Positions 1 to 64,000 of a stretch of DNA of 64,000 nt are shown here, one piece after another. Both the position numbers and the translations under genes were made by a program. Each line of letters opens with the position of its first letter. Within the stretch, counting starts at the first letter, position 1. The notes under the pieces were generated by a model that was given only the letters and a program-made list of their open reading frames with translations, was not told the origin of the DNA and ran no database searches. The DNA is from Thraustochytrium sp. TN22 (taxonomy: Eukaryota > Sar > Bigyra > Thraustochytrida > Thraustochytriidae). The stretch is taken from assembly GCA_013306675.1 (NCBI GenBank), contig JABLUY010000075.1, forward strand, positions 62,001 to 126,000. Direction: 5' to 3'.

Positions 1-18
1 TAGGGCGATGGGATTGGG
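1..18. repeat. 18-bp PiggyBac-type terminal sequence, inverted
   Basis: These bases are the reverse complement of the outermost 18 bases of the element end seen intact at 57795. They abut ATAT and then the body of copy 1, which lacks its own first 41 bases. The window therefore seems to open at the junction of another copy, or of an inverted terminal module, lying to the left. Confidence 0.7.
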
Positions 19-2314
19 ATATTATCCCTAGTAAATCGGCTCTCCTGCTTGCGCTCGACTGACCTGTTGCTATCATGATTCTAATCATTTTTGGAACTTT
101 CAACTACTGGGTTTGTATGGAAGCGTAAAGTGTTGGTCACTTCCGACTGGCCTGTGCGGATGCTGAGGCCAACTTGGGCTGCATCAAGGGCACGATGGAC
201 TCGTGCTGAGGCTGCTGCGAGAGGATCTTGAACTATGGCTTGATGGGGTGTCGGTGTAGCTGGCTTGGGCTACGTGGTCGTTCCTGCTCTGCGCTGTAGG
301 GGTACCGGACGAGGCACTGGCGCTGCTCGAATCGACATGATCGAGGCAAATGGGCGAAGGTGTTCCGTTGACGTTTGTCTTGCGCTTCTTGAAGCCTTCG
401 TGAGGCTCGACGCGCACGCGCGTGTGCCACTTGGAAAAGCAGGTTGTGCGTTCATTCTTTCTCATGAACACGTGCAGAGGCACACCGCAGATGGTGCAAC
501 GACGGTGCGTTTGCTTGCCGCAGATGACGCAGAGCCGCTTGGCGGGAATCCTCTTGTTGTTGGCGTTGAAGGATGCCTTTCCCGCTGCCTCTGAGTCATG
601 TTGCAGTGCGGCATCGAGGCGGATGTCGCGGGCTTGGCCGTGGTTGAAGAACTTCTGCAACTCGGGGGTTCGCTTGCGCTTACCGGCGGTCACGAGGTCC
701 CTCGCCGCTTCCCTGGTGAGCCCAGTGGGCTTGGGCATGCTTGGCTGCATGTTGAACTCCACCTGCGCCGTATCGAGCTGCCTGCTCCTGTAGACGTGAC
801 GGACCATGTCGACAGTGAGGCGGAACGAGACAGTGCTGAGCGCTTCAGAGCGGTTCACCTTGTCGCGGAGGGCCTTTAGCCCGTCGCTGTCTTCGAGGTT
901 GCTCTTCCTCGCAGCCTGTAAGTAGCGGTAGACCACGATGGCGTTGACAACGAGCTGCTTGTACGTGCGCAACGCGATGTTCTGGTCGCAGCTCAGATTC
1001 ATGCACTGCGTGTTGGTGATCTGCTCCACGTACTGTGTGCTTCCGTCGACGCCGCCCTTTGCGACGTTGTATAGCTCCTGCGGTAAGCACTTGATGACAT
1101 GCACGGGCCGCATGGGCCCCTTCAGAGCGACAAGCTTGCGCATGGCGCGCCACAGCCGGAAGTGCGAGCTCAGCACCGCCCCCTCCTCCTCGCCGAAGAT
1201 GGCAGGTGGCTTGGGCGGCGCACCCGCTGTCGATGCTCTGGTGCGCCCATGTCGTGAGCTTGTCCGCCCACGGTTTCAGAGCGCGCTCCATGGCGAGCCG
1301 GGCGTCCGGAGGCACTTCAACGAGGCAGGCGTACAAACACGAACTCGTGCTGGCAGCAACGTAGAGCACGTGATCGATTTGGAGGACCACAGCTTGGTGC
1401 AAGACTTGCGCGCGGTGCTCGGCAGGTATGGCCTTCCACCAAGTCTCGTCCCCCACGTGTTCATCTGGGTGCTCACGATACGTGCGTCTACCGCGCCTCC
1501 AGGCGCGACGCGCGTCTTGATCTCGACGCTGCATAGTACTGACGATGCGTCGCACTCCGCGCCTGGCAGCCGGACGCGAGCGCCTCCATCCGGCGAGACT
1601 GCGAGCCCCGGACCGGTCTTGTGCTGAATGAGGCCGACCTCGAACATGCACTCGCACCACGCGTCGGTTCGTCGACCAACGCAAGTATGTCTTCGATGTC
1701 TTGCTGCGCAGCGGCCTCAGCACGAGCATCCTCGTCGCCAAGCTCCTCTCCTTCTTCGTCTTCGTCCCCTGTGTCCCGCTTGTCCAGGGGCACGAACTCG
1801 CTGTCGCTGTCGCTGTCGCTGTCGTCCTCCACGCGGTGGTTAGGCCTCGCCGATGCCATGATGTCGCAGTGCGGGCCCGACTCCACGTCCAAGCGCTGCG
1901 GCAGGGGCGTGCGAGCTGAGAGCAGGCACAAGGCACCCGCCAGGGCCGCCTGCAGCCGCGCGCCGCAGCGCCTGCGGCTCCAGCGCGCTCCGCGACGAAG
2001 TCGCGCGCGAGCTCCCCCCAAAGCCGCTCTGGGCGAACTGCCGAGCTCATCTCATCCTAACCACCACGCCTTCGGCCAAAATGAATAGGGGGCAGGAGCC
2101 TTGGGTCGCTTCGAGTGGGCCTCTTCAAGCTCGGCCCCATCGCTGCGTTTTTGATCGAATGCGGAACTAACTTCGCCAGACTCTAGGCCACTTTTTTGGA
2201 GCAAATCGGGAGTAAAGTACCCTCTTAATACGCTTTAGTGCCCCCTGTGCCGGGCGTCACCGAGGGACCCCCGCGTGGTAGGCGGATACGAGTAAGCATA
2301 GAGGTGTGATTGGG
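19..2314 (-). mobile_element. PiggyBac-type DNA transposon, copy 1 (outer end missing)
   Basis: Bases 19-2314 match 57836-60131 without any indel that I can find (constant offset 57817), and match 60441-62736 in inverse orientation. The right end finishes GATTGGG and is followed by ATAT, the same four bases that follow copy 2. The first 41 bases of the complete element are absent and are replaced by an inverted terminal fragment. The coding strand is minus, with the 5' end near 2314. Only about 150 bp separate this end from the first codon of the helicase gene, so the element borders that promoter. Compared with copies 2 and 3, I find four substitutions, all between about 1567 and 1699. Confidence 0.85.
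184..1859 (-). pseudogene. Broken PiggyBac C-terminal / YqaJ-like nuclease gene, copy 1
   Basis: The coding signal passes through several reading frames on the minus strand. First comes an acidic N-terminal stretch rich in Asp-Ser repeats, then a PD-(D/E)XK nuclease region with SPDG and EIKT, then a 330-codon open stretch. That last stretch contains the PiggyBac landmark GGVD and ends in a Cys/His-rich region with CVICGK and CFSKWHT. The first two Asp of a PiggyBac DDE core are not visible. The frame changes are the same as in the other two copies, so the defect predates their spread. It is not expected to make a full-length protein. Confidence 0.7.
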
Positions 2315-2467
2315 ATATTTTCCTTTTCATTGTAACCTCATTGTAACCTTTGTGAGATCTCACAAGTGGTGCTCTCGGTCTCTGAAAGCTGCCATGACTT
2401 GCGGCATTTTCAAAAATGCCAGCTCGGCCTTGAGTGATGGTGCAGATCAACATCGTCGGGAGGCACC

Positions 2468-5400
2468 ATGGCGGCGCTTTGGAGGGATTTGAACGCGATG
2501 CAGCTGGCATGCCGGCCCGTGGCGCTGGACTCGCCATCTAGCTTCGTGCTGGCGGCGCCCACGTCGAGCGGCAAGACGCGCGTTCTGGCCATGGCCATGT
2601 TTCGTACGTCTCGTCTGCCAATCCTCGGGACGAGCTAGCCCCCCCCCCCTCGACTCGGGTACTAACGAAGGATATCGCTCACGTGACCCTGCGCAGGCTG
2701 CGTCGTGGTGAGCAAGAGAAAGGCGGCGTACGTGGCGCCAACCAAAGCACTCTGCAGGCAGCAAGCGGACGCGTGGAACGAAGACTTCAAATCGCTGGGC
2801 CTTCGGTGCATCGCCTTGACAGGCGAGGCGCGCGTGAGCGAGCGCCTGCTGGCCGACGCACAGGTCGTGGTGCTGGCGCCGGAGAAGCTGGAGCGGCTGA
2901 CACGACGCTGGGTCCAGCACAAGGCCTTCTTCGAAGCGCTGCAGCTCGTCATGCTGGACGAGGTACACCTGCTCGGCGAGGAGCGACGCGGCGCCGTACT
3001 GGAGGCTGTTGTCTCGCGCGTTCGCTTCATCAAACGGCGGCTACAGACGCAGGGCGATGCGCTTCGCTTCGCCGCCGTCTCCGCGACGGCGCCCAACATG
3101 GAACACCTCGCCCGCTGGCTCGGCGCGCCCGTGCCGCGCGGCGTGCTGGTCTTTGGGCCCGAGTTTCGCCCGTGCCCGCTCGAGACACACGTCCTCACGT
3201 ACGGAAGCGCGCACCAGAATGACTTCTTGGTCAACCGCGCCATGGACGATCAGGTACAGGACGTTTTGGAGCGCTTCTCGGAGGGTAAGCCTGCGCTCGT
3301 GTTCTGCACGAGCCGCAAGGGCGCCAAGGAACTCGCTCAGAAGCTCTCTGGCTTACGACGGGATCGCGCGTCGCTCCGTGTTCAGGACCGCGAGGCGCGC
3401 GACGCCGGCGCCGCGAACGTCAGCAGTGCCGAACCGGAGCTGCAGCTCTGCATCCAGCGCGCGGGCGTCGCCTGGCACACGGCGGAGCTGACCGCGGCGG
3501 ACCAGCGCACCGTGGAGAGCCTCTTCCGCGAGGGCAGGCTCTCCGTCCTGGTCTGTACGTCCACCTTGGCGCAGGGCGTCAACCTGCCGGCGCGCCTCGT
3601 CGTCATCAAGGGCACGCGCGCGTACCGCGGCACGGGCCGCGGTACCGAGGACCTGACGCTCGCGACCATCCTCCAGATGATCGGCCGCGCCGGACGCTAC
3701 GGCATGGACTCGGCCGGACGCGCCGTCATCATGGCGCGCAACGGCGACGAGGACCGCTTTCGCAGCATTCTCTCCGGTGCCGAGCGCGTGCGCAGCGCAC
3801 TCGAGCCCAGCATGCGCGAGATTCTGCTGCACGAGATCCATCTGGGCGCCGTCAGCTCGTACGCCGAGGCCTACGCCTGGCTCGAGTCCACCTTCTTCTT
3901 CCATGAGCGCGGCGCCTCGGCGGCCGACAAGGCGCGCCTCAAGGCGCTCGTCTTTGGCCACTTGCGCGCGATGCGCGCCTCCGACTGCGTCGTCCTGGAC
4001 GATGATCTCACGCTGCGCGCTACCGAGCTCGGCGCGCTCGTCTGCGCCCAGAGCCTGCGTCTGGAAACAGGCTTGCGCTTCGCCAAGGGCCTCGTGGCGA
4101 CGGAGCGCGGGGGCGCCCTGCCGGCGCTCGCCGCACCGGGCGGCGCGCTCACCTTTGATCCCAACGCCGACGCAGTCATGCGCCATCTGCTGGAGCTCCT
4201 GGCAGCCAGTGTCGAGTTCGTTGACCTCGTCGTGCGCCGCGACCAGAAGCGCTGGCTCCACGAGGTTGCGTGGACCTCCGGCAGATTCACATCCCGCAAG
4301 AATGTCGACCGCGTCAACACTGTCGCGGAGAAAGTCTTCCAGCTCCTGCAAGCCGTCATGGCGCGGGCGCAGCCGGCGCCACAGAGCAATGTGCTCCGCG
4401 AGGAGCTCGCCATTGCCGGCCGGGACGGCGCCCGCCTCGCGCGTGGTCTCCTCGACTGCGCGCGCACGCTGCTCCGCTCGCCGTTCGCCGTCAGCCTGCA
4501 GCTCCTCGTTCGCTGCCTTGAGACACGTGCCTGGCCGGCCGAGGGCGAGCTCTTGCAGCTGCCCTTCGTCGGCGCCAAGCTGCGCACCAAGTTGAGCGAT
4601 CTTGGCGTCGCCACGATGCAGGACCTCGACCGGATCGCCGGCCTCATGCCCGAGACGCTTCGCGCCGAGCTCGGCCCCACGCGAACGCCCAAGATTCTCC
4701 AGTACGCGCGCGACCTCTTGCAAGCCCGCTGCGCGCTCGACGTCCAGACGCTTGGCACCCACTGCCACGTTCGCCTCGTCCAGCAAACCGCGCTTGCGAC
4801 GTCCACGAACCAGGAGGCCCGCGCGAAGTGCACTGGCAAGCCGCGCTCGCGTAAGCAGTCGCGTTCCAAGGCATCCACCTCAGAGGCGTCAACCACGGCG
4901 AGCAGCGGCATGGAGGTTTTCATCCTTGCCGAGGTGACCCAGGAGCTGCGTCTTGTCGCTTCGGACTACCTTATGCCCGGCAGCCGGGCCATCTCCGTGC
5001 AGGTTCCGCCTCGCACAGCGCTCTCCGTCTTCGCCATCCATCCTCGCTACCATGGCCTTGATCTCCAGCTCTGTGTCGGGCCCGGCGACGCAAAGGCAAG
5101 TTCCCCGGCTGCTGCCGTGCCGAGCTCCACCAACGTTGGCCCCACATCATCATCATCGTCGTTACCGTCGTCGCCGCCGCTGCCGCCGCCGTCGTCGTCG
5201 TCCACAAACTCGACGACGCTCGACGCCTACTTCACAGTCCGGCAGCAAAGCAGCTCGAGCGCAAGCCACGGTCCCGCCGAACGACCGTATGAGCGACCGT
5301 GTGAGCGACCGTGTGAGCTCTCGCGGAGCACTCCTCAACGAAGTGGCCCACATTGCCCTCCCAAGGCCACGCCCAAAGCCATGCCCAAAGCCACGCCCAC

Positions 5401-6139
5401 GGCCATGTCGAAAGCCACGCCCAAGGCCATGAGCCAAGCCACGCCCAAGGCCATGAGCAAAACCCCGCCCAAGGCCACGCCCAAGGCCACGTCCAAGGCC
5501 ACGCCCAAGGCCACGCCCAAGGCCACGCCCAAGGCCACGCCCAAGGCCACGCCCAAGGCCGCTCCGGAGCCACAGCGGCCGCTTGCGCGAATCGAGCAGG
5601 CACCTCCACTGGCAAGCGCCAAGCGATCTCCTGCGCCCCTCGAGCGCCAACTCAGGCTCGCCAAAGCCCCAAAGACCACACGCAAGATGTCCCTGCCGCC
5701 TTACAAGGCGCAAGCGGCGAGTTCTCCTAGCGCTGCCATGGGCTATCCGCCGACACAGAGTGCCGCGCATGCACTGCCGACGTACCCGTACAACACCAAG
5801 GCGCCACCGGTTAAATCTACGCCTACCAGCACCACGCGCGACGCAGCAGTCGTCGACACCAACCAGCCGATTCGAAGCATGCCTGCGACGCGTGCCTCCC
5901 AGCCAGCGCAAATCGACCTGAGGCCTGCATCTGTCCCAATCGTTCTCGCAACGTCGCGCCACTTTGCATGGACTGACAGTAAGGCCTTGGCGAGCACAAC
6001 ACAGGGGGCGCCTGTGCCACCTCCAGCACGGTCTGTAATGCCAGTGGCACCGCCCATCGCGCAGGCAGCAGAGGTCGACTACGTAAGCTCCCAGGACGAG
6101 CCCGTGGAGCAGGACTTTCACTCTGTCTTCTTCGGTTAA
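2468..6139 (+). CDS. HFM1: HFM1/MER3-type Ski2-family meiotic DNA helicase
   Basis: Two exons, 2468-2603 and 2697-6139, give 1192 aa. The 93-bp intron starts GTACGT, ends GCGCAG and has a TACTAAC branch site near 2660. Splicing restores a continuous Walker region: exon 1 carries a Q-motif-like LNAMQ and Walker A APTSSGKT (residues 30-37). Exon 2 has DEVH (133-136), SAT (174-176) and QMIGRAGR (about 372-379). A Sec63-like region then matches HFM1/MER3, a helicase that in fungi, plants and animals promotes meiotic crossovers in the nucleus. The tail is low complexity: Ser/Pro runs, a KATPKA repeat, and a PCNA-box-like TTLDAYF with Ser where the usual Gln would be. The ATG at 2468 is the first that gives the helicase N-terminus, but a further upstream exon cannot be excluded because a transposon ends at 2314. 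The stop lies 3 bp from the convergent gene's stop. Confidence 0.9.
5361..5570 (+). repeat. KATPKA-type coding minisatellite in the helicase tail
   Basis: An approximately 12-bp unit (consensus GCCACGCCCAAG) is repeated about 17 times, with drift in the first half and near identity in the second half. It encodes Lys-Ala-Thr/Met-Pro repeats. The homogeneous 3' half suggests recent expansion. It lies outside the helicase core, in the disordered tail. Confidence 0.9.
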
Positions 6140-6142
6140 TGA

Positions 6143-7054
6143 TCATTGTATGGAGCCCAGCAGATTTTGCCGATGGTTTTCGAACCATAGCTCACGCGGC
6201 AGGAGGTTGCCCTCGGACCGCACCAGGGCATCCGGTGGCTGCACTTGGTCCCTGCGAGCAAAGACGGCGCCGCTCGTGCGTGACTCAGCCGCCTTGAGGC
6301 CGCCCCAGCGGCCAAAGGGCGCCTTGAGAAGAACCGCGTCGTAGGACTCCGTCATGCGCGTCATCTTGGGCGCGTACGTGGCCTGGTTGTGCGTCTCGTC
6401 CGAGTAGTTGTAGGTGAAGGCGCGCAAAAAGTTGCGCGGAATGCGGCAGAGGCGATGTGCGTTCTTCCCCAGGGCACAGCAGTCCAGTACGACCTGCGCA
6501 AAGTCCTCGTGCGTGATGCAACGTCCACTGGTGTCGGCGGTCTCCTGCGGCCAGCTGGGAGCGGCGTCCTCGACCTGGACGCGCCCGCTGCTTGGGCCGT
6601 TCACAACTCGCGCGGGCATGAGCGCGACGAAGTCGAAACAGCTCGCACGCAGCGCATCAAGCGATCCACTCTGGCTGCGACGCTCCGATGTTTGCATCAC
6701 GAGCACCACGCGGCGGCGTGGGCGCCATGCCAGCCCGAGCACAGGTGCAAGACCCGCGTCGCCGAGCGCCACGCACACGTTGCCGGGCGTCGCTCCGGCC
6801 TCCACGAAACGGCGCGCGTCCTCGGCGGACTCTGCCTGCCGCAAGGTCAGCTTGCCTGCCGCATCTTCGACGAGTTTAGCGAAGAGCAAGCGCAGCTCCT
6901 CCGAGGCAAGTGCGCCCAGGACCTGGTCGGCTTCCGCTACCACGCTCACGTGAGCGCCGTGCGCCAGCAGCAGGACAACAAGCGAGCGCACCCAACTTTG
7001 CGCCACGAGCCGCGCCTCGCCGCTGACGACGACGTGGCGCGCGTCGGCGCTCAT
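6143..7054 (-). CDS. Unrecognised 303-aa protein
   Basis: I do not recognise this gene. The frame is open from an ATG at 7054 to a TGA at 6143. The N-terminal half (HVVVSGEARLV, then alternating hydrophobic strands such as VVLLLAHGAHVSVVAEAD and RRVVLVMQ) reads like an alpha/beta, possibly Rossmann-like, fold, but I see no clear glycine-rich nucleotide loop. The C-terminal third is more polar and aromatic, with TYNYSDE and LPRELWFENH. There is no signal peptide or membrane segment. Coding-like composition and the absence of stops support a real gene, while the opposite strand gives only low-complexity translations. It is transcribed toward the helicase gene, with 3 bp between the two stop codons, so the two mRNAs must overlap at their 3' ends. 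Confidence 0.65.
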   Translation of the reverse strand: MSADARHVVVSGEARLVAQSWVRSLVVLLLAHGAHVSVVAEADQVLGALASEELRLLFAKLVEDAAGKLTLRQAESAEDARRFVEAGATPGNVCVALGDAGLAPVLGLAWRPRRRVVLVMQTSERRSQSGSLDALRASCFDFVALMPARVVNGPSSGRVQVEDAAPSWPQETADTSGRCITHEDFAQVVLDCCALGKNAHRLCRIPRNFLRAFTYNYSDETHNQATYAPKMTRMTESYDAVLLKAPFGRWGGLKAAESRTSGAVFARRDQVQPPDALVRSEGNLLPRELWFENHRQNLLGSIQ

Positions 7055-7437
7055 CGCCTCGTCGGCGCTTTGTCACGGTACGTATCTCCAGCGCGGATGT
7101 GTTGTTCCCTCTCGCGCGCTCGCTCCCCCGCGGCTTGGCTCGGATTCTCGTGTTCTCCAGTTGAGAGTGGTGAAAAAAAGCCTTCTTCAAGTGACGTGTG
7201 TACCAGCACCTGGCAATTTCAAGTTCTTCGGCGAAGGCTGAGCCTTCTTCCCGCCAGCTCGGCTCTAGCTAGCTAGCTAACTAACAAAAAGTCAGAGCTG
7301 CCAAGCTCGCTAGCTAGGCTTGGAGAAAGGGAGAGAGAAGCGTTGTTGCCAAGATTACATGGGGCGAAGCTGAACTGAATGGTGCCAGCCAGATGGGAGC
7401 ATTCGGTGGCGAGCTAGCAACAGCACGCATCAGAAGC
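7055..7437. other. Intergenic, 383 bp
   Basis: This lies between the start of the 303-aa gene and the end of AIDA, both on the minus strand, so it should hold the promoter of the first and the 3' end of the second. The only structure I see is a short CTAG/AGCT microsatellite at about 7266-7281. Confidence 0.6.
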
Positions 7438-8428
7438 TCAGGGAGCAGGCTCCTGGGCGGCGGCAGAGACGTGAAGACGTACCTGCATGAAAAGCTTCTT
7501 GGTAGTGAGGAGTCGCAGCTTCGTGCGGGTCTTTTGCACGGGCTTCTTGTAGAGCTCAAGGACCTTAAGGTCGGCGGAGAGCTCGTCGGTCTCGAGGATG
7601 CTCCAGGCCTTGGTGGAATGCTTGCGCTTGGCCTCCTTGTAATGAACGAGCTCGAGAAAGATGGCGGCATCGCGCTTGCAGAGCTCCTCAACGGAGCTTT
7701 GGATATGGACGACGGTGTCGATGACAATATTGTAGCGGCGCTGGAAGTCGGCGACAGGCGTCTCCTGCCGCGGCTCGAGTAGGTTCCCCTTGCGGTCCAT
7801 GACGGAGATGCGGACGATGGGATTTTTGAAGGACTCGGCATTTTCAATGCCAATGTCGATGATCTCTACGGAAACATGGCTGCCAGCAGAGGTGACCTCG
7901 GAAGCCGGGATGAGGACGCCGCCAGGTTTGACGGAGCGTTGCAGCTTGAGGGTGGTCGCGTCGCTCCAAAAGGTTTGGGCCGTATAGCGCGCTAGAGGCG
8001 CCATGTTGACCGGAAAGGAGATGCTTGGATCGTGTTCGGGGAAGTGCGCCTCGACGGCCAGGGCGAGCGCCTTCATGTCATCGCCGCTAGGCGTGTCGAG
8101 GCTGGCATCGGCGCTGGTGATGAGGTCGCAGCGGGCGCGGAGTACGCAGACCACCTTATGCAAGAAGGCCTGGGGACAAGGGCGCGAGTACGTCCGTCAG
8201 TAACGCGCGCGGTGACGACGATTATCGGTCTTCTCAACTCACCAGATCCACCTCGCCAATGCCGAGCGTGGGCGCGAGCGCCACGACCTCGCTCGCGAGC
8301 GCCGTGTACGCGTCTGCCGCCTCCACGCGTTGGCCCCAGAGATCCGCCTTGGCGCTCTCCGCTAGCGTGGCCACCCAACGCTCGTGCGCCTTGCGCACCG
8401 TCTGCTGCGCTGCATCTGCCGCGTCCAT
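7438..8428 (-). CDS. AIDA: AIDA (axin interactor, dorsalization-associated) homologue
   Basis: Two exons, 8243-8428 and 7438-8169, give 305 aa; human AIDA is 306 aa. The 73-bp intron begins GTGAG, ends CCCCAG and has a TTACTGAC-like branch site. Exon 1 resembles the AIDA N-terminal helical domain (DLWGQRVEAADAYTALA, compare the WGQ-VEA-D-Y pattern of AIDA). The last 130 residues match the AIDA C2 domain closely, with landmarks RISVMDRKGN, RDAAIFLELVHYK, VLELYKKP and LLTTKKLF. In animals AIDA binds axin and membrane lipids through this C2 domain; its role in protists is not established. The promoter is truncated or separated by the transposon whose end lies about 200 bp upstream of the start codon. 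Confidence 0.92.
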
Positions 8429-8620
8429 CGCTTCTGACCGGCGGCACGCGGCTCCAGCGTCGCGGTTGTCACGAGCCCCACGGGCGTCGCAAGAGCCTCA
8501 CGACCTCCACGAGAGTTTTGCGTCGCGCGTCTCCGCACGCAAGCACGCACGCACGCACGTGCGCGAGCAAGAGCGCTGACCTACACGATAGCCGTTAAAG
8601 CGATAGCGTGCACGAGTTCA
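8429..8620. promoter_or_regulatory. Remnant of a shared AIDA / Rdx-gene promoter, AIDA side
   Basis: About 192 bp lie between the AIDA start and the transposon's flanking repeat. With the element removed, AIDA and the Rdx-family gene at 14605 would be divergent and only about 276 bp apart, so this stretch and 14533-14604 probably formed one bidirectional promoter. I can identify no specific motif. Confidence 0.5.
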
Positions 8621-8632
8621 CGCCGAGGAGAG
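8621..8632. repeat. Left 12-bp flanking direct repeat of the Ulp1 transposon
   Basis: CGCCGAGGAGAG occurs here and again in the same orientation at 14521-14532, each directly outside the inverted terminal repeats. It is best read as a target-site duplication. Mutator-like elements usually make 8-11 bp, so one or two bases may be chance identity. Confidence 0.7.
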
Positions 8633-8636
8633 GGGG

Positions 8637-8680
8637 CGCACGCGATAGGTATAGGCCTTTTCAACGATTCTGTACGCGAG
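8637..8680 (+). repeat. Left terminal inverted repeat of the Ulp1 transposon
   Basis: Read inward this begins CGCACGCGATAGG. The right end read inward begins CGTACGCGATAGG. After a 4-6 bp gap both continue with a CTTCAA-like block and close with GTACGCGAG. Confidence 0.75.
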
Positions 8681-8741
8681 ACGCCTGCTTCCCGCATGTT
8701 TAACGGCCGCGTCGCCACACGCAAGATAGACCTTTTTAGAA

Positions 8742-8826
8742 CTAGGGCGTAACAAGGGGGGGGACACAAGTCTAGCGTACAACAGCGCCGACAACTAGGG
8801 CGTAACATGGGGGGACACATGTCTAG
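8742..8826. repeat. Two direct subterminal repeats
   Basis: CTAGGGCGTAACA, a G-run, then GACACA and TCTAG occur at 8742-8775 and again, slightly diverged, at 8795-8826. Both lie inside the transposon just beyond the transposase stop. Subterminal repeats of this kind often serve as transposase binding sites; here that is inference from position. Confidence 0.7.
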
Positions 8827-8838
8827 TGGCTGCGCGGA

Positions 8839-11800
8839 CTAATCTATCTCGATCGTCGTGGCACGGGCAGAGAAGTTATCAATCTCTGCATCAGCAGCGT
8901 AAGGACGAATTGCGGCCTTAACTTCATCAGCCGAAGTCGCATTGATAACCGCAGCGAAGTCGACGATCTCGGCGAGCGCGCCGGCGATGTCCACGCACGT
9001 CGCGATGCGCTCGTCCACGAGCCTCTCGGACCCAGCCCGCGGTTTGATGGACTTGGCTAGGGCCTCGGGCTGGCCCTCGCCCCTCGCGATGGCGTTCATC
9101 ATGCTCATGCAATAGATACCACAGTCATAGCCGTTCTGCTGGCAGCCACCGAGACGGACGATGGGCCAGTTCTCGAGCTTCGGGACCTCCTCTCGCAGAG
9201 CTCTAATGATCCGATTCTCCATGCGAACACGGCCTGGAGAGCTGCGTGGGAAAGGATCATAGATGGAAATGGTCTCCTTCACCACGCTGATACAGGCCAG
9301 CGTCCAGTGGCAACTGTCCGGCGGGATCATCGGCAAAAGGACGAAGTCGACCCCGAGCGGCAGCTCGCGCCCGTTATTCGTGAGCTGCTGCTGCCGATTG
9401 AAGTACCACACCAGGGCGCTCTTCCATGTGCCCCGTGACGGTCTAAGAGGCAAGCAGATGATGCAGCGAGGCAACTTCGGGCTCGATTTCTGCCGTCTCA
9501 TCAGCATCTTGCTGTAAATTTCGACGCAGTCGCTTCCGACCCACGCCGTTGCCTTCACCTGCGCTTGCAGGATCCTCACCGGGATAAAAGCATCTGCACA
9601 TCTCTGCGGCCCTGGTGTTGGCCCTACATCGACGGCGAGCGGGATGGTGTAGTCGCCGCCAAGGTACCCCACGAGCTTTTCCGTAACGCTGTCGAACTGC
9701 TCGACGAGCGCGCGCTGGTCGCCCGTGAGCTCCGCCGGGAGCGGCAGCGCGTAATCTGGCGAGTTGAAGAAGCTCCGTCGCATGCGCTGCACCAGCTCGT
9801 CTGGCCAGTGCAAGGGCACGAGCTGACATTGTTGGAGACCAGGGGGGCAGCCTCCATGCCCAATTCGGTTGCGCCGACGCTGGCAGACGGCGCAGAAGAG
9901 AAAGTTGGAGAGATTGTCAGCTCGACGCCACGAGCGCTGTCTTCTTGCCGCCAAACACGCGTCCGCCTGCGCGCGCGCCACAGCGCTGGCAAGAGCAGCC
10001 GGATCCGCGTTTCGAAGCTCTGTCACGAGAGGTGCAGCAGTCTGCACACGTCCCTTGTCCGCTGCGTACAGGTGCAGTTGACCGAGCGACTCGTGCTGAC
10101 CGACGGCCTCCCGAACAGCCACGTCGAGTACGCCTTGCTCTTGCTCCCGGAGGCGGTCTGCGCCCTCGTCGTTGAGCGCAACAAACGCTTCGGCCGGTGC
10201 CGCAGGGACGATCCTCGGCGCCGCATTCGCATTCGCGGCGACATTGTCAGTGTGCAGACGACGGTTGTGAATCCGCGAATCGCGTGATGTTTGCTCCCAC
10301 CGCTTGCGAGCATAGAAATAATCGCTCAACTGCCCCGCGCTTTTGAGCCGAAGATGGCGGCAACGTTCCTTGTACTCCGCGTGGAAGAGGGGGAAGGTGG
10401 CCGCTGGGTTGGCAACTATCTGGTTCCAGTACTCCGCAAACATCTCATAGGTCTCGTCGGGTCCGCCGCCCGTGACCTTGTAGCAGTGGGCGAGGCGGGC
10501 GAAGAGGATCCGCTCAACCTTCTCCGTTTCAGACGTCGGCGTTCTGTCGGGGTTGGTGAATGGCTGGGCGGCGCCGCGATCGCCGCCAAACAGTTCGAGT
10601 CCTGTGGGAAGCTCGCCAGGGGTGCGCTTCCTCTTGGTACCACCTGCGGAAACTGCGGCTGGCGGTTGCCTGGGGCCGACGCGCGCGCCAGCCGCGCGTG
10701 GCTCGGAAGCAGCAGCAGCTTCCTCGTCTTGCAGCGGTGCGTGGCGCAAGCAGACCCAGGACTCCTTGCCAGCGTTGACCAGCCTCGCTCGTTGAAAGCC
10801 ACTTAGGTCGGTCTTGTCGCCGTCCGGTGTCGACCTCGGCGTCGCGCGCGGCGGCGCACCATCTTCAAGCGGTCGGCAGCGCATGAGCCAAAGGCTCAGG
10901 ATAGAGCTAGCAGACACACTTGCAATGGAGGTGAAAACTGTCGTCACATTGAACTCATCGCCTGGATCGCCTTTCTCGCTGGGCTCCAGCATGGTCAGCT
11001 TCAGCGGCTTGCGCAACACAGCACTCAACTGGTTCAGCACCCTTTCCAGGAATTGGTAGCTTGAGAGCCCCTGCAGGTCCGGATGCTGCGAGATATAGTA
11101 CGCGGCGACGGTAGCTCCGACCTCCCCGCAAACTTCCTGCAGCCTCTCACGCGAAGCAAGAGGCACGCGATGCTGCTCCCGACTGCCCAGCCCAAAGCGC
11201 AGCAAGGTGACTGCAACCTGTGCTGCGAACGTCCAAGACGTCTGCATGCAGACAGAGACCCAGACTGCTCGAAGCAGGTCGACATGCGCGTGCACGCGCT
11301 CCGAGTCCGTGGCCAGCAAAGTAAGGGTTGGCCCGTTCCTGATGGCTCCCTCGAAGTTGGAAGTGCACTCGGTGAGAAGAGGGAGGAGCGCGAAGCCCAT
11401 CTCGAGCTCGATGCCAGTCGTTTGAGGGAGCCGCGCCCCTGGGTACGGCAGGTCGTCGTCCAAAGCGCCCAGCTCACGAGCAATGGAGTTGCACTCGAGA
11501 CGGTGGATAGCTGAGGTCGAGACGCTGACAGTCCTGCTCACAGGCTCAGGATCGAACTCGGCCCGGCGCCGACGGTTGTGCATGACTGCAACGTACGTGA
11601 TGATGGCATCAGCGCGCAGCGGGCCAATGCTGCTGTCGCCGATGATCTCATTGACTTCGTGATGGAAGTTCTCGTTGGAACCAGTTCCGCGAAGCGTGAG
11701 ATAAGCCTGAACGCCATTTGCGCGCGCTCTCGCCACGTGCATGTCAACACCATCTGGGTCGCTCAGGCAGCCCTTATTGACATGCCTCATCATGGTTTGA

Positions 11801-14022
11801 ATGAAGTCTTCAAGCGTCTGCCCGCTCTTCATTGTCGCACGAAAAAGGCACTGTCGCCGCGGCGTACGTGCAGAGGCGGTGCCGTGGCCGCCAAGAGCTC
11901 CGTCAGGCAGTTCCCCGATGCCGCAAGCGCGCGCGACGAGCTTGCGTCGGTTCTCATCCTCGGCTGCAGCATCGCTGACTGCAAAGTCCAGGAGCACTTT
12001 GTAGATTGCCCTGCGCAACTGCTCGATGCCCGGCACGCGGCGCGGGTGGCGACACTTCACCTGACGCGTCACGTAGATGGAGCCATGCTCGTTGCGCGCG
12101 TCCGCCACCCCGTCCTCGTCAAGGTGAAGCACAGCGCTCGCCATCGCCTCGGCAAATCTCTTGCGCAGGTCATGGTCGGGGCCGAGCTGCAGAGCCTCGT
12201 CCCAGCGATTGAGCCAATGGAACACGTCGAGGTGCACGCTAGCGCCCGGCCAGATCTCCCTCAGCATGCTCCTCATGTTGCAGCAGTTGTCGCAGTAGAT
12301 GACCTTGGGGCAGTAGGCCTCGCCGTCCACGTCCTGGCGGATGCGGTGCAAGCGTTTCAGCGCCTCGGCAATTCCCCTCGTCCGTGCCTCCGGGTTGTGC
12401 AGCGCCTGGAAGAAGACGACCTGGTTGTACTCGTTCAGCACCGTCAGAAGAGCCTTACAAGGCTGGAAGAACCACACTTTCCCGTCCGTCTTCATCTTGA
12501 CCTTGACCTTCTTCGTAAACCTGTATGTCACATCAATGCGCAGCACGCTTGCAGGCACCGAGGCTATCTCCCTGACCCATGCCTTCGCCTGCTCGCGGAA
12601 GAAGTCCACACAGACACTATCCACTAGCTTTTGCCCGATAAGAAGTCCATTGTAGTTGTTCGCATCGCAAAAGGTCCCGAAGAGCGGGACAGCGCTGCGC
12701 ACCTCGCCATGGTCGGCTGGCAACTCGTTGCCTGCGCCTGGCTGCCCAGCCCGAGCGAGAGAGTTGGCAGCTTTCCTGGCTTCCATCGCTTTAAGAACAC
12801 GCCGCATCTCCTTGACTGACTTCACCGAGAGATGATTGGCTCTTCCACACCAGGCGTCCTTGACCGTTCTGAACGTGGTGTTCAGGAACCGCTTGCGCCG
12901 AACAGGCTTCTCCTTTGGCATTCGCGCCTTGCTCTGTCCAAGGCAGAGGCCTTGCATCAGCTTCTTGACCCCAATCTTGCGAGGGTCTTGAGGCGAGCTG
13001 TAGAGCCGATCGATCTCGGTGAGCGTGGGCTCCCAGGCCATGATCTCGTGCACTCGCGTCACGCCGTACTCCATCTTGAGCTTCTCCGCTGACAGGTTCG
13101 ATAGCACATCCGTGACGGACCAATCTCGAAGCACATTGGCATGCTGCTCCTTGGTTCTGTCCTCAGGCGTGGCCTCCACGATGTTGAGATCGTCATTCTT
13201 CTGCTGTTGACGGGAAAAATGGGCCGGCAAGGTGCCCCCCTCCGCGTCGATCTCTGCGACAGCCTTGGCCTGGAGCAAGCTGGCGAAGTACTGGCGCTCC
13301 TTCGCGTGAAACATCGCAATATGCTTCTCATGGATGGCGTCGCGAGCCAGGGTCCCGCGCCGGAGCCAGAGCTTGAAGCTCTCCTGCACAAGCGGCCTGG
13401 CAATGGCGCTCTTCTTGCGAATGATGATTGAGAACGCAGAACGCACGAGGTCCGGGCACTTGCGGATGAAGTCGCTCGTGGTGTTCATGAACACGTGGCC
13501 GCTAGGACAAGTGTACTCGCGCCCGACGAGAAGGAACGTCTCCCGCGCCGTGATGACCTCTCGCGCCTTGCGCAGCCGCCACCTGCCAGACTGATAGCCG
13601 ACTTTGCAGCGGCAGGATGGCTTTGAACATGGCACTTCTAGGGCCATGGCCTTGAAGCACTTGGACGGCCACCAGGCCACGATGGGCCGGCAGTAATAGT
13701 CTGACCTCGGGCAGCCCGGCGCCAGGCTCTTTCTCTGGACCGTATCCAAGATGCTGCGGCCGTCGAAGCTGCGCTGCGCTACTTGGATGGACATCCTCTC
13801 GAGGTCTATCGTAAGCGCCTTCAGCTCAGAGAGCTCGCTATCGCGAAGCGCGGTAGGGCGAGGGCGCTTCGACTCTGCTTCGAGATCACCTCCAACCACA
13901 TCTCTATCTCCAGGGCCAGCGCTGCCAGCGCCAACGCTGCCAGTGTCAGCCTCGGCTTCCGCCTCGGCGACGGCCTCGGCGACGGCAACCACCTCAGCGG
14001 CTGCCGAGTTTGCATCGTCCAT
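8839..14022 (-). CDS. Transposase with N-terminal Cys-rich domain, RNase H-fold DDE core and C-terminal Ulp1 (C48) protease
   Basis: 1727 aa from the ATG at 14022; the frame is open further upstream but has no earlier ATG. An N-terminal Cys/Trp-rich region (about residues 90-240; VAWWPSKCFK, CSKPSCRCKVGY, YTCPSGHVF) resembles transposase zinc-binding modules of the DUF6729 kind. The core has candidate catalytic residues D497 (RIDVTY), D578 (YCDNCCN) and E784 (GSNENFH), with an LDVFHW motif between the last two. The C-terminal Ulp1/SENP-like protease shows the expected H1572 (CHWTLAC), D1589 (IYDPF), Q1628 and C1634 (CQQNGYDCG). All key positions are present and there is no break, so the enzyme could be functional. 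It would bind the element's ends and cut and rejoin DNA in the nucleus. The protease is expected to act on SUMO-like conjugates, but its role in transposition is not known. Superfamily assignment is moderately sure. Confidence 0.85.
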   Translation of the reverse strand: MDDANSAAAEVVAVAEAVAEAEAEADTGSVGAGSAGPGDRDVVGGDLEAESKRPRPTALRDSELSELKALTIDLERMSIQVAQRSFDGRSILDTVQRKSLAPGCPRSDYYCRPIVAWWPSKCFKAMALEVPCSKPSCRCKVGYQSGRWRLRKAREVITARETFLLVGREYTCPSGHVFMNTTSDFIRKCPDLVRSAFSIIIRKKSAIARPLVQESFKLWLRRGTLARDAIHEKHIAMFHAKERQYFASLLQAKAVAEIDAEGGTLPAHFSRQQQKNDDLNIVEATPEDRTKEQHANVLRDWSVTDVLSNLSAEKLKMEYGVTRVHEIMAWEPTLTEIDRLYSSPQDPRKIGVKKLMQGLCLGQSKARMPKEKPVRRKRFLNTTFRTVKDAWCGRANHLSVKSVKEMRRVLKAMEARKAANSLARAGQPGAGNELPADHGEVRSAVPLFGTFCDANNYNGLLIGQKLVDSVCVDFFREQAKAWVREIASVPASVLRIDVTYRFTKKVKVKMKTDGKVWFFQPCKALLTVLNEYNQVVFFQALHNPEARTRGIAEALKRLHRIRQDVDGEAYCPKVIYCDNCCNMRSMLREIWPGASVHLDVFHWLNRWDEALQLGPDHDLRKRFAEAMASAVLHLDEDGVADARNEHGSIYVTRQVKCRHPRRVPGIEQLRRAIYKVLLDFAVSDAAAEDENRRKLVARACGIGELPDGALGGHGTASARTPRRQCLFRATMKSGQTLEDFIQTMMRHVNKGCLSDPDGVDMHVARARANGVQAYLTLRGTGSNENFHHEVNEIIGDSSIGPLRADAIITYVAVMHNRRRRAEFDPEPVSRTVSVSTSAIHRLECNSIARELGALDDDLPYPGARLPQTTGIELEMGFALLPLLTECTSNFEGAIRNGPTLTLLATDSERVHAHVDLLRAVWVSVCMQTSWTFAAQVAVTLLRFGLGSREQHRVPLASRERLQEVCGEVGATVAAYYISQHPDLQGLSSYQFLERVLNQLSAVLRKPLKLTMLEPSEKGDPGDEFNVTTVFTSIASVSASSILSLWLMRCRPLEDGAPPRATPRSTPDGDKTDLSGFQRARLVNAGKESWVCLRHAPLQDEEAAAASEPRAAGARVGPRQPPAAVSAGGTKRKRTPGELPTGLELFGGDRGAAQPFTNPDRTPTSETEKVERILFARLAHCYKVTGGGPDETYEMFAEYWNQIVANPAATFPLFHAEYKERCRHLRLKSAGQLSDYFYARKRWEQTSRDSRIHNRRLHTDNVAANANAAPRIVPAAPAEAFVALNDEGADRLREQEQGVLDVAVREAVGQHESLGQLHLYAADKGRVQTAAPLVTELRNADPAALASAVARAQADACLAARRQRSWRRADNLSNFLFCAVCQRRRNRIGHGGCPPGLQQCQLVPLHWPDELVQRMRRSFFNSPDYALPLPAELTGDQRALVEQFDSVTEKLVGYLGGDYTIPLAVDVGPTPGPQRCADAFIPVRILQAQVKATAWVGSDCVEIYSKMLMRRQKSSPKLPRCIICLPLRPSRGTWKSALVWYFNRQQQLTNNGRELPLGVDFVLLPMIPPDSCHWTLACISVVKETISIYDPFPRSSPGRVRMENRIIRALREEVPKLENWPIVRLGGCQQNGYDCGIYCMSMMNAIARGEGQPEALAKSIKPRAGSERLVDERIATCVDIAGALAEIVDFAAVINATSADEVKAAIRPYAADAEIDNFSARATTIEID

Positions 14023-14475
14023 CCAAGTTGGCTGGCCAGCGCTCGCCCCACGCCACGCCAAAGCGCGGCGCAGCGATTGTTGTCTGCGTGTGCCGCAGCT
14101 TGCGACGGCGGTTGGCCCAGCCACGAGCCCAGCGAGTCTTGTATAGCTGGCTCGGTCTTCAACGCGCAACACTCATCCGTTGAGGGTGGTGCATCGCTCA
14201 ACCGAAAAGTCGGCCACAGTCGAGCGCATAGAAACGGCACATACAATCCGTCAGTGTGAGGGGCCACAGTACGCCAAACGCCACACGCAGAAGGATGGCA
14301 AAACTCCCACATCTCAGAAGTAAATCAAAACGTCCGCATCAGTGCGAGTGCTTCCAAAAGCACCCCCTCCTAGCGCCGCCCCGCCGCCGCCGCCCTATCC
14401 ATACGTCCCTCGGGTACGCAGTAGTTATAAGCAGGCTCGCGTTCATCCTTTAGTCCTTTTTCCTTTTTCCTCCTT

Positions 14476-14520
14476 CTCGCGTACCGATTTGGCCCCCTTT
14501 GAAGGGGCCTATCGCGTACG
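14476..14520 (-). repeat. Right terminal inverted repeat of the Ulp1 transposon
   Basis: This is the reverse-complement partner of 8637-8680: CTCGCGTAC at the inner edge, CCTATCGCGTACG at the outer edge. The pair matches in three blocks separated by small gaps. Confidence 0.75.
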
Positions 14521-14532
14521 CGCCGAGGAGAG
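14521..14532. repeat. Right 12-bp flanking direct repeat of the Ulp1 transposon
   Basis: This is the second copy of CGCCGAGGAGAG, immediately outside the right inverted repeat and 73 bp before the start codon of the Rdx-family gene. Confidence 0.7.
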
Positions 14533-14604
14533 AGAGAGAGCCACGCGACTCGATCAAGATCGTCAAATCCCATTTTGCCCATCCCAGTCCAGGCACCAGG
14601 CGCG

Positions 14605-15268
14605 ATGGAGGCGGTGGCGCGCGCGCAGGACGCGGCCGCGCGCGCGCTGGTGGCGCAGCTGCGCGCATGGGGCGCGGTGAGCGCAGAGCTGCCGGAGGAG
14701 GCGGCCGTGGCGGCGGCGAGCACGGCGCTCCAGGTGGCGCTCGTGGCGCTCGTGGGCCTCGTGCTGGCCATCAAGACCGCGCGCGACTACATGCGGCCGC
14801 CCACGCAGGACCGCGTCGCGAGAGACGCGGGCGACGACGCCGTGGAGGTGGTCGTGCACTGGTGCGGCGGCTGCGGATTCCAGGATGCTGTACGTGCTTG
14901 GCGATGGGAGGGGGGAAGGGCTGGGCTGGCGCAGCAAGATTACTTGCGCGGGACCAAGAAAAGAGAGACTGTGCGCGCGGCCAGCTGGCTGGCCGGCTGA
15001 GCGACTGGCTAACCTCTCTGCCTGCTGACGAACGCAGTACACGGCGACCGAGAAGCTGATCGCGGACAAGTTTCCCAAGCACGTGCGCATCGTGTCGAGG
15101 CGCGACAATGACGTGACGGGCAACTTTGAGGTGACGGTGAATGGGTATCTTGCGCACTCGATGCGGACGAAGCGGCACGGCTTCGTGCACAACAACCCTG
15201 CCCGGCAGAAGGCTGTGTTCGCAGCGATCGAGGTGGCATTAGAAGAATTGCACGAGAAGGCGGATTGA
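14605..15268 (+). CDS. Rdx-family (SelW/SelT-like) thioredoxin-fold protein with N-terminal membrane segment
   Basis: Two exons, 14605-14889 and 15038-15268, give 171 aa. The 148-bp intron has GTACGT at the 5' end, GCTAAC as branch site and ACGCAG at the 3' end. Residues about 40-57 form a hydrophobic segment (ALQVALVALVGLVLAI). The Rdx fold follows: a beta strand VEVVVHW, then a C87-G-G-C90 redox motif, then KFPKHVRIVSRR, the family signature GNFEVTVNGYLAHS and a C-terminal helix. In selenoprotein relatives the second position of CxxC is selenocysteine (CxxU); here it is an ordinary TGC cysteine. The likely role is membrane-tethered thiol redox chemistry, as in SelT/SelW relatives. It is divergent from AIDA, with a transposon inserted between them. 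Confidence 0.85.
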
Positions 15269-16791
15269 TGTAACAAGTTCGGTTCCGGTACTTGTAGGCA
15301 GGCCTTTGCACTTCAAGGAGGCGCGGGTTTTGAGCGTGGAGCACTGACTGTGAAGCAGCCAGGTGCGGTGACCATGTGTGCGCATTGACGTGTGCGGTGC
15401 GCGTGGCAGGGGGTGGTACCATTTGCCTTGGCGTGCGGTCCAAGGTGCTGTCCGCGGGGGCACATTCTTGGCCGTGCGGTTGAGCACCAGCGCGGACGGA
15501 GCGACGGATGGACGAAGCGAGCGAAGTGCGTCCGCAGCGTCGTGCCATTCTGGTCTCCCTCGTCCTTTCACGCTCGGTGGCTCATTGCAGCGCTCGCTTC
15601 GCTCAGGCGCGCGTGCGCCGCTTGCGCAAGCCTTGCGGGCCGACGGACGAATGTAGAGGGAAAGAGGAGAGAGGAGAAGAGATCACCCAAAGACGAGATG
15701 AGGCCAGGCTTGTTGCCGCAGGTGCATGCGGCAAGGAGGCCCAAGACGACGCGGCACGTAGCTGGCGGCGCGGCGTCCCTGAACTACCTGGAAGCCTATT
15801 CGTTGGACGCCGCGCCGACTTGGTCGCGCCGGCTAGGTCGCGCCGGCTCGGTCGCGCCGGCTCGGCCGCGCCGTCGGCTGTGCTAGCGGCTCACCCCGCG
15901 CTGTGGCGCGAGGCTCTTGCTTCTCCTCAAAAAAGTCCTTCTTGGCACCCTCCGGCCCGCACGAGGATGCCACGGTAGCGGCGGCGCCTCGCTTTCGCGC
16001 GTCAGGAAAAAAAAAGGCCACCACGGCCGCCAGCGCAAGCCCTCGACCTGCGACGCCAAAGCCGTCGAGCCCGAGACTGCCGTGATCTCCCGCCCAATTC
16101 GCTCACGCAGCTCACGCAGCCAAGCCACCGTCGAGGCAAGCCCGGCAATCCAAGCCAAGCAAGCCAAGCCATGCCAAGCCGAGCCGAGCCGAGCCACGCA
16201 ACGCCGGAATCACAACGTATACTTCGCCGAAGCTCCGTCTTGACATGTGAGTGAGTGTCCATCTCATTCTTCAACTTGCTCGCGCGGGACCCGGTCGGCC
16301 AGAGGCAGGCCGCCCCGCCCGCCCGCCCGCCCGCCCGCCCGCCCGCCCGCCCGCCGGCCGCGTGGGCTGGCCACCCAGCAGTCTACCGGACACCTCAACG
16401 GCATTGTGGCGCTCCTAGGGTTGCCGGTGGCGGCCAGGTAGAGGCTCGCTAGGAGCGCGGAGGGCGGCGCGGACAGCCCAAGGAGGGAGGGGAAATGTAG
16501 GGGAGGGCAGTCAATCGCCTCCGCGCCGGCGCAGCGCGCGGAGAGGCGAGGGTTGCCAATTTTGGCAGCTCGAGAAGCCGGGTAGGCAGGTTTGCCCGCT
16601 GCGCAGACGAGCAGTCAAGGCAGGTTGCAGCAAGGCAAGCAAGCAGGCAAGCGGGCAGCAGGCAGAAGGCAGGCAGGCGGCCGGGCAGCTGGGCAGCCAG
16701 GGGCGGCCAGCAGCAGTCAATACCTTGCCGCAGCGCAGCGCACGCGGCGCAGCGAAGCCCGTATTGCCGAGCGAGCGTCCAGCAGGCCCCG

Positions 16792-16822
<31 letters not shown>

Positions 16823-16913
16823 CAGCGGAGACTCGTGTGCTTTGCGTGTGTACGTGCGTGCGTGCGTGCGTGCGTGCGTGTCATAGCGTAGCGGGGCGCT
16901 CGCGAGCAGTAAA
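15269..16913. other. Intergenic, 1.6 kb, repeat-rich
   Basis: I support no gene here; the open frames are GC-driven and overlap in all directions. It holds several simple arrays: a degenerate CGGCTCGGTCGCGC tandem at about 15822-15876, CCAAGCC-type repeats at about 16153-16196, a (GCCC)n run at 16317-16357, (GGC)n at about 16789-16822 and (CGTG)n at about 16852-16881, just before the G-beta start. The promoter of the G-beta gene must lie in its right part. Confidence 0.6.
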
Positions 16914-17960
16914 ATGGCGGACAAGGACAGCAAGGCGAAGCTGCAGGCGCTGCGCGAGGAGCTGCAGCAGCTCAAGGAGAAGGGCCAGAATGGCTGCATG
17001 GAGACGCAGTCGGTGCCGCCGCTGCCGAGCCAGACGTTCAAGGCGCGGCGCCAGCTCAAGGGTCACTTCGGCAAGGTGTACGCCATGCACTGGGCGGGCA
17101 AGTCCAACGCGGAGGAGCTGGTGAGCGCGTCGCAGGACGGCAAGCTCATCGTGTGGAATGCGCAGACCACCTTCAAGAAGCAGGCTATCCCGCTGCGGTC
17201 CTCGTGGGTAATGACGTGCGCCTTTGAGCAGGACAACAACCAGATGGTGGCCTGCGGTGGTCTGGACAACCTGTGCTCCATCTACAAGGTGGACGGCGAG
17301 ACCACGACGACGTCCCGCGCCATGAAGGAGCTGCAGGCCCACGATGGCTACCTGTCGTGCTGCCGCTTTATCGGCAACCAGAACATTCTCACCTCGTCGG
17401 GCGACTCGACCTGCATCTACTGGGACATTGAGCGCGGCACGGCGCTCAACAACTTCACGGATCACAACGGCGACGTCATGAGCGTGGCTGTGCACCCGAC
17501 GGACCGCAACCTCTTCGTGTCCGGCTCGTGCGACGCCACCTCGAAGCTCTTCGACATCCGCCAGCAGGGCTGCGTGTCCACCTTCACCGGCCACGAGTCC
17601 GACATCAACGCCGTCAACTTCTTCCCCAACGGTATGTGCTTCGGCACCGGCAGCGACGACTCCTCGTGCCGCATGTTCGATCTGCGCTGCTACCAGGAGG
17701 TCAACCACTTCATGAGCGACCGCATCCTCTGCGGCATCACTTCGGTGGCCTTCTCGCACTCGGGCCGCCTGCTGCTCGCTGGCTACGACGACTACATGAC
17801 GCATGTCTGGGACTCGCTCAAGCCCAACCCGTCGGCGCCCTCCTTTTCCACGGACAAGAACCAGGGCCATGAGAACCGCGTCTCGTGCCTGGGCGTCTCC
17901 TCGGACGGCGGCGCGCTCTGCACGGGCTCCTGGGACACCCTGCTCAAGGTCTATGCCTAA
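16914..17960 (+). CDS. Heterotrimeric G protein beta subunit
   Basis: A single exon of 348 aa, close to the usual 340. An N-terminal helix (residues 1-35, [18 protein letters not shown]), the part that pairs with G-gamma, precedes seven WD40 blades. Blade landmarks include [27 protein letters not shown]-type strands, [34 protein letters not shown] and [10 protein letters not shown] at the very end. It matches canonical G-beta rather than a generic WD40 protein. It would form G-beta-gamma at the plasma membrane and signal from seven-helix receptors. The start has AAA immediately upstream, a favourable context. It is convergent with the aquaporin at 18416. Confidence 0.95.
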
Positions 17961-18415
17961 AATCCCCAAGGCCGGCCCCTGGCGGCTCTCCTCTTTTCGT
18001 CCCTGGCTGCCTGCTCCGGCTCCGCGAACATACCCCCAGCGCCAGCGCACTCCCTGTCTGCCTGCGTCAGCCCGCCTGCCTGCCTGCGTGTCTCGAGGCG
18101 CGCGCGGTCTCCCCGTTGCTGCTGCTGCTGCTGCTGCCGCTGCTGATCGCCTGCTTGAAGCGCGACAGGAACCAACTCTACCCTATCCTACATACGTTCA
18201 ACCTTTCTTCTTAGATCAGATGATGGACAGCAAGCTTTTACATTCAGACTTCAGGAGTTGTTGTTGTTGTTGAGTCTGAGTCAGGCTGCATTGCAAAAAA
18301 AAGGAATAAAAATCGATGATCTCACCTGAAATGTGGAAACAAGGGGCTTGCTTACTTGCCACCAGAGAGAGAAAACCCTCTCTCTCTCTTTCTTTCTTTC
18401 GTTCTCGCGGGTTGT
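17961..18415. other. Convergent intergenic, 455 bp
   Basis: This contains the 3' untranslated regions of the G-beta gene and the first aquaporin. A (CTG)n run lies at about 18117-18145, a (GTT)n run at about 18256-18274 and a pyrimidine tract at about 18378-18400. Confidence 0.6.
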
Positions 18416-19453
18416 TTACATGCCCCAGGTGAGGACCATGTCGTAGTAAAGGCCGCCGAGCGGAGCGCCAATCATGGGCGCGATCAGATACACCCACATG
18501 CCACCATCGTGACCCGGGAGCGAGATTTCACCCCAGCCGAGGCCGTAGGCAACGAGGCGGGGGCCGAGGTCGCGCGCCGGGTTGAGGCCGAGCTGCTCAG
18601 CAGGGCCGAAGGAGCAAGCAATGACCGTGATGCTCATGGCGATCGTGTAGACGGCTGTGGGACCGCCCAGGCGGTACGGGTTGCGCGGGTCAATGCAGGC
18701 GAAGACAACAAAGGTGAGGAAGCCCGTGGCCAGGGCCTCAAAACCAAAGGCCCCGGCCATGGTGATGGTAGAGTCCGTCCAGAACGTTTCCTCCAGGAGC
18801 GTGTTGGGCGCCGGCCACATGCCATGGAAAATGAAGGCCGTGATCTCACTGCCGGGCTGGCCGCGAGTGATGCCGTAAGCATTCTCGAACTGCGTGATGG
18901 CCGGACCATAGCACACGTAAACTCCAGCCGCGGCGATGATGCCTCCGAGCAGCTGCGCGAGCATGTAGCCGGGCGCCTTCCACATCGGAAAGTGATCGGG
19001 ACGAAGCAACATAATAGCGAAGGTGATAGCCGGGTTCAAGTGGCTGCCGCTGGGTGCCGCGACGATGATACCGATGGCAATGGACAGTGAAAAGACGAAT
19101 ACCACCTGGAAGGTGCCGGAGGTGGCGCCGGCCACGACGGCGGACGCTAGCGTGCACAGTCCGAAGAAGACGTAGATGAAGGTTCCGGTCATCTCGGCGA
19201 TGAGCTGCTGCCAGTACGCCGGGGCGCGCATCTCTTCCGGGCTCATGGTGGGCTTGCCGCGCACCACGTTAAAAATGAACTCATGGTGGCGTTTGACGAG
19301 GCCCTGCGGGGCCGACGCCTCACTCCCGCTCTTCTCCTCCACCACGATGGACTGGTTGTGCGTGGCGGGCGCGTGCTGCTCCTCCGGCTGCGACTGCCGC
19401 TGCTGCGACGCCTGGCCCACCTTGGCACTGCCCTCCTCGAGGTCCTGCATCAT
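18416..19453 (-). CDS. Aquaglyceroporin 1 (major intrinsic protein)
   Basis: 345 aa from the double ATG at 19453. After an 80-residue charged cytosolic N-terminus there are six membrane segments and two NPA half-helices: HLNPAITF (NPA 140-142) and LNPARDLGPR (NPA 291-293). Asp after the second NPAR is the mark of glycerol-conducting members. The protein would pass water, glycerol or other small neutral solutes through the plasma or a vacuolar membrane. The motif PEEMRAPAYWQQLIAE before helix 1 recurs in the two neighbouring paralogues (24467, 26089), so the three are locally duplicated. The frame is open upstream to 19861 but the extra translation is low complexity, so I start at the Met pair. 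Confidence 0.9.
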   Translation of the reverse strand: MMQDLEEGSAKVGQASQQRQSQPEEQHAPATHNQSIVVEEKSGSEASAPQGLVKRHHEFIFNVVRGKPTMSPEEMRAPAYWQQLIAEMTGTFIYVFFGLCTLASAVVAGATSGTFQVVFVFSLSIAIGIIVAAPSGSHLNPAITFAIMLLRPDHFPMWKAPGYMLAQLLGGIIAAAGVYVCYGPAITQFENAYGITRGQPGSEITAFIFHGMWPAPNTLLEETFWTDSTITMAGAFGFEALATGFLTFVVFACIDPRNPYRLGGPTAVYTIAMSITVIACSFGPAEQLGLNPARDLGPRLVAYGLGWGEISLPGHDGGMWVYLIAPMIGAPLGGLYYDMVLTWGM

Positions 19454-21904
19454 GTTCGGGGGACAGCGCTGGATGGCAGCCCTGGTTCTTGCTGCAGGCT
19501 GGTGCTGCGAGGGCGTCTGCAATGGCGGCTGCAGCGACAGCTCTGTTTGGCTCTTCGGTCTCGAGTTCGAGTTCGTGGTTTGCTTCCTCGCTCTGGCCGC
19601 GCGACGGCGCGCGCGTGCGATCCAGGTAGCATCCTTTCGTCTGGCTGCTCGCCCCGCCGCAGCCGCAGCCGCAGCCTTGCCCTGGAGCCTCTGCCACGCC
19701 AACGAGTCCAGATCCCGTCGCGCAGCCTTCACGCATCCTCGCTTGGAGGCGGAGAGAGCTCCAGGAGTGCGGAGGTCTCCCACCTCGAACCGAGCGAGGT
19801 TCCGAGGCCCCGATCCCGCGCCGCGGTCAAGCATAGCCAGCGAACAGACTTGCGTGAGCACGCATATTGCGCGAGAGGCCTCAGCTGCCTAGCCCGCCGT
19901 CACCTTCCCACGCAGGCCGTCGCAGCAGTCCGCCGGCCGGTCCTCATTTTAGCCTTCGGCCAGTGCGTCAGCCCTCGCCGAGCCATGTCGCCGCCACACG
20001 ACTACACCGCCGCCAGCCGGACCACCACAGACCATCGCATCTGATTGCCGTCTCTTGATTAAGCTTGGCTTGCGATCTCCTCGTTCTCTGTGTCCAGCGC
20101 TCGTGAACCTGCCTCCTCGCGCTCCACAGACAGCGCCTTCGCCAGCCCATGGCGTCCTGCTGGCTAACAACGGCAGCGCGGCTGCGGCTAGGAAAGCTCT
20201 CTGCGGTCGTTCTCACGCGAGTTTGTTTGTCCGTGCCTCTTTCTTCAACCTTGACGCACGGCCATTGCTTATGGTGGCGAGAATGCAGCCGAGGTCTGGC
20301 AACACTGGCAACTGGCAACCATCGCTGATTCCTGCACCGCTGCGCCGCGATTCCCGAGCGCACGTCGCAGCGACCGCCGCACCCGAGGTCGCCGCTGAAT
20401 AGCCTGCTCGCGGCGGCTGAACCGGCTGAACCGCCACGCAGGAACCCGGACCTTGGACACCACGAGTCAGGTTCGGCGGCCTGCTGCGGGCTCATGGCGC
20501 GTGGCGCGCGATGCGATGCAGGCCGTCAAGCGTGGCAAGCGTGGCAAGCGCCTCCAAGAGAAGACTCGAGCAGCCCAGCAACCACGTGTCATCGAAAGCG
20601 CCAGCGAGCAGCCAAAACGAGCAGCCAGGCAACCCGACGCGACACAGGCGGCGTCTGAGGAGTGCCCGAGCTTGGAGCCGCGGTGCTGACTGTGACCACG
20701 AGCTGGCCGCCGCGCCAAGCCTGCCTTCTTTTCAGCGAGGCTGCCCGGCGTGCCTGGCACCCGGCCCCGGCCCAAGTGAGGCGCAAAATCGGCGCTGCGA
20801 TCTGATCGCTTGACAGCTTGATGATAAGCGCTGCGAGCCAACCGGCAGCGCCGAGGAGCAGAGAAGCGCCCGGCGGTCTGAGCCCGCGCTCACCCGAGCC
20901 TCGTCGCCGTCGGTGTGGCCACGCCCCGCGACGACAGTTCTGGGGCAGTGGCATCGACACGTACGAGCGAGCTGAGGTGCGGACAAAGGGGAAACCTGGA
21001 TCGCAGACGGTCTCACGGCGCGAGGGCTGCGAATTTCGAGGTTGGCTCGAGGCGCGCGGTCTCGGCTCGTCTCCGAGTCGCTCGCGCGGCGGAGCTGGCT
21101 AGCCGCTGCCGGGGCGAGCGAGGCCAACCTCGAGAGGCGCCGGGCAGCCGCCGCTGCGATGCCGAGGCCTCCAGCCAGCGCCGCAGCCGCAGCCGCAGTC
21201 GCAGCCGGGCGAGCTGCGTGCGGCCGCGAGCGGCGGCGGGTCCCAGGTACGCCGCTTCAGACGCTGCGAGCTCGATTCGGACGCCTCGGGGCGCCCGGGA
21301 GCCGAGACCTGCCTCAGGCTGCCTGGCTGGCAAGCCGGAATGGCTTGGACGCAGCATGCCACCGCATGCTACTGAATCAACGCGAGCGGGTACAGGACGC
21401 AAGGCTTAGCTTGTACGACAGCTCGACGCCGAGGCCGGGCATTTTCCAGACCCGTGCGGCGCAGCGGAGCCTTGCCCGGCGGCGAAGTAGAGGCCTTGGC
21501 ACCGGCCTTAGCTATGAAAGTAGCTAGCAGATCACGAGCGGTCCCTCGCGGTGGAGCCCGAGCGGACTTGAGGGGCGGGGCTCGGCGCGGGAGCCTGGAT
21601 GACCACCAGAGACTTGTCGCGGCTTCAGCGTGTCTGACGGTGGCAGCGCGGCGCGAGCACAGGCAGCGCGGCGCGAGCACAGGCAGCGTGATGACGCCAC
21701 GGAGGGAGCAGCTAACTTAGAAGAAAGAGCACCATGAAGAAGCGCTTGCCTGGCCGTCCTAGCACGAGCTAGAACTCGACCAGCTCTCTTTAGCTTGCTC
21801 TTTGGCTTGCTTGCACAGAACGAGTTGTACTCATTCGTCGGGCTCGACACGGAGGATCTCGCTGCGGTCGTACCCTTCACCGTTGCGCTCACCACCATTC
21901 GAAG

Positions 21905-22115
21905 CTTGAGCAGAGGCCTTGCTCATCATGAGCGAGAATCTCGTGAGCGAGAATCTCATGAGCGCGAGGCTCCTGAGCGCGAGGCCCACGAGCGAAAGGC
22001 TCATGAGCGAAGTGCTCATAAGCGAAAGGCTCAAGAGCAAGAGACCTGTTGACATCGTGCTCCTCTCGGTCGTAGCTCATAAGCGAAAGGCTCAAGAGCA
22101 AGAGGCCTGTTGACA
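21905..22115. repeat. Degenerate GAGCGA(A/G)(A/G)GCTC array
   Basis: An approximately 15-bp unit (ATGAGCGAAAGGCTC and variants) is repeated about ten times. It is followed by a longer direct duplication of about 50 bp (CTCATAAGCGAAAGGCTCAA and the bases after it) at about 22014-22065 and 22076-22127. In one frame it reads His-Glu-Arg repeats. I see no coding context for it. Confidence 0.7.
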
Positions 22116-22562
22116 TAGTGCTCCTCGTTGACATCGTGCTCCCCTCTGTCGTCTAACCTCCTCTCCATCGTCTAACTCGTGAGCGAGACGCTTGGCGTCA
22201 TCGTAAAAATTCTCTTTGTCGTCCGAGTCACGAGCGGGAAGCTCGACGCCATGATGTCCGTCGTCGCCGTCCAAAGCATGACCGAGAAGCTCGACGGCAT
22301 CGTGAGCGAAGAGCTTGGCGGCGTCCTCCTCCTCATCGCCATCGTGCTCGTTGCCATCGTCCAAGGGTTGAGCAAGATGGTTGCCAGGCAGCATCAAGCG
22401 CGCTCGAGCCCGGACTGCCATGATCACTCCACCGCATACCTCGAAGTCGTGCATGGTCTTCAGCTCGTGCGCTTTCATCTCGATCTTGATCGCCTTCTCG
22501 CACACAACGTCATTCTCACTCCCGCGCCCGCGGAGCACGGCCTCCGTCTCATCGTTGGCCAC
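22092..22562 (-). CDS. Possible small acidic protein, 156 aa
   Basis: This minus-strand frame is less GC-shadow-like than its surroundings. It reads acidic and repetitive (LFAHDAVELLGHALDGDDG, then a similar HHGVELPARDSDD segment). I recognise no family, and its 3' end enters the neighbouring repeat array. It could equally be a translated repeat remnant. Confidence 0.2.
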   Translation of the reverse strand: MANDETEAVLRGRGSENDVVCEKAIKIEMKAHELKTMHDFEVCGGVIMAVRARARLMLPGNHLAQPLDDGNEHDGDEEEDAAKLFAHDAVELLGHALDGDDGHHGVELPARDSDDKENFYDDAKRLAHELDDGEEVRRQRGARCQRGALCQQASCS

Positions 22563-24466
22563 ATCCGCACCAAAGCTTGCCTGACGATCCGGCGACGGCG
22601 ATGCATTAGCAATCTGCCACGGTTCGCGGGTCTTTCCGCTCGGAGCAAGCGGGCAAAGACGAAAGCAGCCTGCCCGTGCACCTTTGCGCCTTGACGTTGA
22701 CTTCGCATTACCAGGCTCCCTTTTCAGGCAACTTGAACCTGCGCCGCTAGTTCATGTCAATCCTACCCTTGAGACGAGGGTTCGCCAGCCGCATGGCTTT
22801 TAGTCTTGGACTCGAGCACCGGCAAGCACCGGCGAGCACCGCTCAGGCACTTCATTCTCTTTTTTGTTTTTTTCTCTCCCTGTCTCCGGATTGCAAGTCC
22901 GATCACCACACTTGGCTAGTAGTAATGGAGACTCGCACACGTCCGACTTCAAGTTGGAGGAGTCGTGACTCAGGTTGATCTCACGTCTCGAGCTGGCCGG
23001 GCGCCCTAGCTGACGCGTCCCCCCACCCGTGCAGTGAGAGCCTTGGAGGTTTTTCACGAGAGGCTTCTGCGCCAGCCTCAACTCGGAGTCTCGGCCACAG
23101 GCGGCCCTTCGTCCGCCGGCGGCGACGGAGAAGCCACGAGCTCAAAATGCCCCGGCCTGCAGTGGCTGGTTCAGCCTCGCGAGCTGCAGGTTCCTCTTGG
23201 TGTCGTAGCTCAGCGGCCTTTGGAGGGGGGCCAAAAGCCCGGAGCGTCAGAGTCCTCGTGGCTGCTCGCACCTTGTCGCCGCAATTCGCACAGCTCGACC
23301 TGCCAGGCTGACCCGGCTTGCCGTCGGAGGCAAGGCGCTGCTCCGCTACGCCTGGCTGACTGCTGATCTGCCAGAGGCAGACCTCGGACCTCGCTCGGTT
23401 CAGTCTCTGCCAGCGCTTGGAGCTCTAAGGGCTGCGCTTGCGCTGCGAGAACCGCACCTGCCGCGCGATGCCTACAAGCGTAGCCTGAGCGATTCCTCGC
23501 ATGCTTCGAGGCTGGCGGCTGGCCCGCCAGACCAGCCCGGACGACGTGCCGCGCCGCCCGCCAAGGGCCATGCCGCTGCCTGCCGGCGCTTCGCGCCGAG
23601 CACAGGCGCGTTGCCGCGGCGCGCAGGGCGAGGCGCAGCGCAGCACAGCGAGCTCAGCGGCTGATGTGAGTGTGAAGCCTCCGGCGGACTCCGCGACCGC
23701 AAGAACTCCGGGTTCTCGGCAGGAACTCCTGGTTCTGTGCTTCGGCTGCTTCGTGGTGGTAATGCGTACCAGGGTACCATCGGCGATCCTCCACAGCTTG
23801 CGGCTGTCGGCAGCCAGCGAGAAGGCCAGCTCCTCCGCGTGCCCCACGCCAGCCAGCAGGCACGCCTCGCGCGTACGCGCCGGTCCAGACTTCGCTGGCT
23901 GGCGGACGCCACGCATGAGGCTGAACAGGCTTGGAGCAGGGGGGGAGCTCAAGCTGTCGTGCGGCATTGCTCGCGTTTGCAGAAAGCTCGGAAACCAAGG
24001 GCGAGAGCGGCGAGCGGGGCAGTGCCCGACTGGCCTTGACAGCGGAGAGAAAATGGTAGCGTCCGAGGGACGGGTCCGGGGCTCTGCGGAGTGCGGTTCA
24101 GACGGACCAACGGCGCCTGCAACGGCGTGGCGTCGCTTGACCGCTGAAAGGCCGCCTCCGAGTCATCACCGCCGGCGGGTGCAGCTAGCTCGTTGCTTGC
24201 TCACTCCCTCGCTGCTTGCTCACTCGCTCGAAGCCCGAAGCGTCGCCAGACCCGCCGGGTACGGGGCGCAGCAAGCGCAGTCGCAGTCGCAGTTGCAGCC
24301 GCAGCCGCAGCCGCAGACCGGGGACGACGATCTATCGCACCGCGCGTCCAAAGCAAACCAGCAACGAATACAATTCGACTCGACTCGTCCAGGGCAAAGA
24401 CATCGCAGCGAGAGGAGTCAACCTCTGCGCCTCTCGAAAACCAGGCAGGCACGCGATATCGAGAAG

Positions 24467-25540
24467 ATGTCGCTCCAGGACAAGCAGACGCCGCACCTGC
24501 ACCACGCGCTCGAGGACACACGGGACGATCCACTCAACGTACGCGACGCCGAGGACATCGAATACGAGGAGCACCACAAGATCTCCATTGCCCAGGTGGG
24601 CGTGCCGCAGCAGGAGGGCAGCAATTCCGACGAGGATGCCAATGACAGCAAGGTGGTGGCGATGCACAAGCGCTATGTGGAGTGGATGCAGCGCGCTCGT
24701 GGCAACCCGACCGACTCGCCTGACGACATGCGCGCACCCACGCTCCTGCAACAGATGCTGGCCGAGGCCGTCGGCACAGGCATCGTAGTCCTCTTTGGCC
24801 TTGGCACCAACTGCACGGCCATGATCGTTGGCGCCTACGCCGGCCTTTACCCGGTGGCCCTGAACTGGGGCATCACCGTCTCCCTCTTCGTCTTCACCTG
24901 CGCCTCCATCTCGGGCGCGCACGGCAACCCGGCCATCTCGCTCGGCTTCGCCATCTTACGCCCGGAGCACTTCCCCATTTGGAAGCTCCTTCCGTACGTC
25001 GCCGCCCAGTTTGCCGGCGCCATTATTGGCGCCTGCCTCGTCTACGGCATTTGGGGCAACGCGATCCGCGTTTATGAGCAGGAGAATGGCATCGCGCGCG
25101 GCAGCCCGGAGAGCACGCTCACCTCGGGCCCGTTCAACTCGTACTTTCCTAACCCGGACTTTAACGGCGCGAATGGCTGGGACGAGAACATCATCTCCGT
25201 GGCAGGCGCCTTTGGTACGCAGGCTCTCGGCACGGGCTTCCTCATGTTCGTCGTGCTGGCCGTCACGGACGCGCGTCATCAGCTTCGCATCGGTGGAGGC
25301 GCCGTCGCTATGGCCATTGGCATGACCATCACGCTGCTCGTCGCCACCACCGCGCCGCTCGACCAGACTTCCATCAACCCGGCGCGCGACATTGGCCCTC
25401 GCATTGTCACCTACGCGCTTGGCTGGGGTGATGTCAGTTTTCCCGGTCCTCGCCATGGCGCCTGGGTATACGGTATTGCCCCGTGCATCGGAGCCCCCCT
25501 CGGCGGGCTGCTCCACGACCTCATGACCTTTGGTCTTTGA
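24467..25540 (+). CDS. Aquaglyceroporin 2 (major intrinsic protein)
   Basis: 357 aa from the ATG at 24467. A charged 90-residue N-terminus ends in SPDDMRAPTLLQQMLAE, the same linker as in the other two paralogues, and six membrane helices follow. The pore motifs are HGNPAISL (NPA 154-156) and INPARDIGPR (NPA 304-306); Asp after NPAR points to glycerol transport. The loop between the half-pores (SYFPNPDFNGANGWDEN) differs from its neighbours. The open frame continues upstream to 23501, but that part is low complexity and I treat it as untranslated. It is convergent with aquaglyceroporin 3. Confidence 0.9.
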   Translation: MSLQDKQTPHLHHALEDTRDDPLNVRDAEDIEYEEHHKISIAQVGVPQQEGSNSDEDANDSKVVAMHKRYVEWMQRARGNPTDSPDDMRAPTLLQQMLAEAVGTGIVVLFGLGTNCTAMIVGAYAGLYPVALNWGITVSLFVFTCASISGAHGNPAISLGFAILRPEHFPIWKLLPYVAAQFAGAIIGACLVYGIWGNAIRVYEQENGIARGSPESTLTSGPFNSYFPNPDFNGANGWDENIISVAGAFGTQALGTGFLMFVVLAVTDARHQLRIGGGAVAMAIGMTITLLVATTAPLDQTSINPARDIGPRIVTYALGWGDVSFPGPRHGAWVYGIAPCIGAPLGGLLHDLMTFGL

Positions 25541-26088
25541 GCAAGCCAATGCGATCCGCTGGCACTATCCCATCCATGTCGCGGTGCACTTTCTACGTTT
25601 TTTCTTCGTTCATTGTGGCTCGGAAGCCACGCAGCTCGGGGACGGGGCTTACCAGTGACTGGTGCCGCAGATCTCTGATGCCGCATGATTACCGCGGCGC
25701 TGCCACTGCACTGCACACCAGCCACAACATGTCTGAGTCGACTGCTTCCAAATGGGGCTTGGACTCGTGACCAAATTTGGAGACAGAGTCAGTGACTGGG
25801 ACTTGCAGCGGTGAGCTCGAGGTTACCGACCGGGTCCGGACCATGGACGACAATGTGCCGTGAGGTAAATTCTGGCTGACGTGACATAGCACAGGAGCCG
25901 ACAAAGCAAGGCGTGGCAGACACTGGTTTGCACAGCAGCTCACGGATCACGGCCGCGTCACTGCCAGGTCTTGGGAGGAGCCCTGGCTTGGCCGACGGCC
26001 GCCTCGTTGTGAAAGAGGAAGAGCTACATAAGGAAAAGTCGTAAATTAGGAGCCGCGCATCACGATGAGCATTGGCTGCAAATTAGGT
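25541..26088. other. Convergent intergenic, 548 bp
   Basis: These are the 3' regions of aquaglyceroporins 2 and 3. Base composition is less GC-rich than the genes. I see no repeat or coding signal. Confidence 0.6.
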
Positions 26089-27129
26089 TTAGAGGCCGTG
26101 CATGAGCACGAAGTCGTACAGAGCACCGCCGATGGGGCCGCCAAACATGGGCGCGAGGAGCCAGATGAACATGCTGTTGTCCGGGCCAGGGATAGCGATC
26201 TCGCCATAGCCGGCCATGTAAGCAACGATGCGCGGGCCAAAGTCGCGCGCCGGGTTCACCGAGAGGCCACTGATGGCAGCGCTGGCCGAACCGATGCAAA
26301 CGATGGCGAAGCCGATGACCATGAGGATGCCGGCGCCGCCCATGCGCAGCTGGTTGCGCGGATCGACAGCCGCGAAGACGCAAAAGACGAGGAATCCCGT
26401 TGCGATCATCTCAATTGCCCAGGCGCCGCCCCAGGTCACACTGTCGGGTGTGACGATGTCCGGTAAGCTGGCCATGGTGAAGGGCGACGGCGCGTAGCAG
26501 GCGAAGAGCGCCGCCGTGAGCTCCGAGCCGGGCTCGCCGCGAACAATGCCGTAAAGCTTCTCGAAGTTGGTGATCGCGGTCCCGAAGAGCGCATACATGA
26601 GGGCGGCACCGAGGCCGGCACCCACGATCTGGGCCACCCAGTAGATGGGGACCTTCCACATGGGGAACATTTCGGGCTTGAGCACCGCAAAGCTGAAGGT
26701 GATCGCTGGGTTAAGATGAGCGCCAGACACGCTCATCGCGACGTGCGCACCGACGATCACAGCGATGATCCACACCATGATAATCTGGAAGGCGCCAGCC
26801 GACTGGCCAAGGAGCACGCCGGCCGCCGTGGCACTCAGGCCGAAGAACATGTAGACGAAGGTTCCGATGATCTCTGCGACAATCTGCTGCCACAGCGTGG
26901 GCTGCCGCATCTGGTCCGGCGAGTAGGTCGGGTTGCCGCGCAGCTTGTTCAACAGCGCGACGTGCTGCTGCTGCAGGCTCTGCTTGCCGTCGTCGCTCGA
27001 GCTCATCTTGGCCATGGAGTCCGCCGCTGCGCCGTTCCCGTTACCCTCCTGCACCGAGGGATCCGGCGACTGCGTCGCTGTGCTCTTTTCCGCCGCCTCC
27101 ACCTTGCCCGTCTCCACGTCGCCCATCAT
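26089..27129 (-). CDS. Aquaglyceroporin 3 (major intrinsic protein)
   Basis: 346 aa from the double ATG at 27129. An acidic and Gln-rich N-terminus of 75 residues is followed by SPDQMRQPTLWQQIVAE and six membrane helices. The two NPA boxes are HLNPAITF (140-142) and VNPARDFGPR (292-294). It is closer to aquaglyceroporin 1 than to 2 by its loops: both have an (F)E..YGI.RG.PGSE segment and an ACIDPRN/AAVDPRN-type sequence. It has the same expected role in water and small-solute flux. Confidence 0.9.
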   Translation of the reverse strand: MMGDVETGKVEAAEKSTATQSPDPSVQEGNGNGAAADSMAKMSSSDDGKQSLQQQHVALLNKLRGNPTYSPDQMRQPTLWQQIVAEIIGTFVYMFFGLSATAAGVLLGQSAGAFQIIMVWIIAVIVGAHVAMSVSGAHLNPAITFSFAVLKPEMFPMWKVPIYWVAQIVGAGLGAALMYALFGTAITNFEKLYGIVRGEPGSELTAALFACYAPSPFTMASLPDIVTPDSVTWGGAWAIEMIATGFLVFCVFAAVDPRNQLRMGGAGILMVIGFAIVCIGSASAAISGLSVNPARDFGPRIVAYMAGYGEIAIPGPDNSMFIWLLAPMFGGPIGGALYDFVLMHGL

Positions 27130-29230
27130 GTGGCTTGCAAGCAGCAACTCGCACCCGGTACTCCTACCCTACGTTCGCTGGCGAGCGCGCCTTGCGAGTC
27201 CCGGCCTGGACGAGCTTTGGTCGCTCGGGTGATTGCAGTTTGCTGGACGGCGCGCGGCCCTCTGCCCGGCCGGCGAATGCGCCAACCGCGCCTGCGCGCT
27301 CCGCACCGTCGCACGAGCTTTGCAGGTCTCTGCCGACGCAGCCGACACCGTCTTGCGCTACCGTGGACCGCCGTTGCCTGGTCCAAAAGGTGCCGTGTCC
27401 GACGGCCTGGCCGCCCGCCCGCTGGCGCCTCCCCACCCGGCGCGGGCCCCTCGCGCCGAGCCAGCCGCCACTGCGGCCCGGGGGGCGCCGCGCGCCCGGC
27501 GGCCAGCGGCTGATCAAAGCCCCGGCCGCGGCCCGCGCCGACTCGCCGCCGGCGCCGGCCTCGATCGCGCGCAGATGATCTTGCCAAATTTCCTAGCTAG
27601 ACGCAGCGATCGATCCCGCGCGCGAGCTCGCCTGGTCACGAGACGAGTGCCTCTCCAGGTGGCGCAGCGTGCGCGCGCCTCTTTTGGCCCGGCCCGCGCA
27701 GTGACCTGCGCGCGCGCGCCCCTGGATCAAAGCGTTTGCAGGCAGTGCCGCTCCGAGTCCTCGATGCGAGCCTCGACGCTCGCCTTGGCCTGCCGCTGCA
27801 GCGCCCGGCACTGCAGCGCGGCGCTGCATCCGCCCGCATCCTGGCACTGGCAGGCGCTTCCGAGCTGAGCTGAGTCGACCGTCAACGCCAGGCCGCGCCC
27901 CCAGCCGGGAGGTGGGTCCGGGTACCTCGGCGGGCCGAGGCTCGGGCGCGTGCAGTTCGACTTCGACTTGGACGCCGCCTGAGCTGACGCCTGGCCATGC
28001 CATGCCATGCCATGCCATGCCAGTGCGGCGTGGCTCTAGCCTTCTGGCGCGCCGAGCGAGTCGAGTTCGAGTCGGCAGCCAGCCTGCCGCAGGCCGCGGC
28101 GCCGACTTGTCGAGTCGCGGGCTCCGCCACGGCCACGGCGGCCAGACCTCGCCAGACCTCGCCTTGCGCAGCGCGGCGTGCGGCGGCGTGCGACACGAGC
28201 TCACCGCGCCAGGTCACGCTCGCTCAAGGCTTCGAAGCGGATCCACTGGTCCTTCCTTGCTCCTTGCTGCGTGCCTGGCTCGGCAGCCTCGGCTGGCCGG
28301 CTGGCCTGCTGGCCGGCTGGCCGGCTCAGCCTGGCTGGTGCCTGGCCGCCCGGCGGGCGATCAGCCAGCCAACCAGCCCGCCTGGACTTTCTTCTTCTTC
28401 TCCAAGCTCGTCTTCTTGCTCAAGTTCTTCTTCTTCTGATCAAGTTCTTCTTCAAGCTTCTCAGGTCTCGTGCACGGCGGTCCTGCGACCACGGCAAGGT
28501 CGCAGCGAACACATGAGCCAAACAGGGACGTCGCCGCGCTCGACCCCGGGCACCTCTGCAGGTCGCGAGAGTATCGCGCCGCAGCAGCACGAGCTACCGG
28601 CGGACTTGGACTGCCAGCGCGAACCGCCGAAGCCGAGGCCCTTGCGATCGCTGCGATCGCTGCGATCGCGGCGCTGCATCGCTGCGGTCACAGGCTGGCA
28701 CGGCGCGGCGAGATCGACACCGCGAGGTCCGACTTCCGAGCGCGCTTCACGCGGGCCGTCGACAGCGGGCGGCGGGGGGATGCATCATGCCTCGTTCCGG
28801 TGGACTGAGCCGCCGCCGCGGGATAAGGTCCAGATGCCTGCACTGGTGATGGCAGGCAGTCACAGCCAGGCGAGCCTGATCTGAGCCAGGCCTGGACAGG
28901 CAGGCAGACCGTGGCTAGCTGGGCGGGCGGGTCTACATCGTCGACGAAACTGAATTGAACTCAGGCTCTCCCGAATCTGGGTGGTAAGTTACCTTACGGG
29001 TGCTAAACACACCAACCATGCAAGCATGTCGGCTCGCAGGAAGCGGCAGCAGAACGGGACGTAGCGGCGGACGCCGACTCGGACTTGGCCTTGGCCTCGG
29101 ACCTGGACTCCAACTGCCACTGGCAGTGCAGGGGCGTCGCGGCGCGGCCAGCGACGTTCAGTCACGGCTGCGGCCACTGCAGCAGCTGCCTGAGCGCTGG
29201 ATGCAGCCTGGGTCTACGATCAAAGACTTC
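27130..29230. other. 2.1-kb intergenic region
   Basis: I support no gene here. It contains a (CCATG)n run at about 27993-28021, CTGGC/GGCTGG-rich repeats near 28285-28380 and a CTTCTT-rich tract at about 28388-28460. The left part should contain the promoter of aquaglyceroporin 3, and the right end the 3' region of the 1245-aa gene. Confidence 0.6.
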
Positions 29231-32200
29231 TCACCAAAAGTAGCCCGAGGGCGCTTCGCCGGTGGGCGAGATGAGGCCCACCACGTCGGCGTAGAGCTCG
29301 AGCAGCGAAAAAGGCGACTGTAACTGGGCAGCAGCGGGACGCGGTAGCGAGTGCCGGGGAGCGCCCTGCACGAGGTGGCCGGTGAGGTGGTCACCACGAG
29401 TTCCGGCGTACACCTGCATGGTGAAGGAGAACTTCACCTCCGGGTTGTCAAGGTACTTGATGAGCAGGTCTGCGAAGCGGCCCAGGCCTTCATCGCTCGG
29501 CGCAGGCGCACGGCTCGCGTCTGCCGCCACGTATGCCAGCCAACCGCGAATGTACGCCACAATGTTCCTGATGCTGCCGGCCACCTGCACGCGGTCCGCG
29601 CCGGCCTTCATCACGCACAGCTCGTGCGTGTCAACGCGGAAGGTAAACCGGTCGTCCTCGCCGTGCGTGAACATCGACTTGAGCACCGGCACGTGCCGGG
29701 CGACGCCGCGCGTCGCGCCCGCCGGCCCGCCCACCAGCTCGGCCTCCTCCTGCGGCCGCAGCACCGCCTGGTGCTCGAAAAGCTGCTCAAACTCGCGCAG
29801 CGCCTGCGACTCCAGAGCTGCCGTGTCGAAGTTCTCCTCCGGTGAGCTGTCTACGTCGTCCTCGTTGTCGAAGTTCTCTTCGCCATCCGTGTCCGCCGCC
29901 GTCTCGGCGCTGCCCTTGCGCCTCCCGCGCTGGCCGCGCCCGCCGCTCCCCTCGCCTGTGCCGTTTAGCATGTCGCTTAGTGCGCCGTCCAGGTCCTCGC
30001 CTTCCACTACGTGAAGACTCGCGGCCGCTGCGGAGGACTCCAGCGTGCCGCTACGTGTCAGGCGCGGGCCATCATCCGGCCGCCCCGAGTCCGAGTCGTC
30101 CGAGTCGTTGCTGCTGTCAAAGATGGTCGACGTCGACACGTCCGAGAATCGACGATCCTTCGCCATCTGTTTGCGGGGCGCGTCCTCAGCGTCCTCTTCA
30201 TGCCCCATAGGATCGTCCTCATCTTCTACCATCGCCGCCGCTGCCGCCGTCTCCTCACCCTCCTCCTCCTCCTCCTCCTCCTCCTCCTCCTCCTCAATCC
30301 TTTCCGCGTCGTCGCCCGCTGCCTTGGGCTGCCCAGCGCCACGAGCACCGCTGCCTTGTGTCACTTGCCGCTGCTGCTGCTGCTGCTGTTGCTGCTGCTG
30401 TGCCAAGTACGCGTCGACGTCAAAAAAGACGCCGGCAAAGACGCGCACCAACGAGAGCTCCAGCACAGGCTCTGACATGGTCTTCTGTTCCGGGTCCAAA
30501 AAGGCAGCCAGGATCAGGTCAATGTCGAAGGCGCCCTGGTCCTGGTTGATGTTTGTGCGAACGGCGAAGTGCGTCGGCGGGTACAAGGTCTTCTCAAAGT
30601 CCATGTGAAAGCGTACCGGACCATGGAAGACAGCGTCCTCGGCGGCGAAGTAAAACTCGCCACCCGCGCCGCTGCCCGTCAGCGTCAGCGCGCCCTCGTG
30701 CAGGCTCTGCTTAATGAAGCGCATCGGCTCCACAGTCTCGCGGTACCAGGCCTCGATGTCCGCAAGGCAGCGCTCGAGCGACTTGGTGAGTCGAACGCGC
30801 CGCTTCAGGCTCTCCTTGTACAACTCGCGCGTCTGCCGCTCCATGATGCGCCGCGTCATGTACAGCGCCGCGTCCGCCGACCCGCGCATGCGCAGGTTCG
30901 ACAGCTCAATGTGCGTGCGCAGGGGCTTGAGCGTGAGCTGCCGCACGCGCTCAAAGACCTTGGCCATGCGCACCGGCGCTGCGTTGTAGAACTTCACGTA
31001 CTTGTCCGCCAGCTGCTGCCACGTGTGCACGATCGAGTCCCAAATGGCGCTCGGCGGCGCCCCGCCGTGCTCCCGCTCATCCTCCTCCGAGTTCGCGTCC
31101 GCGCGCCGTGCGCTCGGCGGCGGCCGCGGGTGCACTCGGTGCCACTCGTGCGCCGAGAAGCTCGCCTCGCTGAAGCGCATAAAGAACTGCACCAGGTTCG
31201 TCAGCGTCACCAGCGGGCCGGGCCACGCTGGGTCCCGTGCCGCGGCCGACTTGAGCGCCGCCTCGTTGGTCGCCGCGTATTTGGCCCGGCTGTTCTGCTG
31301 CTGCTGTGCGCCGCCCGCGCTGCCCGGCGCAAACTTGAGCTTGAAGACATGGTGCACCTCGTGCTGTAGCGCCACCAGCGTGGCGGCCTCCTCCAGCGAG
31401 AGGCCCAGCACCTCGCGCGCCCTTCGTGCCGCCTGCACGTGCTGCGGCGGCCCAGTGCTGGCCCCACCCGACCCGGCCGCGCTGCCTGTAGACCTCGGCG
31501 ACGAGGTTGGCACAGTCTTGCCCGGCGCCGCCGCCGCGGCCGCCGCCGCCGCTGCATTCCCCGCGGATGCTGCAGAGCTGCCCGGTGGCGACAGGGCCAG
31601 ATTCGCGTCGAGCGCCGTCAGGTCGCCCACTTCACCGAGCACATTGACGTCGAGGTCCAGGTGCATGGGCTCCTCGGGCGCCGCGGCCGCGCCTGTGCCC
31701 GCCTTGAGCTTGGCATCGCCGCCGTCACCACCACCGCTGAAGCCGCGCACATCCGCCTTGCCGATCGACTCGTACGGCGTCGCGAGGTAGTGGCCGAGCT
31801 CGACCGGGATGGCGCCCACGATGGCCTTCTTGATCACGCCCGGCAGTACGCGGTTCAACACCAGCCGCAGAAGCGCTCTCGGCACGTAGAGTGACCCCTT
31901 GATCTTGCGCTCAATGCGCAGGATCTTAAATGCAAAGCCACGCGACGCGTTCCAGCTCCCCGTCTTGCTATTGAAGTGCATCGGCACTGTGAGCGCGAAC
32001 TCGACAAGTACGCGCAGCTCCTCCGGCCGCAGCGTCGGCACCTTCGTGCCGCGCTCGCCAAAGATGCCACACTTGTCCAGACGAAAGGACACCACGCCAC
32101 CCTTGATCGGGGCGGCCCCGGCGCCGCCTGCGGCCGCCGCACCGCTGCGCCCCGCTGCGAACTTGGATACGATGCGGTGTACGTGCTCAGACCCTGCCGC

Positions 32201-32968
32201 CGCGGAGCCGCCAGTCACGACCAAAATGCCGGGCTCAGGCACGCGGTCCATAACGCTCACCGAGAGCCGCACCGAGAGCGCCTCGAGCCAAAAGTCGTTC
32301 ATGGCCACGTACACGCCGTCGATACCCTGCTTGAACCGCCAGCCGTCGGCGCGAGGGAAGTAGAGCTCACACTTGACACGCTCCAATTCCTCCTCGGACC
32401 GTTTCGCCAGCTCCTCCACCTTGGCGATCTCCTCCCACACCTCGTCGCGCTTCGCACCCAAGCTCTGCATCTCTGGGTCCTTGCCGTCCGCCGGGATGCC
32501 GGCTTCCTGCAGTGCCGCGGGGTCCACCTCCGCGTCGTAGCGCTCTTTGATGCGCGCCAGCATTTCGTGCTCACGCGCGTGGTAATACGTCAGCAAACCG
32601 TCCAGGTCGCGCAGCTTCTCCGGGTTGTGCAGCAGATAGAACTTGTGCAGAGCCTTGCGAAAGGCCTCGCGCACGACCTCGCCGCGCGAGCCCAGTGCGG
32701 TCTCCACCTCGCCTAGCTGTCCGTGCAGGCTCTTCACCTCCTTGTCCAGCAGCTGCACCTGCTGCTCCATGGTGATCTTCTTTTGCTCCAGCAGCGGCCG
32801 CGCCTCCTCCCACTCGGCGCGCGTCCCCTTTTCGCGGCCCAGCACCTTGCCGTACAGCTCGCGCAGCACGTCCACCAGCACATCCTCGCCCAGCTGCAGC
32901 GCCGCGCGCCGGTTCTCGATATCTTCCGCGTCCAGCGTCTCCTCGTGTGACTCCTGCCTCGGTTGCAT
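29231..32968 (-). CDS. Unrecognised 1245-aa protein with coiled coil and low-complexity insert
   Basis: I cannot name this gene, but the frame is clearly coding: long stretches of mixed composition are conserved-looking, while the other frames are Arg/Ala shadows. Residues about 20-220 are helical and charged, with likely coiled coils and a distinctive FRKALHKFYLLHNPEKLRDL. Residues 230-460 contain strands and a basic-hydrophobic KILRIERKIKGSLYVPRALL. An Ala run lies near 470-480. Helical segments follow at 640-780 (MERQTRELYKESLKRRVRL), then FDIDLILAAFLDPEQ. A disordered segment at about 855-1060 carries poly-Gln, poly-Glu and Ser/Asp runs. There is no membrane helix. The ATG at 32968 is the first in frame. 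The DNA just upstream also looks coding in another frame, so a 5' exon may be missing from this model. Confidence 0.75.
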   Translation of the reverse strand: MQPRQESHEETLDAEDIENRRAALQLGEDVLVDVLRELYGKVLGREKGTRAEWEEARPLLEQKKITMEQQVQLLDKEVKSLHGQLGEVETALGSRGEVVREAFRKALHKFYLLHNPEKLRDLDGLLTYYHAREHEMLARIKERYDAEVDPAALQEAGIPADGKDPEMQSLGAKRDEVWEEIAKVEELAKRSEEELERVKCELYFPRADGWRFKQGIDGVYVAMNDFWLEALSVRLSVSVMDRVPEPGILVVTGGSAAAGSEHVHRIVSKFAAGRSGAAAAGGAGAAPIKGGVVSFRLDKCGIFGERGTKVPTLRPEELRVLVEFALTVPMHFNSKTGSWNASRGFAFKILRIERKIKGSLYVPRALLRLVLNRVLPGVIKKAIVGAIPVELGHYLATPYESIGKADVRGFSGGGDGGDAKLKAGTGAAAAPEEPMHLDLDVNVLGEVGDLTALDANLALSPPGSSAASAGNAAAAAAAAAAPGKTVPTSSPRSTGSAAGSGGASTGPPQHVQAARRAREVLGLSLEEAATLVALQHEVHHVFKLKFAPGSAGGAQQQQNSRAKYAATNEAALKSAAARDPAWPGPLVTLTNLVQFFMRFSEASFSAHEWHRVHPRPPPSARRADANSEEDEREHGGAPPSAIWDSIVHTWQQLADKYVKFYNAAPVRMAKVFERVRQLTLKPLRTHIELSNLRMRGSADAALYMTRRIMERQTRELYKESLKRRVRLTKSLERCLADIEAWYRETVEPMRFIKQSLHEGALTLTGSGAGGEFYFAAEDAVFHGPVRFHMDFEKTLYPPTHFAVRTNINQDQGAFDIDLILAAFLDPEQKTMSEPVLELSLVRVFAGVFFDVDAYLAQQQQQQQQQQRQVTQGSGARGAGQPKAAGDDAERIEEEEEEEEEEEEGEETAAAAAMVEDEDDPMGHEEDAEDAPRKQMAKDRRFSDVSTSTIFDSSNDSDDSDSGRPDDGPRLTRSGTLESSAAAASLHVVEGEDLDGALSDMLNGTGEGSGGRGQRGRRKGSAETAADTDGEENFDNEDDVDSSPEENFDTAALESQALREFEQLFEHQAVLRPQEEAELVGGPAGATRGVARHVPVLKSMFTHGEDDRFTFRVDTHELCVMKAGADRVQVAGSIRNIVAYIRGWLAYVAADASRAPAPSDEGLGRFADLLIKYLDNPEVKFSFTMQVYAGTRGDHLTGHLVQGAPRHSLPRPAAAQLQSPFSLLELYADVVGLISPTGEAPSGYFW

Positions 32969-33324
32969 CTTTCCACCTGGACCTCGGCCTCCTTGCCGTC
33001 CTTCTCGGCGTGCACCACCTCGACCGCGACCTCGTCGGCACGCCTGGCACGGAGGGCGTCAGGTGCGTCAAGGAGTCGGACCTGCAGAGGCAGGGCCTCG
33101 GCGCGGATCTGCAGCGGCGGTGCGAGGCGGCCTCGCCCAAGCAGGCGCGCGTACGGGCCGCCTCGCCTCGCCGCACAGCGCGGCCTTGGATGCGGAGCGC
33201 TGCTGCGCCTCGCCGCGACGCGCCTTGTGTGTTCTTGCACCGCCTCGAGCTGAGCAGAGCCGAGCCGGCGCTGGAGGCCGGAGCTGGAGCCGTGCCGAGC
33301 CGCTCGCACTGCGCCCAATGCCCT

Positions 33325-33367
<43 letters not shown>

Positions 33368-33652
33368 GTCAGGAGCTGAGCTTTGGGGGCGCGGCCTTGC
33401 CAGGCCAGGTGGATTGAGGGGACTCCGGGCAACGGTCTCGCCATGGCGATCGGCGCCACCGTGACATGATGCTTGGAGGCCTGCAGTGCGCTCGCGCTCG
33501 CGCTTGCCTGCCCGTGCGCTGCGCTTCTCTGGCGCTACGTTACTCTCTCCCCGGGTTGGCGCCGAGGGCATCGTTGTCGTCCATGTCTGCTCGATCTCTT
33601 ACTACAATTTGTCAGACTTGCGGGTCTTGCGCACGTCGAGGTTTGCAAGTCA
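32969..33652. other. Intergenic, 684 bp
   Basis: This lies between CEP120 (3' end) and the 1245-aa gene (5' end). It holds a (CCG)n run of about 16 units at about 33318-33366. Bases 32970-33080, read on the minus strand, look weakly coding (DEVAVEVVHAEKDGKEAEV), preceded by CTCTGCAG, which could be a splice acceptor for an upstream exon. Confidence 0.5.
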
Positions 33653-36600
33653 TCAGCCGCCTCTCGCGCGGGCCATGGCAATGTGGTGGTCGATCTGGCG
33701 CAGGAGAGGGTGATCGGGCGCGTAGACGCCGGTGCGGAGGAGGTCGTCGCGCTCGCGAAGCAAATGCTCGAGCCGGTCGGCCGCGTCTGGCTCGAGGTGC
33801 TCGCGCGCGGGGAAAAAGACATCGCGCTCCGGGCGCGGTGGGCTCGGAGAGGATGAAAGAGGCGCGCGCAGGGTAGCGGCGCGTAGCTCGTTGAGCTCCT
33901 GGCGCAGGTCCATGAGCTGCTTGCGGTCGCCGTCCAGCACGAAACGCTCCTCTCGCGCCATGTATTGGAGGCGCATATTGTCCAGCTCGCGCTCGGCACG
34001 CGCGCTGTTGGCGTGCATGAGGCGTTGCAGCTCGCGGGCCACCTGCACGAGCTGGGCGCGCACGGTCTCGCGGTCGAGCTCGACGGCGGCTGTGCGCTCC
34101 TTCTCCTGCTCGATGCGCGCATGGAGCTCGGCGTTTTGGCCCTGCAACGAGGCGATCTCGCGCTGCAGGGCGGCCTCGGGCGACTGCCGCGTGCGCTCGC
34201 GAAAGTCCGCAAAGTCGGCCTCAGCCTTGGCCTGGCGCTGCTCGGCCTTGGTCAGGGCGGCGCGCACGCGCTTGAGCTCGGCCTCCAGGGAGGCCACGCG
34301 CTCCTTGTGCAGCTCGACCTTGTGCTGGGACTCCTCGCGTGCGCGCCGGTGCATGACCTCGAGGTCCGCGAGCCGTTGGTCCGCGGCGCGCTGCAGGTCG
34401 CCCTCGAGCCGGGCCACGGCGCGCTCGCGCCGCTCCGCGTCTGCAATCACACGGTGCATGCGCGTCTCCAGCTGCTTGTATTCCTCCTGCGCCAGCTTGA
34501 TGGCCTTGGCGCGCTCGTGCTCGCGTTGGGCCCACTCCTGCTCCAGCGCCGACATGCGCGCGCTCTCGCGGTTGCGCATCTCCGCCTCGAACAGGCGCAT
34601 CTGCTCCTCTTTCCACTGCTCAAGCCACTGCGCCTGTTCCCGTCGCTGCACCGCGGCGGCGTACGCTCCGGCCTCCGCATCCTCCTCAGCGTTCTCGGCG
34701 CCGGGCTCACCCTGAAATGGCGGATGCGACCAGGACGAGGTGGGCGCGTCAGCTTGGCGCGGACCGCCCTTCCCCTGAACCTCTTCTTCGTCTTCGTCTT
34801 CGTCTTCTTCTCCTTCGAGACCATGCGCGCCCTCGCGCAGGCTGCGGGGGCTGCGGCTCAGCTCTCGCCGTGGCGACGACTCTCTATGGCGGTCCGCGTT
34901 GACACCCGCCGCTTGCGCCTCGGCCTCCTCCCTCACGTCGGTCTCCACGTCCGTGTCCGTGTCTTCGGCATCGGGGCCGCCCACCACGCCGAGATTCTCC
35001 AGCGTGCACGTGCAGCGCACTGTGGCGATGCGCCGGACGCCGCCACCGGTGGCATCCTGGTCAAAGGCGCAAATGGTCAGGTCGGTCTCGAGGACCTGCA
35101 CCTGCACTGGCGGGACGTCGAGCTGCTTGCGCAGGCGCGCGGCGTCGCGCGCCGCGGTCCGCGTGCGGGCCCCGTCCGCAGCGTCGCCGCGCGAGCCGAG
35201 AACGCGATCCCGGTAGCGCTCCATGTCGCCGAGCGTGGCAAAGGTCTGGCCGGACCACTGAAAGTAGGGGCGCGCCTCGAGCAGCTTGCGCAGCGGGAGC
35301 GCGCAAAAGCCCAGGCGCGCGTCCGCCGCGTACTTGTCGCGGTTCCACATCTCCACAACGAGCGGCTCGGAGCGCGCCGACTGCTCAAGGGCGGCGCGCG
35401 AGACCTTGAACTGAAAGAGATTGAGGCCGTGCGGCACGATGCGCTCCGCGTAGCGGTCCACGAGGATGGGCGGCCGCGTCTGCACGGCGTGTGTCATGCC
35501 AAAGAGCGCGTAAAAGTACTGCAGATAGACGTTGTAGGACTGCTCCAGGCCCTTGATGGAGCGCAGGTCGATCGTCATGCGGTACTGGTAGACACGGCGG
35601 TCGCGTGACACGGGCGCCATCGGGGAAGGCGGCACCGGCACGCCCGCATCGCTAGCCGCCTGCACGGCGCGCACGCGCACCTGGGCGGCCCCGCGTACCT
35701 TGCCGGAGCGGCTCACGAGCTGCACCGAGGCGAACTCGGCCGGGTCTGAGCCGGCCTCCGCGATCCGGCCTGTGGCGAAGGCGTGGCGGGGCGCCTGTGC
35801 GTCATCGGCACCCGCCGCGCGCACCCGACACACGAGGACGACCTGGCTGAGCGCGCGAGCCGGGACTGCGTCGAGCTGGAGGCCGTCCACCTGCGTCTGG
35901 CCCACCTGGCCGTACTCGTCCATGGAGTACGTGTCGGGTGCCTCGGCGCGCTGCGCGCCGCCTTCCACGGCGAGCGCCAGCCTGACCTCGGCATACTCGC
36001 GCACTGCGGCACCGTGGCCGTCGTCTTCTCCCTGTCCACCCTCCTCCATTTCATCCTCATCATCGTCATCGTCAATGGGGTCCAGGTCGAAACTGAGAAC
36101 CTGGATCTGGAAGCAACCACCGGTGGAAGACGGAGCGCCTTCAGTTTGGATGGCCTCGTCCTGCAACGGCGCGGGCTCCGGTGCCGTGCCCTCGTCCACC
36201 TGGGTGACCTTGGGCACACGGCCGTCCACGTGAAGCTCGAGCGCGACAGCGAGCGCCGGCGCGGCCTCGCCGGTGCGCAGGTCCAAGTCGTAGGGCGCGT
36301 GGCACTCGAGGGCGAAGGCGCTGTTGCTAGTAGCCTGGACAAAGTCCGCCTCGTGCGCGCTAGCGAAGAGAGCATCAAAGCGCAGCAACGTGCTGGCGAG
36401 CACAAGGCGGCGCTTGCGACGGCGCTCGGGATCCTCGCCCGCACAGCACAGGTAGACGCGGATTGGAGTGGCCCGCAGAAAGCGTGCCACGTCAGCGCGG
36501 CTGCTGCGGATGCGGAAAGAATCGCGGATCGGCGCGAAACGGGCGTGCTTTAGTGACGGGAACGCCTCCGTCTCGACCTGGACGCCAAAGATGTGGTATT

Positions 36601-37219
36601 CGATCCAGAATCGGCTCACGGTGTCGAGCGTGTCGCGGGTCGCCCGCACGAGCGGCAGCGTCCCGCTGAGGCCCATGAGCGTAATGTACAGCGTCATATC
36701 TAGCGCGCCGGACGACCCGATGAGCACGTGCTCAGCGGCCAGCGCCATTCCCAGCGTGTCCTCGCCGCCAGCAGGCTCGCCCCCGACGCTGCTCGGTCCC
36801 TGCTGCCCCGTCTCCTCGCGCTCCTCGGCGTCGGTCAGCGTGCGGAGCGCGAGCTCCAGCTCCACCTGCGCCTGCGGGAAGGCGGTCATTTGCAGCGCGC
36901 GCCGCAGCTCCACGCGCGCCTCGTGTCTAAAGTCCAGGTCGCGCAGGTCGACCTGCGTGGACCCTGCCGGCTCCCCGTTCAGCAGCACATCCACGCGCAC
37001 GCGCGGCTCGTGCACCTGCAGCCTTCGCAGGTCGCGCTCGCGCAGGGTCCAGCGCAGCGCGCCCTCGTCGCCCTGCCACACAAACAGGCCCGGCCCGCTC
37101 GTCGCGCCGGGCCTCGACCTTGTGCGCTGCCCGTCCACGCTCGCCTGCACCTCGCAGCGCGCGTCGCCTGCCGCCACGCCCTGCACGCGGCGCGCCCTCA
37201 CCTCGAGCGCCTTCATCAT
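33653..37219 (-). CDS. CEP120: CEP120, centriole-elongation protein
   Basis: 1188 aa; human CEP120 is 986. The N-terminal two thirds carry C2-type beta domains, with the family signatures MTIDLRSIKGLE (about residue 545) and LVVEMWNRDKYAADARLGF shortly after. From about 866 to 1106 there is a long coiled coil beginning EQWKEEQMRLFEAEMRNRE, which matches the CEP120 start of coil. It includes NMRLQYMAREERF and LMDLRQELNELRA. The C-terminus keeps the conserved RDDLLRTGVY followed by a short helix. CEP120 loads onto growing centrioles with SPICE1 and CPAP and is needed for basal bodies and cilia. Its presence implies flagellated stages. The longer length comes from acidic inserts (DPIDDDDDEDE and EEDEDEDEEE). 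The start is a Met pair at 37219. Confidence 0.92.
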   Translation of the reverse strand: MMKALEVRARRVQGVAAGDARCEVQASVDGQRTRSRPGATSGPGLFVWQGDEGALRWTLRERDLRRLQVHEPRVRVDVLLNGEPAGSTQVDLRDLDFRHEARVELRRALQMTAFPQAQVELELALRTLTDAEEREETGQQGPSSVGGEPAGGEDTLGMALAAEHVLIGSSGALDMTLYITLMGLSGTLPLVRATRDTLDTVSRFWIEYHIFGVQVETEAFPSLKHARFAPIRDSFRIRSSRADVARFLRATPIRVYLCCAGEDPERRRKRRLVLASTLLRFDALFASAHEADFVQATSNSAFALECHAPYDLDLRTGEAAPALAVALELHVDGRVPKVTQVDEGTAPEPAPLQDEAIQTEGAPSSTGGCFQIQVLSFDLDPIDDDDDEDEMEEGGQGEDDGHGAAVREYAEVRLALAVEGGAQRAEAPDTYSMDEYGQVGQTQVDGLQLDAVPARALSQVVLVCRVRAAGADDAQAPRHAFATGRIAEAGSDPAEFASVQLVSRSGKVRGAAQVRVRAVQAASDAGVPVPPSPMAPVSRDRRVYQYRMTIDLRSIKGLEQSYNVYLQYFYALFGMTHAVQTRPPILVDRYAERIVPHGLNLFQFKVSRAALEQSARSEPLVVEMWNRDKYAADARLGFCALPLRKLLEARPYFQWSGQTFATLGDMERYRDRVLGSRGDAADGARTRTAARDAARLRKQLDVPPVQVQVLETDLTICAFDQDATGGGVRRIATVRCTCTLENLGVVGGPDAEDTDTDVETDVREEAEAQAAGVNADRHRESSPRRELSRSPRSLREGAHGLEGEEDEDEDEEEVQGKGGPRQADAPTSSWSHPPFQGEPGAENAEEDAEAGAYAAAVQRREQAQWLEQWKEEQMRLFEAEMRNRESARMSALEQEWAQREHERAKAIKLAQEEYKQLETRMHRVIADAERRERAVARLEGDLQRAADQRLADLEVMHRRAREESQHKVELHKERVASLEAELKRVRAALTKAEQRQAKAEADFADFRERTRQSPEAALQREIASLQGQNAELHARIEQEKERTAAVELDRETVRAQLVQVARELQRLMHANSARAERELDNMRLQYMAREERFVLDGDRKQLMDLRQELNELRAATLRAPLSSSPSPPRPERDVFFPAREHLEPDAADRLEHLLRERDDLLRTGVYAPDHPLLRQIDHHIAMARARGG

Positions 37220-37838
37220 GATGTCCTCCCGCTACGCCGCGCCAGGCGTGGCTCTCTCGCTGGTCGTTCGCGCGCCGCCGCCGGCGCGCGCAAGGCAGGC
37301 GGCCGCCCGCCCGCCTGTCTGCCTGCCTGCCTGCCTGCCTGCCTGACTGGTCGCCGCGCGAGTTGGACGGGCTTTGCGTGCGGCGGGCGGCGACCTGCCC
37401 GTCCGTCTGCTCCACTATTGTTTTTCCCGCCCGTGCTTGCTGCCCTTCCTTGGCCGCCGTCTAACCGTCAATCAACAGAACCAAAGACCCGAACGGGGGA
37501 AGCGGGCGGCGAGCTTGAGCTTGTGCGCCAAGCGAAACGCAGCACGAGCTGCCATTTATTTTAAAATAGTTCGTTGCTTGCAACGGGCGATCCCGCTGAG
37601 AAGCTCTTGACATCGCGAGCGCTTCGACGTCCCTTCGAGGGCGCCGTCAAGTCGTCTGATGATTTGTCGTCACGTCAAGTCACGTCACGTCACATCACGT
37701 CACGACATGCTGGCCAAGCGACTCATATACCATCCACCCCTCCGTCTGAAAAAGATTACAGAAGCGCTGTAGCTAAGAAGTAGCATCATGTCACGAGAAC
37801 GAGCACGCGCGGCGCGTAGGCCTGTTAGCGCGAGCCAT
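37220..37838. other. Intergenic, 619 bp
   Basis: This holds the 3' end of the SNARE gene and the 5' region of CEP120, both on the minus strand. It contains a (GCCT)n run at about 37315-37345 and a degenerate CACGT/TCACG array at about 37668-37708. I see no gene. Confidence 0.6.
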
Positions 37839-38567
37839 TCAGTTGCTGGTGTTGGAGGAGGAGGACGAGGAGTCGTCAACGCGGTCGCGAATGCCGAGGT
37901 AAATGCCGAGGCCGCAAAAGGCGAGCACAATGAGAATGACCATGATGAGGATGATCTTGTCGGTCATGACGCGCTTGATGAAGCTCGTCATAATGCTCTT
38001 GGCGAGGTCGAGCTCCGACTGGACTTGGATTAGGCCCTGGTTGATGTTGTTCATGACCTCACCTTGCCTGGCAAGCTCCTCGAGCGTGTTGTCGGCGGTG
38101 TCATTCATCTCGTGCGCCTGCTTCTTGATGCGCTGCAGGGCGGCGCCAGTCTTGTCCTGCGTGTCGTGCGCTGCTGAGAGCATCTCGTCGCGGCTGATAT
38201 CCGGAGGCTGCTGCGTGGCCTCGCCGCGCTCGGCGCGGTCGGCCGGATCCCTTCCGAAGAGCGCGGCGCGCGCCTCGTTGCTCTCGGCGTCCTTGCGCGC
38301 CCACTTGAGCTCGGTCTTGACGGCGTCCACCTGGCGGTCGTAGGCGTCAAGCTTTGCCTGGTACGGCCTGGCTGCCTCGCCCTCGAGCGAGCGCAGCGCC
38401 ATCAGGTACAGCCTGCGGCTCGAGTTCACGTTCTTGACGACGCTCTCGAGCTGCGTCACCTTCCTGAGCTTGGCCTCCCCTTTGAGCCCCTTGAGCTCCT
38501 TGAGCCCCTCCTCCAGGTCGCGGATATACCCGGACATCTCCTCATCGTGGTACTCAATGTCGTCCAT
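37839..38567 (-). CDS. Qb-SNARE of the NPSN/Vti1 type
   Basis: 242 aa from the ATG at 38567. An N-terminal three-helix region (residues 1-100, IEYHDEEMSGYIRDLEEGL onward) precedes a SNARE helix at about 140-210 (GAALQRIKKQAHEMNDTADN through LDLAKSIM) with the zero-layer Gln in ELARQGEVM. A basic linker (IKRVMTDK) leads to a C-terminal membrane anchor (IILIMVILIVLAFCGLGIYL) and a Ser-rich tail. The TDK just before the anchor recalls plant NPSN proteins (ATDK), which act in cell-plate and plasma-membrane fusion. Vti1 is the alternative. It would sit on Golgi, endosomal or plasma membrane and pair with syntaxin-type SNAREs. It is divergent from the FG-GAP gene. Confidence 0.85.
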   Translation of the reverse strand: MDDIEYHDEEMSGYIRDLEEGLKELKGLKGEAKLRKVTQLESVVKNVNSSRRLYLMALRSLEGEAARPYQAKLDAYDRQVDAVKTELKWARKDAESNEARAALFGRDPADRAERGEATQQPPDISRDEMLSAAHDTQDKTGAALQRIKKQAHEMNDTADNTLEELARQGEVMNNINQGLIQVQSELDLAKSIMTSFIKRVMTDKIILIMVILIVLAFCGLGIYLGIRDRVDDSSSSSSNTSN

Positions 38568-38710
38568 CGCGGCGCGCCGCGGCCGCCGCCGCTGCCGCCG
38601 CCGCTGCCGCCCGCGCCTCCGCCGCGCCCCCGCCGCGCCCTCGCCCTCGCCCTTGCCTCGCCGTCGCGCGCCCTGTTCGGCCACAACGGCCTGGCCGTCT
38701 TCGCCGCCGC

Positions 38711-38744
<34 letters not shown>

Positions 38745-39047
38745 GCCGGGAGCGAGCGCCGCTGCGGGCGGGAGCGAGCACCGCGCGTCCGCGTCCGCCG
38801 CCGCCGCCACCGCCGCCGCCGCCGCGACGCCGGGAGAGGGGGAGAGACGAGCGGGAGGCGCTTCGGGGTCTGGTTCATGGCGAGCAGGTCGCAGCGGCCG
38901 CGCCCGAGCTCACGAGCATTCCGCCATCGATCCCCGCGCAGTCCGCTCGGGGGCTGCGCGCCGCGGGCGCGCGCTGCGCGGCGGCCAAGCCGCGGCCCGC
39001 GCAGCGCCCGGCTCGCCCCGGCGCCGGCCCGGACGGCGGCCGCCGGA
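38568..39047. promoter_or_regulatory. 480-bp GC-rich bidirectional promoter region
   Basis: The SNARE gene (minus) and the FG-GAP gene (plus) start at its two ends. It is dominated by CCG/CGC trinucleotide runs (about 38577-38640, 38700-38760 and 38797-38825). I can place no individual element. Confidence 0.5.
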
Positions 39048-39110
39048 ATGCGGCTCGCGGCCGGGCTCGCGGTCGCGCTCGCGGTCGCCGCGGCGCTGCT
39101 GCAGGGCGCA

Positions 39111-39147
<37 letters not shown>

Positions 39148-40307
39148 AGGCGGTCGCGGCGCGGCGCGACGGCGTGGCGCGGCTGGAGGCGCCAACGCCG
39201 AAGCGCAACGGGCTCTTTGGCCGCGCCGTGGCGGCGTTTGGCGACGTGCTGGCCGTGGGCGCCTTCCAGGACGACGGCGAGGTCTTCGTGTATGAGCGCG
39301 AGGGCGCCGCCGCGACCTGGGCGCTGCGCAGCACGCTGAGGGCACCGCGCGACGAGGCGTCCGGGGCGCCTGAGGCGCGGGACTTTGGCCGCACGCTGGC
39401 GGTCTCGCGGGGCGCCACTCAGCGCGTGGTGGTGGGCGCGCCCGGCGACTCGCGCGGCGGCAGCTCCGCTGTTTACGTGTACGAGCGCAACTCGACGGGT
39501 TCCTGGGCCCTGGCGTGGACGCTGGCGCCCGAGGGCGGTCAGGACGCGTTCTTTGGCTGCGCGCTCGCCGTCGGCGCCCGCGTGCTGGCCGTGGCGGCCG
39601 TGCAGGGGACACAGGGCGACGAGCTGGTGGTGTACGCGTACGAGCTCGCGACGCAGGAGGGCCCACTCAAGCACCTCGGCGCGCTGCAGCCGTCACAGCC
39701 CGTGCTTCACAGCGACCAGGATGTGGCTGTGGCGCCGGGCGATGACGCCATCTTTGTGGGCGCGCCTGCGCGGCAGCCCGGCAACGGCGCCGTTGTGGTC
39801 TTCCTGCGGCGCGGGACCCGCTTTCAAGAGTCCGCGGTGCTTGTCAATCCAACGGCCGGCAAGCTCCGCTTCGGCGAGTCGGTGGCGTGCGACGCGGACC
39901 GCATCGCCGTCAGCGCCGTTGACTTTGATTACTGGCGCGCCGCGCAGGGCCGCGCCCTGGTTTTCTCGCGCACCAACCTCTCGTCGCCTGCTGCCTCTGC
40001 CGAGGTACCGGACCCGACCGAGGACAAGTACGGCTTTCGCCCGCTGTTGCTGCCTGCCGACGGCGGCCTCCTGGTCGCAGCGCCCTCTGGCGCCAACTTT
40101 TCCGACTCGCTCTTTGTCTTTGATGCAGCCGGTCGCCCACAGCGTCGCGTGCGTCTTGGCTCGGACGTCTGGGCCGGCCCTGTCGCGTCGCTCGCCGGTG
40201 CTGCGCAGGTCGTCGTCGGCTCGCCTTTTGCTGGCGCCAACTGGACAGGCGCCGTCTTCGTCGTCGACCTGCACCCTGACTCTGCCGGTGCCATTTCTCA
40301 GGCGTAG
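39048..40307 (+). CDS. Secreted FG-GAP / integrin-alpha-like beta-propeller protein
   Basis: 419 aa from the ATG at 39048. Residues 1-25 are a signal peptide (RLAAGLAVALAVAAALLQG), followed by an alanine run. Six or seven FG-GAP-like repeats follow, each with the pattern FGxxVA...D.LAVGA........V.VYER. Examples are FGRAVAAFGDVLAVGAFQDD, FGRTLAVSRGATQRVVVGAP, FGCALAVGARVLAVAAVQG and FGESVACDADRIAVSAVDF. The last blade contains VVVGSPFAGANWTGAVFVVD. There is no C-terminal membrane segment, so it is probably secreted or in the lumen. Such propellers bind ligands or carbohydrate at the cell surface; the specific partner is unknown. Degenerate copies of its 3' end follow downstream. Confidence 0.85.
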
Positions 40308-40885
40308 AAAAACCTGACGATATTGCGACCCGCGCTCGCTGCCCTGGCAGCGACGCAAGGTCGTCTCGCCTTTTGCTGGCGCCAACTGGACCGGCGCCGT
40401 CTTCGTCGGCCTTTTGCTTGCGCCAACTGGACCGGCGCCGTCTTCGTCGTCGACCTGCTTTCCCTCCCGGCACGTAGGAGAAGCTGCGATGCTTTATTGC
40501 GCCCCGCGCTCGCTGCCCTGGCAGCGACGCAAGTCTTGCTGGCGCCAATTCTGGACCGACGCCGTCTTCGTCGTCGACCTGCACCGGTGCCATCCATTCC
40601 TCAGGCGCCGCTCCCGCTTTCTCTCCATGCACGTAGAAAACCCTGACGATGATTGATTGCGACCCGCGCTCATTGCTCTGGCAGCGACGCAAGGTTGGCT
40701 CGCCTTTTGCTGGCGCCACCTCAGGCTGGACAGAAGCCGTCGTCGTCATCGACCTGCACCCTGACCCTGCCGGTGCCATTCCTCAGGCTCCGCTCCCGCT
40801 TTCTCCCATGCACGTAGACTAACCTGACGATGATTGATTGATTGCGACCCGCGCTCCTCGCCCTGGCGGCGACGCAAGGCGACCC
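40222..40885 (+). repeat. Tandem array of copies of the FG-GAP gene's 3' end
   Basis: The last about 150 bp of the gene (from TCGCCTTTTGCTGGCGCCA through the stop and the first 3' bases) recurs three to four times, starting near 40365, 40410 (short), 40532 and 40693. Each unit includes GCCGTCTTCGTCGTCGACCT, a TGCCGGTGCCATT-like segment, CACGTAG(A) and a closing CTGGCAGCGACGCAAG block. The copies have drifted by substitutions and small gaps and lie beyond the stop codon. Confidence 0.85.
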
Positions 40886-42038
40886 TCGCATGATCAGAGC
40901 GCTGCCACTGTGAGACTTGCAAATGTCCCCCTGCCAGCGCGTCATCCATCTGCAGGGAAGCCGCCGACCTGGATCTGCATCCGACGAAAGTCTCAGAAGT
41001 CACTCTTGCGCCTCCTCGGCGGCGCAGTCACGAGCGCGATCATGGCCGCGATGCAGGCATAGCATGCCACGCAACGCGCAGGCCGCCAGCGCCGCCGACG
41101 CGCTGCTCGCACGCAAGCAAGCAAGCCGCGAGCGCACGCGCGTCCGAGTCTGCCTCCGAGGCTTGTGCAGCATCTGCGCAGGAGTTCCTGCCAGGAGCTC
41201 GTGGTAGCCGGCTACTACCGGGATCCTGCAAGTTTCAAGCTCGTTACCCGGCAGCAGCCCAGGCAGCGCATCCGCCGCCAGGGAAGCCGCCGAGGAAGCC
41301 AAGCGCGGCGCTGCGGCATCGGATGCCTACCGTGGCTCTGGAGCCGCCCCTGCAGCGCGCCGTGGACGTTGATGCTCTCGCCGTAGTGGTTCTTGGCGGC
41401 CGATGCGGGCAACGAGCCGCAGTTGCGCCGCGCAGGTGGGCCGGGTCCGGTGCGGCCGCTGCGGGCTCCGCGCGGGTGCGCACGCGCACCGGACCCGGCC
41501 GCGCGCAGGTCCCAGCGGCGCCGCGGCGGACTCCGCGCGGCAGACCCGCAACGCCGCAACGAAGCGCCGGCGCCCGGGCGGGACCGACCCGCGCGCGCGG
41601 GAGCTGGCCGCCGGCCGGAATTCGCGCGCAGGCCGAGCGGGGAGCGAGCGCGACGCCGCGCTGGCTTGGCGAACGGGCGCGAGGGATCCCGTGCGAGACG
41701 CACGCCGCGTGGAGGGTATAGGGAGAAGGGTCGGGTGCAGGTGCGGGTGTTAGCGGAACGAGACCGCGGGGAGGTGACGCGCTGGTACGAGCTGGAGGAG
41801 GAGGATAACACAACGCAAAGCAAAGCAGAGCAGAGCAGAGCAGAGCAGAGCAAAGCAAAAGTTGAGGAGTCGGCGAGGTGGAGGAGTAGAGAGTGACGCG
41901 CGCGTGCTGGCTGGCGAGCGAGCGCGCAGGCCGGGCGACGTGACGATCGGCACAGAGCGCGATACGCGCCGATACGCGCCGATACGCACCGGTACGCGAC
42001 GATTCGCGACGATTCGCGGCGGTTCGCGCGCGGCACCG
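40886..42038. other. Intergenic, 1.15 kb
   Basis: I support no gene here. The right part, upstream of the first exchanger, carries a CAGAG array at about 41820-41862 and a GATACGCGCC/GATTCGCG array at about 41960-42030 that ends 10 bp before the ATG, so it is probably transcribed as 5' leader. Confidence 0.6.
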
Positions 42039-44438
42039 ATGATGTCGTCGGCGTCGGCGTCGGCGAGGGCGCTGGCGGCCGGGTCGGACGCGGCGTACAT
42101 GCCGCTGTACTTTATGTTCGTGGCGCTGCTGGCCGGCGCGGCGTCGCGCAGGCTGCAGCAGCGTGTGGCGCCGTGGTTCCCGTACCAGGCGATCATGTTC
42201 CTGGAGGGCGCTTTGCTGGGCGTGGCGCACGAGGCGACAGCGGGCGGCCTGGGCGACGTGAGCGTGTCGATTGAGTCGTGGGCGAGCATCGACCCGGCGC
42301 TGCTGACGGCGGTCTTCTTGCCGAGTCTCATCTTCGCGGACGCGATGCGCGTCAACATGCACGAGTTCCAGACGGTGGCGTTTTGGCCGTCCATGCTGCT
42401 GGCCATGCCAGGCGTGATGATTTCGGGCGCCATCATGGCCGTGGTGGCCAAGTACATGCTCGGGTACACATGGGACTGGACGGCGTGTCTTTTGTTCGGC
42501 ACGGTGCTGGGCGCCACGGACCCGGTGAGCATCGCGGCGCTGCTGGAGGGCTCGGGCGCGCCTGCGCGCCTGAAGCTGCTCATGAGCTCGGAGAGCCACC
42601 TGGCGGACCTGACGGTGCTGGTGCTCTTCCAATTTTTTCTGGAGCTGGCCACCACAGAGGCGGACCACCTGCTGGAGCCGGCGGCCGCGGTCACCTTCTT
42701 GCTGCGGCTCATGCTGGTGGCGCCGCTCGTGGGCCTGCTCTTTGGGCTCGGCGGCTACTACTTTATCAAGTACAGCGCGATCCATGACGTGATGGCGCAG
42801 ATCGCTGTGACCGTGGTGACGGCGTACCTTTCGTTCCTGGTGTCGGAGCACAACTGCGGCAGCAACGGCATCATCGCCAGCGTGGTTGCGGCCTGGGTGT
42901 TTGCCAAGTATGCCTGGCCCAAGTTCGCGCGGCGCGAGACCATGGAGAACGTGTGGGCGGCCATCGAGTACTTCGGCAACACGCTCATCTTTATGCTGGC
43001 GGGCCTGATCCTGGCCGGCTCGGTGTGGCGCACGTCCGCCGCGGCCGAGCTGGGCGGCCGCGACGTGCTCAACGTGGTGGTCGCGTGGGGCCTGCTGTAC
43101 GTGAGCCGTTTTGGCATCGTGAGCGTGTCCTTCCCGCTGCTGCGCTGCGCGGCGCGGGGCAAGCTGACCTGGCCTGAGGCCATCGCCTCGGTGGCGGGCG
43201 GCGTGCGCGGCGCCGTCACGGTGACGCTGGCCATTGTGGTGCTCAACTCCGCCGAGGCCGGCGACGAGGCGCAGGCCGAGGTGGCCTCGCACTTTGGGGA
43301 GGACCACGAGAAGGCGCTGGCCAAGTTCTTCTTTCTGGTCGGCTCCGTCGTGCTGCTGAGCGCCACGGTGAATGCCATGTCCTTTGAGGTCGTGCTGGGC
43401 TGGCTCGGGCTCACGGCCAGCTCCGCCTCGCAGCAGACGCTGCACGCCTTCGTGAACCAGCGCGCGCGCAAGCGCGCCCTGGCGCGCATCCACGCGCTGC
43501 GCGAGGACGAAGCCTTCCGCGCTGTCGGCACGGCCGACCTGGCGCGCTTGCTGGAGGGCACGCGGCTGGGCGAAGGCCTCGACCTCAAGGGCAGCCGCGG
43601 CGACGAGACGCCGCAGCCGGCCGAGGTCGACCCGGACGCCGTGGTCGAGGCCTCCTGCGACCCGCGCCTGATCGAGAGCGTGCGTCTGCTGTTTTTGTCC
43701 ACCGTGCGCGCGCACTACTGGGAGCAGATCCGCACCGCTAAGCTGCCGCGCCGCAGCAACGCGGCGCTCTACCTGCTCGAGTCAATCGACAAGGCCGGCG
43801 ACGTGGTGTCCGCCCGCCTCGACGACCTCACACCGCTGCACATCCAGGACCGTCTCAAGCACGCCACCTTGTCGGAGCGCGCGCTTGACTGTGTCAGCTA
43901 CCTCGTGCCGGAGTCCACCAACACCAACGTCTACGCGCAGGGCCGCCTCGGCGACGCACGCCGCGCCGAGGCCGTCACGCTCGCCTCCTGTTTCATTGAT
44001 GCCCACCTGCACGCCGAGGCCATGGTCGCCGAGTACGTGGGCTCCCACCAGAGCTCTGCCGCCGCCATGGACACGCCGGAGGCGGCCTTCGTCGTTGGCG
44101 AGTCACGCCGTTTGCGCGCCCGGGCCGAGGCCATGCTTGTCGAGGCTCGCCTCGCGGACGCCCGTGTCCTGCAGCACGTCCACGCCGCCCAGGTCGTCCG
44201 TGCGGTCCTCGAGGACCAGCGCCACTACCTGGAGGACCTCGCGCGCCAGGGCATTGTCGATGCGCATTTCCTCGAGGCCCAGCTCGCCAACATTCACCGC
44301 GACCGCATCGCGGTCCACCGGCGCCAGCGCGACACCTTTCGCCGCCTTGCGGCCGACCGTGCTGCCAGCCACCCTTCGCGCAACTCCCGCGTGCGCCGCC
44401 CCAACTATTCCGACGTCTCCGTTGTAGCCTTGGCCTGA
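42039..44438 (+). CDS. CPA1-type Na+/H+ exchanger 1 (SOS1-like)
   Basis: 799 aa from the Met pair at 42039. About 12 membrane helices fill residues 20-480. A cytosolic tail of about 320 residues carries no cyclic-nucleotide-binding domain that I can see. Family landmarks are FLPSLIFADAMRV, GATDPV (TDP 160-162) and the arginine-bearing GGVRGAVTVTLAIVV. In the fifth-helix ion site, where electroneutral CPA1 exchangers read ESLLND, this protein reads ESHLAD (185-190): the Asp is kept and the Asn is Ala. It would exchange Na+ or K+ for H+ at the plasma or an organelle membrane. It is a tandem paralogue of the gene at 45798 and shares that substitution. Confidence 0.9.
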   Translation: MMSSASASARALAAGSDAAYMPLYFMFVALLAGAASRRLQQRVAPWFPYQAIMFLEGALLGVAHEATAGGLGDVSVSIESWASIDPALLTAVFLPSLIFADAMRVNMHEFQTVAFWPSMLLAMPGVMISGAIMAVVAKYMLGYTWDWTACLLFGTVLGATDPVSIAALLEGSGAPARLKLLMSSESHLADLTVLVLFQFFLELATTEADHLLEPAAAVTFLLRLMLVAPLVGLLFGLGGYYFIKYSAIHDVMAQIAVTVVTAYLSFLVSEHNCGSNGIIASVVAAWVFAKYAWPKFARRETMENVWAAIEYFGNTLIFMLAGLILAGSVWRTSAAAELGGRDVLNVVVAWGLLYVSRFGIVSVSFPLLRCAARGKLTWPEAIASVAGGVRGAVTVTLAIVVLNSAEAGDEAQAEVASHFGEDHEKALAKFFFLVGSVVLLSATVNAMSFEVVLGWLGLTASSASQQTLHAFVNQRARKRALARIHALREDEAFRAVGTADLARLLEGTRLGEGLDLKGSRGDETPQPAEVDPDAVVEASCDPRLIESVRLLFLSTVRAHYWEQIRTAKLPRRSNAALYLLESIDKAGDVVSARLDDLTPLHIQDRLKHATLSERALDCVSYLVPESTNTNVYAQGRLGDARRAEAVTLASCFIDAHLHAEAMVAEYVGSHQSSAAAMDTPEAAFVVGESRRLRARAEAMLVEARLADARVLQHVHAAQVVRAVLEDQRHYLEDLARQGIVDAHFLEAQLANIHRDRIAVHRRQRDTFRRLAADRAASHPSRNSRVRRPNYSDVSVVALA

Positions 44439-45797
44439 TGGACGAAGCCTTGGCTTGATGGATGAGCGAGGCTGAAGACAATTGACTGCAGAATTACATG
44501 TAAACAAGTTTTCCGTGACCACAACCGACGCCTTTATGATCTTGAATCGACGGGCTGCCGCCTGGCAAAGCCGATGCTGCGCCGCTGCCCAGCTCGCAAG
44601 GCCGGCCGCGCCGGCGCATCGTTGCTTATGGTGATCATCGTGGTGGATAATGTTACCTCCGCCGCACTGCTGATGTTGCTTCAACTCGAAGTAACTTACA
44701 GTTGATCATGGCCGACCGGGCCGGCCAGCGCGGCGTCTGTGTGTGTGAATACTTACCACGCACGCCCAGCCTGTGTCTCCCACCCCACCCGCCCAAGCTG
44801 CCAGCACCGCCGACCTCAAGCTCGTCTCACCGCCAGCGTCGACGAGGTCCACCGCACCAGCCGCCAGATCCACCGCCAGCCCCTCGCCTCGCTGCGCGGC
44901 TGCCGACCCGCTCTCGCGCGCCGGCGCCGCATCCAGCTCGCCTGCCTGCGAGCAGCCCGTCGCAGCCTAGTCGTCGTTCTCCCCAAATACCCGGATGTCC
45001 AGGTCCTCGCAACCGGTACCTGCGCGACCTGTGGTAGTAGTATGTGTGGCTGTTTCCAGCTGCACGTGTCCAGCGCGTGCCGGCTCGCGCCCTCCCTGGC
45101 GCCGCCCGCCCGCCCGCCCGCCCCGCCCCGCCCCGCCGCGGCTCGGCCCCCGCTCCTGCGCCGCGCCGCTCCTCCTCCCCTGCCCGCTGCGCCCCGCCTC
45201 CCGCGCGGCGCCTCCCGCGCGCGCGGCGGCCGGAGCGGCGCCCAGTCCTTCTTTCTCCTCCAAGTTGCGACTTGAGCTCGAAGCCTGCAAGAGCCGCAAG
45301 AGCGCGCAAGAGCGACCAAGGGCGCCGCGGCAAAGGCGGCAAAGGCGCAACGCGGCGCGCGCGGCGGACGGGCCAGCCGGGGCGGCGGCGGCGAAGGCGG
45401 CGAAGGCGAAGGCGCGGCGCGGCGCGGCGAGGCGCGGCGAGGCGAGGCGAGGCGAGGCGAGGCGAGGCGAGGCGAGGCGCGCGCAGGCGGGGATCCACGC
45501 CTGCGCCAGCTCCGTTTACGCGGCGGAGCGCGTGCCAGCGCCCTCAGCGCAGACCCGAGCGGGCCGGCGGCGCGGGAGAGGCGCGCGCGGCGAGGGAGCG
45601 CGGCGCGGGCGGCGCGGGGGGAGGCGCGGCGCGGCGCGGCGAGGCGAGGCGAGGCGAGGCGAGACGAGGCGAGGCGAGGCGAGGAGAGGCTGCGGAGAGG
45701 CGGGGCCGGCGGCGCGGTGGACGCGGAGGACACCGAGGTGTGAAAGCGCGCGCGCAGGGACGGCGAGGAGGACGCGAGCGCGAGCAGGGAAGCGAGC
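44439..45797. other. 1.36-kb region between the two exchangers
   Basis: No gene is supported. The right half is extremely GC-rich, with (GGCGA)n runs at about 45425-45482 and 45640-45690 and CGCCCGCC-type runs at about 45105-45135. The start codon of the second exchanger follows about 110 bp after the last run. Confidence 0.6.
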
Positions 45798-48188
45798 ATG
45801 GTGAGCGCGGAGGCGGCGGTGGCGGAGGTGGAGGCGGCGCGCCAGCTGGCCGGCAGCGATGCGGCGTACCTGCCGCTGTACTTTCTGTTCATCGGGCTGC
45901 TCATGGGCGCCATGACCATGTGGGCGCAGCTCAAGTGGGCGCCCGAGCTCCCCTACACGGGCGTCATGCTGGTGGAGGGCATCTGCATGGGCCTGCTGCA
46001 CGCCGGGACGGACCATGGCCTGGGCGAGCTGAGCGTGTCGATCGATTCGTGGGTCAACATCGACCCGTTCCTGCTCATGGCGGTCTTCCTGCCCAGCCTC
46101 ATCTTCGCGGATGCGATGCGCGTCAACACGCACCAGTTCGTGGCGGTGGCGCTCCGCCCGTCGATGCTGCTCGCCGTGCCCGGTGTCGTCATGTCCGGTG
46201 GGCTCATGGCTGTGCTGGCCTACTACTTTCTGGGCTACACGTGGGACTGGTACGTCTGTGTTCTCTTCGGCACCATTGTCAGCTCGACGGACCCGGTAAC
46301 CATCGTCGCGCTCCTGGAGAACGCCGGCGCGCCGGCACGCCTGACGCTGCTGCTCAGCTCCGAGAGCCACCTCGCCGACCTCACCGTGCTGTTCTTCTTC
46401 AAGTACTTTTTGGAGATTGTGACCAAGGGCGCCGACTATGTGCTGGAGCCGAGCAAATCGCTGGCTTTCTTCGCGCGGCTGTGGCTCATCGCGCCCATTG
46501 TTGGTCTCGTCTTTGGCGTCGTCGGCTACTACATCATCAAGCAGACCGTCTCGCCCACGCGTGGCAGCGACGTCATGGCGCAGATCACCATCACGATCGT
46601 CACGGCCTATCTCTCCTTCCTCGTGTCGGAGCACAATTTCGGCAGCAATGGCATCATCGCCAGTGTCGTATCCGCCTGGATTTTCGCCGCCTATGCCTGG
46701 CCCAAGTTTGCCGAGCGTGACACGATGGAGAACGTCTGGGCCGCAATCGAGTATGTGGGCAACACGCTCATCTTCTTGCTTGCGGGCCTCATCCTCGGCG
46801 GCCAGGTCTACACCACAGCCCACACAACCATCGACGAACGCGACGCCGGCAATGTCATCATTATGTGGATTGCCCTCTACTTCACGCGCGCGTGCGTGGT
46901 CTTCATGATGTACCCCTTGCTCCACAGGTTGTCAGGCGAGAACTACACTTGGCAGGAAGCCATCGCAACGGTCGCGGGTGGCGTGCGCGGCGCTGTCACC
47001 GTCACGCTGGCCATCGTCGTGCTCAACTACGCCGAAAACGCTACTTACATGGAGGAGCTCAAGACGCACTTCGGCGAGGAATACGAGAAGGAGATCTCCA
47101 AGTTCTTCTTCCTGATCGGTTTCATGGTGCTGCTGACTGTCACCGTCAACCAGGCCATCTTCCCCTTAGTTCTACGCCGACTCGAACTCACCAAGAGCTC
47201 TAAGACGGAGGAGAAGCTTCAAGAGTTCGTGTCCAATCGGCTTGGGCGAAATGCCGAAGAACTCAGGAAGAAGATGGCCGAGGACGTCTCCCTCAAGGAC
47301 GTGGACGAAGGCCAAATCAAGGATTTGATCAACTCAATCGAATTCATTCCCGCACCGGGGCCCGAAGCCGAACGCACCGAGGAGGAGGAGAAGGCCAGGC
47401 AGAAAAAACTCAGCGAGCGTCCGGACGAGAAGACCTTGAGGAGCGTGCGCGAGATGTTCCTCAACGCCGTGCGCGCCAATTACTGGGACCAGATCAATAG
47501 CGGCCTTCTTCCCAAGCAGAGCGATGCTGCCGTCATTCTGCTCAACTCGGTCGAACTTGCCGGCGACTACGCCGGCCTTAGGCTGGATGATCTCACCCCG
47601 CTGAACCTCGAGTCGCGTCTCATCACGAAGAAGACCCGCCTCGAACGTCTTCTCGATCTCGTCGACGATTGCCTACCGGAGTGCGTCACGGTCGACAACT
47701 ACCTGCAGACTCGCATCATCTACGCGCGGCGCGAGCAGGGTGTCTACATCGCGACTTGCTTCCTGCAGGCGCACGAGAGCGCAGAAACAAAGATCGCCAC
47801 CTACGTTGGCGAGGACGAAACCATCGACACCCCGGAGGAGCTTAAGGTTATCAATGAGTCCGAGGCGCTGAGGGAGAAGGTCAAGGCGCTGCTCGATCAG
47901 GCCATAGATATGGACCCTGAGGTGGTGAAGCAAGTCAAAACCATCAAGGTTGCGAACGCCATCATCGAACACGAGCGCCAGGAGATCGAGCGTCTTCTGG
48001 ACGAGGGCATCATCGACGCCAAGTTCTTCGAGGATCAGATGGAACGTATCCGCAACGACCAGAAGGGGCTCTATGCCTTCAGTTTGCAGCACCGCCACAA
48101 GCTCGCTCAAGAGGCCGCGGGATCCGCGCGCCACGTCGCTCATGTCGACGACTCCTTTGACCAGTCCAGCAGCAGCTCCCCCGCCTAA
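45798..48188 (+). CDS. CPA1-type Na+/H+ exchanger 2 (SOS1-like)
   Basis: 796 aa. The layout is as for its neighbour: membrane region about 25-470, then a helical cytosolic tail (for example VRANYWDQINSGLLPKQSD and IATCFLQAHESAETKIATY) of the kind found in SOS1-like exchangers. SSTDPV (TDP 164-166) and GGVRGAVTVTLAIVV are present. The ion-site motif is ESHLAD (189-194) instead of ESLLND. The membrane halves of the two paralogues are close while the tails have diverged, so the duplication is not recent. The last residues are Ser-rich. Codon use in the tail is less GC-biased than in the first exchanger. Confidence 0.9.
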   Translation: MVSAEAAVAEVEAARQLAGSDAAYLPLYFLFIGLLMGAMTMWAQLKWAPELPYTGVMLVEGICMGLLHAGTDHGLGELSVSIDSWVNIDPFLLMAVFLPSLIFADAMRVNTHQFVAVALRPSMLLAVPGVVMSGGLMAVLAYYFLGYTWDWYVCVLFGTIVSSTDPVTIVALLENAGAPARLTLLLSSESHLADLTVLFFFKYFLEIVTKGADYVLEPSKSLAFFARLWLIAPIVGLVFGVVGYYIIKQTVSPTRGSDVMAQITITIVTAYLSFLVSEHNFGSNGIIASVVSAWIFAAYAWPKFAERDTMENVWAAIEYVGNTLIFLLAGLILGGQVYTTAHTTIDERDAGNVIIMWIALYFTRACVVFMMYPLLHRLSGENYTWQEAIATVAGGVRGAVTVTLAIVVLNYAENATYMEELKTHFGEEYEKEISKFFFLIGFMVLLTVTVNQAIFPLVLRRLELTKSSKTEEKLQEFVSNRLGRNAEELRKKMAEDVSLKDVDEGQIKDLINSIEFIPAPGPEAERTEEEEKARQKKLSERPDEKTLRSVREMFLNAVRANYWDQINSGLLPKQSDAAVILLNSVELAGDYAGLRLDDLTPLNLESRLITKKTRLERLLDLVDDCLPECVTVDNYLQTRIIYARREQGVYIATCFLQAHESAETKIATYVGEDETIDTPEELKVINESEALREKVKALLDQAIDMDPEVVKQVKTIKVANAIIEHERQEIERLLDEGIIDAKFFEDQMERIRNDQKGLYAFSLQHRHKLAQEAAGSARHVAHVDDSFDQSSSSSPA

Positions 48189-48394
48189 CTGTCAGGGCCG
48201 CACCACCGTTGCCACTAAAAGATCTTTTCGTTCCTGTGTTGAAATTCGGGTCGCTCGCCTTGCTTTGGCCGGCAGAGCGCATTCCCAGGTTTTCGAGGTC
48301 CGACTGTCGCCGAGCAAGCGAAGGTCTGCCCGCAATCCCTATGGCGTGAAGAGTAGCCTAGCTAGCAGGAACCCGACCCAGAACGCGAACAACC

Positions 48395-49951
48395 ATGAGC
48401 GCGTACGAAGCGCTGCGCGATGCAGCGGAGGCGCGCGAGGCGGAGCGCGCGGAGCTGCTGGCCCAGGAGGAGGGCGCGCTGCCGCTGCTGGAGCGAGCGG
48501 CCACGCCGGCCGAGTCGGGGCAGCAGCGGCAGCAGGTGCAGCAGCAGGTGCTGCTGGGGCAAGGGCCAGCGGCGCAGCTGCCGACCGGCCCTGCGTACGC
48601 GCGGGACCTGGCCTTTTGGCGCGGCGTGGCTGTCTGCGTGGCCATTGGCGCCACCATGGGTGCCCTCGCGTTTCTGTACCTGGAGGCCATCGAGCGGGCG
48701 CAGAGCGCCCTTTTTGGCGACGGGATTGTGCGCCCGCGCCTCGAGGACGCCGCCGAGGCGCGCATCGGCCACGGCAAGTGGGCCTGGATTGGCGTCTGTG
48801 CCGCGGGAGGCCTCGTGGTGGGCCTCCTAAAGCTGGCTGTCGGCTTTCCAGCCACCGTGGAGGGCTTCTTTGCCGAGGTCAAGGCGCAGCACGTGGATCC
48901 GGTCACAGCGCCAAAGGTCGTGCTGGTTTCGCTTGCCTCGCTCTGTGCCGGCGTATCGCTCGGGCCCGAGGCCGCCATGGGCTCGCTCGGTGGCGGCCTG
49001 GCGCAGGCCTGGTCAGACTTGTACGGCCTCACCGAGGAGGACACGCAGCGCAACGTCGTCAACGCCATGGCCGGCGCGATGGGCGGCCTCTTTCCGAGTC
49101 CCATCATCTCCGTCACCACCATGACAGAGATCGGCCGCGTCGAAACCATGCACAGCAACTACATGCGCACCGTTGTCATGCTCACCTTCGCGTCCTCCTC
49201 CGCTTTTGCGGTCTTCTTCGCGCTCAAGGGCGACTCCTATCTGCCACTCAACCCGCTCGCGCTCTCCTACAGCTTCCGCTCCGGCGATCAGATCAAGGGT
49301 GGTATCATCGGCGTGCTGGCCGGTCTTATTGGCTTCGCACACATTGTTCTGGCCGGCCTCTGCGAGCGGCTCTTCACGGGGCTTCGCGCACGGGTCATGC
49401 CGGACAGCCCGCGCCTTGCCACCGTCGTGCTGCCCACCCTGGGCGGCGCGCTCCTAGGCCTCATTCTCGTCGCTGCGCCGCTCTGCGTTGGTAGTGGCAG
49501 TACCCAGACGGCCGGCATTTTGGTGCTCGCCGTCGCGCGCCGCATCGACGCCTCCACCCTCTTCGTGTCCGCGTTCCTCAAGTCGCTCGCCTTCGCCATT
49601 AGCCGCGCCGCCGGATTTGTCGGCGGGGCGATCTTCCCCATGATCTTCATCGGCTCCGCCACTGGCCTTGCCTTCGCGCGCGCCGTCGATGACCATGAGG
49701 TGCTCCCGCTCCTGCTCTCGGACGCCTGCTTCATGGCCGCCGTGCCGGCCGCCATCGCCCCCATGCCGGTCTCCTTTCTTCTCATGATCGCCTTCTCCTT
49801 CAACCTCGGCCCTTCCCAGGCCACGCCCATCTTCTTCGCCTGCATCGTCGCGCACCTCACCACGTGCGGCTTTGGCCTTGTGCTTAGCCTCCTCGACCTT
49901 CTTCAGCGTCGCAATGCCCGAGCTGCCACCGCTGCGGACCAGCACTCCTAA
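48395..49951 (+). CDS. ClC-family chloride channel/transporter, free-standing
   Basis: 518 aa. A 65-residue Glu/Gln-rich cytosolic N-terminus precedes about ten membrane helices starting at GPAYARDLAFW. Filter-region motifs are GVSLGPEAAMG (in place of the canonical GKEGP) and GGAIFPMIFIG (the GxFxP site). The GSGIP motif of classical ClCs is not evident. There are no C-terminal CBS domains, unlike most eukaryotic ClCs, so it resembles the shorter bacterial-type branch. It would move Cl- or another anion, by channel or proton exchange. It is closely related to the C-terminal half of the next gene. The ATG at 48395 is preceded by AACAACC, a favourable context. Confidence 0.9.
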   Translation: MSAYEALRDAAEAREAERAELLAQEEGALPLLERAATPAESGQQRQQVQQQVLLGQGPAAQLPTGPAYARDLAFWRGVAVCVAIGATMGALAFLYLEAIERAQSALFGDGIVRPRLEDAAEARIGHGKWAWIGVCAAGGLVVGLLKLAVGFPATVEGFFAEVKAQHVDPVTAPKVVLVSLASLCAGVSLGPEAAMGSLGGGLAQAWSDLYGLTEEDTQRNVVNAMAGAMGGLFPSPIISVTTMTEIGRVETMHSNYMRTVVMLTFASSSAFAVFFALKGDSYLPLNPLALSYSFRSGDQIKGGIIGVLAGLIGFAHIVLAGLCERLFTGLRARVMPDSPRLATVVLPTLGGALLGLILVAAPLCVGSGSTQTAGILVLAVARRIDASTLFVSAFLKSLAFAISRAAGFVGGAIFPMIFIGSATGLAFARAVDDHEVLPLLLSDACFMAAVPAAIAPMPVSFLLMIAFSFNLGPSQATPIFFACIVAHLTTCGFGLVLSLLDLLQRRNARAATAADQHS

Positions 49952-50711
49952 CGAAGCAAGAAGCGGCCCTTGTATAAGCAACTATCTCTACCAAGCAGCA
50001 AAGCAGGCCAAGGCAAAGAGACCTGTTGCGCCAAGCCTCAGTTTGCTCTGGCCGCGGCCTCGATTCGCGAGACCGTGAGACCTTGGTCCTCAGGCATATG
50101 TTCATCTGCCCGCGCTCTTTGCGCCCGAGCACGCTCCAGCTAGCTAGCTAGCTAGCTCAATCTCGCGACCAGCTCGACCTCGCGCCCTATGCCGCGAGCT
50201 CGACCTCGGCCATGGACTTGCTGCAACCGCGATGAGCAAGGTGGTGTTCTTCTTCTCCATGTCGTCCGAGCCGCGCGGCCGGACCGTGACGATAGCACGC
50301 GCTCGTGCGGACTAGGGCTTGCACTGCGCTGCTGCAGCGTGATCCGGGCAAGGTCGAGGTCCACGCAGATCGCCCTGCCGCTAGCTCGGCAGGGTCGTCC
50401 TGCGCGTCGAATGCAACGCACAGCACTGCTCCGCACTGCGCTGCGCTGCGCTGCGCTGCGCTGCTGAAGGCGGCCAGGACTCCACAGGAGTGGACGGAGT
50501 CCGACGGACCCGAGGCCGTCCTCGCGCGTCCGAGTCCCAGGCGCGCGCAGACCCCGAACCGCGCGGGCGGCGGCGCGCGGGCGGCGGTAGCGGGCTTCCG
50601 CGCGCGGCCGCGCGGCGCGGCGCGGCGCGGCGTGAGGCAAGGAAAGGCAAGGAAAGGCCAGGCAAGGCAAGGCACGGGCAAGTGCCCCCGCCGCACACGG
50701 CGCGGCACGGC
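49952..50711. other. Intergenic, 760 bp
   Basis: This lies between the free-standing ClC and the MutL::ClC fusion. It contains (TAGC)n at about 50137-50157, (CTGCG)n at about 50437-50466 and GGCAAGGAAA-type repeats at about 50635-50690. The reading frame of the fusion is open upstream to 50490, but those codons look like shadow sequence, so I leave it non-coding. Confidence 0.55.
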
Positions 50712-53513
50712 ATGGCGCCCGCGAACTCCGGCGAGGGGGCGGAGGAGGACGGCGCGCGCGCGCAGCAGACGCAGGAGGAGGCGCAGGAGGAGACGCAGCA
50801 GGAGATGCGCCAGGAGGCGCAGCAGCAGGCGCAGCAAGAGCCGCAGCCGCAGCCGCAGACACAGCCGCAGACACAGCAACTGCAGCCGCAGGCGGAGCAG
50901 GTGGAGCACGTGCGGTCCGTGCAGGCGGTGCCGAGCCTGGCGGCAGCCGTGCGCGCGCTGCTGGAGAATGCACTGGACGCAGGCGCGACGCACGTCGAGG
51001 TGGTACTCGTGCAACAGGGTTTCGAGGAGCTGGCCGTCTCGGACAATGGCGCCGGCGTGCCGCGGGCGAAACTGCCGACGCTGATGCGCAGGCATTGGAC
51101 GCAAAAGACGCTGGGAGCGCGAACCTTTGGCTTCCGCGGCGAGGCGCTCGCCTCGCTCTGCGACCTGTGCGCTGAGGGCTCCGTGCAGGTGTGCACACGC
51201 TCGCGACTGGACGCCGGTGGCGTGCGCGCCACCTTCGCGCGCGACGGCGCGCTCACGGGGGAGGCGCCCTTCGCGAGCGACCCGGGCACGCGCGTCGTTG
51301 TGCGCGACCTCTTCGCGGCGCTGCCTTGGCGCCGCGACGAGCTCGAGCGCACCATCGAGGCGCAGTACGAGCGCACGCTCGAGCTGCTCCAAGCGTACGC
51401 GCTCGCCACGCGCGGCGTCACACTATCTTGCGCGGACGACACGGCCGTCGTGTTGCAGGCGCCAGGCGCCGCCACCAAGGAGGCCAAGCTCGCCGCGCTC
51501 TTCGGCGCGGACATGCTCAAGGGCTTGGCGCACGTCGACATGCGGTTTGGGCGGCCGGCGGCCGTCGTCGCCGACGACGGCGCCTCGATCCGCCTCGAGG
51601 GCTTCGTCGGGCTGGCGCCCGCCGCCGGTGCGCGCCGCCGCCCGCCGCACTTTTGGGCCGTCAACAGCCGCCCGGTCACCTTTCCCGCCGGCTCGCACGC
51701 GCTGCACCAGGCGCTCAACGACCTGCGGCCCCCGGCGGCCGGCGCCGAGCTCGCCGTTTTCCTGAACTGGGTCATGCCCATGGACGCCTACAGCGTCGTT
51801 GAGACGCCCGAGGCGCGCCACGTGTACTTTGCCGGCGAGAAGGCGCTGCTCTCGCAGCTTCGGGCGCGCTTCGCGCACCTGTGGCACGCGCACCGCGCCA
51901 CGGCGGCCGTGGCGGCCGCCGCAGCGGCCACGGCCGCCCGCCGCCAGAGCGCCGACGCCGATGACGACGCCTCCGAAGATGACCGCCGAATCGCCGTGGG
52001 TTCCGGCAGCGAAGTGGAGATGGCCGCCATTGGCAAGGGCGCCGGCGGCTCCACCGCCTTCCCGCCCGCCGAGGAGAGCGGCGGCCGCGAGGGCGAGCGT
52101 CTGGGCCGCCTGGTGTCCGCCCGCGTCGGCATCGACGGCGAGTCCGAGCCCGAGCCCCCGGTGCCCGGCCCGGCTTATGCCACCGAGCTCTCCTTCTGGA
52201 CTTACATCCTCACCTCCGTCGTCGTGGGCGGCCTCATGGGTCTCGTCGCTTACGGCTACCTGGAGGCCATCGAGGAGACGCAATCGGCCATCTTCGGGGA
52301 CGGAGTCGTGAACCCGCATGTCGTCGAGGCAGAGCTCATCGAGCTGGGCCGCGGCGAGTGGACCTGGGTCGCCGTCCTGGCCGGCACGGGCGTCGTCGTG
52401 GGCCTGGCCAAGGTAGCGCTGCGCTTCCCGCTCGGCCCGCTCGAGGGATTTTTCGCGGAGGTGCGCGCGCAGCACGTCGATGCGGTGCTCGCGCCCAAGG
52501 TGGTCCTGGTCTCCCTGCTCTCGCTCTGCGGCGGCGTTTCGCTCGGCCCCGAGGCCGCCATGTGCTCGCTCGGCGGCGGCCTGGGCCAGGCCTGGTCCAC
52601 GTTCCGCGGTCTTCCGCACGAGGAGACACAGCAGAACGTCATCAACGGCATGGCCGGCGCCATTGGTGGCCTCTTCCCCAGCCCCATCGTCGCGGTCACC
52701 ACGCTGACTGAGATCGGCCGCCCGGACACCATGCACCACAGCTACATGCGCGCTGTCGTCATGCTCACCTTCGCGTCCTCCTCCTCCTTTGCTGTGTACT
52801 TTGCGCTCAAGCAGGACACCTACCTGCCACTGAACCCGCTCGCGCTATCCTACGCCTTTCGGTCTGGCGACCAGCTCAAGGGCGCTGCGCTCGGCGTCGC
52901 CGCCGGTCTCGTTGGTCTCGCGCACGTGGTCATCAGCGGTCTTTGCAAGAGCCTCTTCTCTGACCTCCTCGCCGGCCGCCTGCTGCGCGCCTTTCCCAGG
53001 TTCGCTTTGGCCTCCCTCCCCGTGCTGGGCGGCGCCCTGGTTGGCTGTCTCGTGGTGGCCGCGCCCCTCTGCATCGGCAGCGGCAGCACGCAGACTGGTG
53101 GCATCATCAAGCTCGCCGCGGCGCGCGCCGTATCCCCGACCACGCTGGTGGCCTCGGCGGCGCTCAAGTCCCTGGCCTTTGGGCTCAGTCAGGCCACTGG
53201 CTTCATCGGCGGCGCCATCTTCCCCATGATTTTTGTGGGCTGCGCCGTGGGGTCCGCGCTCGCGCTCGCCATCGACGATCACGACATGCTCCCGTTCGTG
53301 CTCTCCGTTACCTGCTTCACCGCCGCCGTCCCGGCCGCCGTAGCGCCCATGCCGGTCTCCCTCATGCTCACCATCGCCTTCTCCTTTAACCTCGGCCCGT
53401 CGCAAGCCACGCCCATCTTCTTCGCCTGCGTCATGGCGCATCTGACTGTCTGCGGCCTTGGCATCCTCTTGCGCATCGTCAATCTCAACACCAGCAACCA
53501 TTATCCACAGTAA
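50712..53513 (+). CDS. MutL (PMS-like) N-terminal half fused to a complete ClC anion transporter
   Basis: One open frame of 933 aa. Residues 15-62 are Gln/Glu-rich. Residues about 67-400 are a MutL GHKL ATPase and transducer: LLENALDAGA (84-93), VSDNGAGV (109-116), GFRGEAL (140-146) and FLNWVMPMDAYS. Two catalytic residues of MutL proteins are altered. The general-base Glu of the motif ELVEN is Ala82, and the transducer Lys of TPDKRE is Ala368; the neighbouring PMS gene has E112 and K488 there. ATP could perhaps bind but is unlikely to be hydrolysed. An Ala-rich, acidic linker leads at about 486 (GPAYATELSFW) into a full ClC with GVSLGPEAAM and GGAIFPMIFVG, closely matching the gene at 48395. 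There is no MutL C-terminal domain. The ATG at 50712 is chosen as the first that precedes recognisable protein. Whether a single polypeptide is made is not shown by sequence alone. Confidence 0.85.
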   Translation: MAPANSGEGAEEDGARAQQTQEEAQEETQQEMRQEAQQQAQQEPQPQPQTQPQTQQLQPQAEQVEHVRSVQAVPSLAAAVRALLENALDAGATHVEVVLVQQGFEELAVSDNGAGVPRAKLPTLMRRHWTQKTLGARTFGFRGEALASLCDLCAEGSVQVCTRSRLDAGGVRATFARDGALTGEAPFASDPGTRVVVRDLFAALPWRRDELERTIEAQYERTLELLQAYALATRGVTLSCADDTAVVLQAPGAATKEAKLAALFGADMLKGLAHVDMRFGRPAAVVADDGASIRLEGFVGLAPAAGARRRPPHFWAVNSRPVTFPAGSHALHQALNDLRPPAAGAELAVFLNWVMPMDAYSVVETPEARHVYFAGEKALLSQLRARFAHLWHAHRATAAVAAAAAATAARRQSADADDDASEDDRRIAVGSGSEVEMAAIGKGAGGSTAFPPAEESGGREGERLGRLVSARVGIDGESEPEPPVPGPAYATELSFWTYILTSVVVGGLMGLVAYGYLEAIEETQSAIFGDGVVNPHVVEAELIELGRGEWTWVAVLAGTGVVVGLAKVALRFPLGPLEGFFAEVRAQHVDAVLAPKVVLVSLLSLCGGVSLGPEAAMCSLGGGLGQAWSTFRGLPHEETQQNVINGMAGAIGGLFPSPIVAVTTLTEIGRPDTMHHSYMRAVVMLTFASSSSFAVYFALKQDTYLPLNPLALSYAFRSGDQLKGAALGVAAGLVGLAHVVISGLCKSLFSDLLAGRLLRAFPRFALASLPVLGGALVGCLVVAAPLCIGSGSTQTGGIIKLAAARAVSPTTLVASAALKSLAFGLSQATGFIGGAIFPMIFVGCAVGSALALAIDDHDMLPFVLSVTCFTAAVPAAVAPMPVSLMLTIAFSFNLGPSQATPIFFACVMAHLTVCGLGILLRIVNLNTSNHYPQ

Positions 53514-54704
53514 TATCGACATTTTCAGGATTCTACGGCTTTGGCCGACCTTCCGCCGTCCTTGGGCCATCTTTGGGCCCATCTTTGGACCTTGGGAGCT
53601 GCCTGCTGCACGAATTTACTGTCCTCTTGGGTTGCGCCGTGGCGGCTATGACGATGGTACACAGCATCATGACGCCCATCAAGTGAAGGCAACGAGGTGT
53701 GTCGCGATCACAGCAACGGGGACGCCGCCATCGGTCTCGGTCGGCGTCTCGGTGCCGGCGTCGACCTCAGCGGCGATCGTGACGGACGCCTCGGCTGTCT
53801 CCCTCCGCCCGCACAGCCTCGAGCGACTCGGCTCAACGTCCATCGGCGTGGAGCGCGTGGTCGGGAGCTCAATGTCCAGGTTAGAGTCGTGCCGGTGGAG
53901 CTGGAGATGAGCCTTCCCTTTGGTGCGAGGCTGATCTGCGCAAGGGCTTCATTATGCGCATTGGCTTCATTATGCGCATTGGCTTCACTGGTTTGGTGGC
54001 CGTGGGTTGTCGCGTGTGTTGGTGCGCGTTGCGACCCATTAAAACGGCCGGCAATCGTTGTCGGACTCTGCGTGGGTGGCCGAATGGGCCGAAGGATTAG
54101 CGCGCGCGTTGCACATCTCGCGCTACTGATCATCCCGCTGAAGGTGCGCGACATCGTGCCATACTCACATGTAAGCGCGACCGAGACCTTGGCCCAAGCC
54201 TCGGCGCGGCTCGGCAACCGCACAACTTCCTTACGGTTGTTGCTGAAGGGTGCTCGCTCTCTGTGCTTCGCCGATCTCGGCCATGTCTTTTTTACGAGCT
54301 CGCTCCACCTTGGCCTTGAACACCGCACAAGGTTCACAGCACGCCTTACTTCGCGCTACCACCATCGAAGAAGGCCCGCCGGCAGACGTGAGGTGGGACT
54401 CCTCGCCTTTTGATCAAGTTGAGGACAAGGTCTTCTCGTCTTCGCTGTCCTGTCGTGTGGAACAGGTGGTTCTTGTTCTGCGCGCTGCTGCCTGCTCCCC
54501 CAAAATCAAAACCCGCGCCGCCGTCGCGTTGAAGCGGCGCGCGGGCGGCGTGCGGCACGAAGCAAGGCGAACGCAGTTCTAGCTAGCTCGCTAGCCAGCT
54601 AGAGAGTCGCCGCTCGCTCGCTTGCGAGTTTGCGGCGACGGCTCGCGGCGGAGGCGCCGCGCCACGCCATCCCATCCGCCCGCGCCATCCCTCCTGCTCT
54701 CGCC
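53514..54704. other. Intergenic, 1.19 kb
   Basis: This lies between the fusion gene and the PMS-type gene. An approximately 18-bp unit (TTCATTATGCGCATTGGC) is repeated almost three times at about 53947-53992. Frames of 200-240 codons exist on both strands but show no domain or coding bias, so I call no gene. Confidence 0.6.
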
Positions 54705-57146
54705 ATGGCGTCACCGGCCGCCGACGGAGCCGCTGCGGCAACGGGAAGCGCGGCGGTGGGCGCGGCCAGCCACGAGGACGCCGCCGCGCCCGTCCCCTCG
54801 CCCGCGCGCGGCGCCCAGGGCGCGAGAGAGCGCGACGGAACGCCTAACCACCGCGACCTGGGCTCGGACAAGGGCGCCAAGAAGGGGGACAAGGACGAGA
54901 TCGAGGATGACGAGGTGGACGAGGACGCGGAGGTGGACACGAGCCGCGGGCCGCGCGAGATCGGGTCGCTGGACGCCTCGGTGGTCCGGCGCATGTGCTC
55001 CGGCCAGGTGGTGACGAGCCTGTCGACGGCGGTCAAGGAGCTCGTGGAGAACGCGCTGGACGCGGGCGCGACGCGCGTGGAGGTGACGCTGTGGAAGCAG
55101 GGCCTGGAGAAGTTCTCGGTCTCGGACAACGGCTCGGGAGTGGCGCGCGAAAACCTGGACAAGATGATGCAAAAGCACTGGACATCCAAGATCGCCTCCT
55201 TCGAGGACGTGGCGGGCGTGCAGTCCTTCGGATTCCGCGGCGAGGCTCTCTCGTCGCTCTGCGACCTGTGCCCAGAGGGCGGCGTGGAGGTCTTTACGCG
55301 AACCGAGGATGACATCGCCGGCACCAAGGCCACCTTCACGCGCGCCGGCACGGTGCTCGAGCAGACCCCGCAGCAGCGCACGGTCGGCACGCAGGTCTCG
55401 GTCTCGGAGCTCTTCAGCACGCTGCCTGTGCGCCGACGCGAGTTCCAGCGCACCATCAAGACGCAGTTCTCGCGCATGCTGCTCCTCATGCAGGCCTACG
55501 CCATCATCAGCTGCGGCGTGCGCATCTCGTGCGTGCACCAGACGTCCGGCTCGAGCAAGAAGGTCATGCTGCAGACCTCGGGCGCCAAGACCATGAAGGC
55601 CAACATCATGTCGCTCTTCGGAGTCGGCCTCGCCAACAGCCTCGAGCCCATCGATATGGCCTTCCAGACCGAAGCCGCGCTGCGCACCGCGGCCGGCAAG
55701 CAGCCGCGCGGCAAGAAGCTGCCGGTCCAGAGCAGCGGCGCGAAGAACAGCAAGAGCAAACCCAACAACAAGAAAAAGCCCTTTCTTGCCGGCTTTGCGC
55801 TCGGCGACGGCGGCGATGGCGACGGCGACGCGGACGCTACCGGCGCCAATGACGAAGACGACGAAGACGACGACAACGACGATGCTGGCGACGATGCGGA
55901 TGGCGGGAGCACTCGAGGCGGCGACGACCTAGGGCCCGCGTGCAAGCTTACGCTTGAGGGCTTCGTGTCTAAGGTCGGCGGCGGCATTGGCATGGGCAGC
56001 AGCGACCGCCAATTCTGGTTCGTCAATGGCCGTCCAGTCGACTTCCCCAAGGGCTCCCGCGTCATTAACGCCGTCTATCGCCAGCACGAGATGAAGCACA
56101 AGCCGGCGCTCTTTCTGAATTGGATCGTCCCGCCCGGCGCCTACGACATCAACGTCACGCCCGACAAGCGCGAGGTCTTCTTGGTCGGCGAGGACGTCCT
56201 GGTCGCGCAGCTCAAGAACCACTTCGAGGAGCTTTGGAAGCGCGACGCCAACGTGCTGCCCCAGTCTCACACGATGACCAAGCTCTGGACCAAACAGGCC
56301 GGCGCTGACGGCGACGACGACGATGGCGACCGCGACGACGGTACCCGCGACAAGAGCAGCGCTGTGGCGAGGACAACCGACGATGACAAGGCAGAGGCGA
56401 GGACTGCCAACGACGACGCTGCAACGTCCGCCGAAAAGGACGTCGACGACGAGGAGGGCGCCGCTCTTGACGACGGGGATGACAGAGAAACCGACAAGGA
56501 AGCCTCAAGAAGAGGCGACAACAACAGCAGCAGCAGCAACAACAACAACAACAACGACGACGAGGACGAGGACAGTGATAGCGAGATGCGGGAGAGAGGA
56601 AGCGATGCCGGGGCAGAGGCTGCCAAGTCCGCTGCTGCTGCCGCTGCTGCTTCGGCTGAAAAGGGCACGGCTAGGAACGCTGATGCGGGGTCCGTGGGGT
56701 CCTCCGCGCCGGACTCCGCGTCACTTGGACCAAACAGCCTCCTCTCGCAAGGCGGGCGCCGCAGCGAGTCATCCGGATTCGCGAGCATGCTTTCGCTTAG
56801 CGACGACAGTGCATCGCAGCATCAGGCTACGCGCGCCCCAAAGCCGCCCGCTGCCTCGACGAGCCTGAGCCAATTAGACCGTGAGCTCTTCGGCGGGGAC
56901 GAGGACGCCTCCCAGGCGCCCCAGGCCCGCACCGTGCAGGACCGCCTGCTCGCCATGGACGGCCAGAGCTACGCGGATGACGACGAAGTGGACATTGCCA
57001 AGGCTCGCGCGGAGTTGGATGCCTTGGCCAAACGGAAGAGTGTCGACGCCGATAAGCGCGGCAGGAGCGAGGAGGGCGGTAACTACAACGACGACGACGA
57101 CGACGATGGAGACGACGAAGAAGAAGAAGCAGAAGAAGACCAAGGC

Positions 57147-57182
<36 letters not shown>

Positions 57183-57779
57183 GGCGGGGGCCCTCAGCGC
57201 GCGCGCGCCTCAAAGCGAGCGTGCCCAGACGAGGCTGCTTCCCCGAAGCGGGCGCGGGATCAGTCAATGGCGTCCTCGCCCAAGCGCGCCAGGAACTCGC
57301 CCAAGAAGGCCGCATCGTCGCCCCTGCGCGTGGACCGGTCCATGCCGCCGCCCAAGGCGCGCCCGAGCAAGCGCGTGGCCGCACCGGCGGCAGACGCCAA
57401 CGTGTTCGACCTGTCCGTGGAGGAGGAGGAGGAGGAGCAGGGGAAGGGAGAGAGCGAGCATGAGACCCCAGCCGCCGTGCCGTCGCGCAACCTCAAGCGC
57501 GTCCGCACTGACTACGTCGCCATGCGCATGGAGCCTGTGTCGGCCATGGCGGCCGCCCTAAAGGACGAGGCCAAGCGCCGGCCATTTCTGCAGGCAACCG
57601 CCGGCGCCGATGCGAAGGCGCTCCGAGAAAATGCGGCCAGCGAGAGCGGCGGCAGTGATGGCGGCGGGCACCACGTTCCCAACGTGAACGCAGAGGACGG
57701 CGGCGCGGGCTCCGCAGCGGCGCCCTCAGTGGGTGCAAGCAAGAGTTATCCCAATCCCATCGCCCTAGACGGAGTTTAA
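54705..57779 (+). CDS. PMS-type MutL mismatch-repair protein, C-terminal domain lost
   Basis: 1024 aa as it stands, from the ATG at 54705. The GHKL ATPase is intact: KELVENALDAGA (E112, N116), VSDNGSGV and GFRGEALSSLCDLC. The PMS2-like RTIKTQFSRMLLLMQAYAII follows, then a transducer with DINVTPDKREV (K488). An acidic, Ser/Asn/Gln-rich linker of about 450 residues then runs to the end. The MutL C-terminal dimerisation/endonuclease domain, which should follow, is missing. From base 57750 the reading frame runs into the terminal repeat of the PiggyBac-type element, which supplies the last 10 codons (PNPIALDGV after a shared Tyr boundary) and the stop. PMS proteins pair with MLH1 in nuclear mismatch repair; without the C-terminal domain, pairing is not expected. 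Read as a truncated gene. Confidence 0.85.
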
Positions 57780-57839
57780 TCAGGATAGCCATATCCCAAT
57801 CCCATCGCCCTAGACGGAGTTTAATCAGGATAGCCATAT
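57750..57839. repeat. 45-bp transposon terminal module, two tandem copies
   Basis: Bases 57750-57794 and 57795-57839 are identical 45-mers beginning CCCAATCCCATCGCCC and ending GGATAGCCATAT. Each is the 41-bp outer end of the element plus ATAT. The first copy follows TTAT in the PMS coding sequence. The second is continuous with copy 2 of the element. Confidence 0.95.
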
Positions 57840-60131
57840 TATCCCTAGTAAATCGGCTCTCCTGCTTGCGCTCGACTGACCTGTTGCTATCATGATTCTA
57901 ATCATTTTTGGAACTTTCAACTACTGGGTTTGTATGGAAGCGTAAAGTGTTGGTCACTTCCGACTGGCCTGTGCGGATGCTGAGGCCAACTTGGGCTGCA
58001 TCAAGGGCACGATGGACTCGTGCTGAGGCTGCTGCGAGAGGATCTTGAACTATGGCTTGATGGGGTGTCGGTGTAGCTGGCTTGGGCTACGTGGTCGTTC
58101 CTGCTCTGCGCTGTAGGGGTACCGGACGAGGCACTGGCGCTGCTCGAATCGACATGATCGAGGCAAATGGGCGAAGGTGTTCCGTTGACGTTTGTCTTGC
58201 GCTTCTTGAAGCCTTCGTGAGGCTCGACGCGCACGCGCGTGTGCCACTTGGAAAAGCAGGTTGTGCGTTCATTCTTTCTCATGAACACGTGCAGAGGCAC
58301 ACCGCAGATGGTGCAACGACGGTGCGTTTGCTTGCCGCAGATGACGCAGAGCCGCTTGGCGGGAATCCTCTTGTTGTTGGCGTTGAAGGATGCCTTTCCC
58401 GCTGCCTCTGAGTCATGTTGCAGTGCGGCATCGAGGCGGATGTCGCGGGCTTGGCCGTGGTTGAAGAACTTCTGCAACTCGGGGGTTCGCTTGCGCTTAC
58501 CGGCGGTCACGAGGTCCCTCGCCGCTTCCCTGGTGAGCCCAGTGGGCTTGGGCATGCTTGGCTGCATGTTGAACTCCACCTGCGCCGTATCGAGCTGCCT
58601 GCTCCTGTAGACGTGACGGACCATGTCGACAGTGAGGCGGAACGAGACAGTGCTGAGCGCTTCAGAGCGGTTCACCTTGTCGCGGAGGGCCTTTAGCCCG
58701 TCGCTGTCTTCGAGGTTGCTCTTCCTCGCAGCCTGTAAGTAGCGGTAGACCACGATGGCGTTGACAACGAGCTGCTTGTACGTGCGCAACGCGATGTTCT
58801 GGTCGCAGCTCAGATTCATGCACTGCGTGTTGGTGATCTGCTCCACGTACTGTGTGCTTCCGTCGACGCCGCCCTTTGCGACGTTGTATAGCTCCTGCGG
58901 TAAGCACTTGATGACATGCACGGGCCGCATGGGCCCCTTCAGAGCGACAAGCTTGCGCATGGCGCGCCACAGCCGGAAGTGCGAGCTCAGCACCGCCCCC
59001 TCCTCCTCGCCGAAGATGGCAGGTGGCTTGGGCGGCGCACCCGCTGTCGATGCTCTGGTGCGCCCATGTCGTGAGCTTGTCCGCCCACGGTTTCAGAGCG
59101 CGCTCCATGGCGAGCCGGGCGTCCGGAGGCACTTCAACGAGGCAGGCGTACAAACACGAACTCGTGCTGGCAGCAACGTAGAGCACGTGATCGATTTGGA
59201 GGACCACAGCTTGGTGCAAGACTTGCGCGCGGTGCTCGGCAGGTATGGCCTTCCACCAAGTCTCGTCCCCCACGTGTTCATCTGGGTGCTCACGATACGT
59301 GCGTCTACCGCGCCTCCAGGCGCGACGCGCGTCTTGATCTCGACGCTGCATAGTACTGACGATGCGTCGCACTCCGCGCCTGGAAGCCGGACGCGAGCGA
59401 CTCCATCCGGCGAGACTGCGAGCCCCGGAACGGTCTTGTGCTGAATGAGGCCGACCTCGAACATGCACTCGCACCACGCGTCGGTTCGTCGACCAACGCA
59501 AGTATGTCTTCGAAGTCTTGCTGCGCAGCGGCCTCAGCACGAGCATCCTCGTCGCCAAGCTCCTCTCCTTCTTCGTCTTCGTCCCCTGTGTCCCGCTTGT
59601 CCAGGGGCACGAACTCGCTGTCGCTGTCGCTGTCGCTGTCGTCCTCCACGCGGTGGTTAGGCCTCGCCGATGCCATGATGTCGCAGTGCGGGCCCGACTC
59701 CACGTCCAAGCGCTGCGGCAGGGGCGTGCGAGCTGAGAGCAGGCACAAGGCACCCGCCAGGGCCGCCTGCAGCCGCGCGCCGCAGCGCCTGCGGCTCCAG
59801 CGCGCTCCGCGACGAAGTCGCGCGCGAGCTCCCCCCAAAGCCGCTCTGGGCGAACTGCCGAGCTCATCTCATCCTAACCACCACGCCTTCGGCCAAAATG
59901 AATAGGGGGCAGGAGCCTTGGGTCGCTTCGAGTGGGCCTCTTCAAGCTCGGCCCCATCGCTGCGTTTTTGATCGAATGCGGAACTAACTTCGCCAGACTC
60001 TAGGCCACTTTTTTGGAGCAAATCGGGAGTAAAGTACCCTCTTAATACGCTTTAGTGCCCCCTGTGCCGGGCGTCACCGAGGGACCCCCGCGTGGTAGGC
60101 GGATACGAGTAAGCATAGAGGTGTGATTGGG
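57795..60131 (-). mobile_element. PiggyBac-type DNA transposon, copy 2 (complete ends)
   Basis: 2337 bp from CCCAATCCCATC to CACACC-type sequence ending GATTGGG. The ends share an inverted CCCAATC(A/C)CA start, and CCC at the tip is typical of PiggyBac elements. ATAT flanks both sides (57791-57794, 60132-60135), although the left ATAT also belongs to the 45-bp tandem module. The canonical TTAA target is not present. The coding strand is minus. It appears identical to copy 3 throughout and differs from copy 1 at four positions that I can find. Confidence 0.9.
58001..59676 (-). pseudogene. Broken PiggyBac C-terminal / YqaJ-like nuclease gene, copy 2
   Basis: This has the same layout and the same frame changes as the gene described in copy 3: acidic N-terminus, PD-(D/E)XK region, then GGVD and a Cys-rich end. 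The only coding differences from copy 1 that I see are a few substitutions in and next to the nuclease region. Confidence 0.7.
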
Positions 60132-60440
60132 ATATGGTGAACTAGTGGATTGCTGAAACAAGACTCCAACTTCCGAAGGTCTGTGTCTGTGGCGAGCGCC
60201 GTGCTTGTCGAGTTGCGCTACGAGTTTGGCGCCAGAACTTTCGGAGCACCTGAAGTGACTCGTGACGAGCTTCATGAGCGTCGCTAACCTACCACCGCAC
60301 CGGCGGCATCCAACCGCGGTCGGTCCAATTCAAGTTTTTATGCAACGTCATTCACCAGCAACTCCTAGCAAGGCCTATGTGATTACTAGGCCACGGACAG
60401 CTCCGGCATTTCGGTTCATTTTATCGGTGGTCCGTAATAA
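60132..60440. other. 309-bp spacer between the inverted PiggyBac copies
   Basis: This unique sequence is less GC-rich than the flanks, starts ATATGG and ends TAATAA against the two element tips. I find no gene, no homology to the PMS gene's missing 3' end and no other copy in the window. Confidence 0.7.
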
Positions 60441-62777
60441 CCCAATCACACCTCTATGCTTACTCGTATCCGCCTACCACGCGGGGGTCCCTCGGTGACG
60501 CCCGGCACAGGGGGCACTAAAGCGTATTAAGAGGGTACTTTACTCCCGATTTGCTCCAAAAAAGTGGCCTAGAGTCTGGCGAAGTTAGTTCCGCATTCGA
60601 TCAAAAACGCAGCGATGGGGCCGAGCTTGAAGAGGCCCACTCGAAGCGACCCAAGGCTCCTGCCCCCTATTCATTTTGGCCGAAGGCGTGGTGGTTAGGA
60701 TGAGATGAGCTCGGCAGTTCGCCCAGAGCGGCTTTGGGGGGAGCTCGCGCGCGACTTCGTCGCGGAGCGCGCTGGAGCCGCAGGCGCTGCGGCGCGCGGC
60801 TGCAGGCGGCCCTGGCGGGTGCCTTGTGCCTGCTCTCAGCTCGCACGCCCCTGCCGCAGCGCTTGGACGTGGAGTCGGGCCCGCACTGCGACATCATGGC
60901 ATCGGCGAGGCCTAACCACCGCGTGGAGGACGACAGCGACAGCGACAGCGACAGCGAGTTCGTGCCCCTGGACAAGCGGGACACAGGGGACGAAGACGAA
61001 GAAGGAGAGGAGCTTGGCGACGAGGATGCTCGTGCTGAGGCCGCTGCGCAGCAAGACTTCGAAGACATACTTGCGTTGGTCGACGAACCGACGCGTGGTG
61101 CGAGTGCATGTTCGAGGTCGGCCTCATTCAGCACAAGACCGTTCCGGGGCTCGCAGTCTCGCCGGATGGAGTCGCTCGCGTCCGGCTTCCAGGCGCGGAG
61201 TGCGACGCATCGTCAGTACTATGCAGCGTCGAGATCAAGACGCGCGTCGCGCCTGGAGGCGCGGTAGACGCACGTATCGTGAGCACCCAGATGAACACGT
61301 GGGGGACGAGACTTGGTGGAAGGCCATACCTGCCGAGCACCGCGCGCAAGTCTTGCACCAAGCTGTGGTCCTCCAAATCGATCACGTGCTCTACGTTGCT
61401 GCCAGCACGAGTTCGTGTTTGTACGCCTGCCTCGTTGAAGTGCCTCCGGACGCCCGGCTCGCCATGGAGCGCGCTCTGAAACCGTGGGCGGACAAGCTCA
61501 CGACATGGGCGCACCAGAGCATCGACAGCGGGTGCGCCGCCCAAGCCACCTGCCATCTTCGGCGAGGAGGAGGGGGCGGTGCTGAGCTCGCACTTCCGGC
61601 TGTGGCGCGCCATGCGCAAGCTTGTCGCTCTGAAGGGGCCCATGCGGCCCGTGCATGTCATCAAGTGCTTACCGCAGGAGCTATACAACGTCGCAAAGGG
61701 CGGCGTCGACGGAAGCACACAGTACGTGGAGCAGATCACCAACACGCAGTGCATGAATCTGAGCTGCGACCAGAACATCGCGTTGCGCACGTACAAGCAG
61801 CTCGTTGTCAACGCCATCGTGGTCTACCGCTACTTACAGGCTGCGAGGAAGAGCAACCTCGAAGACAGCGACGGGCTAAAGGCCCTCCGCGACAAGGTGA
61901 ACCGCTCTGAAGCGCTCAGCACTGTCTCGTTCCGCCTCACTGTCGACATGGTCCGTCACGTCTACAGGAGCAGGCAGCTCGATACGGCGCAGGTGGAGTT
62001 CAACATGCAGCCAAGCATGCCCAAGCCCACTGGGCTCACCAGGGAAGCGGCGAGGGACCTCGTGACCGCCGGTAAGCGCAAGCGAACCCCCGAGTTGCAG
62101 AAGTTCTTCAACCACGGCCAAGCCCGCGACATCCGCCTCGATGCCGCACTGCAACATGACTCAGAGGCAGCGGGAAAGGCATCCTTCAACGCCAACAACA
62201 AGAGGATTCCCGCCAAGCGGCTCTGCGTCATCTGCGGCAAGCAAACGCACCGTCGTTGCACCATCTGCGGTGTGCCTCTGCACGTGTTCATGAGAAAGAA
62301 TGAACGCACAACCTGCTTTTCCAAGTGGCACACGCGCGTGCGCGTCGAGCCTCACGAAGGCTTCAAGAAGCGCAAGACAAACGTCAACGGAACACCTTCG
62401 CCCATTTGCCTCGATCATGTCGATTCGAGCAGCGCCAGTGCCTCGTCCGGTACCCCTACAGCGCAGAGCAGGAACGACCACGTAGCCCAAGCCAGCTACA
62501 CCGACACCCCATCAAGCCATAGTTCAAGATCCTCTCGCAGCAGCCTCAGCACGAGTCCATCGTGCCCTTGATGCAGCCCAAGTTGGCCTCAGCATCCGCA
62601 CAGGCCAGTCGGAAGTGACCAACACTTTACGCTTCCATACAAACCCAGTAGTTGAAAGTTCCAAAAATGATTAGAATCATGATAGCAACAGGTCAGTCGA
62701 GCGCAAGCAGGAGAGCCGATTTACTAGGGATAATATGGCTATCCTGATTAAACTCCGTCTAGGGCGATGGGATTGGG
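60441..62777 (+). mobile_element. PiggyBac-type DNA transposon, copy 3 (complete ends, inverted)
   Basis: This is the exact-looking reverse complement of copy 2. It starts CCCAATCACACC and ends GATTGGG. The flanks do not match each other (TAATAA on the left, CTATTA on the right), so no clean target duplication brackets this copy. Its right flank (CTAT) also does not match the left flank of the pair as a whole (TTAT). That is more consistent with rearrangement than with a single simple insertion. Confidence 0.9.
60896..62571 (+). pseudogene. Broken PiggyBac C-terminal / YqaJ-like nuclease gene, copy 3
   Basis: The likely start is the ATG at 60896, with an acidic lead (VEDDSDSDSDSEF) typical of PiggyBac N-termini. 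By about 61090 the signal moves to another frame: DAWCECMFEVGLIQHK, then SPDG (D codon at 61165) and VEIKT (E at 61231, K at 61237). These are the catalytic pattern of YqaJ/lambda-exonuclease-type nucleases. From about 61250 it moves again (HRAQVLHQAVVLQIDHVLYV, the usual downstream helix and strand). From about 61530 it returns to the second frame: PVHVIKCLPQELYNVAKGGVD (D at 61708), LVVNAIVVYRYL, and a C-terminal CVICGK...CTICG...CFSKWHT. That last part matches the PiggyBac C-terminal region. The preceding DDE catalytic part is absent. Three frame changes are needed, so no intact product is expected. Introns are possible but I see no good splice sites. Confidence 0.7.
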
Positions 62778-62906
62778 CTATTAGAGCGTTCGCCAGTCTT
62801 ACGGCGGACAGCCTGGTAGGCAGGCTAGGCCTAGCTGTCGTCGTCGTAGCGTAGCTGATGATCCAAACCCCCCTTGCCGGCGGCGGCGGCAGCCCCGCCG
62901 GGCTCA
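62778..62906. other. 129-bp gap between transposon and ankyrin gene
   Basis: Host sequence with no sign of the PMS C-terminal domain. It must contain whatever remains of the ankyrin gene's promoter and leader. Confidence 0.6.
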
Positions 62907-64000
62907 ATGGCGGCAGCAGCGCGCAAGGCGGCGGAGGCGGCCGTGGAGGCCTGCGACGTGAGCGCCCTGCAGGCGGCGCTGGGCGACGGCGCCGGCGCGC
63001 GAACGTACGGATTCTCGCTGCTCCATCTTGCGGCCTCGCTCCGGCACGCGCCGCACGCCGCCCAGGTGGAGGTGGCCCGACTGCTGCTGCGTAGCGGCGC
63101 CGAGGTGGACGCCACCGACCCGGCCATGGGCTACTCCGCCCTGCACTGGGCCTGCACGGGCGATAACGTCGACCTGGTGCGCGCGCTGCTCGAGCACGGC
63201 GCTGACCCGGCACGGCGCACCTTGCGCTGCCAGTCCAGCCTCGACGTGGCCCTCGACGGCGGCAACAACGCCGCGCTTCACGTGCTGCTGCAGTTCCACG
63301 CCGACGCCGCAGACGCTGCACGCCTGTTGCGCCCCGGTCTCGGCGTTCTCTCTCAGGTCCGCGTGCAGGATGCCGCACGGCCCTGGGACGACGCGCGCAA
63401 GTGGCGCGACCGCCTCGTGGGCTTCAATGACGATCTCGACGCCATCGTCGTCTGCTCCCGCGGCCCGCCCACTGCCAGCGACGCCGACCTCGAGCTCTGC
63501 GTGCTCGCTGACGCCTTGCTCTGCGTGCGCTCGCACCTCGCCGCGCGTGGCGCTGGCCTGCGCGTCGACCTGTACTATACTCAGCCAGTGCGCGCCGGCG
63601 CCGTGCGCACCGGCGCCAGCGCCGGCGCCGGCGCCCCCAAGGCCGCTACGCGCGCACTGCCCAGGGTCGCACGGCTCAGCCTGTTGCACGTGCTGCCGGA
63701 CGCGGGTCACCACTTCGCCGCAACCTGCCGCGCCCAGGCGCTTCGCCACCGCACCCTGGCCGCCGTGACAATTCAGGCGCTCTGGCGCGGCACACGCGGC
63801 CGCCTGCTCGGTCTGCGCGCCCAGGAGCGCCTCCGCCAGGCGCGGCGCCTCGTCGCGGGCGCCGGCTTCGCCGAGGTGGCGGCCGCAGCCGCGGCTGCGG
63901 CCACGGCGCGCGTCCCACCGCCGCTCCCCAGGAGGTCGGCGCCATCATCGCCATCAACTACGGACGAGGCCTTTGTGGCCGTCCCGCCGCCCGTCCTGTC
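62907..64000 (+). CDS. Ankyrin-repeat and IQ-motif protein, 3' end outside window
   Basis: The ATG at 62907 opens a frame that runs uninterrupted to the window edge (364 codons). Residues about 18-130 form three to four ankyrin repeats: GFSLLHLAASLRHAPHAAQV, then VARLLLRSGAEVDATDPAMG, YSALHWACTGDNVDLVRALL and EHGADPARRT. A middle region (about 150-280) contains FNDDLDAIVVCSRG and has no family that I recognise. At about 293-308 there is a classic IQ motif, AAVTIQALWRGTRGRLL, expected to bind calmodulin or a myosin-like light chain. An Ala-rich, Pro/Ser-rich stretch follows. The composition suggests a cytoplasmic scaffold regulated by Ca2+. The start lies only 130 bp from the transposon. Confidence 0.85.
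   Translation, partial: MAAAARKAAEAAVEACDVSALQAALGDGAGARTYGFSLLHLAASLRHAPHAAQVEVARLLLRSGAEVDATDPAMGYSALHWACTGDNVDLVRALLEHGADPARRTLRCQSSLDVALDGGNNAALHVLLQFHADAADAARLLRPGLGVLSQVRVQDAARPWDDARKWRDRLVGFNDDLDAIVVCSRGPPTASDADLELCVLADALLCVRSHLAARGAGLRVDLYYTQPVRAGAVRTGASAGAGAPKAATRALPRVARLSLLHVLPDAGHHFAATCRAQALRHRTLAAVTIQALWRGTRGRLLGLRAQERLRQARRLVAGAGFAEVAAAAAAAATARVPPPLPRRSAPSSPSTTDEAFVAVPPPVL

Follow-up and report, generated by a model that had tools for sequence, protein, structure and literature searches.

A PMS2-like MutL domain and a ClC transporter in one reading frame of Thraustochytrium sp. TN22, with paralogues of both halves beside it

A GHKL-fold ATP-binding domain and a transporter-like membrane domain occur in one chain in transporter-histidine-kinase fusions such as CbrA. 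ClC proteins are dimers whose N-termini lie on the cytosolic side of the membrane, and in MutL proteins the N-arm, the lid and the Lys loop are the parts that make the dimer. AtCLCa is reportedly a ClC with CBS domains that responds to adenine nucleotides. For the mammalian ClC exchangers (ClC-3/4/5), one paper describes regulation by adenine nucleotides through the C-terminal CBS domains (PMC7271328), and according to another, whose subject is the model of a ClC gene in Dictyostelium, a eukaryotic ClC cannot function without two CBS domains (PMC5282741). The N-terminal domains of MutL proteins, according to a further paper, close up and dimerise when ATP is bound, and their separation is favoured by hydrolysis; MutL E29A is described there as a constitutive ATP-bound closed state with the domains dimerised (PMC7730388).

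The window analysed here is a stretch of 64,000 nucleotides from Thraustochytrium sp. TN22. Positions 50712..53513 of its + strand hold an open reading frame of 933 codons, MutL1:ClC2, in which a PMS2-like MutL N-terminal domain (MutL1, aa 64-392) and a ClC (ClC2, aa 486-917) stand in one frame. A sequence-only reading of this DNA had proposed a single 933-codon frame uniting a PMS-like MutL N-terminal part with a full ClC, and our analysis confirmed this, the frame being open and both halves having homologies. The architecture had been called unfamiliar, and it is likewise new to us: we know of no MutL N-terminal domain joined to a full ClC, and full-text literature searches gave no paper on a MutL-ClC fusion among the matches listed. 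Taken singly, both halves are members of known families; it is the combination that is new to us. The description of the fusion rests on one assembly, and no second genome bears on it.

The MutL half resembles PMS2/PMS1 (the MutL-alpha subunit) in the order of its GHKL and transducer domains, in having PMS2 as its best match and in the residues of the nucleotide pocket. It differs in lacking the catalytic Glu, the Lys of the Lys loop and the MutL_C domain, in its short lid and degenerate N-arm, and in being attached to a membrane protein. The other half is like a ClC-family transporter in its Voltage_CLC match above the cut-off and its several hydrophobic segments, but it has a MutL-like domain at its N-terminus and no CBS match; a GPE in it aligns, in a weak match, with the GRE of the gating motif of 1kpl, a bacterial ClC. 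CbrA, by comparison, is a bacterial kinase with phosphotransfer; its GHKL domain is C-terminal and it is not a MutL. To the CBS-bearing ClC-3/4/5, as these are presented in PMC7271328, the fusion would be analogous in that a dimeric ClC carries a module for nucleotide binding in the cytosol, although its module is an unrelated GHKL domain, is N-terminal, and has putative binding and regulation.

The reading frame and its coding signal

The frame is open throughout 50712-53513, which bears out the earlier statement that no stop separates the halves, and upstream of the ATG it is stop-free to 50385. That there is no visible splice pair also held: GT[AG]AG is absent from the + strand of 50712-53513, this being the only donor form scored, from which the genome's own consensus may differ. 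The translation begins with a Gln-rich low-complexity N-terminal tail (aa 1-63, 50712..50900), continues with the GHKL and transducer domains of MutL1 (50901..51887), and then passes into a junction linker that is first Ala-rich and then acidic (aa 393-436, 51888..52019), all on the + strand.

Openness of the frame is weak evidence here, because long frames are open on the opposite strand of the same DNA (466 aa and 438 aa) and open windows of 41 codons are common in intergenic sequence (477/966, 285/637 and 883/1236 in three intergenic stretches). The case for the fusion is carried by the homologies and the codon signal. Six frames were scored in overlapping 41-codon windows with a codon model whose training set was nine ORFs of the same genome. 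The fusion frame was the best of the six in 44/44 windows from 50637 on and in 0/4 before, and ATG 50712, at about which the codon signal starts, therefore fits as the start. In some stretches of ClC2 the absolute score of the fusion frame fell as low as -0.07. The 41 linker codons at 51897-52019 scored 0.20, a narrow margin over the best-of-six maximum of 0.19 among 61 intergenic controls. The coding signal is continuous in frame from ATG 50712 through the junction. Since no stop closes MutL1 ahead of ClC2, MutL1, if translated, would yield a fusion product, and the choice between one frame and two genes becomes the question of whether MutL1 is translated.

Identity and residue losses of the MutL-like domain

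MutL1 matched the Pfam families HATPase_c_3 (30.8 bits, cut-off 25; aa 76-149) and HATPase_c (30.7 bits, cut-off 26.4; aa 76-171), and a match to the DNA_mis_repair transducer at aa 288-386 reached 21.4 bits, under the cut-off of 26. Its top solved-structure match was PMS2 (aa 50-385, E 2.8e-32). Against the same PMS2 sequence MutL1 scored 115 bits and MutL2, its PMS2-like paralogue immediately downstream, 273 bits. The MutL equivalog TIGR00585 has a cut-off of 180 bits; MutL1 lies below it at 172.6 bits, whereas MutL2 (264.5), the MLH1 encoded on contig C1 (399.6) and a protein on contig C343, named MLH3-like by inference (211.3), pass. Pfam gave no match to a MutL_C domain in the fusion.

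Residues were compared with those of the 80 best among 576 confirmed prokaryotic MutL loci and of the three other MutLs of the same genome, namely MutL2, MLH1 and the MLH3-like protein. The prokaryotic MutLs were fetched with two motif patterns, which makes the columns of motifs I and III look somewhat more conserved than they are; A was nevertheless admitted by the pattern at the catalytic Glu position, and the E found there in 80/80 was therefore not forced. This motif I position (82), which we take to be E29 of E. coli MutL, is A in MutL1 and E in all 80 prokaryotic MutLs (best 80 of 576) and all three of the genome's others. The Lys-loop position of the transducer (368), presumably the ATP-sensing Lys, K307 of E. 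coli MutL, is also A in MutL1; it is K in 79 of the best 80 of 576, with one gap, and K, K and R in the other three MutLs. The N-arm Gly and the lid Ser, each found in 80/80 of the prokaryotic MutLs (best 80 of 576), are replaced in MutL1 by V70 and Q131, and in the alignment the lid of MutL2 exceeds that of MutL1 by 6 residues. Kept in MutL1 are N86, D89, D111, G113, G115, T130, K132 and the GFRGEA motif, together with G192-T193, P205, R207, N318 and R320. The sequence-only reading had counted all three GHKL motifs as present; motif I is not intact, however, its catalytic Glu having become Ala.

The prokaryotic set (best 80 of 576) has 45 columns that are at least 95% conserved, and MutL1 keeps 29 of these, MutL2 38, MLH1 43 and the MLH3-like protein 30. 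Nine of the 38 columns kept in MutL2 are lost from MutL1, and 9/9 lie in the N-arm, the catalytic pair, the lid or the Lys loop; the other 29 are kept, 26 of them outside these switch elements, so that all 26 of the outside columns survive. The association of loss with element gave a Fisher p of 1.3e-6, for a grouping of columns chosen after the data had been seen. Decay without direction does not leave such a pattern, or at any rate did not act over a large part of the history of MutL1. The MLH3-like protein has lost 15/45 conserved columns, nine in the same elements, and MutL1 16/45; because the numbers are about equal, such losses alone are no mark of a dead domain. Taken by its residues, MutL1 appears to have lost what is needed for ATP hydrolysis and for the MutL switch and to have kept the nucleotide pocket. 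With respect to the catalytic Glu, the Lys, the C-terminal domain and the equivalog cut-off, it would not qualify as a working MutL.

Between MutL1 and MutL2 dN/dS is ~0.6 (0.46/0.76), which suggests relaxed constraint. ClC2 is constrained, with dN 0.26, dS 0.87 and a ratio of 0.30 against ClC1. MutL1 is more diverged than MutL2 by branch length in a 28-row tree (2.08 vs 1.41) and by bits to PMS2, which tells against a working fusion, though a relative-rate count of unique changes, for which MLH1 and the MLH3-like protein served to set the polarity, came to 48 for MutL1 vs 40 for MutL2, which is not significant. Selection preserving the pocket may be older than the fusion. A count of stop codons was rejected as proof of selection, since stop-free neutral simulations were frequent at high GC (3 to 70 of 300 runs per setting, in eight settings).

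The ClC part and its possible internal start

The transmembrane part of ClC2 (aa 486-933, 52167..53513, + strand) was recognised by Pfam, by identity to ClC1 and by hydropathy, in which it shows several hydrophobic segments. Its Voltage_CLC match scored 89.3 bits (cut-off 24.8) over aa 589-912, profile positions 35-344 of 346, and from aa 486 it has 66% identity to ClC1 over 432 aligned positions. By its domain, this half passes as a ClC. The E of its GPEAA aligns with the E of GREGP in 1kpl, and an Ile with the second Glu of EEMR, both in the same weak profile match (E 0.00095); we take these 1kpl residues to be the ClC gating Glu and the internal proton Glu. The best-scoring ClC model of NCBIfam was PRK03655 'ion channel protein', presumably YfeO of E. 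coli, at 47.6 bits, far under its cut-off of 312, and a literature search for YfeO with CLC and chloride found no papers. Scans for relatives of the ClC part gave 7 pattern matches in viral contigs and 25 in prokaryotic genome contigs, 0 being confirmed in either, and no match in plasmids at E 1e-5; because the scans are sensitive to rather close relatives only, bacterial ClCs are not thereby shown to be unrelated to ClC2. Pfam gave no CBS match in ClC2, ClC1 or the ClC on contig C220, and did give one in the ClC on contig C400. The first three, if they work, would contradict the CBS requirement as worded in PMC5282741.

The segment between the linker and the transmembrane part (52020..52166, + strand) is, from alignment and start context, the likely remnant of the native N-terminus of ClC2, beginning with Met437 as a possible internal start. 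ClC N-terminal similarity extends back to about aa 452, where PAEESG (aa 452-457) aligns with PAESG of ClC1, and the counterpart of RLVSARV (aa 466-472) in the C220 ClC is RLLSARV. This extent of similarity places Met437 at, or close to, the former start of the ClC. Its codon, ATG 52020, has a usable context (GAG ATG G) and may still be working. Met437 as a possible ClC start had been passed over in the sequence-only reading.

Neighbouring genes and the origin of the fusion

ClC1 (48395..49951; Pfam, alignment) adjoins the fusion upstream, and MutL2 (54603..57779, likely ATG 54705; Pfam, alignments), which has the catalytic Glu and Lys, adjoins it downstream, all three on the + strand. MutL1 and MutL2 share 48% identity in 233 aligned positions and 38% in 103, and they are sisters with support 100/99 in the 28-row tree, which used 24 of the 80 prokaryotic MutLs and for which the tree tool flagged an odd letter make-up of MutL1 and MutL2, a long MutL1 branch and an unsettled bootstrap. 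The gene order ClC1 / MutL1:ClC2 / MutL2 is the order and strand predicted by tandem duplication with deletion, and from it we infer the tandem duplication of a ClC-MutL pair and a later deletion that joined a cut MutL1 to ClC2. At the DNA level the duplication unit is unconfirmed, as one of four comparisons of flank and linker DNA was weakly above shuffles (39 vs a maximum of 34) and three were not. Both flanking paralogues, which would explain the origin of the fusion, had been missed in the sequence-only reading.

We consider it probable that the locus is a chimeric gene born by tandem duplication and deletion and that it makes one ClC membrane protein with a MutL-like pseudo-ATPase at its front. 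An ancestral neighbour pair, ClC-MutL(PMS2), would have been duplicated to give ClC1-MutL1-ClC2-MutL2, and a deletion would then have fused MutL1, cut just past the transducer domain, in frame to the N-terminal tail of ClC2. It is possible instead, though on the whole unlikely, that two products or a relic are present, ClC2 being made from Met437 (ATG 52020) and MutL1 being a decaying 5' untranslated leftover or pseudogene that is open and in frame by chance. The position of Met437 near the native ClC start, with N-terminal similarity back to about aa 452, and its GAG ATG G context speak for this reading, and long frames open by chance do occur in this GC-rich region. MutL1 has also lost key catalytic residues and shows a relaxed dN/dS, and neighbouring genes can lie close together in this DNA, with 206 bases between the end of the upstream exchanger ORF (48188) and the start of ClC1 (48395). 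The codon signal, however, stays in frame across MutL1 and the linker, the frame is intact across about 330 diverged codons, and the losses are non-random, with 26/26 conserved columns outside the switch elements kept (of the 38 kept in MutL2).

A false join of two loci, at about 51890 to 52020, is very improbable, although the assembly does have suspicious joins at a dispersed repeat. Copies of this 2.3-kb repeat abut MutL2, where its frame ends (57791..60135, + strand; self-comparison), and precede a helicase ORF, and the assembly is less secure at these points (57791 and 2318). A genome search gave two MutL_C matches among those listed, on contigs C62 and C343; the one on C62 is of the PMS2 type, the kind missing from MutL2, and follows immediately on a copy of this repeat, the orientations matching. 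Either the MutL2 gene is split by the repeat or contigs were wrongly joined there. At the fusion junction, by contrast, self-comparison of the window (matches from 150 bases upward, with E no higher than 1e-8) found no dispersed repeat, and the matches inside the fusion are to paralogues only, with none across the junction. Paralogues of the two halves flank the fusion at once on either side in consistent order and orientation, the reading frame is preserved over the join, and a search of the genome gave one full match to the fusion among the matches listed. We give equally little credence to a MutL part that is still active as an ATPase and MLH1 partner and is anchored at the membrane or nuclear envelope: it has PMS2-like similarity and keeps most GHKL motif residues, but the catalytic Glu and the Lys are both Ala, no MutL_C domain follows, and 172.6 bits is below the equivalog cut-off of 180.

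If the locus is a chimeric gene making one protein, its product would begin with a MutL-like pseudo-ATPase on the cytosolic side and continue as a transporter of the ClC family that lacks CBS domains. Because the hydrolysis and switch residues are lost and the pocket is kept, we propose that MutL1 is a non-hydrolysing, nucleotide-binding domain, which would most likely bind nucleotide without turnover. It would act as a fixed or nucleotide-sensitive regulatory or scaffold domain on the dimeric transporter, as a stabiliser of the ClC dimer or as a sensor, and would have no role in mismatch repair. A constitutive closed dimer of MutL1 is not assured, since the N-arm, lid and Lys loop are degenerate as well; with these losses MutL1 may be neither dimerised by ATP nor a good ATP binder. 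The sequence-only reading had suggested that the MutL part may have become a cytosolic nucleotide sensor, and the kept pocket and the lost hydrolysis and switch residues fit such a putative role. Quite doubtful, in our estimate, is the fuller proposal that a mismatch-repair GHKL pseudo-ATPase was turned into a nucleotide-responsive ClC regulator that binds ATP without hydrolysing it and gates or stabilises transport, an N-terminal counterpart of the C-terminal CBS energy sensor.

If the fusion protein is made, a nuclear DNA-repair ATPase that gave up its catalytic residues but not its pocket would have been recruited to the front of an ion transporter, and chimera and parent genes would be found side by side at one locus. 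Whether a GHKL fold can sense ligands for a membrane protein without hydrolysing them would then have a natural test. Should the protein not be made, the locus would still illustrate clearly, as a worked example, how tandem duplication gives birth to a chimeric gene, and would caution against reading much into open frames where a genome is GC-rich.

Farther upstream, beyond ClC1, lie two Na+/H+ exchanger ORFs (41862-44438 and 45798-48188), which are paralogues, 70.6% identical over 1308 aligned bases.

A dispersed repeat and the ORFs beside it

A dispersed repeat of ~2.35 kb is present in this genome in at least 56 long, nearly identical copies among the matches listed, some of them arranged in tandem or inverted. 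Three copies lie in the window, at 11-2318 (+), 57791-60135 (+) and 60437-62781 (-). A Pfam search with three ORFs of the repeat gave no matches; the repeat is probably a mobile element.

The frame of MutL2 (54603-57779, +), the PMS2-like paralogue of MutL1 downstream of the MutL1:ClC2 fusion, stops at 57779 against a repeat copy, and on contig C62 of the same genome the ORF for a PMS2-type MutL_C (locus L017, 4482) starts directly behind another. This arrangement represents either a split gene or a misassembly. The DEAD/Sec63 helicase ORF at 2705-6139 (+) lies ~390 bases beyond the copy at 11-2318 and is perhaps also cut by it; the first profile position covered by its DEAD match is 45.

An MLH3-like protein on contig C343

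The MutL homologue at locus L018 on contig C343, tentatively named MLH3-like, lacks several deeply conserved MutL residues, including two at fusion positions 81, where K is replaced by E, and 85, where E is replaced by A.

Other ORFs in the window

Just upstream of ClC1, the ClC2 paralogue at 48395-49951 (+), is a tandem pair of Na+/H+ exchanger ORFs (41862-44438 and 45798-48188, both +) with 51% protein identity (767 codons). A 1777-aa ORF at 8839-14172 (-) carries a Ulp1-type protease domain close to its C-terminal end.
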